Positions 1-64,000 of a stretch of DNA of 64,000 nt are shown here, piece after piece (within the stretch, counting starts at the first letter, position 1; each line of letters opens with the position of its first letter). The position numbers and the translations under genes are program-made. Origin of the DNA: Siniperca chuatsi (taxonomy: Eukaryota; Chordata; Actinopteri; Centrarchiformes; Sinipercidae); the NCBI RefSeq assembly GCF_020085105.1, contig NC_058047.1, positions 13,711,501 through 13,775,500 on the forward strand. The letters run 5' to 3'. The notes under the pieces were generated by a model. It searched no databases and was not told the DNA's origin. It was given only the letters and a program-made list of their open reading frames with translations.

Positions 1-3000
1 GACATCTACATGTTTCCATTTGACATCCAGAACTGCAGTTTAAGCTTCAACTCCTACTTACACAGTAGTAAGTAGAAACTGATCCAGATCCTGTCTTTTC
101 TTATTAATGGAACTTACACAGTACTTGAGATGTACAGAGATTTTTCGCATCTGTTTTTAATATGACTTCTGTAAATTGAATGGTGCAGATAGGCATTTTT
201 TTAAATTAATGTAATTATAAATTGATTAAATCTCACCAAAGCTTTGACTATATTATATTTTCCTTTCAGTTACTGCTCTGCAGATTGGCCTCATATTATC
301 TGTAGAGGAAATATTAAAATACTCTAAAGAAGTAATGACAACTATGGGTGAGTGGGAACTAGTTGGAATCACAGTGAAGAAATACCAACTACCAGCCTCG
401 AATGGAGACATTTACGAAGAGATTCGCTTCTTTGTAAGGAAATACTTAAGACTGTAACCTTATAAAGTCCCATACTGTACTGTTTTATTTATTCACACAA
501 TAGAAAAGATGACAGAGAGAGGAACATGATTGAAAAGTCTTTTGGGAAGTGATCCAAAAACAATTGTTTAGTCTACCTTACCAAATATTTTACTTTTAGG
601 GTTATGGTTAAATAAAATAATGAAAATATAAGTCCATCACAGTACATAATATGAATCATTACAGTAGTTAACTGCTACTTTACTGAGGATGCATGATCGT
701 CATCATACAGAGTCATATGAACATGAATACTATAATAACCATTATACTGTTGGCATTAAACACCCCAAATGTTTTGACAAAAATTGACAGTAAAGTCTCA
801 CATGCTGTGTTAAAATATCAAGTCTGTCATTTATGGTGTATTGATGTGAACTGGTGTTGAACTTTCACATACTAGATGTTCTCACTTGTGTTCCAGTTTT
901 TTGTAATTATTTAATCAAATCTTGACTCAAAAGTATTTTTAACATAATAAAACTTCTAAGAGCCGTGTAATACTTGTTTCATTCTGCAGTGTAAAATGGA
1001 GAAAAACAAATTGCAAAACAGTGATGTTATGTCATATAATCAGTTCACCAGTTAATCAAAGCTGTATTGTACAAATTAACTTGATTTTAGCACAAAAAAT
1101 GTATCACCTGCACCAGAGAAATGAGAAATTTGGTTTACCAGCTGCTGTATGTCTGTCGACACTGCCATAGATCGCTTTGAGGCGCCGGGCCACCCTGTAT
1201 GTGGTGAACCTGCTGATCCCCAGCTGCTTCCTCATCACAGTGGACCTCTTCAGCTTCCTGCTGCCTCCCCAGAGTGTAGACCGATCCTCCTTCAAGATGA
1301 CCCTCATCCTGGGCTACACAGTCTTCCTGCTCATCATGAACGACCTGCTGCCTATCACTGGAGACACCATACCTCTCATAAGTCAGTTGACAATACCTTC
1401 TACTAGTGCAAGAGTCACTTGTAGCCATTCTGACTCTTGCACCCAGGACTGTTAGGTTACTTGTACTGTTGCTGGCCTAGCTGCATGATTTCATAGGATT
1501 CCTCCTGATAAACAGCATCAGTATTAATACCATGAATCTAGTTTGAAATCTGGCCAAAACAAAGTGTGAAAAGAGACAGAAGAATGTCATCTTCACTTGC
1601 AAAATTACCAATTAAATTCAATTTATTTATATAGCTCCAATTCATAACAGAAGTTATCTCATTGCACTTTTCCTACAAAGCAGGTTTAGACCGTATTCTT
1701 TATAATATTATTTACAGAGACCCAACAAATCCCACCATGAGCAAGCGTTTGGCGACAGTGGCAAGAAAAAACTTTTAAAAAAAATTTTAACAGGCAGAAA
1801 CCTCGGGCAGAACTAGACTCAATGGTGGGCGGCCATCCGCCGCTACCGTGTTAAGTTTTGAGAGAGAGAGAGAGAGAAGGGGGGGTCACATCGTTCATCA
1901 GCAAAGTACAAAAAGAACACTATTTCAAGATGGTATGGTCACTGAGTAAACATAATGTTGGCTCCCAGTCTCACGTTTGGGTTTATATTGGGAGGATCCT
2001 CCTAAAGGAACAAAGAAATAATAATGGCCATAATTTGACAATTTTCTGATTCATTCTATCATATCATTCCACCTTAGTGTGAAATCCAAGTACATGGAAA
2101 GTGAATTATTCATGGTTTCATATTATCCAGTCTAGACTTCTCTGTGACATTTCATATTAATTTAGTTTAATCTATTGTTATTTTTTCAAAGTGCTTTCTG
2201 GACTGGGTTTTTAACTGAATTTGAGCATGAATCCAGCTCAAAGAGAGGCCTTGCCAGGAGAAGTGTACAAAATATTTCAAATGCATCAAGGCATGAAGAC
2301 CAATTGGGCTTCAAGTGTCCTTAATGGCCTATCTAAGAAAGTTAAGCATTGACCCTCATTTTGTTTATTTCCCAAAATACATATCTTTTTTAAACTTCCC
2401 TTGTTTATGTTGCATTTACCAAAATTTACCTTCTTACTTTCCTAATTAATGTTCTTATTTGGGCTCATGTTTAGCATCTGTGCTTGTTTTATTGACATTT
2501 TCACTCTCATGTTCTTTAAAGCTACTATAATCCATATTTTAATATTATTAATGGTTAAAATGATTATGTGTATGTGAGAGTGGTCATTTTTAGTGACGAA
2601 ACTCTGCAGTCTCCCTACCTCTTTGGAGCATTTTTGCTCAGAAGGACAGAAGCCCGACTCTAAATTAATGTTAAATGTCACTCCGTAGCTGCCTTATGTG
2701 TAAAAAGACAATTGTTTGCTGGCACGTTCACCATATCGACGTAAACGATAATAATACTGTATGTCAATGTTGTTGTTTACAGCTTGTTTCCACTGCCCCC
2801 AAGTGGCCAAAACATTAGTTAATGCAGTTTCTGGCCTTTAATTCTTGGATTTAACTTGTATTTCTCTGTGAAGCAGTTTTGTAAACAAGGATTTTAAAAA
2901 GTATTTATTATTATTTTTATTATTATTATTATCCCAGATGTGTTCCTGACTCTTTGCCTGGCTATGATGGTGGCAAGTCTACTGGAGACTATAATCATCA

Positions 3001-3576
3001 CCAACCTGCTGTGTGGCTCCGCTCACTACTCTCCAGTCCCTCGCTGGGTCCAAGTGTTTGTTCTTCACATCCTGGGCCCCCTGGTATGGCTTCCTCCAAA
3101 GCCCAGAGGTCTAGAGGACACTGTCATCCAAAATTCTGCTGCACAAGGTAGGATGTCAGGCCTGGGATGTGATTTTACACAGGCAAACTATTCATGCATG
3201 CAAACTATATGTGCATTATGAGCTGCAGAAAATCTTTGCAATATAAACAGTCAGAGCTGCCATCACCTCCTCCCTCATCTCCTCTGCTACAGAAATGAAA
3301 GTCTCCTCTCTGGTGGCAGAGGACAGCAAGGCTTCAGAACAGAAGGGAATGCTGGATGAGGACAAGGCCCTTCAGGAGCTGAGGAGCCTGGGCAGGGACC
3401 TCCGGGCCCTCCACCTTATGGTGGAGCAGCAGCTGGGCAGAAGCCAGAGCTCGGAGGAGTGGATCCAGGTGGGTTTCATCACAGACCGCCTGCTGTTCGG
3501 CCTCTACATCCTCTTCATATCAGTCAGCTTCATTACCATCATCATTATCTGGGTGAACTCATACAACAGATTCTAA
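1..3576 (+). CDS. 5-HT3-receptor-like subunit, gene A (3' part; five exons)
   Basis: A pentameric ligand-gated (Cys-loop) cation channel subunit, continuing beyond the left edge. Exons read as 1-67, 270-433, 1171-1381, 2938-3147 and 3293-3576, all with GT/AG borders and phases that join cleanly (1, 0, 1, 1). Exon 1-67 carries the second half of the Cys-loop (FPFDIQNC). Exon 270-433 has the loop B motif GEWELVG. Exon 1171-1381 encodes M1 and the pore helix M2 ([19 protein letters not shown]). Exon 2938-3147 encodes M3. The last exon holds the amphipathic MA helix and M4 and ends ...WVNSYNRF then TAA. The acidic residue before M2 (SVDRSSFK) predicts cation selectivity. It is closest to gene C in the M1-M2 exon and more diverged elsewhere. 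Family assignment is firm; the exact orthologue (3A-, 3B- or 3C/D/E-like) cannot be decided from this window. Confidence 0.9.
1640..1890. repeat. Degraded interspersed repeat in gene A
   Basis: The words TTTACAGAGACCCAACAAAT, GAGCAAGCGTTTGGCGACAG and GGTGGGCGGCCATCCGCCGC, followed by an AG run, are recognisable from memory as a repeat common in teleost genomes. It is non-coding and lies in the intron between the M2 and M3 exons. Confidence 0.5.
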
Positions 3577-3889
3577 ATTAAGTTTTAGAGTTTTATTTTA
3601 TGAATTATTATTTGTTAACATGCTTTGTCATATTCCTTGTTAATTATTAAGCATAGAGGAAACATAAAGGTTGGTTGAACTATTTGAAGGTAATGTGTTA
3701 CACCTCTCCACTGAATTTTCCCCCTTTCACAATTCATTTTAATGTTTTAATGTAATGTGTTATTGGTTTTCTTTTATTATGTGTTAGGGCACTGAGGCTC
3801 TGAAACCAATATCTGTTTTGTTTGAAATTCCTGCTGACTCTTCGGTTGCATGGTCAGTTAAGCAACAAATATTTGCATGCTTCAACGAA

Positions 3890-4627
3890 CAATTGGACCT
3901 ACAGTAATCCCTCTACCAGATGTGTCTGCTGCTAGAACTCTGTGTGGCATTGACCTGGTCTCTAATCTGAGCTGCTGTTAACCTGCGATTTCTGAGGCTG
4001 GTGACTCGGATGAATTTATCCTCCGCAGCAGAGGTGACTCTTGGTCTTCCTTTCCTGGGGCGGTCCGCATGTGAGCCAGTTTCTTTGTAGCGCTTGATGG
4101 TTTTTGTGACTACACTTTCAAAGTTTTCCCAATTTTTCGGACTGACTGACCTTCATTTCTTAAAGTAATGATGGCCACTCGTTTTTCTTTACTTAGCTGC
4201 TTTTTTCTTGCCATAATACAAATTCTAACAGTCTATTCAGTAGGACTATCAGCTGTGTATCCACCTGACTTCTGCACAACACAACTGATGGTCCCAACCC
4301 CATTTATAAGGCAAGAAATCACACTTATTAAACCTGACAGGGCACACCTGTAAAGTGAAAACCATTTCAGGTGACTACCTCTTGAAGCTCATCAAGAGAA
4401 TGCCAAGAGTGTGCAAAGCAGTAATCAAAGCAAAAGGTGGCTACTTTGAAGAACCTAGAATATGACATATTTTCAGTTGTTTCACACTTTTTTGTTATGT
4501 ATATAATTCCACATGTGTTAATTCATAGTTTTGATGCCTTCAGTGTGAATCTACAATTTTCATAGTCATGAAAATAAAGAAAACTCTTTAAATGAGAAAG
4601 TGTGTCCAAACTTTTGGTCTGTACTGT
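3890..4627 (-). mobile_element. Decayed Tc1-like transposon remnant
   Basis: Read on the minus strand from about 4212, the sequence encodes the start of a Tc1-like transposase (MARKKQLSKEKRVAIITLRN), then a helix-turn-helix-like stretch and a GRPR-like hook (RPRKGRPRVTSA). The frame is broken by at least one stop and shifts, and stops matching near 3890. The catalytic half is absent. The right edge (4590-4627) reads like a Tc1 terminal repeat (GTCCAAACTTTTGGTCTGTA then CTG and TA). A segment at 4395-4470 on the plus strand resembles a transposase C-terminus (ERMPRVCKAVIKAKGG-like), so the remnant may be rearranged or have long coding-derived ends. It abuts the fossil 5-HT3 exon. Confidence 0.7.
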
Positions 4628-4630
4628 ATG

Positions 4631-4660
4631 TGGATCTGGAACAACTCGTACGAAGGTTGA
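4631..4660 (+). pseudogene. Fossil end of a 5-HT3-like terminal exon
   Basis: Ten codons ending in TGA read W-I-W-N-N-S-Y-E-G. The end of gene C reads W-I-W-N-N-S-Y-A-A then TGA. The match therefore covers the post-M4 tail with its stop codon in the same place. Sequence upstream is Tc1-like transposon, so the rest of the exon has been cut away. Downstream, 5022-5065 resembles the 3' flank of gene C at about 19921-19963 (shared words AGCATAAAA, TAAGCAT, TGGTT). This points to a lost or truncated fourth cluster member. Confidence 0.65.
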
Positions 4661-5689
4661 CTTGGCAGGAGAGATAAATCACACAAGTATACTGATCATC
4701 AGCAACGTTTGACTGGTTTGCAGCTTACAGTTAGAATGCTAAAATGAAAGATAATGATAACATGATCTAGTATTTCTTGATTTTCTCAGTAGAAGATTAA
4801 AAAATGTATTATTACTATTATTATTACTTATTTGATGCAGGTGTCACAGTGTCACAGTGAAGTTTCAGTGAGATTCCTAGGAGTGATTCTGAAATGCTTC
4901 ATTTGGACCCTGTATTTTAAAATATTACGCATTCACTTTCAATCTCATCCAAGGATCTGTTTGGCTATGCATTGCCCAGTTTAACAATAAACAGTAAATA
5001 GTATATGTTGACTGGTGATCAGTGAGTCACAGGTTTCTAAAGCAGCATAAAAGCAAAATTAAGCATGTGGTTCGACAGTACAGTACACAGCACTGGAGAA
5101 TGGAACAGATTCTAACTCCCATTGGTGGAGGTGTTGAAAAATAAAATGGGTGAGTGGTTACCGAAGGTGTGGAACAACAAGTCCTATGTTGTCCTGTGTG
5201 TGTTGTGATCCATCTGGACATACCACAATGTTGTGTGTTTTGCGTTTCTCTTCATTTATACCTATTCATGAGGATTAAATGTCCTCCAAAGGATAAACAT
5301 TTTCTGTCTGTGCACTTATTTGCAAGATAAAAGTTTGAAAACCTTTTTTACTTGAGGTTTGTACTGAAAGAAAAAATATAAACAATTTTAATGGGGCAAC
5401 TAAATGTACATATAGCTATTTCTAATTAGTACCGTGTTGTGTTTGTTTGTAGAGGTATAGTCTGCATGTGATTGTGTGTGTTTATGTGTGTGAGTACTTG
5501 TATAACTCATACTGTGGAGAAAAAACTGTTCACACATTATGGGGACAAGAAGCTGGTTCCTTCAAGGTAAACCACCACATTTGAGTGATTTGCCTTGGTT
5601 TTTAGTTTTTGTGTAAGGTTAGGGTTTGGTTAGGGTTATGTTATGGGTTGGTGTTAACCATGTAGTGTTTGTATTGTGTTTGTTGTAGT

Positions 5690-5778
5690 ATTTCTCTCTC
5701 TGTGAAGCACTTTGTGCTTTGTTTTGATAAGTGCTCTATAAATAAAGTTTTATTATTATTATTATTATTATTATAGTG
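5690..5778 (+). repeat. Retroposon-like 3' tail with ATT repeat
   Basis: The segment reads like the recurrent fish repeat end GAAGCACTTTGTGCTTTG...GCTCTATAAATAAAG followed by a run of ATT units (about 5747-5774). This looks like a SINE/LINE 3' tail, recognised from memory of fish repeats and not from an alignment. Confidence 0.4.
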
Positions 5779-5952
5779 GTTGTGGTTAAGGTTAGGGTAG
5801 GTCTCCAGAGAATACTGTTAGTCATTTCAATGACCTGCTAAGAGGCAAAAACAAATGTGTGTGTGTGCATTTACAAGTAGAAGCTATCTTTGCTTTACAC
5901 ACGATTAGATAGGTGGTTGTGGAGGATATTTGGTCCATCAGAAACATCCAGC

Positions 5953-8900
5953 ATGAGTCCGTCTCAGCAGAGTATCAGCATCATCTCAGGTTTACTCTTA
6001 ATGTCAGGTAATGATAACCTACTTTTATTCACTACTTTACTGATTGTATGTGTTTTATTTTCCAGACTGAAGCATGTTTAGCTCTGTAACTGAAAAGTTT
6101 CTCTTTCTCCTCGTGTGAATAATGACCTCACTGTTATTATTTTAGCAATAATTACTGTAGTAGTTTATTCTGTTTGTTTTCAGGTTTTAATGGCAAATTT
6201 AAATTCTTGACTCTTATCATTGCATATGAGAATGTATAAATGGAGAAAAACCCTGAAAACATTCATCATGTACCAATCCACTATATTTTACATTTGTGAT
6301 GTCTAGTGTCGAATTCAAAATAAAGGAATCTTTCACCTTATTTGAGTCATACATTACGTTTGAAGAACATGTTCAAGTAATGTCTACTATCAAAGAGCAT
6401 TTACTCTATGCTCTATATTATCAATATCATAACATTACTCGATGTATCTAGCTGTTTGGCTTCCAGTTTAATGATACAGTGATTATTCAAAGCTCTTTCT
6501 GTTCCATGTCTATATAATTATGATTTCTTCTGATATTTAAGTCTGCAATAATATTCTGTTTAGTAACTTTGCTGTAAAAAAAATACATATATTTTTTCAT
6601 AGTTTTGATTAATTTGATCCATTTGTAAGCAAACCTGCAAATGAAAAGTACAGCATTTTGTTTTACATGGTTTAGTATAGCTTTATATTTAGAAAACAGC
6701 TCATCATTTTCTCAAAATCATTAATAATGGGAAAGTTTAAAAGTGCAATTAAGATGTAATTAAAGCAACAGTAAAGTGTTTTTGTAAATTTTCTCTATTG
6801 TCAGTGTCTCTATGTTATAGTAAACTGTCCTGTGAAGAAGGCCACAGCGGTCCAACCCATGAGTCCATGCAGGCTGTGTTTGACCTACAATCCTTCAGGC
6901 CAGTAGTGAACCTCAGCAATCCCACCATAACCAACATCTCCTTCACCCTGTATGCTGTCCTGGGGGTGGTGAGTTTGTCAATTAGAGATCTAAGAAAAAT
7001 ATTAAGAGCACCTGAATCCAGATTATAGAAGTTCTAAGAGAACCTCCACTATAGCTGTCAATCTATAAATGTGCAAACATTCATCACTGGAATTCATATT
7101 ACTGATTATGATATGTATTGTTATAAATCATTGCATTTTTTAATTAACTCTAACCTGGCTTAAGATGTAGCAATCAGCTTCGCATCAGGTTTACTTGTTG
7201 TTTACTGTATTTCAGAATGAGAAAACCCAGATACTCACCACTTTCTTGTGGCTGAGACTGGTAAGTAGCATGGAAAGACATAATACACTGTCAATAAATG
7301 TGATGCAGTTTGATCCAAATTTATCATGTGCCTGTAACCACAGCAGGAACAAATACAGAGATTATAAAATGACAGACAAGCAGACATTTTAGTTTTATGT
7401 TGGAAGTTTAACAGTGATTATTGTTGATTAATTTACTGCAGTACTGGCACCATGAGTTCCTGATTTGGGACCCTGATGAGTGTGACGGCGTCATCAGGAT
7501 TTCTCTCCCTGTGAGGCAGCTCTGGTCTCCAGACATCATCGTGTATGAGTTGTAAGTTCTCTAGCTATAAAAGGTGGTTGTTGTGTTTTTTTTATTTTTG
7601 ATGGATCCCTGAGCATCTTGTAAGCACAAACTAAATTCAGATGGACACACTTACCACCCACTGACATCCTGTAAAGTTCCAGTGAGATTAAGTGTCACTG
7701 GTTCATATTTAGCACCAACTCACCAAAAGTGAACATTTAACCCCATAAGCACTGGACGGCTTATGCACTCTGAACAGTGCCCACCATTGCAAAGTGATAA
7801 TCCATTCAGCTGCAGGTGTTGACACAGGACGGGAGGAGATCCCTCCTCCTGCCTGAATCAGAGTTCCTGGCATGTCTGAGGGCAGCCAAAGACTCTCGAG
7901 TCCTATCTAAACTATGTCCAGATACAACCTGGCACACTGACAATCTGGAGATACTAAAATGACAACTGCTGTTTCCTGATCTTGTGAACCAGCTGCATCA
8001 TCGCTCCTTGAGGTGGCGGCACATATATCAGTCCCAGGGGCTACACAGGGTGAGCAAATGCATCATCTGCCTGGGGAGGGGCATCGCTCATCCTCCTGTT
8101 AAAATATTTTGGAAAATCCAGCATGCGAAGCTGAGAGAGCAGAATGGTTGTATGAATTGTGAATGTGATTTTACCTCTATGTTTGTTTCCCCATGGCTCT
8201 CATTAATTAACCATCTCAATGTGTTTTTCTGTTAATTTCTTTTACTTCATTCTGACTCCTCCACTTCCAACCCTCCCAGTGTGGATGATGATGTTTCCCA
8301 AGCATGTCCTTACGTCTACGTGAACCACACAGGTCACATTCGCTGGGACAGGATGCTTCGGCTTGTCTCAGCCTGCAACCTGGAGATCTTCAGTTTTCCT
8401 TTTGATGTGCAGAATTGCACATTTACATTTGGCTCCTACATGCACACCAGTAAGAAAAGGCTTCTTAACATTTACACATTCACACAATCATAAACTCATC
8501 TAGTTATTGGCTACACTTAGACAAATTTTGTCTACACAGACTGAACCAGCTTTAAGCTGGCTCAATAGTGGGTCAGAAAATGCAACTGTAATCTGTTGCA
8601 CTTTTGGGATCTTTTGCAGGGAATAAAAATAAATACAAAAGGAAAAACAAACAAACAAAAATCAAAATAATTATGTAATAAATCAGTTATTACATTTAAC
8701 TAACTTATTTACTTATGTTAGCTTAGATTGTACTACAGAACTGTCTGGCTAGTTTTCCCTCTCTCTTTCCCTCTCTTGTTTTTTTTCTCTTTCTTTCACA
8801 GTAAGGGATGTGAGGGTCAGTCCAGCCCTGACCTTTAAGGAGATGTCTGAAAACTCAAAGCGTTACCTGGAAGCCAGTGGAGAGTGGGAGCTGGTGGACA

Positions 8901-11048
8901 TACTCGGGGAGACCTCCATCCTCCAGTTTGGGATCGATGAGTGGGACATCATCACCTTCTGGGTGAGGGAAACCCATGAGTTTTCTACTCTTACCTCTGC
9001 AAATATAACAGCCGTAAACAAAATATCTGGCTATCAGACATAGTACAGCAACAACGATCACTTATGTTGAAGGGACTGTTTGACATTTGGGGATATTACG
9101 CTTATTTGCTTTCTGATCAAGAGTTGAGAGGATCAACACCTCTCTCTTGTCTGTATGGTAAATTTGCTACTGGAGCCAGCAGCCGGTTAGCTTAGCTTAG
9201 CATAAAGACTGGAAACAGAGAAACAGCTAGCTTGGTTCTGTCCAAAGGAAACAAAATCTGCCTCCCAGCACCTCTAAAGCACACAGAATAACATGTTATA
9301 TCTCGTTTGTTTAATCTGTACAAAGGCCAAAGTGAATCTGAAAATCCGAGGGCAACTGCTGGATGTGTAAACAAGCAACTGTTTCATGCATAAATACAAA
9401 AAACTCTTTAAACTGAGTCTTGTTCACTAGGTGGTCATAAAGCGGCGGCCAGTGCTCTACGTGGTCAACCTGCTGATCCCCAGCTCCTTCCTCATGCTCA
9501 TCGACATCCTGTCCTTCTACCTGCCCCCCCATAGCGTCGACCGCGCCTCCTTCAAGATGACCCTCATCCTGGGCTACACAGTCTTCCTGCTCATCATGAA
9601 CGATCTGCTGCCCAGCACAGCGAACGGCACGCCCATCATAGGTCAGAGGTGGTGACCCCCACCACAAGCCATTTCCTTTAAGCTGCATTATAAATGTTTT
9701 CATTTAAACAAACACTTTTGCTGAGGAGGAAATACTATATTATTGTTCCAAAACAGAGTACAGTCTTGAAAGTGAGTTTTGAAAGCTGGAAATCTGAGTA
9801 CCTTGTAAAAGAAATCACTGAGTCAATGGAACTAACCAACAACTCTGTCAACTCGCTGCAGATACATTTTGGCTGCCTTCTGCTACTGAGGAAAGAAGTT
9901 TTACATATGACCTCTTTAATGTGTATCCTTTGATCTCTCAATCTATCCTTCAATCTAGGTATCTATTTCTCGGTGTGTCTGGCCCTCATGGTCATCAGTC
10001 TACTGGAGACGGTCATCATTACCAATGTCCTCCACCACAGCACCATGAAATATCAAGAGATTCCAAACTGGGTGAGGGTGGTTGTCCTCAAATACATAGC
10101 CAGCCTCATCTGCTACCGATGGCCGGAGGACGTCCAGCCCCCTTCTATACCACAGAAGGATAAACCTGACAGCCCAAATGACAGCTCAGGCCCATGGATC
10201 ATCCAACCAGCAAGCCAGACACCTGCCCAGCACCCAACCAGCAACGGAGGTAATTAAACAGACTCAGTAAATAACAAATACTACTTTGATATTCCTTTTG
10301 TCAACTGGAGCTGCTCAGTGAGGCCTGACCTTGAAAATACTAGAGGTCATCTATTAAAACAAAAAAAGAAATATAATTCTATGTACGTCAGGAAAGGAAA
10401 TATGCCTCATCTAAAAAAAACCTAGCCATATTATAATGAAACAATTTCTACTATAACAATGAATCACAGTTAAGGTTAACACTGATGCTAGCTCTGTCTT
10501 ACTAAAGCTAGCTAGCCCATTTTCTCATTATTGCTTTGCTCATTATTCTTTATCTCCATAATCAAACAAATGAAAAGCAGCTTATTCCTTATATGTAGAG
10601 TATATATCAGAAACTGGCTTCACAAATACAATTTAAAGCAGCAGTCTTGTAAAAATTACCAATTTTGTGCATGAAGTCCATGCTAAGTTCAGAGTAATTA
10701 CTAGCTGGTTTATCTAAACAGATCAAGCCAACATTAGCTTTGTCTGTTGGTTCAAGCAGCTACACAACAGTTACAGCTGCTAGTCACTGGGTGTAGACTG
10801 TGATCCCTCCTATCACTATTCTCCTGCCAGGTACTGCTGCTCTGCCTGAACTGCAACAGATCTGTCGATACCTGGGCGACCTTCGTGACCACCTCACCTC
10901 ACTGCAGAAGGAGAGCGAGCTGCAGGGCCAGTGGTGCCACGTGGGATATGTCCTCGACTTCCTGCTCTTCCGCATCTATCTGCTGCTCATCTCCTGTTAC
11001 GCCCTGGTCATCATCTCCATGTGGTGCGTCTGGATCCGTCAGTCCTAA
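5953..11048 (+). CDS. 5-HT3-receptor-like subunit, gene B (complete, nine exons)
   Basis: Cys-loop ligand-gated channel subunit, 474 codons. Coding exons: 5953-6007, 6805-6968, 7216-7260, 7442-7551, 8280-8449, 8802-8962, 9431-9641, 9959-10249 and 10831-11048. All borders are GT/AG and phases agree; the same plan is used by gene C. The ATG was chosen because the first exon gives a hydrophobic leader ([10 protein letters not shown]) ending in phase 1. Recognisable parts: loop D (LWLRLYW), loop A (YEFVD), Cys-loop [15 protein letters not shown], loop B (GEWELVD), M1 after IKRRP, M2 ([19 protein letters not shown]), M3 ([17 protein letters not shown]), a Ser/Pro-rich intracellular loop in exon 8, and M4 in exon 9. 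Oddities: a Trp where the other copies have the loop C Tyr, and no arginines at the MA-helix sites that restrict conductance in human 5-HT3A. Function as a serotonin receptor is inferred from family. Confidence 0.93.
9066..9345 (+). repeat. Interspersed fish repeat inside gene B intron 6
   Basis: Contains TTTGGGGATATTACGCTTAT, GCCAGCAGCCGGTTAGCTTA and TAAAGACTGGAAACAGAG. I recognise this as a repeat found throughout percomorph genomes. Related blocks occur at about 23150-23310 and 26843-27242 in this same window, which supports its being interspersed. It has no coding content. Confidence 0.55.
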
Positions 11049-12059
11049 CTGGACATGGGTTGGATGTGAACCAGGGAATTCATAGGAAGCCTAAATAACA
11101 AATTAAAAAGCAATTTGTATAAGTAGAAGGCAATAGTAGAAGGTTATTGTTTCTGTAATGTTTGTTTAAATTTTGTTTTCTGTGTTTGTTTTTGCAAGGA
11201 AATACCATGTACATGCAGTACTGCTAGTTTTGTGTCCTGGAGGATGCACCAATAAGTAAATGTAGTGTAATGGTTTAGGGGCAGTAACTGTATAATCATT
11301 ATCATCATCATCAACAGAAAATATTTAGAATTTCCATGTGTTATTTGCTGCTGTTGAAAGGCTAACTAATCCCCCAGCACAGTTGGCCCCTGGTCTCTTC
11401 TCTGTCAGTAAATGTCATTAGTTTGCATCTTTCTTCAGGGAAAAAAATCTAAAATATCATAGTGACCCCAAAAACAATGGAACAAGACCACTTCTGCCAC
11501 CACAGAGAAAGAATTTTGCTACAATGTCCACTTTCAATGCTGTCAATGCTAAAACTCTGGAGGATGTAGTTAAGCACCTTAAACAATCTACCTGCTGCTT
11601 TGAAACTCTGCCCACCACCTTTTAAAACAATGTTTTCAAGTTAGCAATGGATGAGCTGGAAACTGTGAGGGGTTCACTCATATCAGGCTTTTTTTTATCA
11701 CTGAAAACTGCAGTTATTTAACGCCTTCTAGAGAGGCGTTCTGTCTTTCATAAACCTTTATTGCCTCACTTATTTGTCTTGAGGTTATTAAACACAGTCT
11801 CACCTTTGTTTATTGCTGTCAAAGATGTCTAAGATTGGTGGAGGGAATTCTTATACTCTGTTTTCTTATTTCAGGACATATCTTCACTTATTCACTAAAT
11901 CACTTATTTATCAAAAAAAATCTTTTTGCATAAACATGTACTCTCAATATCTTAATGTAGTTCTCTGTGAACTTGCTTGACTTATGCTAACGGGCTAACA
12001 GAGCCTTAGTGCTGATGAAAAATGATTAGTGGACCGTATTTTCAGCCATGCTAGCAGCG

Positions 12060-12500
12060 TGACTCTGGCAATGGCAATGTCAGCCGGTGGCTCCACCACT
12101 TTGGACCACACTGAAACATCTCAACATTATCAGATGAATTGCCATGGAAGTTTGTACAAACATTCATTATCCCCAGAGGATGGAGCCTACAGCCTGGGAT
12201 GATCCTCTGACTGTCCTTCTAGCACCACCCGCACCTCAAAGTTTTCACTTATCCTGTGAAATATCTCAACATCTGCTGGATGGATTGGCACAAAAATTTG
12301 TGCCAATTTGTGTTCACCCCCAAGATGAATTGTAATCACCTTGGTCACCAGGTCAAAAATTGAATTTACAATACTTTAGTTTATGACTGAATACCTGCAA
12401 AACTAATGATATTTAGCACTAAACTCCCATCAGCCTCAGCTGATGGGAGTTTAGTGCTAATTAGCAAATGTTAGCATGCTAACACGCTAAACCACCGAAT
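12060..12500 (+). repeat. Interspersed fish repeat with GCTAAC-rich end
   Basis: It has internally repeated phrases (TTGCCATGGAAGTTTGTACA with ATTGGCACAAAAATTTGTGC; GAGGATGGAGCC with AAGATGAATTG) and a TTAGCAAATGTTAGCATGCT end. This matches, from memory, a very common non-coding repeat of percomorph fishes. A perfect hairpin (12413-12460) lies in it. Confidence 0.5.
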
Positions 12501-12591
12501 AGAGGCAAAGCATAACCTTTGCACAGTCCCCTAGAAGGCAAACTGACAGCAACCAGCCAAGTGCTTACTTTTGTGTTTGCCTTGGCTCTTA

Positions 12592-12876
12592 GCAAATGCA
12601 AGAGAAATTGTTGACACATATGATCCAAATGCACCTGAAGATGATTCAAAAACCTGTCGAACAATCCAAGCACTCATTATGCAAACACAATCATTCACAG
12701 ATGAGTGGAATACCACAAAGGCTTGGGATAGTCATGCGACATTGTGCCATATTCCAGAGTCAATATTAGCCTCTGGCGGAGGTTACACATTTCACCTAAT
12801 TACTGATAAAATTCATGTTGCTCCTGCAGAACGTCTCAAACTGATGGAGCAGACTGATGCCTTTTTTGTTTTGTAA
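12592..12876 (+). other. Unassigned open frame upstream of gene C
   Basis: About 95 codons stay open from an AG acceptor-like site (CTCTTAG at 12586-12592) to a stop at 12874-12876. The predicted peptide has mixed, protein-like composition (for example EIVDTYDPNAPEDD and HVAPAERLKLMEQT) and no low-complexity run. There is no ATG at its beginning, I recognise no family, and it ends 43 bases before the gene C start codon. It could be an old exon, a transposon fragment or chance. Confidence 0.2.
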
Positions 12877-12919
12877 TCTGAGGTACTTGTTGTGATACAA
12901 GGCTTAACTCAGACTGAAA

Positions 12920-15900
12920 ATGACAGCGATAAAGCCCGCTGTGCTCATCTTCATCTGTTTCATGCTGTTTCACGGTAAGGCAGGAAAACATTTTGACTAT
13001 CCACAAAATAAGCAAAGAAGATGATCTGTTAAAAGCTTAAATATTGCAAGTTGGCAGTTAAAGGGGCACTTCGGTTGCTTCTGGTCCTGTACAGTGGGAA
13101 CCTTGTATACACTGTATACATAAATAATATATATGTAGTTATGAAATACAAGAAAGCAAACAGATTAATATATGCCAACAGTTTGCATATTGACTAAATG
13201 AGTTTTATAACAGCTATGTGGCACATTAATAAATACAGTTTCAGTCCATGTTTCTATGAGGTATTTATTATTTCTAGCTTTTATTTTTCAAATGAATATC
13301 AGGGAATTAATCTCTTTATTTTGGTTATTAAAAGATTGGCAAAGTTATCAGGCACAAATCTGATTTTAAAAAACAGTACTACCTATCTTCTAACAGGGCA
13401 CCCTTTATAAGCTGTTTATAAGTTGTAACTAATGGTTTTATTTATTTTCTTAACATTTTTTGGGCTATTATTAATGACAGGTGAGAGACTGACTGGAACT
13501 GAGAGATGCAGCAAAGGTCCACGGCCAGATTAATAATTAATGTGTCATTTAGTAATAGTTTATAGACCAGTTATGAGCCATTAATAAGAACAACTTTTGC
13601 ATTGTTGTGGAAAAACTCTAACTTGTGTTCATTAACCATTAATGAAGCCTTTAGTTGCAACTTATAAACCCTTTTTATAAGTGTCTGACAGACATACAGA
13701 TGTGACTCTAAAGGTATCTGATCTTTCAGATGTATCAGGCGAGAGGCAATTTAGTGACTGACCATACTCCTACCATACTATAGAAGCCAAGAACAGTAAT
13801 TTAATTTTACCCTGTGATCTCAAGATTACAAAACTATTGTAACCACAGCCGTCATTGGCTTCCCTACCATACCCATATTGTATACAGCAGACAAAGATCT
13901 GCAATGCCTCTGTGCACATACCAATAAAAGAACTGGGACTGCATACTTCCATGTGCATGTATATCAGCTATCTCACAAATTTAATTTTCTACTTTCTCTT
14001 TTTAATCTCAGGTTTTGTAGCAGCACTGAACTGCACCAGCCCAACTCCTGATTCCTTGTTTAATGCCCTTGAGAAGGAATTATTCCCTAAAAAACTGGTG
14101 CGTCCTGTAGAAAGGTTTTCAGATCCAATTAACATAACCATCGGTATCACTCTGGTGGGAATTTTAGGAGTGGTGAGTCTACACAAACAATTACTCATGC
14201 CTGCACATGAGCGTGCATAACTTTTTCATTGATTCAAATTCATAATTAATCTGTATTACTGCCTCTAACTGACCTAAAATATGTCTCATCCATAGGATGA
14301 AAAAGCTCAAACCGTGACAACAGTCTTATGGCAAGTACTGGTAAGTTTTCAGGTCACTTACAAAAACATCAGTAAATTCAGAAGTCTTTGTCTAATTAAA
14401 TCCACTGTGTGTAGATTTCTTATGTGATTATAGCATCTTTCCAGTTATTCTGATTGCATTAGTTTTTGTTTGTAGCAAAATAAGCCAATCCAAAGGGTAG
14501 GAGGCGTGTCTTTTTTGATACAACCGCTGGGGGGAGTTTAATTCCCAAATGATACATGCATGTCTAGTTGTTCAAAATTACTAAAATGGAATACACTGAA
14601 ATTAAAGTTAATTGACTTTTTATTGTTCATTAACTTGTGACTAAAGATATTTTTATGCAAAATGATGTCTTGTATGCTTATCATCATATGGTAACATTTT
14701 AACGTTTTTCCCCCCAAAATGAATATGTGAGGTAAATGAAACATTATATTTTTCTTTCTTTTTTTCTTTTTGTTAGTTTTTGTAGTGACACAGTTAAAAT
14801 GGTTGCCGTTTTCTGAGCTGCACATCGCATTTGTATTGTTCTGTTTAATGTAGGAGTGGGACATAGCGGGACTGAGCTGGGATGAGAAGGAATGTGGAAC
14901 TACAAGAGTCTCTGTCCCTCGAGAAACTCTTTGGGTCCCAGATGTCCACATCACAGAGTTGTAAGTTAAAATGATTTTCAGTAGTCTGTGAGCTTTTTCA
15001 ATTTATTGTCCAAATCAAAGAAATTAGCCTTCAAGTAAAGTAAAAAGCTAAAATGTAAGCATTTGGAAGCAATAGATGGGAAGGGAGAAGAGAGGTAAAC
15101 CTCCATGCAGGTATAAAGTCTTATAATTGTTTGGTATTATGGAACTTAAGGAATCTACTTTTTGTCCATTTTAATCCATTTTATGCTAAAAATTATGACT
15201 TTTTTAAGTATAAAAGGACAAACTCATTTTGGTCAAAAAATATTACACAAATTCTAATAAACAATGAAGCTGTCTGAGACGGATATGAACCTTCTTGTCT
15301 TTGTTTTCCTCTGTCCTTTTAAAATTTCTTGGATTAAATCATTAATTAATTAATAATTAAAATGTTTTTTCTATTGTATTCTATTATTTCACAGCATGGC
15401 CGAGGACAACTCTCCCAAAACTCCCTATGTCTACTTATACAACACAGGTCACGTATATGATGATAAGCCGGTCAGAGTGGTCAGCTCCTGCCGATTAGAA
15501 ATCTACTCTTTCCCCTTTGATATCCAAAACTGCTCGCTGACCTTTGGATCATATCTGCACTTTGGTAAGCCTGCTTGAATACATAAAGTGCGATCTTTGA
15601 ACTGCTTGACTTAAAAAAAATCACTGCAGGATCAAATGCAACTTTGTATACTACAAAATGCCTGGTGTAAGCAGTGATTAGAGTTGACAAATGTTGATTG
15701 GAGATTAACTCTGGGCATTTTTTTTTTCTATTGTTACTCTCTAACCTGGGGCGTACTTTGCCTTAGTTTTTCTGTTGCCCCACATTCAGATCATTTGACA
15801 AATATGCTATTAAATGTTATTCAAGCTACAGACATAAGGATGATTCACAGCAGATCGTCTGAAGAGATCCTGGCGGAGTCCAGAGATGTGTTGGAGACCA

Positions 15901-17706
15901 ATGGGGAGTGGGAGCTCGCTGATATCAGCATAGCTCGCTCTACCTTGGCGTTAGAAGCGGGAAGCTACTCTGAGATCAAATACTTTGTAAGCACTTTTAA
16001 TTATTCTATGATCACTTATTTTGAATTGTAATAGCTGAACACACCTAATTCCACACGATATGATAATTGCATACAGTATAGGCATACAAAGCAATATACT
16101 TAACTGCTTTATAGTAACAGGAAATGATAAAATACGTGTGCTGTCAGACATCAATCAAACTGCAACTTAAGAATGACACTGGCGATTAAATTTAACAAAG
16201 CTGTTTCATCACTATCCACAATTAGTTTTTCCAGTTGGGAGAAACCTTTTCCTTTTTCCTTTATGCATTGCATTGTTGGAGAATAGTGCATATAAACAGC
16301 ACACACACAAATCAAGTGTTTCTTAGTATGCATACTGTTTTGAGTACTTTATTTTGTCACTTTTCTAGAGTGAACACACTACATACTCAAAACGTGCTTA
16401 GAAATAGTAGGTGGTATGGATTTGGTTTTGATTTGATCGACTGTCTCAGTATTCTTTAAATTCTGGCTACACACACAGTGTTAGTGAAAGTGGTGGCTGT
16501 CTGTCCCACACCTTTCCAGTAATACATCATTGTGTTGTTTGCCAAATGCAGGAGGACCTCCGGGCAACTTTCATAGTAGTACAAAATGTATTCAGTGGTG
16601 ATTTATTAAAGTAAAAATGTGAAAATGCCATACACAGCACTCTAAAAATGTCAGCATTTGCAGGATAACACACTTCCAATGTGACAAGAAACCTAAAGTG
16701 AATCCTTTTGCATCCGAATTCAGAAAGAAATGAAGATAAATGTCCAAAGTCTGACTAAAACCTTGAGGCATTGTACTTGTGTCTCTTCCCAAGGTCATTC
16801 TAAGACGTAGGCCAATCCTCTATGTGGTGAACCTGCTGATCCCCAGCTGCTTCCTCATCACAGTGGACCTCTTCAGCTTCCTGCTGCCTCCCAAGAGTGT
16901 GGACCGGTCCTCCTTCAAGATGACTCTCATCCTGGGCTACACAGTTTTCCTGCTCATCATGAACGACCTGCTGCCTGCCACTGGGGAGACGACGCCTCTC
17001 ATCAGTGAGTGATTTTGATTTAATTCCAGAGAAGGTTGAAGGAACATGCGTGTCTTTCTGACTTCACTGCTGCACGTGTGCTTTTGAAGCTATGAGCTGC
17101 TTAGTTTAACCACACCCATGTACTGCAGGCAACTGAACAACTCTGGTGATGTCAACATGGGAGGAAAGTGTTTATTATCACATTTCTGGATAGGGACTAT
17201 TTCTTCAGTTGAAAGTAGTTCCAATTAAAGCTTTTTTTTAAGTGAATTCTGTGGATTATTTAGAGTAACACTCAAATTCATTGTATTGGAGTGAAAGCAA
17301 AAATCTCAAAACCTGGACAAATGAAACCAAACTATCTGCAGGGCTAGATTCCACTAAAACAGAGGTTTTCAAACTGTGAGGGGCGCTAGCGCCTGAGTTG
17401 AAAGGGACATGGGCATGTAGTCTCCTACAAAGTCAGGAAGTTTTTGTTTTGTTTAGCTCGCTAATTTGGACCACTCACCAACAAGGTCAGCAGTTGGAAC
17501 TGCAGTAGTGGCTGTGACACACACCACATGGAGGCATAGGTTAACTCAGTCAAATCTGAACACACAGACGTGATACATATATTTTTAGATTCATTGTGAC
17601 TTACACTACATTAACCCTGATGGCCATCACAAATAAACTTCAGAAAATCCAATTAGAAATCATAGGAGAAAAAAAGATGCTCCTCATAGCTCCAGAACTT
17701 CCCTGA

Positions 17707-17753
<47 letters not shown>

Positions 17754-19750
17754 TTACTGAGGCTTAAAAAGCCCCATTAACATGTTTCTCATCTTTCTGG
17801 AACAGTGACACTCTTCTCTATCCATTCATATACAAATATTTGCCCTGTGTTGAGAAAACGCTTCAGTGAGTTTTACTGTTACAGTTTACTTGGACATTAG
17901 TATCCTGGAAGGGTCTGGTTCTCACAAGGAGATAAATAGCAGGTTTCTCAAGTTTTAATATAAACATAATTTCCCAGAATAGAAGGTCATAACCAAGATA
18001 TGACTGAAAACCAGGTTACTAGTGTGCATGTACTTAATGAAAAGTGTACTGAATTTCTGCTGATGTCGTTTCCTGCAGGCATATTCTTTTCCCTCACTCT
18101 CGCTCTGATGGTGGCCAGTCTGCTGGAGACAGTGTTTATCACTAATATCCAGCTCAGCTCCAGTGAGTACAGTGCGGCGCCTCACTGGCTCAGTGTGCTT
18201 GTGTTACGATATCTAGCTGTTGTCGTTTGTCTCCCTCAACAAAAGAAGAGCAACCGCATCACAGTCTTCATCAACTCATCTACTGGAGGTATATCATTAT
18301 TATTATTATTGATATTAACTATAAAAGATGTGAGATCTTTGACCAGACAACTGGTTTAGTTTGACTCAGTTTGCAGGGATTTGATGGTGAAATCCTTTGA
18401 AGCACAAGTAACATTTGATGGACTAAATAAAAATTAATAAGACTACATGTTAAGTTACAGAAAACTAATATTGCTTTGTTTACTGTCACCTCCTTTGTTG
18501 AAGAACTTATGAGAAAACAAAATCTCCCCTTCTCCTTCCTCTGCAAAATACTGTATATATTAAATATATGGCCAGTGAAAGAGTTTTCTGTTTGTCAGCC
18601 GAAGTTTTAATCAGCCTTTTCACCCTTTTTCAAATGGTGACTTTCTATTATTCATGTCAGTTATTGGACAAGTGTAGTGATAAGTATGAGGTGGAGGCAA
18701 AGAATGTCTCTTGTGTATATCAGGACACAGTGTACAACCACACTTCCACCATGCTACTTACCTCAAGCAACGAAAGATGCTGTGCTGAAACTGTCCACCA
18801 TATATTAAAATGTGTGCGTTTAACTCGTGGTCAGGTGTGTTGCAGTTAGAGATAATAGGAAACATACTGTGAAGCGATGGTTCCCAGCCCTTGCTGTCCA
18901 AGGCCTTTGTGGAAATTGCTCAATAGTATTTCACCTCGGTGAATCCATTTAACACGTAGTGATTGTGTGGAATCGTCTGTTTAGAGCTTCGTTGGATTTA
19001 TGTCTTTTCTTCAGTAGGTTTGGTCAATTTTGCATTTATTCTACCACTTGGAGTGGCAGAAGTTGGAGGTTTCACCATTTATTCATTTTGACCTAATTCT
19101 GCATGCTTGACCTAGTAGTGTTGAAGTACTCTCAATCACAAAGTTTGGTGTTAAAATGTTGCATCTGACTCAGGTTGAGACTGAGATATGTCCTGCACAG
19201 TGGACTTGAAATGTTACGAATTACTGCGACAATAAATGTTATAGAGATCAGCATCACACCAATTTTAAATCCCATTTGTGTGCTTATTTTCCTCAGCAAC
19301 ACAAATATGTGGCTATATAAATATTTTACATTAAAATCATTTGACATTTTCTGCACAAGTTTTATATGATTAGTAACTAGCTATTTTACATGTATTAGAA
19401 CTAAAACAAGCTGACCTTTGTTTTTGACAGAACCAGCAATGAATTCCAGTATCACAAACATCACAGCAAGTCATCTTCAGAGCATCTATGGTGATACAAC
19501 TCCAGTGAAACCCCCTCCGCCGGGCCCTCCGGAGCCGGAGCTGGATGAACTGAGGAAGCTGAGCAGAGATCTCATGGCCATTCGCCACCAGCTGAACAAA
19601 TACTTCCAGGGGACCAACACCTCGCAAGAATGGCAAATGATCGGGATAGTCATCGACCGTCTGCTGTTCATCTTGTACATTGTCTTCATCGTCGCCAGCT
19701 TCTTCACCATCACGTGTATCTGGATCTGGAACAATTCGTATGCAGCATGA
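12920..19750 (+). CDS. 5-HT3-receptor-like subunit, gene C (complete, nine exons)
   Basis: Cys-loop ligand-gated channel subunit, 477 codons. Coding exons: 12920-12974, 14012-14172, 14296-14340, 14854-14960, 15395-15564, 15832-15986, 16794-17004, 18079-18288 and 19431-19750, all GT/AG with consistent phases. The ATG gives a clear signal peptide ([12 protein letters not shown]). Recognisable parts: loop D (LWQVLEW), loop A (ITEF), Cys-loop [15 protein letters not shown], loop B (GEWELAD), loop C with Tyr, M1 after LRRRP, M2 ([19 protein letters not shown]), M3, a Pro-rich segment ([12 protein letters not shown]) before the MA helix, M4 and the tail WIWNNSYAA. The acidic residue ahead of M2 predicts a cation channel. 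It is tandem with A and B in the same orientation. Intron 8 (18289-19430) contains an open frame of 93 codons with no family support. Confidence 0.93.
17715..17752. repeat. (AT)n-(AC)n microsatellite in gene C intron 7
   Basis: A run of AT dinucleotides passes directly into AC dinucleotides. It is non-coding and a likely length-polymorphic marker. Confidence 0.95.
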
Positions 19751-20393
19751 TTTAACTAGAGGGTTGCTAGCAGTAAATATGGTATCTGTATTTAAACTAT
19801 TGATAATCAATCCGTCTCAAAAACATGCACAGCTGCGATGGCTATGTCTTTCAAAAAGGCAGTCAACATCCTCAGGGGAAAAGAAAAACCTCTTCAGTGT
19901 GAGATTTGACTTCTGATTACAGAGTTTTTAAAACAGCATAAAACCAAAAATAAGCATATGGTTAAAAATAGGCACAAGCACAACTAAGTCATGGGGCAGT
20001 TAACTATTCAAGAAGGTCTTCACAATTATAGTAGTAAAACTGCAGATGTGAACACGTTTGCAATATTGCATTTTGAGATATGAGTGTGAGAACTTATTTG
20101 TTTGCAGTTTGTATTAAAATACACCAACAAACTTCAAAATCATCCAGATCATTGTCTACAAGGTATACATTTCATTGTCTGTTATTTTTAGACTGATCGA
20201 AAAACAAGATCATTAGAAACCTTTTCCAGAAACTCCAGGCCACGCAGTTGTGCTTAGTAGGCAAATTGTTGAGGTTGAATTTCTACTGAAATATTGACTG
20301 TCACAATACATCCACTAGATGGTTCCATTGGTTGATTGTTGGAGTTTTTGTACAGAGTAAGCTGTTTGATTTAGGCATATTGGCTTTTATATA

Positions 20394-22037
20394 CAGTTGT
20401 ATGCAAAAGTTTAGGAACCCCTGACAATTTCCATGATTTTCATTTATAAATATTTGGGTGTTTGGATCAGCAATTTCATTTTGATCTATCAAATAACTGA
20501 AGGACACAGTAATATTTCAGTAGTGAAATGAGGTTTATTGGATTAACAGAAAATGTGCAATATGCATCAAAACGAAATTAGACAGGTGCATCAATTTGGG
20601 CACCCCAACAGAAAAATCACATCAATATTTAGTAGAGCCTCCTTTAGCAGAAATAACAGCTTCTAGACGCTTCCTATAGCCTGTAATGAGTGTCTGGATT
20701 CTGGATGAATGTATTTTGGACCATTCCTCCTTACAAAACATCTCCAGTTCAGTTAGGTTTGATGGTTGCCGAGCATGGACAGCCCGCTTCAAATCACCTC
20801 ACAGATGTTCAATGATATTCAGGTCTGGGGACTGGGATGGCCATTCCAGAACACTGTACTTGTTCCTCTGCATAAAGGCCAGAGTAGATTTTGAGCAGTG
20901 TTTTGGGTCGTTGTCTTGTTGAAATATCCAGCCCCGGCGTAACTTCAACTTTGTGACTGATTCCTCAACATTATTCTCAAGAATCTGCTGATATTGAGTG
21001 GAATCCATGCGACCCTCAACTTTAACCAGATTCCCAGTACCGGCACTGGCCACACAACCCCACAGCATGATGGAACCTCCACCAAATTTTACTGTGGGTA
21101 GCAAGTGTTTTTCTTGGAACGTTGTGTTCTTTTGCCGCCATGCATAACACCCCTTGTTATGACCAAATAACTCAATCTTTGTTTCATCAGTCCACAGCAC
21201 CTTATTCCAAAATGAAGCTGGCTCGTCCAAATGTGTGTTTGCATACCTCAAGCGACTCCGTTTGTGGCGTGTGTGCAGAAAAGGCTTCTTTCGCATCACT
21301 CTCCCATACAGCTTCTCCTTGTGCAAAGTGTGCTGAATTGTTGAACGATGCACAGTGACACCATCTGCAGCAAGTTGATGTTGTAGGTCTTTGGAGGTGG
21401 TCTGTGGGCTGTTTTTGACCGTTCTCACCATCCTTCGCCTTTGCCTCTCCAATATTTTATGTGGCCTGCCACTTCTGGCCTTAACAAGAACTGTGCCTGT
21501 GGTCCTCCATTTCCTCACTATGTTCCTCACAGTGGACACTGACAGCTTATATTTCTGCGATAACTTTTTGTAGCCTCCCCCTAAACCATAATGTAGAACA
21601 ATCTTTTTTTTCAGGTCATTTGAGAGTTGTTTTGAGGCCCCCATGTTGCCACTCTTCAGAGTCAAAGAGAACAACAACTTTCAATTGGCCACCTTAAATA
21701 CCTTTTCTCATGATTGGATGCACCTATCTATGAAGTTCAAGGCTTAATGAGCTCACCAAACCAATTGTGTGTTCCAATTAATCAGTGCTAAGTAGTTACA
21801 GGTATTCAAATCAACAAAATGACAAGGGTGCCCAAATTTATGCACCTGTCTAATTTCGTTTTGATGCATATTGCACATTTTCTGTTACTCCAATAAACCT
21901 CATTTCACTACTGAAATATTACTGTGTCCTTCAGTTATTTGATAGATCAAAATGAAATTGCTGATCCAAACACCCAAATATTTATAAATGAAAATCATGG
22001 AAATTGTCAGGGGTTCCTAAACTTTTGCATACAACTG
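20394..22037 (-). mobile_element. Tc1-like DNA transposon with long inverted repeats
   Basis: The 1644-bp element is bounded by TA on each side (20392-20393 and 22038-22039). The ends begin CAGTTGTATGCAAAAGTTTA and mirror each other for about 210 bp (20394-20605 and 21828-22037) with only a few mismatches. The internal gene runs on the minus strand. Size, TA duplication and long inverted repeats are standard for vertebrate Tc1-like elements. The near-identity of the two ends suggests a fairly recent insertion. It sits between gene C and the 3' end of rubcn. Confidence 0.97.
20622..21644 (-). pseudogene. Tc1-like transposase with a single nonsense codon
   Basis: From ATG at 21644 (MGASKQLSNDLKKKIVLHYG) to TGA at 20622 there are 341 codons, the normal length of a Tc1-like transposase (about 340 residues). 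The DDE catalytic blocks are visible: WTDETKIE, FQQDNDPKH and SPDLNIIEHL. N-terminal helix-turn-helix motifs and a GRPHK hook precede them. The only break I see is a TGA at 20799-20801 (codon 282). It falls where the family has Trp after IIEHL, so it is likely a TGG-to-TGA change. The frame then stays open to the natural end. As it stands the product would lack its last ~59 residues, so this copy is probably not autonomous. Confidence 0.92.
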
Positions 22038-22319
22038 TAGTTATATTTTAACTATATTTCAGAAAGGAATACATCACACCGGTCACCATAACCTTGTAAT
22101 ACAAGCGTATAATATCAGATCTAATACGCAGATTTGATCTGATATTTTCAGCAGAATTTTTATGATATGATATATATATATATAAATAAAAGTTACGTGT
22201 TACATTATTAGGCCTTGTTATTAGTTGCAGCCCAACTTCAGTTTAGCATTAATTAGCAAAAAATAAATAAATACTCTTGTTGACTCAATTTTTCTATCAG
22301 CACACAAAAACTATGACCC

Positions 22320-25303
22320 TCATCAACAGTCTGGCCAGTCTTTTATTGTCAACATAATCACAGAACAAAGGCAAATTAACACAAACAATAATAATCATGA
22401 TAATAATAATTAACATTTTTAATAACAGACACTTTAATCTGTAGTGCACTTTAAACCTCTGCACACCACCATGTTAAAGGCAGTCCATGGACAAACAATC
22501 TGCTGAGCTGAGGAGGCGTTTCAGTGGAGTTGAGCGGTCCCTTCGCTCAGGAGCTGAAGAGTTCAGTGTTTCGTTTAAAAGCAGCCTGGTTAAAACTAAA
22601 GACATGGGTGCAGTTTCTCTCTTTAATACTTGTCTGCAAGTGCTTAAGGACATGAATATCACATGTATTGCTTTAAGAAGTGTTGCATGAGAGTGTGTCC
22701 ATCTCATGAGTGATTGTACACATTAAGCAAAGCCTGTTCTCACAACAGAGACACTAATTAGACAATTAAGATTAAACCCTAGAAGCAACATCAGCCTCAA
22801 GGAATTTTACGAAAGTCCAGATAAGCTGTAACTGGTGAAAAGTGTCTCTAAAATGTATACTAGGCCAGTGGTTCCGAACCAGAGGGGTCCCAAGACAAAT
22901 CTGATGGTTCACCAGATAGTTAAAAGTGCAAGAAAGAAAAGAGAAAAGAAAGAAATTGCAATTTTCTAATTTTTTCTTACTTTTCTATCATTTCTGCTCT
23001 ATCCCTGTGAAATACTGGATACTTTAACCTTTTGGGGCCTCTAAAAATCATTCAAATAAAACAATCAAAGAAAGAAAATTTACTTTTTAGTTCAACTGCT
23101 CAAAACTCATGAGCACAGTAAGACTATTAACTGTAAGGAGGGGTCACATGGCTTCAATTTAGATGAGAAGATTGTACAAGCACTCTCTCGTATGTAGCTA
23201 GAGCCAGTAGCCTGTTAGCTTAACCAGTTGCCAGGCAACCACAGAGATTCTAGGAAGTTACTGGTCCCAGCCAAGAAATAGTTAGTACATAAGCCTTAAC
23301 AAATTAGATATAAAGTGTTCATTAGTGAGTTAGCAGTGCTGGCAGGGGAATTTTATACAGAGCCAGGCAAACTGTTTCCAGTCTTCCAGTATTCTTTTAA
23401 GGGGTCACAAGCCAATAAGGTTGGGAACCACTGTACTAGACTGATAAGATCTGTTGGAGGAGAAAACCCACTTAAATGTGAAGAATTTCAGTCCAAGAGG
23501 AGATTAATGATTTTGCTACACATTAAGAGTATGACTATTTTTTATTCAGTTGTGGCTCTCTTATTTTGGACTGAAACCCTTCACAATCTAGTGCAACCCA
23601 GGTGACAGGAGTATCATGAAAGAAACAGTAACACGGTGAAGGTTCATGTTCTTAGAAACGAACATTAGAAAAATCCCCAAAGAGTGACGTCCCCCTCCCC
23701 CCCAAACAACAGACAGGATCAGTGCGATTAACTGGACCATCACTATTAATCCAAAACCTACGACGTTAGAAAACAGGCAAGTGCTATTAGGCTGGTGAAA
23801 AACATGTGTGCATGGCTGCATGTACAGCAGGTAGACATGTGTGCACATACACACAAGCACTCTTATTCACACAGCTTTTTCTAGTAACCACACACACACA
23901 CACACGCACACACACAAAGCAGCACAAAAATGGAGCATTTGCAGTTTCATTTAAAATATTTGCAACACTGACTCTGAAACCTCTAAATTCAATCCAATGT
24001 AATTCCACTAGCTCCACCAGTCAAGTTCATTGGTCCCAGAGGTACATAAGCATTGCTAAAAAAAGAAAGCTTAAAAACAGGGCAGTAAGGTGCAGGGAAA
24101 GAAAGGATTAGTTAAATATCTTCAGTATTTTCAAATTAAAATAAAAATCCTCAACATAAAGGGCAGCATTGCTCAAATACAGTATCTGCACTGAAAACCA
24201 GTCAAATCATAAAAGAGAACTAAACTTTTACTTGTCATTTGATTTTTAAAATAGATCCTGCCATTTTAGGTCACAAAAACAAACTTCAGCTAAGCCTGTA
24301 GCCAATAAAATCACCAGAGTTAAAGCAGTTGCCAGAAGCTGCAATTGTAGGAAGGAGAAATATCAAACCTGGGTACAATAGTCTGAGCAAGTACTTATTT
24401 TTCCGATGTACTTAAAATCTTAAATATATTAGTTTTACCACAGAGGACTAAAGTGCCAAGAAGTTTAGTGAATCTCAGGCCCTTTTCACACATGTAACTG
24501 CAACATGGCTGGTGTCAAATATCCCTGTAAGGCAGAGGGGTTTGGTCATTCACTTAGATTTCTTATAAAGAACAATACAGTGTTGATTTCTTTCACACAA
24601 CCTTTGCCACAAAAGGTGCAGCACTGCTCAAAAAAGGTAGGGAAAAAAGAATGACACAAAGGAAGACAAGTGCTCTCACTTCTCTAAAAGGCCGCCAAAA
24701 TAATTACTTTTAAAACGTATGATAGGAGCAACAGGGATTGTTGCCTGCCACAATAACTTTTTTGACACTGCCACTAGGTGTCACCAATGTCAGAAATGTC
24801 CAAATAATACATTATTACTCATGTGCAAGGAAATTTAATTAAGTAATCAGTTTAGGAATGAAATATTGAGAATGAACCAATGTCAAGTTAAAGAAAAAAT
24901 GTTCCTTATGTTTCCTAATTAGAAAATTGTGGAGCCAGACATTTCTCTGTAAAAGTAAAAGTTTTTATGGAAAATTTACTCTGTCTGCAATTCAAATATG
25001 ATGCTGAAACAAAATACCACCACAATTCAAAGAGTAAAGTGCATGTGTGAAAGGGGCTTAGCTTACACTAAATGCATCTGAAAATGTTCCTGTTCACAAC
25101 TCACATGACATTACCACAACTGATACCCTGATGTAGTAAAACCTGCACATCTGGTAATCTACTGAGATTCAAAACATCTGTTTGCAGCGAGTATTGTCAC
25201 CCCGGTCTGAGAGGACTGGAACGGAAAGAGAGGTGGTCAGCCACTACAATCATGGTCGCTTTGTGCTCATCTTCTTTTGTCTGAGTTTCTTCTGTTACCA
25301 GCA
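22320..25303 (-). other. rubcn: rubcn 3' untranslated region (inferred)
   Basis: Between the rubcn stop codon (25304) and an AATAAA on the minus strand at 22342-22347 there is about 3 kb without a supported coding region. It holds a hAT-like element (22866-23433) and a short CA repeat (about 23889-23918). The polyadenylation site is a motif-based guess; a nearer site could be used. Confidence 0.45.
22866..23433. mobile_element. hAT-like non-autonomous DNA transposon in the rubcn 3' flank
   Basis: The ends are inverted repeats (CAGTGGTTCCGAACC at the left, GGTTGGGAACCACTG at the right). They are flanked by an 8-bp target duplication, TACTAGGC at 22858-22865 and TACTAGAC at 23434-23441 (7 of 8 identical). 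Eight-base duplications and CAG-type ends are typical of hAT elements. No transposase is present. It contains an internal copy of another repeat (GATGAGAAGATTG...CAGTAGCCTGTTAGCTTA, about 23160-23225). Confidence 0.8.
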
Positions 25304-28300
25304 CTAGGTCCCACCTCCCTCGTCTTCTTGTTCCTCCATGTTTTTGCGCGCCATCCTCTCTCTCCGCTCTGCCAGACGCTGACATCGAGGACAGCCTTTA
25401 CCTGTCCGGAAGCAGCTGCGATGGTAACACGCATGGCACTCTGAAAAGGGAAAAACATCACAAAAACAAAGGTCAATGATGTGACACTTCAAAGCATTTA
25501 CAATACAAATGTGTCATCTTAACAGAGGAGTATAACAGTTTTCACAGAGAGCTCCCATCTGCTAAACCAAACAATGCTGCAGTGTTCACAGACGTTAACC
25601 AGTTGAACAAGTTTTCCAAAAATGAGATGTATGTTTTAACAGAACAGCCAATCACAATCAGACCTGAGGAAGGCAGGGTGAAAAGAGGAGTATAAAAGAC
25701 GCAGAAGTTAAAGGCAGAAGGCAGAAGGCAGGAGGAAGCAGGGAGAAAGCAGATATCCTGGGAAACAAACGCCACACCCTAAACCTGTTAAGACGCATCC
25801 CATTCTTCCAAAACAGGCCACCAGAGTGCTTTAAAACTCTTCAATGTCTTAACTACTCTGCTCCAACAGATAGTCATGACTGCAATCCCTGTCTGAAATG
25901 ATTTTTATTCTATGTTTCCAAAAAAAAAAAAATGCAGTGAAAGATAGATAAAATGACAAGCAACTCAAATTCAAAAATGGTGTTTATTTAATGTTCACAT
26001 GAAGATGAAGCTTAAATAATAGCAGGCAGATGTATAAAGCAACTAAAAGCATAAATTACACATTCATTTTGACACATGTAGTCACCTCGCATTATAAGAC
26101 ATTCTTCCTTCAACAAATATCTAAATGAAAACAAAATGGCTTAAAAACCAATCACAGATGAGGCAGCTTAGCAACAAGCAATGTTTCCTTTAAGCTGGAA
26201 GGAGTCTATATTTAAATGAAAAACTACTTCTGCTGATTTCACAGAGGGGTGATTAGTGATTAGTAAAATCAATCAATCAATTAAAGTAGTGGATGGTTGG
26301 AATAAAAACAGACTCCTCCACTGGCTTAGGAGGAACATGTGTAACAGACTACTCTTACAAATGTCCAAACTGACATTCACGACCAACGCAAACTGAAATG
26401 TAAACGTTTATGAGTGATACACCACTTTGGTATTGTTTGCCATCCAAGTTTTGTCCCAAGACAAAAGCAGAACAGAGCTCCGAACCAAAGACAGGAAACT
26501 AAAAACACTGATGACAGCTTCCGTATCAGTCATGAAGCTTTACACACCAACACCTCCAGAATCAAAGCCAAAGGCATCCACCACCAAATAGCTGTCAAAT
26601 ATCTACTCTCCACTAGTTGTGCAACTGTGCAAACGTCACAGCCAAAGCCAAGAAATACCAACACCACTGTAGTGCAAGGAGCTCAGTGCCAAATGAGAAC
26701 AGTAGAAGAATAAGTGTGCAAAATGTTTCAAACCACCAGACGGTTGAAAGGCTGTGAAAAGTTAGATTAAAGAGGGAGACAGAAATATAAAGGTAGGACT
26801 GCACAATCAATCGGGTTTTATATTCTTACAACATTAAAATACTTAAAGGAATTGTCATTTTGGCATTCGATATTTTGGAAAGACATAATGAGAAGATAGA
26901 TACCGCTCTCATATCTGTTTGCTAAATATGAAGCTACAGTGAGGAGGAAGTCACTGCAGTCAGCCAAGAAATAGTGCAGCTCACAACTAGTCTGGCTCCG
27001 TCAAAAGGTAACAAACTCCATCTACCAGCACCTCTAAAACCTACTAATTTACATGTTTTATCTCATTTGTTTAATCCTTACAAAAAACAGTCTTTATGTC
27101 TTTATGCTAAGCTAAGCTAACCAGCTCTTGACTCTAGCCATGATATTTACCGTATAGACATGAGTGGTATCAATCTCCTCATCTAACGCTCTGCAAGAAA
27201 GCGAAATAACCATATTTCCCAAAATATTAAACTATTCCTTTAATGTTACTTAATTACTATAACATTTGTTTACTAGAAGTTGTAAAAAAAACAAAACAAT
27301 TAAAATACTGCCAGGATGATGGTAAAAGACACAAAGAAAGTCTAATCTGCCAAAAATATTCAGCTTCAATGTAGTTGCATACAAAATAAAACCAGTGTAA
27401 ACCCTTTAAACTGTTTTCACTTTTGCTTGATATGATTAGGTAAGGTCAACTAATCCTGAAGCCCTCAGTTAACAGTTATCAATCAGTCATTAGTATCTGG
27501 ACAAATACAAGCTACTGTTATCCAGCAGATCCATCAAATATTAAACTTTCAGCTATTTAGTGTACTGTAACTTGGCTGATACTGTATATCTTTATATTGC
27601 TCTTACTCTTGTCCTCTACCTCTCTCAGTACAATAATCCCCGTCACATATCTCTGCACTCTCTCCACCTTCTGTCTAGCTCTCTTTTTCTGTCCCTTCTC
27701 TAATCTTCCTGCCTCTGGTTACTCTCCTGGCTTTGCGAGTTTTACGACCTCTCCAGTTAGTCTTGGTTATGGTGGCTGGCTCTTCCTCCTCAGCATCCAT
27801 CTCTCTTTTTTCATCGCTCTCCCCACTTTTATCCTCCTCTCCCCTGCTCCTCCCTCTGGAGAAAACAGCCGGTAGCTGTTGAGGTTTTAACAATTTCATA
27901 ATTTTAAATTTCTCCACGTTTACTGCACTAGAATTTTCTGTTTCAGCTGCCTCTGTTTGGCCTTTGTCTGAAATTTCATCATTCTCCTCAGACTCCCTCT
28001 CAGCTTTTCCGTCCTCCTCAGTTCCCTTTACTTTCTCCAAAAATCTTTCTTCCTCTTTCACTTCTGTTTTCCCTTCATCCTCTATCTCTCTTTTTGTGAA
28101 ACCCTTGGTAAGATTCGCTAACCCTGATACTATCCAACATCCTTTCCCCTCTCGTCCTACTTCATCTAGACTTTCCACGCTGCTGTATGTTTCACTGTCA
28201 CTGTCCCTTCTGTTTGCTTTAGAGATGCTCTTCTTTAGTCTGTCTATTTGAAGAACCTTTAATAAGTTGACTTTTTCCCTTTTTGCACGCCCATCTCCCC

Positions 28301-29191
28301 TTTCCTTACTGTTTGCCCTCTCTTTGCTATATACCTCCCTATGTTGACCATTTCCTCCCTCTTCTCCTCCTTTATCACCCTTTGTCTCTTCCTCCCTCTC
28401 TGACTCTGTCCCTCCTACTATCTCCTGCTCCTCCTCATTGCCTTGACTCCTGGAGAAAGCTTTCACCAGCTTTCCAGGAGTGAATACTTGAAATATTCTC
28501 CCTCTTCCCTTTCTCTCTTCTGCTGTGTCATCCCTTTCCTCTCCACTCTTCACCCCTTGATCCACATCTAGCTCTAAATCTTCCTCCCCTCCCTCTCCCT
28601 CTTTCCTGTCTTGGAAGAGGGTCCTTGCCAGCCTACGAGGTTTGGAGATCTTCCAGTCTCTCCAGGTAAGTGGAATGGAGAGGCGGGGGGAGGGGGCTCT
28701 GAAGCCGCCCAGGCCTGCCACCAGCAGTGAGGGCTCACCTTCACAGCGCTGGCACTTGTTCAGCTGGAAGGGAAAGATGATGTCTTTGTCGTTGCCGCAG
28801 AACTCGCACACAAAGCCCTTCGCCTGGCACAGCTGGGGGAGATCAAAGCAAAAGTGACAGAAAAACCAGACATTTGATTAAGATGGGAATCTTAATTTGC
28901 TGACATTACAACAGTTCCTGATCCTGTGTGATAGTCCACTTCATACGTCAGTTGTATGTTTTATCACTGCAATAAATTACGTGGATGAACTCTAAATGTT
29001 AAAAGAGAAGGCACGTGGTTATCTTACCACACAGCCAGCTACGTGCATGGTACCAAGTTTAAGCAGCTCTTTCATTCGGGGAGCCAGATCACCGTTGCGC
29101 ACAGCAGTGAGGTCATTGAGGGAGAAGAGGTGAAGGTCCTCTGTCAGGTGACCTGGCAGGCTGTCGAACTTGTCCAGCACCCTGAGGGAGG

Positions 29192-29261
<70 letters not shown>

Positions 29262-32200
29262 AGGTCCATCTTTGCAGAGAGCATATTTTTGTGCACGATT
29301 TTTAAATTAGTGTGAAACAAAAAAAAACATGCATCTTACTCTTTAGCAAAGCGACAAGTCTTGAAGAGATTTTTCATGTGAAACAGCTGCACCCTCAAAA
29401 CCTAACAAAATAACAAAACGGAGAAAACAGCTTGTTACTTTAACATACACTTTAACACACAGCCATACAGTTTAATACATGGTGGAAGGCACAAAGGCCA
29501 GGTTCAGTTCCCAATTACAGCATCTGTGCTGTTAAAGTGTTTAATATTCAGTGTCCCTGACAGCTGACTGAAGTGGGCAAGCATCAAATTTCTCCTCTAT
29601 TTGCCAGCAGGTAAAACCTTCAAAAACAATTCTGCACCATTTCATCTATCCATTAAAATGTTTTAATGCATATTCTTACTTGTGTAGCACAATCCTGCCT
29701 AATGACATAACTTAATTACACTGTTTTGCACATGAGGACACAACATGCTCTGAATTCATAATTAAAATTAATTTAGTGCACACCAAAGAAATTTTTTTTA
29801 TAAAGAAAATGGACTACAAAGTGGTTATAGACTAGGGGTTAGCGATACGGCCAAAACCTTCTATCGTGGTATATGTAATATCATATCACGAAACGGTATA
29901 CATCATGATACATTAACTGTTTTGTAAATTCAATTAAGAAATGGTTTTAAAATAACCATACTTCATCACATTTGATTATTTTTGATTATTGTTTTTGTTT
30001 CTCAAAAACAACTCCTCCTGCTCTGTATTTACAATTTCACTCTCCTCCTCCTCAATGTTTTCTTGTCACTCTCTTCTTCTGCGACAGTTGGCAAACCAGC
30101 TTTACCACCACCAACTGTTGGTAAGCAGTCTTGGAGAACGTGGTAAGCAGTCCTGCTGCCCAAATCATGTGACCTTGTGAGGCAGCTGGATTTGCACGAT
30201 CACGAGATCACGCGAGAATCACAATTTCACAAGATCACGCAAGAATCCAGCCCTGATTTGCTACATAGCCTGCCCCAAATATATAGCAGACACTAAGGGA
30301 TAGCTCCTACAGTATAGACAGTATTGCCAAATCTCTACCGGTGGACACATTTCTACCATTGCGTGGTATATACCATCATATGGACCAACCCTATTATAGA
30401 TTATCAACCAAAAGCGCAGAGAATACATTTCTCATGTCAATGCTTTGAAATGTTTGCTGTATGATTAAATAGTAACACTTAAGGCAATGTATGTGTGAGA
30501 CAGTCTTATACTACTGCTGGCCACTGAGCAACAACTCAGAGAATTAGAGGTTTTGTGGGGTTTTTTAAGTATCATCAGTCCCAGGAAAACTGAGTGGGTC
30601 CCCAATAAAATTTGTGTTTTTTGACAAATTGTAGTGTTAAACTCTTGTTTGATTTTATATGGTTATAATTATGGTTGTTAATGTATGTTGAAAATGCATC
30701 TGAAAATTAAACAAATAAAATCCCAAATCTGTAAATACACCGCAGTGGTGGCAAAACATTTTAAAAAATAGGTTATAGGGGTGTAAGCGGTATGTGTATT
30801 TTCCCTGAACCATTCGGTACAGGACGTTCGGTTCGGTATGCGACCTCCTATGACCCGCCCTGTGACCCAAACTATTACTGTCAATAGTCTATTTATTTCG
30901 ACTACTCATACCCACGGAACAGAAATTCTAGAGCACAAGTTTTACCCGGAACGTTTTGGCATTGAATGTTTACATTTTTTAATATAAATTACAAAAATAA
31001 ATGTTTGAATTCAAAGCAGTTTGAATTAAACTGAAGCTCTCTGCACACTCCGGGAAAAATATTACAGCAAACTTCCTTTAAGAAATATTACATATTAACA
31101 ATTCCTTACATGTCCGCAAAAACACATAACTCAAGAAACACAATATAAAAGGTGTCATATGTCGACAGTCTTCTTGTCAATTTGGCATCAATATAATCAA
31201 TAAAAACAAACTGCATTTCCGTACTTTCCATAATTCACACTTTGGATTTTGTCGCCTCAACTCACTACCAGCCTCTGTTGTTTAACTGTGCTATTTTAGT
31301 GAAAGAAGTCAGAACATGGGAATGAGAGGCGAACATTTCAAAAATTTAGATTTCTCACTAAAATACGTGCTGGTTGGTGGATCAGATACACGCATTAAAT
31401 TAAACACCAACTCATAACACTGTAAATTCACTGTCTATTGTGTGTGTGAGAGATAGTATTTGAGGAGTTTTTTCGGTCGTTACCAATGTAAGTCCCCGGT
31501 TTGCTGCTTCCTGTTTGGTGCTGGAGAGATACAGTTTATGCACTCAGATTTTAATGCATCAGAGACACAGGACGTGTACCTAGCAACATCACTGTATCAC
31601 CTTACTGTTGGCATAAATGGCTCTATTCATTCTGCCAAAACTGGTCACAAGTTCAGGGTCACTATTTTACAATTAGGATACTTCATGCTCAGCAAACAGT
31701 AACATTTTGGTCCCCAGTGACTCTTTAAATTACATTTTATCAGCTAATTTCTAAAACAGAACTGAAACTGGTTATGGTGGGATTCCCACTAGTTGCTGGT
31801 AAAAAACAAAACAAAAAACTTAACAGCCAAATTTTGCAACCATCTGGTTAATGGGTAATTTCCCATCCCTCTGCTGCCTCTGTGCTCACCCTGACGGCCT
31901 CCAGAGCTTTGATCTTCTTGTACAGGCCACTGTTGATGTCATAGGGGTTGAACAGCGGGTCTCCAGTGATCTTGCTCAGCAGGTCCCGGGCAAAGTTGCT
32001 GACATAGTACTTGCTGAAGTCCCACTTCCTCAGCACTCGACCAGGAACCACCGCCTGGGCGTTCTCATGGCAGCACTGGCAGAAATAACGGCCGAGGTAT
32101 TCACAGTAACGCAGTCGCTTGATATAATCTGAAGTGTGCACAGGCAGCAGAAACACAAGCGGGGGAGAGGTAAGAATTTGGATACAGTGTCTGAGAACAA

Positions 32201-35200
32201 AAAGTGAAAGTATCTCTGCATAGCATTTCTATGCATGAAGGGAAATGCCATAGGAAAACACCAAGTTTTGGGCCAGCTGAGTTGGGAAAAAAGTCTTAAA
32301 GTTGCACTTGCGAAATCAAATAAAAAACAAGAATTGAAACTAAATGTAAATAGACATTCTGTGTTTTGATACTGTTTGATTAACAGAAACAAGCTCAAAT
32401 GCATGTTAAAACCTCAGTGCCTTGCAACATTTTCAAGGACAACAAAAACATAAAAAAAAAAAATCTTTTTACATCATTTCTGGTCCTACAGAAGTATTTC
32501 TGGTGTTAGCTGGTCATACCTGGGTCGACGCGGGTGCCACAGCCAGCGCAGCGATAGTTCTGTTTAGCCACAACTATCTTCCTCCTGACGGAGGAAAATA
32601 AAATGTGTAATTAACATACATTTTGTAGAACAAAGACCAAGGACAGTGGTTTGACCACAAATGACACAAAGACAGTTGGAAGCACCTTACTTGGAAAAAT
32701 AAACAGATTTCAGAGCTCTTGCTCATTTGTGCATATCAGAAGCAAGTAGAAATACATTTTTAAAGCAAGATGTTTCTCTTTGGGCCTTTTTGGAAACCCT
32801 TTTCTCTGAGCTGTATTTGACATTGATGTCAAACCAGAGAGGAAATACTTGAATTTCTGCTGTCTCCACATTGTTATTGTGAGAGGTGTTATGAGATTAA
32901 GCCTGAAGTCTTGTTATCACTTCTGAACCAGAAAAGTACCACCTTAATCATTTAAAATCCTGTAGGCTCACCCAGCCAATTCTGCTGTAATTTGCATTTA
33001 ATTAGCAAAAATAAATATTTAAGCCACGCTCTGTTGAGTGTGTCATGAAAACGGCAGATTAAAACAGAAACAAATTAACAACTAAATAAAAAAGAACAAA
33101 AAGAAAGTGAGAAAGTCGGTAAGGGCAGGTAAAACCTGGTGTGGACTCACTTGGGGGCGGGATGAATGTTGAAAATGATCTGCGGTCGGGGAGGCGCCCA
33201 CTCCAGGTTGCCTCGGACCCGAATCCTCAGCTTGTAGATGTCTGCGTGTTCGCCATCATCAGGTGAGATCGGCAGAGAGTCAGGGATGGGCAGCAGCTAG
33301 GAGAGCGCAAAGAGGCTGAGTGACTTCAGAGTCCAGTTTTGTTGTGTGAATCATAGGGAATGTATCTGGAGGAGTGCTACAAACTACAAGTTAATTTAGT
33401 TATATTAATTATTGCATGTTGAGTGTTATGTGTGGAGAACTGCTAAACTGCAGTATAAATACTTTATATAAGTATAAATACTATACGTAAGCTGTTGTAC
33501 CTTCTGTGGAGCATCGTGTTCTGGGACCAGCCAGTCGAGCTCCGAAGCTGCAGGAAGCTGCATGCCTTCAAATTGTCTGAGTAAACCCATGGCTACTGAC
33601 TCAGCTGAATTAGACTGGAGGAAGGATGGAGAGCTGAAAATACACAAAGAAGGACAGAATACATTTTTTAAATCCAAATAAGATATACACTAACATTTTC
33701 TGTTTGCCACTAATCCACAGAGCTGACATAAAATCCCCAATGTGATTCATATTACCTCTAAAATTAGAAATTGGTTAACTTTTTAGATGAAAGTCCCTGG
33801 TGAAGTCCTTGGAGTTACTTTAAACTAATGTTTTATTTTTTCTGTGAGCAATTCAAGTAAGTGAACATAATGTCTATCTTTCACTCCAAAAAGACTGAAG
33901 TAATTTAGTATTCAATTATTGAAGATTCTGAAAAATTATATAATTACTTATTATTAAAGGATGAAGGGAAGTGGCTGTGTTACTTACATGGACTCTGAGC
34001 TGAGAAAAGACCTGCTGCTGGAGCTTACACTGCGCTTAATGTCTGCATCTGAAAGACAAATAAATAGTAAAATAAAAGAGATTTGACCACTTAGGAGCAG
34101 TGTACCAGTCATACACAGTGAAGAAGACCTGTTTATCCACCAGCCAGCCATACACACTCAAAGATTCCTAATACTTGTATATCAAAATCAAAAATGTTGT
34201 GATTTGTAGAATTAACAGATGGATGAATTTGGATGAACCAGCAGTTGGCTGGTGGATGGTGTTCTTTTCTCACCACAGGTCAGATGGCACTATTTGCTAC
34301 GGCTAAGCAGCGTTCAATGTTTTGAGAAGAACTTATTTAAGAGAGATGTGATCAGGGACACAAAAATAAGAGATATAAGAAGACAGTCTCTCCTTAAAGA
34401 TACTGAAGTGAAAGTCCCTAAAACCACATCACATTCAAGCATGTTTTAAATGTAATTTAGCAGGTAGCATGCAGTAAAGCCAGAGAGATTCAAAAGGTAG
34501 AGCATTGCTGCCATATTTTCTTGTAACATACCACAAATAACACATAAGCAAAGACATTAAGCAGCACAGGTTTGGTAGAACAGGAGACCGCCTGCATGAA
34601 TTCTTGTATGACAGCTTCTTTCTATCACAAGATCAACATTCTTGTCCATTAAAATAAAACTAGATTCAGAGCCCTTCTGGGTTATAATCAGTCACAGTTC
34701 TTACAAAGCATAAAGAGCTGGATAAGCGAGTTAGTCAGCTGCAGGGTTCAACAATTGCCCTTTGTTGTTTATGTGCAGAAATTAAAAAATTAGAAGTTAT
34801 AGTTACATTAACACTAATCAGATTGGCCTGAATAGTGTGTAAAGATCATCTGACATTATCTGTTTAATAAGTCTCTGGCTTCATTTGTATTTACAGTTTG
34901 ACTACTGCAAAGTGATACAGGCACAGGACGATTTTCATCGGTGGCACACAGCAAAAAAAGATTGTGTGTCCAAAGGAGCAAGGTGCAAGTGCAGCACAGT
35001 TAGTGCAGAGTAACAGAAATCAGGAATATTTCATCACTGGCATTAGGCAAAAATTCTGTTAAGTTTTTTTCCTTCCTCACCATAAGCTGCAACAGCTAAA
35101 CCAAAATCACCATGAGCAGATAGACAGACACTATGCAGGGTTTCCCCCAGAAATTTGTTTAGCCGAGGTGGTAAACTCCAATTACCTTGACGCATCTATT

Positions 35201-38200
35201 ATTGTGATCCAATTTAGTTAGCAGTAAATGCCCGAAATAATAGCCACACTCATTAAAAATATATGATATTTATTCTGCTCTTTATCCCTGAAGGTTAATG
35301 TTTAATTTCATTGAAATATATATATTTTAATGTTAGCAGAGTGTGGTGGTTGTTTCGTGCGAGTTGGCCTATTGCTGCTATAAAACACTTTGGGAAATCC
35401 TGCTATAGCATCTGAATAAAATTGGTTAAGCGATTTCAGTTTTAGTTCAATTCTTTTGGATTACAATTAGGTTTAAAGATTTTGGTTAAGTTTAGGATAA
35501 GTTATTTTGGTTAAGGTATGCAATTAAGTAGAATTCATTTGGGATTATTAGGTTAAATAGATGCATTCGATGATAATTTCACTAAGTCAAAACTGAAAAA
35601 TATAAAACAGAAAAACGTATCACTTAATGCAGCAAAACATAACATTTATCAATATCACAATATTACCATAGCCAAAATTCCAATCCAAATCTGTTTGTGA
35701 TATTATACTGATACAATATCAAACTGTCATTAGATGCAGTCATGTTCAGAATGGGTCTCGGAGAAAACAACTTGCGTGATAAAATCATCATTTTGCCGGT
35801 GCTAAGTTCTGTCATAAGTAGTCACAAAAAAGAACCCCGGTTTTCCAGAGAGAGACAACTAGTATTGGGTTGATTTCAAACTTTAAAAAAGAACAACAAA
35901 GTGGAAGGATGTGCATGTGACAGCAATCGCACTTCATTCTCACTGGAATCGCATTGTAGATAATGAATAATGGGGTGGATGAATAGATGAAGGAATAAGT
36001 AATTAATCCCTGTAGTTCCAGTCGCCACTTGTTACTGTAACTCACTCGTCTCCTCCCATGAGCCTCCCTAAACTCTGACAGGTACAGGCACATTTGTCCT
36101 ACCATACCACCAAAACCCTAGAGCACTGAGTAACAAGCGCCAACACAAACAGCCAAGCGCACAATTCAGCTGAGGTGAGGAGGCAGCTGGCTCGACTCCA
36201 AAACTGAAATGTTACGGTGCTCCATGCCCTGCTTAGAAAGATTTTTTTTTGTAGGATACTGAAGAGCCATACAAGAAAAATTATCTTTTTCATTGGAATA
36301 ACATGGCCACCAAAGTACAACATTAAATAGCTACTTGTGAGTCTTCAAGACACTCCTTTTGGGCCAATGGGCATAAAGAATAAATGAGTAAATCAACCCA
36401 AAAATAAATGGTAGTAAAAAGATATACCATTAATATAAAATAATTGCCTTGCAAAAACAGTTTGTATAGTGCTTTGGCTATCATTTTAGTAGTTCTCATT
36501 TCCTGGTACTACATGACCTGAATGTGCAAGTACAGTCATGCAGAATCAAAAGTTAAAGCCGTCAGTCCATGGATTTACTAAAAAAAAAATAGCAATATAT
36601 ACACATCTTATAACAAAGTTTGGAAAAATACATAGTTTGGGTATTTCTGAGGTTGATTCCTAATGTTTTTTTTAAACTTACTGAGAGTTGTGTACACTGG
36701 AATATTTATACAGAACCAATCAGTATGATTAAATAAAGACAAAAAAATAAGCTATATGCTGTAAATGGCAAGAGTTCCACCCAGTTTAGCAAGAGGGATT
36801 AAAAGGTAGAAATTCTCAGTTTGGAGTGGAGCCATCAGCTTCCCCTGAGAGGAGCACCGCTACAGAAAATAGTCTGTGTGTAGCTGTGGAGCCTCATCCA
36901 CTCGTCCAGCCTGCAGATACCTGAGAAGAGGGAGGCGAGTGACAGCGAGAGGCCGTTCTGAGACACCGCCAGCAGGGACTGACCCTCACAGCCATCTGAG
37001 AGACAGAAACTAACACTCAACACAACTGTCACCACAAGCACAAACATTTTCAGCACTCCACAGAGCTGTGTGTCAGTGTCACAGGCAAACAATACAGTAT
37101 ATTGCACTGATACAGTGCATGTGGAAGTCATGCAGTTCTACAGTCCCGAGATACAACAAACTTTGTATGCTCGTGCAGCAGTACTGAGAAGTACAGTTAT
37201 ACACAAACACAGTTAAACACATTAACACAACCCATGCATAAAGTACATGCACATATTAAATCCCACAATCCATGTTAATAGTATCAAAGCAATACATGTC
37301 CAGATATTTCTATATGTTAGTGATTAGTCTCTATTTGTCACAGAAAACAGCAATTGACATCGATTTAATTCAGTCAGGGGAAAATGTTTCAAAATGACTT
37401 AGTGAACACTGTCTGGAATATGGCAGACCAAACAACATCAAATAATCAGGAGCATATAAATCCTAGATATGCCGACTCAAATGATTTTACAGTCACAAAC
37501 ATTCTGTGACTTTTGTACTCTGACTTCCATGTTTATGGTCCATGGTAAAATGTGACATGCTTTGTGTGAAACATGAAGCAAGTATGATGATGAGGTTATG
37601 AATTATGACTGGAACGCAACCAAACTCATTCACACAGACAAACAATGAATTCTTCGTGAGGCCTCGTACACATTTCAAATAAAAAAATTCAATACTTCAT
37701 TGCCGATGTGAATATTTTGGTTAAAAGTTTAAATTTTTGAATGTTGACAGCACCTGGAAGGTAAGAATGTTTAGTGCATTATATCACTCTGTAGCTGCCT
37801 GTAAAAAGATGCTAGCTGAACTGACAAATACGCAAAATGTGCAGTCATTTGCATGGACATTTGGTGGATTAGCATTTGTGACAGTCAAAAACAAACAAAT
37901 GAAAAATATCATATGATCCTTTTGTTCTTTTCTCCCCGTGTTAACCTTTCCTACCATTCCCTCCTTCCCTCTCTCTACCTCGTAGTTCGCACTCCTCCAC
38001 CTCCTCAGCTGAGCCGGAGTCAGAAAGGCCCTGGCAGGAGTCCTGAGAGCTCCTCCTAGAGCCTCCGCTGTCCATGGAGTGGAAAACTTTAGGAGAGGAA
38101 GGAGATGAGAGACAAAACAAAGATGTCTGAGACAGAAATCGACAGTAACAAATGACACTGTGATGCACTGAGTCCAAACTACAGAGTAAGACGAAAAACT

Positions 38201-41200
38201 CAAATCAGTAAAATAGATGTCAAAATGTTCTTATCATCCCAGCAATTATGAGCTGCCATGTTGTCATTTAAATTTACATGCTTAAATTAACATGACAGAT
38301 CACAAGATGTACCAGATGAGGTAGAAATATGGAAATATTAAATCAATTTAATTTTATTCATTTTATGGATTGTCTTAACTAATGGACCTTACAATACATT
38401 AATGGCAATAGCTAGCAGCACAGGTATGCCAAACTGAAATCAAAGCAAACCTGGCGTAATGAAGTCCAAGTTGGGAAGTAATATAAGTACTAGAGTGCTT
38501 ATTAAAGAAGAAAGTACATATGTAAAAGTTACCGAGATGCAACAACTAATGTCTAGTAACTGAAAGCACATTCACTATTAAAAGATGTTTAATTCGTAAA
38601 TAACAACTAATAATTCAATTAAAAATCTGAGGAAAAGACTGCAATATCATGTATTTAACAGCTCCCCACTGCTAATGTTGCCTTACTGTGCTGGGAGGTT
38701 GCGCAGGGCGGCAGGCGGCTGTGTCGAATCTGCTGCCTTCGCAGGCGGATCTTCTGTTTGAGCTGCTGAATCTCACAGTCACTGTCTCCTTCCTCCTCGC
38801 CCTCCTCCTCCTGACGCCGCAGGTTGTACTTCATCAGCTCGATGGCAGCAATAAGGGACTCTGAAATGCTGAAATGAGCGTTCTCCTACCGAACACAAAG
38901 AAAATTATGAATCAGTCAGAGGAGGAGACTAATCTAGTTCAACACTGTACTTGTCTAAACCTTAATCTATCACAGGTTTTGCAGAATTTTAGTACTGAGG
39001 TCTTTTAAATAAATTTGCATTTTAAAGCACTTTTAAATGCACTAATTTGTATGAAAAGTGTAGATAATCAGAGTTTGACTAAGTTAATGATTGACTGATC
39101 TATCAGCACCAGCACTAGTTGAAATTAATCAGAAGTTAAAATGGGCCAAGTCCTGACCTTCTCAAGGTCAGCACAGCTGCCAAAGTCCTGCTCTGACAGG
39201 TAGCTGATGAGGCTCTGACCCTCTGACGGCTTCCTGAACATCCCATCTGGAACACTGTTGTACTGGGACCCATCTGAAGAGACCAAAACATATACACAGA
39301 AAATACATGAAAACATTACACAAAACAGAAACAGTAAAAAAAAATAAATGGTAGTGTCTTCACTTAAGTGTATTTCTGTTTTTATGTAATCTATTTTAGC
39401 TTTCAAAATACATTTTTGGTCTTAAAATGTCTCAAAAAACACCTGGTAGAAACTGAATAAAATAAATTGCTCTAAGCTTGCCAAAAGCCAACTGTATGCT
39501 ATCAGAATATCTTATTGTCTAAACCATAAAATCCCAGATGCACAGAGTCAGATAAGATGAATTTCACTCTAAATAGTGTGGCCAATAAATAGTGGGGCCA
39601 ATAAAACATCAACCTTTCTGTGACCTTCCTGCTCAGGTCCAGAGTGTCACGTTTATGGATCAGCTGACGCACTCGCTACATTCACATTCAGGAACTGAAA
39701 ACTCATTTTCATTCAAGAAACATTTTATGTCAGCTTTCCTGTCCAAATTCCTCCCATACTTAAGTTTGATGTGGACTTTCTCTGGCTCACATGTTCCTTA
39801 AACGTCTAACACGAACAGGATAACAGCAAAAAAGTTTCTACTATTTCACTAATTTTTAAGTGCAACAGTAGCTACAACATAACTGTAAAAGCCCATTTTT
39901 AAGTATTGCAAAGACAAAATCTGAAAACTCACGAGACTCCATGTAGAGGGAACTGGGGGTGCTGGCATCGCTGCACTGAGGTGAGAAAGGGCTGTAGTCC
40001 TTCATACAGCCGTCCCCTGCCGATTCTAAGAGACATATAGACCATGTTAGGGGTCTCTTATCACCTAGCGAGTCAATAAAATAAATACTGAATTCTTGAT
40101 TGATGGGAACATACATCATCGTTCATACACAAAGCAGGTTAAAGGCTGTTTTGATTTTATCATTGTCTTTGTTTTGAACAATCAATAAAATCTATGGAAA
40201 TGGTTAATTTTATTGCATGCAGAAACAAAAACATGACTGCTGACCTTTTCAGGGGGAAAAAATCTGAGTGACACAGAAGTGATACACTCCTATGTATAAG
40301 TTGGAAGAGAAGAGTGATCCAATTCTTACTTTTACTTGAGGAAATAAGCTTATATTATATTGCAATACACTATACAGCTGTACTTTATTTACAGTATGCC
40401 CACATCCTGTACAAATACAGGAAAACACCTGCTTTGCTTCATCTATGACATTTACACATTTTAGTATTATGGAAAACTCTAAATGACAATGAAAGGACTT
40501 CTATCAGGTTCTGAACACGTTTACACAAAATTTATATATAACTTCCATGATATTTTCAATAAAACACTGATAGGTCATGAAAAATGTGTGCATGAACTAA
40601 CACAACAATGAAAGGGGTCATTTATGGCCTTGTCAACTCAGTTGACAAGGCCATAAATTTAACCCAGTTAAACCAAAACAGTTTAAACAAGAACTTCAAA
40701 CACCAAAAGCACATATTATGAGCTGAAGGCAAGACTTGAAATGAGAGGGATGGAGAGAGTTCATCAGCATGCAGAGGAAAAACGAAAAGAGGGGTGGAAG
40801 GGGTCAAGTGATGGAGCACAGTGGAACTGCACTGCCAACCTGCTACCGGATCTTCTATTATTATGGTGATTTTTCGGTGGCCCCCTCCTTCGCACAAATA
40901 GTAAAAAGAGAAAGAAAAGAGATAGAGCAGAAGGAGAGAAAGTTACCTCAAGCCAAGAAGGGGAAACAGTGAGCAAAGAGAATAGCGATGTTAATTTGTA
41001 GTTTAAAACCGTCAGACAGGAAGTGGGCACCTTTCCGAGAAAGAAGCTGGCCTAGTCACATCTTACAGAGCTATCCAATAAACACAGGCTATGCAGGTAT
41101 ACCCCCTTTTAAATGTCACTTTCATTTTACGCAAACATTGTGCAAAAAAAGGAATTGTTAGTCAGGTATGCATCCATCACTTGCAGGAAGCTGAAGCCTC

Positions 41201-42268
41201 ACTAAAGCAATTTAATCCTGGAAATTATTAGCCTAATTAAGAAACTCCCACCCAAAAACCATGCTACCAAAACCAGCCGATTTCAGCTCATCACGACAAG
41301 TACTACAAACCATGATGTATTTTTATTTGTGAACATACAGCACAAAAGTAATTTGTCATTGTATTGAGGAAAAAAATAAACCAGCTAATAACTGTTTAAA
41401 GCTGAAGATAACCACTTCAGTAAATCTTATATTCACTTTCATGTAAATGGTCTGTCTATGATACTATCAATATATACCACCAAGGTAAAACGGATACTTA
41501 TTAAGTAATTCAAGATATTTAAGCTAAAATGTTGGCAGATTTTTTGAGGACATGAGGACTCTCTGATGTTGGTACAAAGCACATTTATAAGAAATACTGA
41601 GTCTTCAATGAATTTTTAAAAATATAAATATAAAATACAGTTGCTTGTCAGCCACACTTCTTTTTGAATTTTCGATTTCAATTCAACCTTTCAATACAAC
41701 ATAACTATACAAATACATGGAGGGTATCCCAGCTATTGTCATATGAGTTCCCTCAAAGTTTACTTACCGTTCCTGAGTTTCTGATTGACCCCTGTGTCAG
41801 AAAACGAGCGTGTGTGTCCTCGGGACGCCCGGCCTGGCCCCCTCTGGCCCTCTGAGAAAGATGAGCTTCTGGGTGGGGGCGGAGCCAGGGAATCCCGTTG
41901 CAGGGACTGGTCCTGGGTCTCGCCCTTCTCACTGCTGTGGGTGGAGCTTCGGGAGTCACGGCGACTGCGTTGCCCCAGGTTGCCAATAGCCAGGTATTCC
42001 GGACCATCGTCATAGTCGCCGTCACCAGAGTCCCCAGCCTCAGGCTGAAGGGATGTGGGCGAGGGGGACTCTGTGAGGGACACGCAAGGGACGGAGACAG
42101 GGCCAGGAGGGGGCGTCACACCCCGCTCACTCTCCCCCGGACTGGACACACACACCCAGGGAGCTCCCAGGTTGCTAGCTGGAGAGGTAGTGTCTGCAAC
42201 AGAACAGGTATATCTGATGAGATGGATTGAGACACAAGCTTTTGCAAAAACATAATAATAAATATTAT

Positions 42269-42307
<39 letters not shown>

Positions 42308-45300
42308 GCTCACAGTCCTGCTTGTCACTTCCCTTTAACCTGCTCAGACTTTGCTGATGTGGAATGGACAAGGGTTATTTTACAGATTGTTTTTAATCCA
42401 AAAAAGTAACAATGTTAAAATATTTTTAGGAAAACCACTCCGAAACAGTTTTATCCATTTTAGTGAGCACAGTCAGTTCAGGACATTTGGTTTTGGAGGC
42501 TGTATAAACACATTCTTCAATAACTGACCTTGTTTACAAACAAGCAGGCCTCTGTATGGTCAAGTCAGTCAGTCTATTCATATACAAACTGTAGTGCATT
42601 CATAGTGCCTTCCCCCAACCCCACCCCCTATATCCCTGTATGAACTGATTACAGAATAGTGACCATGATGTCTGGTCCAACACTAAACTGTTTGCTGAGA
42701 TCTGAAATAATTTGTGGAATGACCTTGCTAAATGTATGTTACTAAAATCACCCTCAAACCCAGATGTGGCAAAATATTGTAACAACAAAGATTCAGATTT
42801 GAATCCCCATGACCAAAAGTGTGCTCCATCTGAATCTCTTGTCTAGAGATCAACATAGCAAGTGCTACTGCTTCCTATGTCCTACACTTATTTTCAATAG
42901 ACCCAAGATGGATAAAAATCCATGATACTGAAATTCATTACTTAATGTGAACCTTTTTGTAAAAGTAATAAAGATCAGCTGCTAGCTGTCTGCCTACCTT
43001 GAGTTATTATTACAGCACATTTAGTTGAGCCTTATGAGAACATGAGAGTCATTCAGCTGAATCAGAAGAAACTATACATTGAGAGCATAATATGGACAAA
43101 TCCACAAACCCATTTAAAAACTAGACTTGACACCCTTCACCCTTTTTCTCACTTGCGCTGTTGCTGTTTTGGGATCCGACTCCGGTAGTGCTCCCAGAGT
43201 TGTGGCTGGTGGCGACTGCTTCTCGGAGGGAGCAGTTGGAGGTGGTGAGTCTGCGATTTAGAGATTCTCCTCTGGGTGCCAAGTCAGCGCTCCTCCAAGC
43301 CCCTCCAGCCCCTGGCAACACACACAGGCTCTGACTCTTCAACAGGCCCAGACATGGCGGGCTCTTCAGAGGGGACAGCTGGAGGATGAAATAGGAGAGA
43401 TTTAAGTAAAATCCCAAATGCCCCCCTAACAATTTTCCTTCGCTTTAAAGTCACCTTCAGATATGAGAGTCCCTCTAAACAGGATGTTACGACAGGTGGG
43501 GTAAAATAACACCACTCACCAAAGACTCATAATAAGGGTGTGAAGCATCATCAACAGCAGATAACTATTAAACAAGCCACATCTATTTTTATAGATTTAT
43601 TTTTAAAGTGATGAAACACAATGTCAAAAACAGAAAGACAAGTAATAAATAAACATTTGTGTAAACAAAAAGAAATTAAATAGGAGGTCAGTAACATCAT
43701 GTCATGAACCAAAGAAATTCAACAAGTTTATGAACAGATGCCAAACAAGATTTACAACAAAATGTTAATGGATGAGCTATAAATGCAGCAAAGCAGACAA
43801 ACTTTCTTGAAGTTATTTCACAATACCTACCCCAACAGTGTCTATTTGGGCCAGCAGTTTGGGGTTATTCTGCTCCACAGCTTCCAGACACTGGAACATA
43901 GCGGTCACATGGGGCTCGCTCAGCAGAAAGGCATCATCTGAGAGGCAGAGACAGACAGAGAAAAAAAAAGAGTGGAAAAAAAGAGCGGTAAGGATATAAG
44001 ATAATGAGAGAGATAATTAATGGGTGTTACATGAGTGAAGACAAAAAAAGAGAAAAATGTCCTTCATACAGAAGGACAGGAACAGAAAGAGTAATTTAAG
44101 CTGCTTCTTACTTTAGTTTAAACTTCACACCAACGTCTTCTAGATTAAACTGGACCATTAATGGGAAACTCACCATTATAGTATTTACGTGTATGTCCCA
44201 GATGCCGGAGCAGAGGTCGGAGCTGAGCCGACAGCATGTGAACCTGTAAGCTGTGAAGTAGCCAGCGCTCAGCCTTGTAGCTTTCACCAGCACTCTGCAT
44301 CCTGCTGCTCATTACCGGCTCCAGGTGACTAAACTGAGGACGGACAGAGAGAGGGAGCAAGTGAAAGAAAGAAATGTGAAGCAGAAGCATATTGTGAGAG
44401 GAGAGATAGATGAGAAAGAAGTTGGCAGGGGTGCAAACAGCAGAGTGACAGACGCTATTCTGAATATAAAGAATATATTCATCATCTTTTTTTCTTTTTT
44501 TTTACATTTAAACTAATAAAATATCCTCATTTATTTTTTTGTCCACACTGTTTGTTAATTAAACAGCACGACAGACAGTATCATGAGATTTTGTTCCTTG
44601 GATTTTCTGTGGTTGACATTTCTGTGAGTGGCATTCTTTGCTTTCTCTGTTCAGCCTCGGTGGTTATCACTGCTCATGCTAACGAACCAAATCTTATTCT
44701 ATTTACTCCAAACATACCGCTGTTTGTGTGCGGCCCAGTAAGGTCTACCAGTTTGTTTGACAGAGACAGGTCTGACATGTTGTGATGCAGATGATGGGCT
44801 TAACAGTCTAAACAGAGTGAGCAATGAGTAGAATGAGGAGTGAGAAAAACAAACTAGATACTAGACAGATTTTGATTGTCGTACAAGCAAAGTCGAACAC
44901 AATTTATCAGTTAAGTGAAGGTTAGTTTGCATTGGTAACTTTGCAGCCTGGCTACTCTTCTTTCACAAGTAAATCAGCAGTTTATTCTCTCCCAAAAGTG
45001 ATAACAGTTATGGGTTGTGAAAATCAGGGTGAATAAAATGCAGAGGCATTTGTTGTGTATAAATATGAATTACAGAACTGAAACATTCCAGCCCCACCCA
45101 ACAGTTTTAAGCTTTGAAACAAACCAAGCAAGAAGATGACTTAAATAAAACTACTATGCAAAAAACTGATAAAAAAGCAGGGTAGACGCCTGTTTAAAAA
45201 GGAATTAATGGCTCATCACAGTCAGCTTTGCAAGTCCTGTCAATTATTTATTTTTCCTTTATGTTCAAGAGAGACACTAGTGATGCTACAATATTGATTA

Positions 45301-47925
45301 TATAGTTGTACAATACAGATTGCTGAACAGTGACTATTATTTCTTCAGTTGGTGGGAACCTGCCTGAGATTATGGGTAGGGTCACTTACCATATTTTCAC
45401 ATTACAATATTACCACATTTTTCTGGGTACGTAATGAAATCTGTAATGCAAAGTAAGTTCACAATCTGAAAGCTCAAGGTAAGTCTACCTCACCTGTTAA
45501 ATGAGATGTAACAAGATGTATGAAAAACATACATAGCCTAGACCATTATAGCAATGTTTAGGCATGTGTTCACATAAACGTGCCTCCCATTACAAATTTT
45601 AGAGATTGGTGTGGTGATTTACACCCTGCATGTGGCTGGCAGTGACCATACCTGCTCAATGTGCGAGGCAAGGTGGGGGCTGATGTAGCGAACACACCAC
45701 ACAAACGGCCAGTAGTCTCTCTGCTTGTAGTACACCTGCAACATAAAACCAGCTGTTAGCATGACCCAGTGACCCCTTTCCTCCTGTATTTTAGGAAGTC
45801 AACCAATAACGACTGGTAATACCTGCCTGATAATGTAAATACTCGCCAAAATTTAAGAAAAATAACCCTCTACATTGGTAAAGCCTGTGATATAGCCTGT
45901 TACACCCATTCCTGACAACCTGTGGGTAAATGAGAAACTTTACCATTATATACTCTCTGATTATGAGAACGGTTACATTTATTGGTTTAACTGAAAAACA
46001 TATGTTTTAATTACTTCTATATCTAGGTTGTCAATTTTGTCTTAGTTTCTACGGCTGCAATCAGATTCACTTCAGTTCAACAATATTGCCCTGCACTTCC
46101 CACCAAAGCAAAATTTGTTCTCACAGGTGTAACATGGGTAATCTAGAAATATTGAGCCGACCAATACTGCAGTTTGTTGTCAAATAGTGTTCAACGTTTT
46201 AACAAATGCTTTAACTTTGACCAGCAAATCTGTCAGAGCTGGTTGGAGGTCACACAGAAAGTGATCAGTAATCTGTTTACAAACAAAAAACAAACAAATA
46301 AATATAAACAGAGAGGGATATCAGTCAGGTCTCTTGAGTTCTGACCTGCTCATTCTTCAGTCCATGGCTCATGATGTTGTTCATGTCCTTGTGGAGCCGC
46401 TGCAGGCCGCCGTAACGTGACCACACGTTGGGGTTGTTCGTGGACAAAAGACCCTCCACCGTGGTCTTCAGGCTGGACAGCAGCTTCCAGTGCTCCCTCC
46501 TGTAGGGAAAACAGGGCAGCAGGAAAGAGTGAGGCAAGGTGAGGGAGGAAGTTTAGGAATGAGGAAGGAGGTAAAGCAATGCTGGTGTTAGCAGTGTTGT
46601 GGCTTAAATCATTACTCACACTTTTCCCGAAATAAAAAATCAAGTCTTCAGCATTTTAGTTACGATAACCTTGACTCTGAACTCAGTGACTAACAGGGAG
46701 TGCTGACCATCATTTAATTTGTTAGCAGTATCACCTCATCCTGGCCTAAAGAAACAGATACATAAATAGACACTGCCCCACTCCCTCCCCATAAAACAAA
46801 ATGTTAACAAGAGTCCACGTCTTTAGTGCCTGTTAGCAAAGCACAAGCAGAACTTTTTGACCTATAAGGGACATTTCTGATGCATAACCATTACCCCATA
46901 TTATCCTTACTAATTCTGCTTAAAGAAGAGCACTGAGCTCCAATGTGTGCGCATTAGAAGCTTTAAAGTTGTAATTTTCTGCAAGCAAGGACCTTTCTAA
47001 AGTCTCAATGTTGATATTCTATATTACAAACCATATCAACAAATAATGGTTGATATGGAGTTCAGGGGGTCAAACCTTATCTTTAGGATACAGCCATGGA
47101 AAGCTGCTGCTCCAAAAGTGTCTGATGCAAAACAAAATTATATCAGGCCACATTCCCTAAGAGCCATACAGCACTGGCTCATATCCAGGACTTCCTCTTT
47201 TTCCCCTTAAGTCAGCAGTCAAACTGAATGCTATTGAGAACTAGTCACAAAACTGCACCAACAGGATAAAAGATCTGCTGTCAGGTTACTGACCCTTGAT
47301 GGTGTATTCTTTGAGTATAGGATAATTTAACTGGTATTTAACTTTATCTGCTACTTACATACTATATTTTAACATGTGGTGTGTGCTTAAATGCATTATA
47401 AGATAAGAATCGCCCCCATTTTTTCCCTTATTTTATTGGTACGGCTTATTTTACTTAGGTTTACTATATATGCCCAGATTTGTTTTGTTCCGTTTGCTTT
47501 GTCACCTGTTCTGCATTGTTGTCTTGTGGTGCATTATGTTGTTTATCTAATGGAAAACTTGAATTACAAAAAAAGAGAAAAGAATCAGCACCTAAACATA
47601 ACTTAGACCTAAACATGATTTAGATAATGCAGTTATGTAGCCTAACTCACAATCGCTAATTATTTTACTTTCTCTAAAAAAACTCTCAATCGTCATCTCA
47701 GACAGAGAAAACAGAAACGTGGATGCAAAGAATGTTGAAAAGTAAAGGCTATGAATAGCACATTTATGAACAAGTCCTTTTTTCATATAAATCAGCAGTG
47801 CTGAGCAGCATCACGAGATCAGCTGCCCAGCTAACTAATCAAATCAGGAGGCTGCATGTTAGAGAACATTCTCCACATACTGTAGAGCATGATGCAACAA
47901 GAAAGGTGTGTGTGACATGTATTAA

Positions 47926-47975
<50 letters not shown>

Positions 47976-49080
47976 GACATCATGGAGTGAAATTCTACAA
48001 GACTCAGCGAGGTTGTTGAGGTTAAGGATTACTTTCTCTCTGTTTCATTAATTTGTGCGTGAGTGCCTGTGTGTGTTCTACAAGAGAAGCCTCAAGCCTT
48101 CAAACCTTAAACACGCAAAGAGGATCTCAAAGTTATCATGGTGTATCCTGGTGCCATCTGTCAATTAGTGTACATGGCCGGGTCCAACTTCCCTCATCAT
48201 CCGTGTACCTATGATGTCCTAACAAGGCAGAAATGTCTTCATTACTGATACAATATTCACTCTACTGATATTATATCAATGAGTATACTGTATGTGCGCT
48301 GTTCAGACTGAAAGGTCATTTTAGCGACTCTTGTTACTAACTCGGTAGAAAATTTGTGAACAAATTCTTCCAGTAATCCTGTTGTCAACTAATGCTAATA
48401 ATGTATGAATTTTGGATGTCCATTGGCAGCCTGTATAAAAAAACAAGCACTTTAGCTTGCTAAATTGCTATTGCTATTTTAAACCCAATTGTGGATTTTT
48501 AGTTCCCATTAATAATATGTGAATATCCTGCACAACACAACCAGCGACACCTCGCAGACGTCAACTTGATTTTACAGCTAGCGTTAGCTGTTAGCACAAC
48601 CTAGCTATGAAATGGCTAACAGTTAGCACTCTTAACGTTATCTAATACATACCCTAGCGGTTATGTAACAAATATACGAATTGCTTTAATGCAACCAAAC
48701 TTTCAGTCCGTTGACCTTTATTAGACAGGTTGACAAGCCTCGCAGCTAATGTTCTTAGCTAATGCTGTTTGCTCCAAGTTGTCAAACCTTGACATGTCAG
48801 GTTAGCCTAGCCTAATTTTGCCGCTAGCACTCCAGTGTTCTAGCTAGCTAGCTACCTAACTTTATTACAAAGGCTCAGTTTAAGTGAATTGCCGCTCCAA
48901 AAAGCATTACTGGTCGTCTTTGTTTAACTAGCGAGTGGGTTCTCAGTGATACAGTTTGAAATCTTGTTGTTTAAGTTATATAACCACAGTCACTCTTTGC
49001 ACAGCTAGCCGAGACGGGTAACCAGCCCAGGATGTCACTCACCTGCGCTCCTCCGCCTCTCCCTCCGCCGATATCTCCAT
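25304..49080 (-). CDS. rubcn: Rubicon (RUN domain Beclin-1-interacting cysteine-rich protein), 22 coding exons
   Basis: Rubicon restrains the class III PI3-kinase complex and autophagosome/endosome maturation, promotes LC3-associated phagocytosis and binds Rab7 (family knowledge). Exons in transcript order: 49080-49043, 46499-46346, 45735-45652, 44333-44174, 43937-43831, 43378-43153, 42193-41768, 40887-40840, 40025-39933, 39273-39158, 38885-38687, 38086-37979, 36995-36921, 34048-33988, 33633-33501, 33296-33151, 32584-32520, 32128-31890, 29401-29340, 29181-29028, 28832-28739, 25440-25304. All are GT-AG and phases join to 974 codons, close to human (972). RUN domain is about residues 15-180 ([18 protein letters not shown]). 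The middle is Ser-rich ([39 protein letters not shown]). The Rubicon-homology domain covers about 725-974, with Cys at about 737, 740, 755, 763, 765, 766, 900, 907, 910, 925, 928, 931, 934, 939, 946 and 949. Exon 13 looks like an optional cassette. Confidence 0.96.
26843..27242. mobile_element. Fold-back repeat in rubcn intron 21
   Basis: The two ends mirror each other: TTAAAGGAATTGTCATTTTG at the left, and at the right a sequence whose complement begins TTAAAGGAATAGTTTAATAT. Inner parts also mirror (ATGAGAAGATAGATACCGCT and the complement ATGAGGAGATTGATACCACT). It therefore looks like an inverted-repeat, non-autonomous element related to the block at 9066-9345. It lies between the putative alternative terminal exon and the last rubcn exon. 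Confidence 0.6.
27675..28738 (-). CDS. rubcn: Putative alternative terminal coding exon of rubcn (donor read-through)
   Basis: If the exon 21 donor (GAAG|GTGAGC at 28738) is not used, the rubcn frame stays open for about 354 further codons and stops at 27675. The first residue after Cys928-Glu929 becomes Gly930. The tail is rich in Glu, Lys, Arg and Ser. It carries five motifs of fixed spacing, hydrophobic-x-hydrophobic-x5-Leu-x3-hydrophobic: [52 protein letters not shown] and [13 protein letters not shown], separated by long acidic linkers. It ends in a very basic patch ([16 protein letters not shown]). The isoform would lose Cys931, Cys934, His936, Cys939, Cys946 and Cys949. The strand is purine-rich, which lowers stop frequency, so length alone is weak evidence; the repeated motif is the stronger argument. 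No database comparison was possible. Confidence 0.45.
29197..29256. repeat. (AC)n microsatellite abutting the rubcn exon 20 acceptor
   Basis: About 30 AC units on the plus strand. On the transcribed strand this is a GT run followed by TCCCTCCCTCCCTCAG and then exon 20 (29181). The repeat therefore forms part of the 3' splice-site region. Confidence 0.95.
29833..30393. mobile_element. hAT-like non-autonomous element in rubcn intron 18
   Basis: Terminal words TAGGGGTTAGCGATA and GGACCAACCCTA are partly inverted. They are flanked by an 8-bp duplication, TTATAGAC at 29825-29832 and TTATAGAT at 30394-30401 (7 of 8 identical). It carries no transposase. The composition (TCGTGGTATATGTAATATCA) resembles a common fish repeat. 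Confidence 0.7.
30776..30860. repeat. Fragment of a hAT-type repeat
   Basis: The words GGGGTGTAAGCGGTATGTGT and ACGTTCGGTTCGGTATGCGA resemble the end of a common fish hAT repeat (GGTGTAACGGTAC...TTCGGTTCGGTA). Only one end is recognisable. Confidence 0.4.
35135..35402. mobile_element. Short hAT-like element in rubcn intron 13
   Basis: It begins CAGGGTTTCCCCCAG and ends TTTGGGAAATCCTG, which are inverted with few mismatches; CAGGGTTTCCC is a typical hAT terminus in fishes. About 268 bp with no coding content. The flanking 8-bp duplication is not clear. Confidence 0.55.
36921..36995 (-). CDS. rubcn: rubcn exon 13, probable in-frame cassette exon
   Basis: A 75-base exon (25 codons, phase 1 at both ends) with AG and GT borders, encoding [20 protein letters not shown] followed by ASLFS. 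Skipping it joins the exon ending ECELR to DADIKRS with no change of frame, and that joined form corresponds to the order in the human reference protein (EFEIQ-DADIRRN). It is therefore likely optional. Inclusion adds 25 residues in the linker before the [20 protein letters not shown] block. Confidence 0.6.
40620..40658. repeat. Perfect 19-bp-arm palindrome in rubcn intron 8
   Basis: Arms 40620-40638 and 40640-40658 are exact reverse complements around a single central C (ATTTATGGCCTTGTCAACT, C, then its mirror). Transcribed, it would form a tight hairpin. Confidence 0.9.
42247..42306. repeat. (TAA)n microsatellite near the rubcn exon 7 acceptor
   Basis: A run of AAT/TAA triplets, starting about 55 bases outside exon 7 (42193) on the intron side. 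It is imperfect at its left end and perfect from about 42272. Confidence 0.9.
47930..47972. repeat. (TG)n microsatellite in rubcn intron 1
   Basis: About 20 uninterrupted TG units preceded by GTGTATG. Confidence 0.95.
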
Positions 49081-49310
49081 GTCATCCGGGCGGAATCGAG
49101 TACCGTACAAAGCTGCCAGCTTTCCCGATAACTCCCTCTGTCTTATTTAGTACAACGAAGATTTACCCCAGTACTAGTAGGGCAGGTTGAAATAGTTACC
49201 CGGACTTCCAGTCTTCCGCCATCTCTGCCCTGCCTGTCCGAGCTGTGAATCAAAACAGTGGAGGCCGCATGATCTCCTTCTCTCATCAGCAAGTGGGCGG
49301 TGGCGGAGAT
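49081..49310 (-). promoter_or_regulatory. rubcn: rubcn promoter region (inferred)
   Basis: Sequence just upstream of the rubcn start codon is the most GC- and CpG-rich stretch in the neighbourhood. It holds ETS-like words (CCGGACTTCC, CTTCCGCC), a YY1-like GCCATCT, and GC-box-like GTGGGCGGTGG near 49293. No TATA box was seen. It is bounded on the far side by the tail of a LINE fragment (about 49321 on). The promoter is inferred from position and composition only. Confidence 0.5.
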
Positions 49311-49320
49311 GGCGGTGGTG

Positions 49321-50930
<1,610 letters not shown>

Positions 50931-51691
50931 TTTGATATAATTATGTCCCAGAGACATCCTTCTGAGAAAATTAATATAAAATGTTCATTTCTAGTGAATT
51001 AAAAATTCTGCTATAATGTATTTAACCTGGGGATGCCATGAAGAACCCCAGGCTGTTCCCCCCACCTTAGCGACCACTTTCACATCATACCCACATGATG
51101 GCACCAAAGTCTTGTCTGTGAATTCCATGTACATGTACATGTAGTTTACAAGAAGTTGTATCACTTGATGGCAGTGGTGAGTCAGGAGGGTGCACAGTGT
51201 TACGCTCTGTAACAGTAAATCTCATCCCCAATAATTGCTAGGCGTGGTTGCGGATGACTGAATGGTGAGTAATTGTACTTGCATAGCACACATACACACA
51301 CGCACACACATACACAAGAGAGCAGTTCCGGGAAAGCATAAATCACTGCTGGGATTACATAAAACTTCCTTCCCCTGTGCTGTGACATTATATGACACTT
51401 TAGCTTCTTTGGAAGTGTTAGGTGGTGTTGAAACAAGAGAACTGGACAATTATTACTAGTGATACTATTACTATTACTAAATATGTTAAAATACTGTGGC
51501 ACCTGTGAGTGTAGCTGTACATTTCTCTGAAAAGAAATGTTAAAATTAAGCTTGCAAGCAATATTTCAGGCCACTTCTATGCCAGAAAAGTGATGGCTTT
51601 CTAAAAGGTGATACCAATACATAAAGAAATCCTTACAGCAACGTTTTAATGTCTTTATCTAGATGGTTCTGCTAATTCCAGTCTCATAATA

Positions 51692-52017
51692 CCAGAGGTG
51701 GAAGAAGTACTCAGATCCTTTAATTGAGTAAACGTAGTAATATAACAATGTAAAAATACTTACAAGTAAAAGTCCTGCGTTCAAAATTTTACTCAAGTAA
51801 AAGTATAGAATTATTGTTGTCAAAAAGTACTGATCATGACCCATTTCAGAGTGTTATTTTATAATGTAATTATTTGATCATTGTTATTAATGTTATGTTA
51901 ATGTCATGTTATGTAAATAGCATTTTGATTTTGGTCTTTGGGTGTTTTGCTTTGTACAAGTACGTCAAGATTATATTTAAATACAGCGCTTGAATAAATC
52001 TACTTTCCACCACTTCC
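51692..52017. mobile_element. Short inverted-end repeat element
   Basis: It starts CAGAGGTGGAAGAAGTACTC and ends ATCTACTTTCCACCACTTCC, which mirror one another at the core (GGTGGAA / TTCCACC). The inner text (GTAAAAGTCCTGCGTTCAAA, ACTCAAGTAAAAGTA) is a widely recurring fish repeat. Non-coding. Confidence 0.6.
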
Positions 52018-53419
52018 TAATATACACAGTATATTCTGGTGAACGTGACATGTGAAATGTCCTGACTCCTGGCATGTTTTTAATACGTGACTCTTGACAC
52101 ATATTTCATACGTCAGGACATGTCAGGACAAGTTGACAATCAAGTTACAGTCAGAGGAAGCTTAATTCTAGCTTTCATTCATGGTCTTGCATTTACTAAC
52201 CTGTATTTGCTCACAGTGACGTGGAGAATACACCCCGCTCTTACCACAACTCTGGATAAGCTGCTGTGACTCAGAGCTGTAACCTGCATGAACACACATG
52301 ATGAGTGGCAAGTAGCTGAATAGGAAGAGTTGTCACGGTGGCACAAAGGTCAGCTGATCCAGTTTTGTAGTTTGCAACAATGTGCCAGTTGGAGCTTCTG
52401 TAGTTTGCTCTTTTAAGTTATTCCATCATGGAGGAGTCAGAAAATTGATGATGTGGTTTTGTCCCATGCAGCAAGAAAGTCAAAACTGCATTCAGAAGGT
52501 TTAGCAGACATGTAACAAGTAGCATATCTAACAAAGAAAGACGTGTGGTGTAGAATACACTCAGAAAAGCCTTCATTTAGCCTAAAGGATGAATTCATGT
52601 CATACAAAGTCCATTAAGTAGTGTCACAGTTTTCTGAAGTCTCTTTTGTTCATGTTATACAACACAAGGTTTCATCATTCCCAGGCAGAAACAAAAGCTT
52701 TCTAACAAGATTTTTGACATGACAAAAAATGTAATCAAATGAAAATCTAAGGCCATCCAAAAGTCAGCCATTCCACTTTTCTTTAGACCAAATGATAGTT
52801 GATCAGATTACATGTAACTCTGTAAAACTCCAGAATGGAAATTGGATCCACATGGTGGCACCTGTAAACATAGCAACCAGCGTTCCAGGGAAGCTGGTGT
52901 TTTCTTCTGCAAAGTGCAAATAAGTGCAACACCCTGCTGACCAAACTCAGAACGCCTGAAACATTCAAAGATAGTTTTAAGAACATTGTGACCTAACGAG
53001 AGACTTTTTCCTTCTCATTTTATTCCCATTTTGTATTTTACAGCAATTTGTAACTTTAAGACTACAGGTAAAAATGATAAAGGTATTCATGAGGAGTATA
53101 AAACTGATGCAGGTTTATGAAGATATAAGAGTCGGTACATTAAACAGTGAAGGAAAAGATGGGCTCTGACGAGGACACAGTGAGAGAAGATTTGGGCACC
53201 AAACAGCAGAGAGGTGTTTTATGAAGAAGGCTCAGAATAGCTGGACTTATTACATACAAAAAGCCATAGTTCCATAAAACCAACTTAGAGCCAAACTGAT
53301 TCGACTAATTTAAGCTTGAAGTTCATGACTTTAAAATACACACAAGCCTAAGATATCAAGCACAGATTTGATCTATTCATAAAATAGAAAACTGAGAAAC
53401 AGAGAGGCCAGATGACTTT

Positions 53420-53456
<37 letters not shown>

Positions 53457-54700
53457 CTTATTATTCCTTGCTCAATTTAGAAAGTAGACACTGACAATTA
53501 AAACGATATTTTGAACTGGGATCTTTCAGTGGTGAAAATGACATCAGCTGTCAGTGGAGGACATCAATTTACATGCCAGAGTTGCTTCGAAAGTACCACC
53601 TTTCTGAACAAGTATGTTGTGCTAATTTGTCTGAAGTGACAGGCAGGTGATGAGTGACGTCACTTAGGATTTCACACATGACTATGTGCAGGCGTCAACT
53701 TTCCTTCCTCCTTCAGAAAAAGCAGATTGTTTTGTTTTGTGCAAATGTTGCATTCAATGGGATTTTTAAAAAATTCTAATAAATAAAATGTTCACCTTTT
53801 TTCCTTCAAGATTTTACATATCTGATCAACTCTCTAAAATTACAGAAAAACAAAGTGTGTACACACAATTAAATGTTAAAATTGCATTTTTTAAAGAGTT
53901 AGAATTTAATCTGGCTTTGTTTTATTGTATTTATTCATTTTATATACATTTTTATCTTTAGTTTTTCTCCTTTACTGTCGTCCTTTATTTGTCCTTTCAG
54001 ATTTGATTGTGCTACGATTTACACTATTTAACACTTCTGAAACATGTATTTTGATAAAGTTCTTGAAATACAATGTAAAATAAAACATACAGTAGACTTC
54101 ATATCACCTCAGTGAAATGTTAAAATTAAAAAGTTAAAATTCTTATGTTCTCTGATAGACTGTATATTTTTACAATGGATATCCAAACATCCTCTCGTTT
54201 TAACACAATGGATCACATCTACTCTGGCATTCATGCAGATGGAGACGGTAGGCTTTATTTTGAAGGACAAGCAACGTCAGTTTGGAAAAATGTGGAACCC
54301 TTTTCTTTCCCTACTTGGGAGACAAAGCAATCCAGACTCCAAAAGGAGGACTTTGTTGACTTGCAGGCAAATGAGCTGTTGGAGCTCTTGCACAGAAAAC
54401 ATTTTGACATTTTGTCACAGTAAGAAAGGCACAGGTGAAAAACAAATTGTTACCTCTCTGTTTACGGTTTAAACAAAAAAAGCATATCAACCATGTTTGG
54501 AAAAATATTCTGATTAAGTTAAAAATATGTTAATGTAAAAAAAAAAAAAAAGAGAGAAATGATGTGACTAAAGGAAAACATTCAGTATTTTGTAGACCCA
54601 TATTCGCATTCTTTATAAAATGGAATAATAATGTTCTAAGTGTTTTTCAAGGTCCCTAAAAGTAGGAGGGGGAATTTAAAAAAAAAACAAACATGAAGAC
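52018..54700. other. Intergenic segment between rubcn and tsc22d2
   Basis: AT-rich and without a recognised gene. It contains an AT microsatellite (53423-53455). On the plus strand at 54145-54423 there is an ATG-initiated open frame of 92 codons (including LQANELLELLHRKHFDILSQ) with protein-like composition but no recognised family, splice support or promoter. Confidence 0.5.
53423..53455. repeat. (AT)n microsatellite
   Basis: About 16 uninterrupted AT units in the rubcn-tsc22d2 interval. Confidence 0.9.
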
Positions 54701-56879
54701 ATTCTCTTAATAAAACAGTAATTTATTTTTGACTGAAAACTAAAATTGTCTGAACAGCACATTACAAGGGCATTGTTAAGATATTTTCTCCAAGGCTCAG
54801 TGATCACTTTCATATAGTACACTTGGCATGTACACGGCATCTCCTTCAAACAAAAGAAAGACAGAAACAAAAACTCTAAAGAGAGAAGAAATAAGCCCAT
54901 TTGCAAAAAACAAAAAAAAAAACAAAATGGAAATCAAAGAGTCCATCCTGTAGATGTAGAAAGATGACTGATTGTACAATTACCAAGCATTTTGGTTTGA
55001 TTCTAAGCCACAGAGAAAGAAACCGGATCGCCTGACGACAGCAGATGGCGGCACAGGAGGCACAAAAGACGTGACACAGACAGGACATCCCATAATATGC
55101 TCACACGCAATTGACGGGGTTCCAGCTTTAAAGTGTGAAATGTTTAATAGTTCCCATTGTTTATGCAGATATTGTTATCTAGTTATTTTTTCATCTTTGT
55201 AAGCCAAGTGTTGGTACACTACAATCGAAATCTAAATGTTGCATTTATTAAATACTTTAAAATCTGCAATGTAACAAAACCTTTTCTCTGCATATGAAAC
55301 TCAACACAGCATTTACATGAAAACAAAAAAGATGGCTCCTTTTCTGACTAATGTTTTGTGCACAAGGCCCTTCCCTCCATCCAACACCTCCACCTTCCAT
55401 TCTCATTATTATTCTTACCCTCAACCACTTACTCCACCCTCTTTGCCCATTGTTCCCTTTCTCTTTCATAAATCTTTTCACAATCATTCACAGACTGACA
55501 ACTTCACAGAAAAATAAGTGCTGGAAAAAAACATGAGGTAAGAAAGTGGTTTGATTATAGATCATGCAGAACATGCAAAACAGCTTAAAAAAAACAAAAA
55601 CAAAAAGCATAGCGGAGAGAGAGTAGGAAAAAAATATGAGTGTGCATTTAAAAATGGAAAATAAAGACTTACACAGCTTTGCGTCTTTGGTTATAAAGTA
55701 GGTCGAACAATTTTCACAGCTTTTCATCCCCCCAACCAAACCCCAAATTAATTTCTGTTTTTTTCGTTTTAAACAAAGAAAGTCTAGAAAAAGTAAATTA
55801 ATTGTTTTCTTTATCGAAACATCCCATCACATCTTAACAGGTATTCTCCTGTACAAACCCTCCTTGCTCTTAATACTTTACACTTTACAAAATATACATT
55901 CAACCTGGATTTCACCTAATGTAAGCTCGGCTTTAGTGTTAGCACTATTTCATGAGAAGAAGAATTTCTTATATGGAACTTATTGCCTACTTACTGAGAT
56001 CTACTTGTTGCAAGAGACTACCAAATTTAATACCTCACAGATTCTAAAATACCAAAAGACCAAAGAGAAAGGTTTCTTTTTGTTTTTAATAAGTATCTCC
56101 ATGACATTGTTCATTTACATTATGAAAATAGCAGCCCTGAAATAAATAAATGCAAATACTAAAACTGAACTAATGAAAAAGTATTATGATTCATGTCAAA
56201 GTATGGTGGCTCTGAGAAAACAACACAAGCTTTTTGTTGCAGCATATAACAAACCGAGGCTCTCGACTCGCTCCACTAAAGCCAAGGCGCCCGCCGGTGT
56301 CGTCCTCCGCTCAGGGAGGACGAATCGTCTCCCCCACTTCTCCCTCGGCTCTCTGGCCTCTTTGAGCCCTGGATTAATGTGGGGTGGGGATACTGGGAGG
56401 ACAGTATCTGCTGGATGTTACAGGACCCATGTCACCACACTGGCCCCTCGCAGGGTTGCTCCGCCCTCTTCCATCACTTGTTGCCCCAACAAAGTGAGCT
56501 CTCTGTGCCCGTCTCCTGCACAAGAACAGCATGCAGTTTTATGGTGTGCACCGGCTCCCCTGCCCCCCCACCCCACCCCCTTTTTTCAGCTTTCTTGCAG
56601 CCAACCACAGGGACAGAATAAGACTTTTCAAGGGGTGGTAAATGTCTTAATAATGTGAAGGCCCGGTGACGGCAATGCGCACACACTGAAGCATGGCTCT
56701 TGGTGGCAAACAAAGATGTCGCTGTTGTTGATTTTTCCTCAAATGGAGCATATTGAATACCGAGCCTTTTGCTTTATGGAGCTAAAGGGACGGTAGCAGT
56801 TGTTTTCTTTACTAACAGGATGTTCCACTCCTGTCCATGGGAGGTGTGTGTTTAAGCATATGTATTGGGGGTAGGGGGA
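54700..56879 (-). other. tsc22d2: tsc22d2 3' untranslated region (inferred)
   Basis: About 2.2 kb follow the stop codon at 56880. An AATAAA on the minus strand at 54722-54727 gives a plausible 3' end near 54705. A second candidate signal lies near 55240. The open frames on the opposite strand here (for example 56173-56658) look like shadows of a GC-rich UTR. Confidence 0.55.
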
Positions 56880-59800
56880 TCACGCCGAGGTGATGTTGGG
56901 CTGATGAGGGACACTCTGACTCCCCTCGTGGTGAGCCAAGGGGGTGTTGTTGTTTGTGACGAGTGGGTGTTGCTGCTGCAGCAGCGGCGACGATGAGCTG
57001 CTGCCCTGGCCGAGCTGACCGGACAGCTGGCAGAGCTGCTCCGAGTTGGCCAGCGACTTCAACACGGCGTTCTCGCGCTCCAACACCGAGTTCCTCTCGT
57101 ACAGCTCCTTGATGTGCTCCTTCAACACCTCCACCTCCTCGCGAACGGCATACATCAGGTGGCTTTTCACCAAGTCCTGAAAGAGAGGGTGCAGACAAAA
57201 AAAGGGAAAGTTAAATTAGCACACCAAACAACAAGAATTTTTTTTAAGACCATAAATAGTTTTTAAACAGCAGATTCCATCCTCAAACAAAGGAAAAGGA
57301 CATATGTCATCTCAGAGCTTAAAGCGGTAGAGTGTAATCTTTCTTTGACAACATCTTTAGCACTGAGGTGTCTTTGCCATAGGGGTTTTGCAACTGCATT
57401 TTCAAGAGGTCACCTGTCAAACTGCAGGGGCAATAGTGACATTCTGAATATTGTGATTGATTTTCTAGTGTGTGTTTTTCTAAGAAAGCTGGTTGTTCAG
57501 AACAGGAAATACCAAAGTTTCATGAACTGAATATAATGGGGAATTTATCCTGGGTTATTACATTAAAATGTTCCTCCAAGTGAGTTTTACGTTCATCGTC
57601 TCTGAGACAGTTCTGTCACTTAAGTGTCGGCAATGGGGAAACTTATGAAACAAGTCACTGTACAGGCTTGAAGATAATGTGTGTCACCCAACCACATTTA
57701 ACACTTTTACATCTGTGGGAAATCTCACCATTGCCTGCTCAATCTTGTTATCGATGGCGACGACGCTGGCACCAGATGCACTGTGGAGAGAAAGAGCAAG
57801 AGTTACCACAAGATACGTGCTTTAGATTGATATCAGCTCTTTCACATTCACTAACTGACAAATCTGGTCCTTACAGTGCCAAACATGACCTCAGGGGATT
57901 TCACTGGTACTTCAGAGGTTAAATTAAAAAAAATGTAAACAGAAACCCTGGGGCATTTTCTGGTGTGCCAAATCTGTTTCCAGAGAATGAGATGAACAGG
58001 TTTGAGATTTAATCATTTTTCAAAAGCACACAGACCAAAAATAAAAACACTATTTTTAGTGCCCTTGACAAAGTGCCACAGATGAACACTGATCCATGTT
58101 ATTAAAGGCAAAGAGGGATGTTACAAACATGGTGCCGTGAGATTTACATGAAAAAGCATTATGGGGGGTGAGATGTTGTCTCTCCAAAATGCAGCACGCT
58201 CCACTGTGTAGCCAGTCAACAGCTCCTGACCAGAACAGAATGTTCTTAAAAATGGCTCCACTGATCTCCAGCAAGTAGGAAATAGTTCCATTTCAATAGT
58301 ACTTCACAACGAGGACCCCGATTTACTGTACAGACATTTCTGCATTAAGCCACAAAACCCTTCAAGTTCAGGAAGTCTAATGTCAATATACTGAGGCATC
58401 TTTGGCCTTCATCACTGACACCATACACTAATAAAGTGGATGAATACAAAAGTCATAAACACCAACCAACAAACAATCCTGCCCGATATTTTTTTCTTAC
58501 TTGTGACATAAGGCCACACAAATAAACTTGACCAAATGTAAAGTTCCATGAAGACAGCAGCAACTGAAGCGCCTCACATGACGTCTTTCATCAGTAAAAC
58601 CAGGCGTCCAACTCAAGACTGTGTCATGTACGAATCAGAGCATGATCACATACATATAAACAGATAATGACAAATGAGATCTTATAGTACTTGTCTTAAA
58701 TTATTTTGAAACAAAGTAAAACACACGAAGAAGCGCTGTTCAATCAACACATTTCACTAACATCTTTCCGTCTTAAGCTATGATAACGATGCTCCAGTAG
58801 GCTGGTTAAATACAGACATTTCAACCTTTATCTATGAATGCCCCACATTGATGAAAACATATTACTCTCCTGCAGGACTTTCGGGCGAGGCTGATGTCGC
58901 CATCAGAGATCAGTCTACATTATCAGTGAAATCTAATATTCTCCATTATGTGTATAAAAAATTCAAAAAAAAACAAAAAAAAACGTGTTCTTTTGAAATA
59001 TGAAGCATCCACACTGCTTCTGTGTGCATCCCACTTTGTTAACACGTTTTCAAAATCACCATCATTGCACCCCTCTCCAAAGAAAGAAAGAAAAAACGTC
59101 CCCTACTTTCCAAATAAACGACGATCAACTTACGTAATCACACACAAGATCCTGGTACAACAAAACGATGCCAAGTCTCAGAATTTACCTCAGGGAAAGA
59201 AAAAAAAATTTACACAAAAATGATCTTTATCCGTCTCAACAGATAACGCGGTCTTGAACAATCCCCGCCCTGCTCGGATATGGATGCAAAAACAAAGACG
59301 ACCGACGCGTTTCCATGCCGCTAGACGGTGCTCTGACAAGCATCTGGGACATAAGAGTGCATAATGTGCAGGCAGCATCTAATAACGAGTTTAAACTCAT
59401 TTATGATCTAAGTCGGGTGAGAAAACACATGTTAAATAGATATACACCGCACTAACGTACTCAAATATGGAGAAATGGTCTTTCCTGGACCGACCCATCT
59501 TAAATATCCAAACGTTACAGTCATGGAAGACTACAGCTAACTACTTACATCATTTATGTGAAATATATTCACGTGTTGAAGTCTTTGGATAAATAAAAAG
59601 ATGTTTCATGTGCGTAAATGCGATGTAGCGTGTAGACCCAACCTGGAAAAGTGCAGGGGAAAAGTCTTAAAAGCGTAAACTAACTCCAGCATACACAAGT
59701 TAAACGTACTGTAGATTAATTTAAAATATTACATATAAAAGTAAGCATCATTCATCACCACACTGTGACCAACATCATCATATGGAGCTTCATTACTCCA

Positions 59801-60472
59801 TCCAGCACTTATTGTCCTGCGTGCTGGAGCGCACGTACAGCGCCTTGTGGGGGGCGGGGGTGGGGTACACGTACTACACGCACTATATACACCAAACAGA
59901 TGCCACACGTGAGGAAAAACATGTCGGTATGCCAAAACCAGAGATAAGAAATTGGCCTGCATACCCAACAGCTGATGGCACAACACATACAACGTGCGCG
60001 GCACAGAGCCAGAGGAAAGGCCAGTTGAGCAGTTTGGATTTTAAACACGTCCAAGATGGCATGAAACACTCAGCTGCACACGTGTGAGAGTTAAATGTCT
60101 TAAGTCCATATAAAGAAGTACAAGAGTTTGGTACAGTGGGAGTATGCCACCAAGTTTTCAGATTCAACTTTCAGTATTATAATGCACTGTGAGTGTGTAT
60201 AGGAAGCAGTAAAACCTAAAACATGGCTCCTAAAGGACAAACAAGCAAAAATAAAATACACGCAGACCATAAGAAGGACAATACACCCACAGATTGTTAC
60301 AAGCAAATGGGACATATGAAAGTTAACTAATCCGACAATAAAATACATGGCAGAGAGCGTATATAAAAGTCCATTACCTGGCGCATCGTGCCCTGTAAGA
60401 CATCAAACGTCCTGAATATGTCGGTGAAGTTCCCGGGGAGCATGGCAGACTGTAGCTCATTTTGCAGCGCAT
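56880..60472 (-). CDS. tsc22d2: TSC22 domain family protein 2, short isoform (three coding exons)
   Basis: TSC22-family leucine-zipper protein that dimerises and regulates transcription and growth signalling. Exons: 60472-60378, 57780-57729 and 57176-56880; GT-AG borders and phases give 147 codons. The start is the first ATG in the only frame that joins correctly: exon 1 encodes [14 protein letters not shown]... and its last two bases plus T make Ser32, then [17 protein letters not shown], the invariant TSC-box entry. The box continues [20 protein letters not shown]. Zipper leucines are at about residues 67, 74, 81 and 88. The C-terminus ([11 protein letters not shown], then Gln/Ser-rich, ending QPNITSA) fits TSC22D2 better than TSC22D1, D3 or D4 (from memory, human D2 ends QPNVSSA). 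The large first exon of the long isoform is not visible and may lie beyond the right edge. Confidence 0.92.
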
Positions 60473-60680
60473 GTTTCCGTTTCTCCAAAGTATTTCTGAT
60501 GTACAACTCCACTGAGTGTTAACACACGGGAGCCTCTTGTTTGAATCGGAGCAGAGTGTGTCTTTAAACCACGCTCGGTCACATGGTGAGAAAACAAGGG
60601 GGCGGAGTTCCGCCTCTCCCTCCTCTCGCCACTTAATTTACTCCTAGGAAGACTCGTCTGCAATTACATTATTCACTGCC
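60473..60680 (-). promoter_or_regulatory. tsc22d2: Promoter and 5' leader of the tsc22d2 short isoform (inferred)
   Basis: The stretch upstream of the short-isoform ATG contains a GC box (GGGGGCGG at 60597-60604) and a GTCACATG E-box (60578-60585, TFE/MITF-type). Composition is richer in GC than the flanks. The transcription start is not defined; 60500-60550 is likely. Confidence 0.45.
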
Positions 60681-63600
60681 ACTGTCTGCCAAAAATGATA
60701 CACTGCAACTCCAGAGGCACAGGGTGACTTATTCCAAGGCTAAACGTTAATTAAAATGGAGGCAGTGTTTTGCATGTCCTGGCAAAGAGGTCTGGTTGTT
60801 CCTGCTCCTTTGTGTTACAGTACAAAATGTTAAACTCTTGAGTTGGTAGTGTGTTTTCGCAACCAAATGAGTTAAGATGTTTCAAACTTCATCTCCACAA
60901 CAGTTTTAAAGCAACAGAGGAGATGTTGACTGTCCAGTGCCCTTTTAATGTACTTCTTCCATATTAAGTGTTAAGGAAAAGAAACTTAAGCAGTTAAATG
61001 GTCAAATCTGTGTAGACTACATAAAAAAAGCGTGAAACGCTGATTTAATTTCTTTTCATGAAATGTATATTAGTGATAGAAACTCAAAAGGCAAATGAGA
61101 ATACTGTATGCCATTAAGCTGATATCAGTGAAATGAAACACCACAGCAAGTCATGTTGAATCCCCTGGGTGAATTAATGTGCTTTACAGGTAATCGAGTT
61201 TATAACGGAGCGTTCCACATGTCTACAGTCTTCCTCATCTCTGTCTCTTTCCTGGGGCAATGCAAAGGACAAAACATGAGAGGCAAAGTAAGACTTTAAA
61301 AATCTCAACTAATTTTTCCACTCATTTGAATACTTGTCAAGTTACAGAGCATCTAAAAATGGCTTGACTACAGTTTGGATATGACGTACAGCATGACAGA
61401 TCCACACTGATGTGATGACAGCGGGAAAAATGAGCTGCATTCCACAACGAGCGACTCACTTGGTTGTGCGATCTAAAGCCTGATAAACAACACAAGGAGA
61501 ACAAATTCCTCCCCTTTGAACTGAGCATTTACACATCTAGGGCAACGAGAGAGAAGAATGCACAAGAGCTTAAACAGGATTGTGTTTTTATCAATAATTA
61601 AAAAAAACAAGAGACACACAGATGGGATCAGATTGCCAAGTGACTGGGTGAACTGGCCTGAAGAAATTACAAGAAATATTAGGGAGACAAAAAAAAAAAA
61701 AGAAGCCTAAACTAATTTGTTGCCATTCGGTGTCCAAGGAAAACAAAGCAAACTGTACATTTTATTCAAGAAGGAAGACATGTGGCGGTTTATATAAGGA
61801 CCACTTGCTGTGTTAACCTCAACATGGGCCTTCCTTCCCTGCAGACTGCAGCAGCGCACACATGCACTCGTCCCCCCCAAACAAAGTCTACAGGACCACA
61901 AGGCAGCACATTCCAACTCTGGACACCTCCGGCCCGAGGCCAGCGCTTCTAAACCGAGACATCTGTGTCAGAGCCGCCATCCTGCTGTGACAACTCAGTC
62001 AAGTTCTTCACTGAGGACTAGTTATCAAAACAGTCCTGTAACCACAAGTTTCTGGTTTAATACCGGCTAAAGTGAGCTTTTCCATCATCACCATTTCTCC
62101 TGCCTGCTCATACACTTGCAAGCAGCTCCGGAGAAAGATGTAAACTGAATGCCTTAAATGTAAATATGACCGAGTCTGACTTTATGTGTGGCTCTATATC
62201 ACAGGGGACGTGCACAAGCAAAGTGTGGTCTCCTCCATTTCTCTGGGTTTATCACATGATGTTTTATAGCGTCAGAAATTCACTGTGTTCTCCATTAGGG
62301 CACAGATGCAACGGCACACGTTCCCGTTGCAAAGCATACAAACACTCACTGTGGGGGGAGGCAGCTGAATAAATTAGACCTTGGCAAGTGTATTTCAAAA
62401 TAATAGCTGGAGGGTGGGGGCTGTAACAACAGAGGGGCGCATTCACTGACGACTCCCTGTTATTCTCTTCCAGATGCAGAGATCTGCTTTAGCCCAGCTC
62501 ATGTTGTTGGTTTTTGAAAGATGCAGTTCAGCTGTAATGCCAGATGATGTCAGCAGAGGCTCCAAATGATTGTGACACAAAACGTCAGTGAAAATGCACA
62601 GAACAGCTTCAGGCAAGAGGAGTTTAGTCATGTCTTTCCTAAATTATCACAATGAATTCATTGTTGTGGCAGAAATCAACTAGAAGCTTCCATTTCATCA
62701 GGACATTTTAGAAGCTGGCTCAAAAATGAGTGTGTTGTTTCATAATATTACCTCATAATTTCTGTTAATGAGACAAAATCATTCAACAGTCACAGGAATA
62801 CTGTCATCATGGCTCTGACCCTTATGTTCATTGCCACTTGTTGTGATCTAGCAAGTTAAACTTTCAATACCATCACTAACTCACTCTGTAGTGTCAGCCA
62901 AATGCAATAAATGAACATGGAAATGTAACATGTTTTGTAAAAGGTTCAGAGAACTGATGGGGCTTCTCAATTTGACTTACTTTGGAGGTCAAAACAACTG
63001 CATTGACCATGCAACCAACCAAGCTGGCCCCTCAACACTCAACTAATGATCACCCTCTCTGACAACAAAGAGACCAGTATTTTTGCAGGAGGGCGTTCTG
63101 TACGGGGAACTGCGAGCCCCTCATGTTTATCTATCAAGTTAAATAAATTAGATCATGGCAGCACACACATCCAGTTTTCCACAGAAACCTCACTTATTTT
63201 AGTATGTCTCTGTCAAATGTCACTGTTTTGTCAGTAGTAGTGTACCTGGTGTGTATGTGTGTGTGAGATGATCAAAATCTCCAAACTGCTCCTAAATGGA
63301 CCTTGTGGTAAGACTGTTTTGTCAATTTTCACACCTTTAGACAAGTCTACTTTCATAATACCAGAAGCATTTTTTTTCCCTTTTTGTTGTTTCTATTTTC
63401 ACCTTTGCAGTAGCTGTGAGTAAAATGATAATTTGCATAGCGAGATGTGTGAAACTAGAAACCTACATGCCATGTCATGATTCAAACAAATAACCTGAAA
63501 CCTGAGTATTACAATGCACAATACATGAGAAATACTTGGTATTTGGTGATGCACACTTGAAGAAGCTTAAATATGCATAATGCAGTAAAATAGTCACGAA

Positions 63601-64000
63601 ACAAAGAATCTTGACTGACTGCTTCTGCCCTTATTGCACTGTAAAGCTTTAAACAATGGTGACAATTGCAGGATGCTGGAAGTAGGTTAATATGTGCCTC
63701 TGAACGTGGTGGATTTTTCGGACGCTGTATTGTTGGGACGTGTCGGCTACATGAAGGGTGGTCCAACTGACACAATGGAGACTAAACAAAATAATTGTCT
63801 GGAGATGGAAGTTTTATTTTTCCAGCACTAAATCAGAGTCATGAGTAGGTGTGTCTGCTGCCACAAAGCTTCCTCGTAAACACACTGTCCCACTCGCACC
63901 CTCGCCTGTTACATAAACCTCAGACTTGTGCACAAACATCATGTTCTGCATATGTCCCTATGTGACATACTCTGAGCCCACCAGCCTGTCCTCCCTTAAG
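60681..64000. other. No supported gene; possibly intron of the long tsc22d2 isoform
   Basis: Open frames here are short and lack splice or family support. The stretch may be intergenic or an intron of a longer tsc22d2 transcript starting outside the window. I see no RNA gene or clear transposon. Confidence 0.4.

Follow-up and report, generated by a model that had tools for sequence, protein, structure and literature searches.

A candidate alternative C-terminal coding segment of rubcn, open through the donor of the penultimate exon and carrying five copies of a short motif

Alternative C-termini that arise by reading an exon on into its intron have been described in other genes. RPGR-ORF15 consists of exon 15 plus intron 15, forming an alternative terminal exon that is read into a purine-rich intron, and in place of the normal C-terminus it supplies an acidic chain, rich in Glu and Gly, with a basic C-terminus after it (PMC6770968, PMC4890669). 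The basic domain of RPGR is described as recruiting TTLL5, which glutamylates the chain (PMC9897430). A composite terminal exon is formed when a donor goes unrecognised and all sequence is kept up to an intronic cleavage site (PMC5928244), and in the CstF-77 gene the intron that harbors an intronic poly(A) site has a weak donor (PMC3708835). Rubicon binds RAB7A through its Rubicon homology (RH) domain (PMC11090050), and skipping of exon 14 in human RUBCN is reported to alter autophagy (PMC5453322, PMC9117662). A terminal-exon switch in Rubicon was not found in the literature searched, which was covered partly by title and abstract and included few subscription journals.

The window (the whole stretch of DNA analysed, 64 kb) is part of contig 6 of a fish genome of 719 Mb in 65 contigs, the same genome that was used for the searches described below. 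The C-terminal end of rubcn lies on its minus strand, and the features of interest are collected in Table 1. Beside rubcn, nt 1–20000 (plus strand) hold several open frames that form an apparent cluster of several genes, and these we take, by eye, to be related to Cys-loop ligand-gated channels of the 5-HT3-receptor-like kind. A 293-residue open frame at nt 20799–21680 (minus strand), the longest in the window after the one described here, is presumably a Tc1/mariner transposase, judging by eye. Nt 56880–57215 (minus strand) presumably represent TSC22-domain-like sequence, and nt 49501–49621 are a perfect AT repeat of about 60 units.

Table 1. Features at the C-terminal end of rubcn (positions in the 64 kb window)
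Feature	Position (nt)	Strand	Remarks
rubcn penultimate coding exon	28739..28832	-	31 residues and one base of a split codon; belongs to the Rubicon homology domain
Donor GTGAGC ending the penultimate exon	28733..28738	-	Must be ignored for the tail; context AAG/GTGAGC
Putative read-through coding tail	27675..28738	-	TAG included; codon count starts with the split Gly codon (28739)
Motif copy 1	28611..28658	-	16 residues; corrected scan, held-out profile
Motif copy 2	28449..28496	-	16 residues; corrected scan, held-out profile
Motif copy 3	28218..28265	-	16 residues; corrected scan, held-out profile
Motif copy 4	28092..28139	-	16 residues; recovered by the scan of width 16 but not by widths 13 and 20
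Motif copy 5	27855..27902	-	16 residues; corrected scan, held-out profile
Basic C-terminal stretch	27702..27767	-	22 residues, after an acidic run
Candidate poly(A) signal AATAAA	25983..25988	-	As ATTAAATAAA; intronic; number not above chance
Second intronic AATAAA	starts 25909	-	Number not above chance
Canonical last coding exon	25304..25440	-	First codon split, ...GGGT end; runs to stop; intact; aligned to 6wcw

The penultimate exon is recognised by Pfam RH_dom (31.1 bits over residues 1–31, cut-off 28.1), and its frame, LCQAKGF...CQRCE, corresponds to residues 188–218 of human Rubicon 6wcw (E 4.3e-9). When it is joined to the two preceding exons and to the last exon, the product gives a 138-residue alignment with 6wcw (E 4.9e-64), indicating that the normal C-terminal end is intact. 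Cys and His residues of the RH domain include those that bind zinc. The last exon encodes five Cys and two His of the domain, all of them absent from the read-through form. RH_dom matched the 385-residue read-through piece at model positions 150–179 of 206, and the Cys/His set of the domain is incomplete there. Because these seven residues are gone, the tail form would likely lose Rab7 binding, we infer.

In the minus-strand frame of the penultimate exon, translation can pass the donor at nt 28738 and, with the split codon at nt 28739 taken as the first, proceed for 354 codons before it meets a TAG stop (nt 27677–27675). This bears out a preliminary description of the locus, made from the sequence, in which the frame was said to stay open for about 354 codons past the donor. 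Across the same stretch the other two frames of this strand have 21 and 28 stops, and the tail frame has none. If these 49 stop triplets were spread randomly over the three frames, the probability that none would fall in the tail frame is 2.35e-9; the stretch is thus not stop-free by composition, since the stop triplets fill the other two frames. Codon positions are also used unevenly: of the 354 codons 153 have G at position 1, compared with 95 at position 2 and 103 at position 3, and only 35 have T at position 1. The resulting periodicity statistic (30.9) was equalled by 3 of 605 control segments of the same length, drawn from the rest of the window as overlapping segments on both strands with exons included. 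The tail very probably is coding sequence, either now or until very recently.

Searches for relatives of the tail returned little. Tail DNA and tail protein each matched themselves alone in the genome, in a search that scored the best candidates (1 and 6), skipped very common words, and is no proof of rarity. A repeated element was considered as the origin of the tail and rejected, as neither DNA nor protein found a second match in that genome search. Pfam and NCBIfam gave 0 and 0 families at E values up to 5. The six PDB matches to the read-through piece all lie in the Rubicon part or extend 2–6 residues past the junction, and none of the 92 pattern matches in a prokaryote collection, nor of the 27 in a viral collection, was confirmed. 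These results are also what might be expected of a relic, i.e. a tail once used by rubcn, or a fragment of a lost gene, that is no longer made and is still open through its short age; the lack of a second copy in the genome, the lack of named relatives, and the strong donor upstream all suit that reading. Base frequencies, however, predict 20.6 stops per frame over this stretch where the tail frame has none in 354 codons, so that any decay must be recent, and a relic is considered unlikely.

A more basic objection is that the frame is open by chance in a purine-rich intron, and that its motif reflects pattern-seeking in lysine-rich sequence. The tail stretch is 70% purine (0.704) and 15% T, and purine-rich sequence favours long frames, because few T means few stops. 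In Markov simulations trained on the sequence (orders 1, 2 and 3, 3,000 each), the mean longest open run at order 2 was 91 codons and the longest run in any simulation was 309. The lowest stop count in any frame, however, was 4, 2 and 1 for the three orders, and none of the 9,000 simulations reached zero.

The purine content of the tail was not matched by any segment in a 200 kb sample of the same genome (twenty stretches). Of the segments printed from that sample, the ten richest in purine (0.674–0.701) all overlap a single 550-codon open frame, with 0 or 1 stops in one reading frame against 30 to 38 in the remaining two. From its translation, read by eye, we take this frame to be a LINE endonuclease/coding region. 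Three frames of at least 354 codons occur in the sample (550, 395 and 361 codons), all presumably retroelement coding sequence, judged by eye and, for the latter two, from 60 residues. As far as can be judged by eye, then, long openness of one frame in the 200 kb sample went with coding sequence. Reading on from the two preceding rubcn exons gives a stop after 1 and 3 codons. The canonical C-terminus has 11 matches in the genome, of which four are rubcn itself, six fall at four other places (L006; L007 with L008; L009; L011 with L012) and one is weak (E 1.8). Around the equivalent exon at these four places the open frames measure 99, 57, 45 and 82 codons with the exon included, and no long read-through tail was seen at any of them. 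L009 continues into the next Cys pair and is not a strict read-through control, since the intron is missing at that point.

The tail contains 17% Glu, 11% Gly, 10.5% Arg and 10.5% Lys, and the chain is acidic and probably disordered. Basic segments set in acidic linkers, as had been described at the outset, are indeed present: the five motif copies carry a net charge of +2 to +4, and the four linkers between them -7, -5, -3 and -12. Towards the end of the tail, a net charge of -7 at residues 307–324 is followed by +9 at residues 325–342. Calculated as helices, copies 1–3 have a hydrophobic moment at the 97th–98th percentile of the tail, while copies 4 and 5 are at the 84th and 79th.

The five segments, with anchors at 0, +2, +8 and +12, are all found where the preliminary description placed them, its numbering agreeing when residues are counted from the GTG at nt 28811. 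Equal spacing of the five, also claimed there, does not hold: the copies start at tail residues 29, 83, 160, 202 and 281, i.e. 54, 77, 42 and 79 apart, and fixed spacing is a property of the anchors within each copy only, not of the copies. Common to the copies are hydrophobic-x-hydrophobic, then Leu (+8) and another hydrophobic residue (+12); Ser or Thr follows at +13 in four of five, and Arg or Lys at +14 in four of five. The last anchor is loose: in copy 1 an L at +12 is followed by F at +13, and the +12 residue of copy 3 is I. Since the invariant Leu is encoded by CTG, CTG, CTA, CTT and CTA (three different codons), the likeness of the copies is one of protein.

How far the motif exceeds chance depends on how it is defined. 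The fixed pattern occurs five times in the tail and at most twice in 20,000 residue shuffles. With a floating four-anchor hydrophobic pattern, however, five copies of some such pattern turned up in 1 of 300 shuffles, and hydrophobic antisense frames match the fixed pattern 5, 4 and 2 times, so that the fixed pattern gives too strong an impression. A plain BLOSUM62 self-scan with no composition correction missed the motif and chose acidic low-complexity windows, which were equalled by 3 of 150 shuffles when shuffling was global and by 50 of 150 when it was local. With composition correction, a scan at width 16 returned exactly the five copies, and 0 of 200 shuffles did as well for each of three shuffle types (global, 20-residue blocks, 12-residue blocks). 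At widths 13 and 20 the tail again beat all 600 shuffles each, with copy 4 missed and one other window added; the window chosen for copy 3 at width 13 was shifted by three residues. Each copy in turn, when held out, was the top-ranking segment of the tail for a profile built from the other four, and the held-out score was reached by 6, 0, 1, 5 and 0 of 300 shuffled tails, in a test that was run after the copies had been chosen. The claim that the motifs go beyond chance is therefore upheld by the corrected scan and the held-out test, but the bare hydrophobic pattern is weaker than it looks. Taken with the 49 stop triplets in the other two frames, the simulations and the coding-like periodicity, these two tests leave a chance origin highly improbable.

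Outside the tail, the motif was not recovered convincingly. In a six-frame scan of the window the next segment scored 12.2 bits, against 28.1–32.0 for the five copies, which themselves built the profile. The best match of the profile was to a galactonate transporter (E 0.079). Against the genome, the motif consensus found the tail itself at E 0.146 and two loci on contig 8 (C8) at E 0.60 and 0.66; the latter were read by eye as piggyBac-like transposases and rejected as chance matches. The two (L034, nt 1588–2898; L035, nt 1588–2892) are very similar frames about 18.5 kb apart that look piggyBac-like by eye. The known short motifs LIR ([WFY]xx[LIV]) and RVxF, compared by eye, seemed not to fit.

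The splice signals bear on how the tail is joined to rubcn. It could be a coding exon of a different gene nested within rubcn, with its own promoter or with upstream exons in the rubcn introns, a possibility that the preliminary description had also raised. Nothing in the tail beyond the exon matches Rubicon, and its composition is unlike that of the rest of the domain, as such a gene would predict. Yet the only in-frame ATGs of the tail are at residues 281 and 314, no pyrimidine-rich acceptor was found between the donor and nt 27855 (by a simple, untrained rule of [CT]AG with at least 70% pyrimidines upstream, which leaves GAG-ending tracts outside), and the tail continues the phase of the penultimate exon across the donor. 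A nested gene is thus disfavoured, and we regard it as a slim prospect. By eye, a pyrimidine tract ending in GAG is seen near nt 28660, outside the acceptor rule. The donor of the penultimate exon scores 10.8 bits with a consensus matrix and is the highest-scoring GT site between nt 28760 and 25441; other GT sites inside the tail score 5.8 bits or less. The tail could also be an internal insert, joined in frame to the last exon by splicing, as GT sites at nt 28309 (5.8 bits) and 27826 (5.3 bits) share the phase of the exon donor and fit the last exon, but neither comes near the score of the exon's own donor. Splicing from the first would cost the tail copies 3–5 and its basic end, splicing from the second its basic end, and this arrangement is very improbable indeed. 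With no early ATG, no acceptor before nt 27855 by the simple rule and no donor above 5.8 bits inside it, the tail is seen as attached to the penultimate exon and probably terminal.

Nt 28738–27675 are therefore probably best read, on the evidence of the sequence, as an alternative C-terminal coding segment of rubcn that would be used as a composite terminal exon. A switch of terminal exon, as first proposed, remains the simplest reading given the continuous frame, the lack of an acceptor before nt 27855 and the two late ATGs; the strength of the donor speaks against it, and the AATAAA count does not favour it. Two intronic AATAAA were seen versus 1.12 expected (P 0.305), and the better of them (nt 25988) is 1.7 kb beyond the tail stop. 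Downstream of that stop, nt 26840–27250 (minus strand) presumably represent a common fish short mobile element (TTAGCTTAGCTTAGCATAAAGAC), and this would fall in the 3' untranslated region of a tail transcript. Donor strength is the main point against frequent use of the tail, and because this donor is the strongest site, read-through would have to be a regulated or minority event. That the tail is expressed is something we infer.

On the composite terminal exon reading, the strong donor of the penultimate exon would at times go unrecognised, transcription would run on into the intron, and the mRNA would be polyadenylated within the intron, with the AATAAA at nt 25988 as a possible signal. The 354-residue charged tail would then replace the last 45 residues of Rubicon, leaving the part before the switch in place and removing the end of the Rab7-binding homology domain. 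In exchange the protein would gain an acidic, probably disordered chain, basic at its end, in which five short basic-hydrophobic segments are set. The five segments might form a multivalent contact surface, as amphipathic helices that bind membrane, calmodulin or a partner; this is the most likely role for the tail, albeit a tentative one. The resulting Rubicon could be located differently, or could compete with the normal form. A bolder and rather doubtful proposal is that fishes of this lineage make a second Rubicon by way of an ORF15-like terminal exon. Such a form would lack Rab7 binding, carry a five-valent tail of an undescribed basic-hydrophobic motif, possibly be under phosphocontrol at the Ser or Thr found directly after the last anchor in four of the five copies, and act independently of Rab7 in phagocytosis or at cilia. 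If true, a switch of C-terminus to a multivalent tail would amount to a natural separation of the two roles of Rubicon, the ORF15 design (a purine-rich intron giving an alternative C-terminus) would have a second independent case, and the five segments would define a new short linear repeat.

Compared with the normal C-terminus of Rubicon, the tail form would share the RH domain up to the CQRC pair and be without the last exon. Exon 14 skipping in RUBCN is another splicing choice in the same gene, but it concerns an internal exon and involves no terminal switch (PMC5453322, PMC9117662). As in composite terminal exons, the frame runs through a donor, and an acceptor of its own was not found by the simple rule; the available account of such exons stresses truncation with loss of a C-terminal domain, while the rubcn tail would add 354 residues and a repeated motif (PMC5928244). 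The weak donor reported for the CstF-77 intron contrasts with the strong rubcn donor, and this counts against use of the rubcn tail (PMC3708835). With RPGR-ORF15 the tail has in common a purine-rich, intron-derived frame, an acidic chain rich in Glu and Gly (17% and 11%) and a basic end. The purine content, at 70%, is lower than the more than 80% given for ORF15 across a range of species, and the five hydrophobic-basic copies have no counterpart mentioned for RPGR in the accessible parts of those accounts (PMC6770968, PMC4890669). ORF15 expression is established, whereas the rubcn tail is a predicted product. GEEEG and GEEEEG repeats, the proposed glutamylation sites, occur 0 and 0 times in the rubcn tail, which has one GEEG, and because they are absent the tail is not filed as a member of the ORF15 type. 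RPGR and rubcn are unrelated host genes. The rubcn tail, by this comparison, is like RPGR-ORF15 in gene architecture only, with an acidic chain and basic end that would be read from a purine-rich intron in place of the normal C-terminus.
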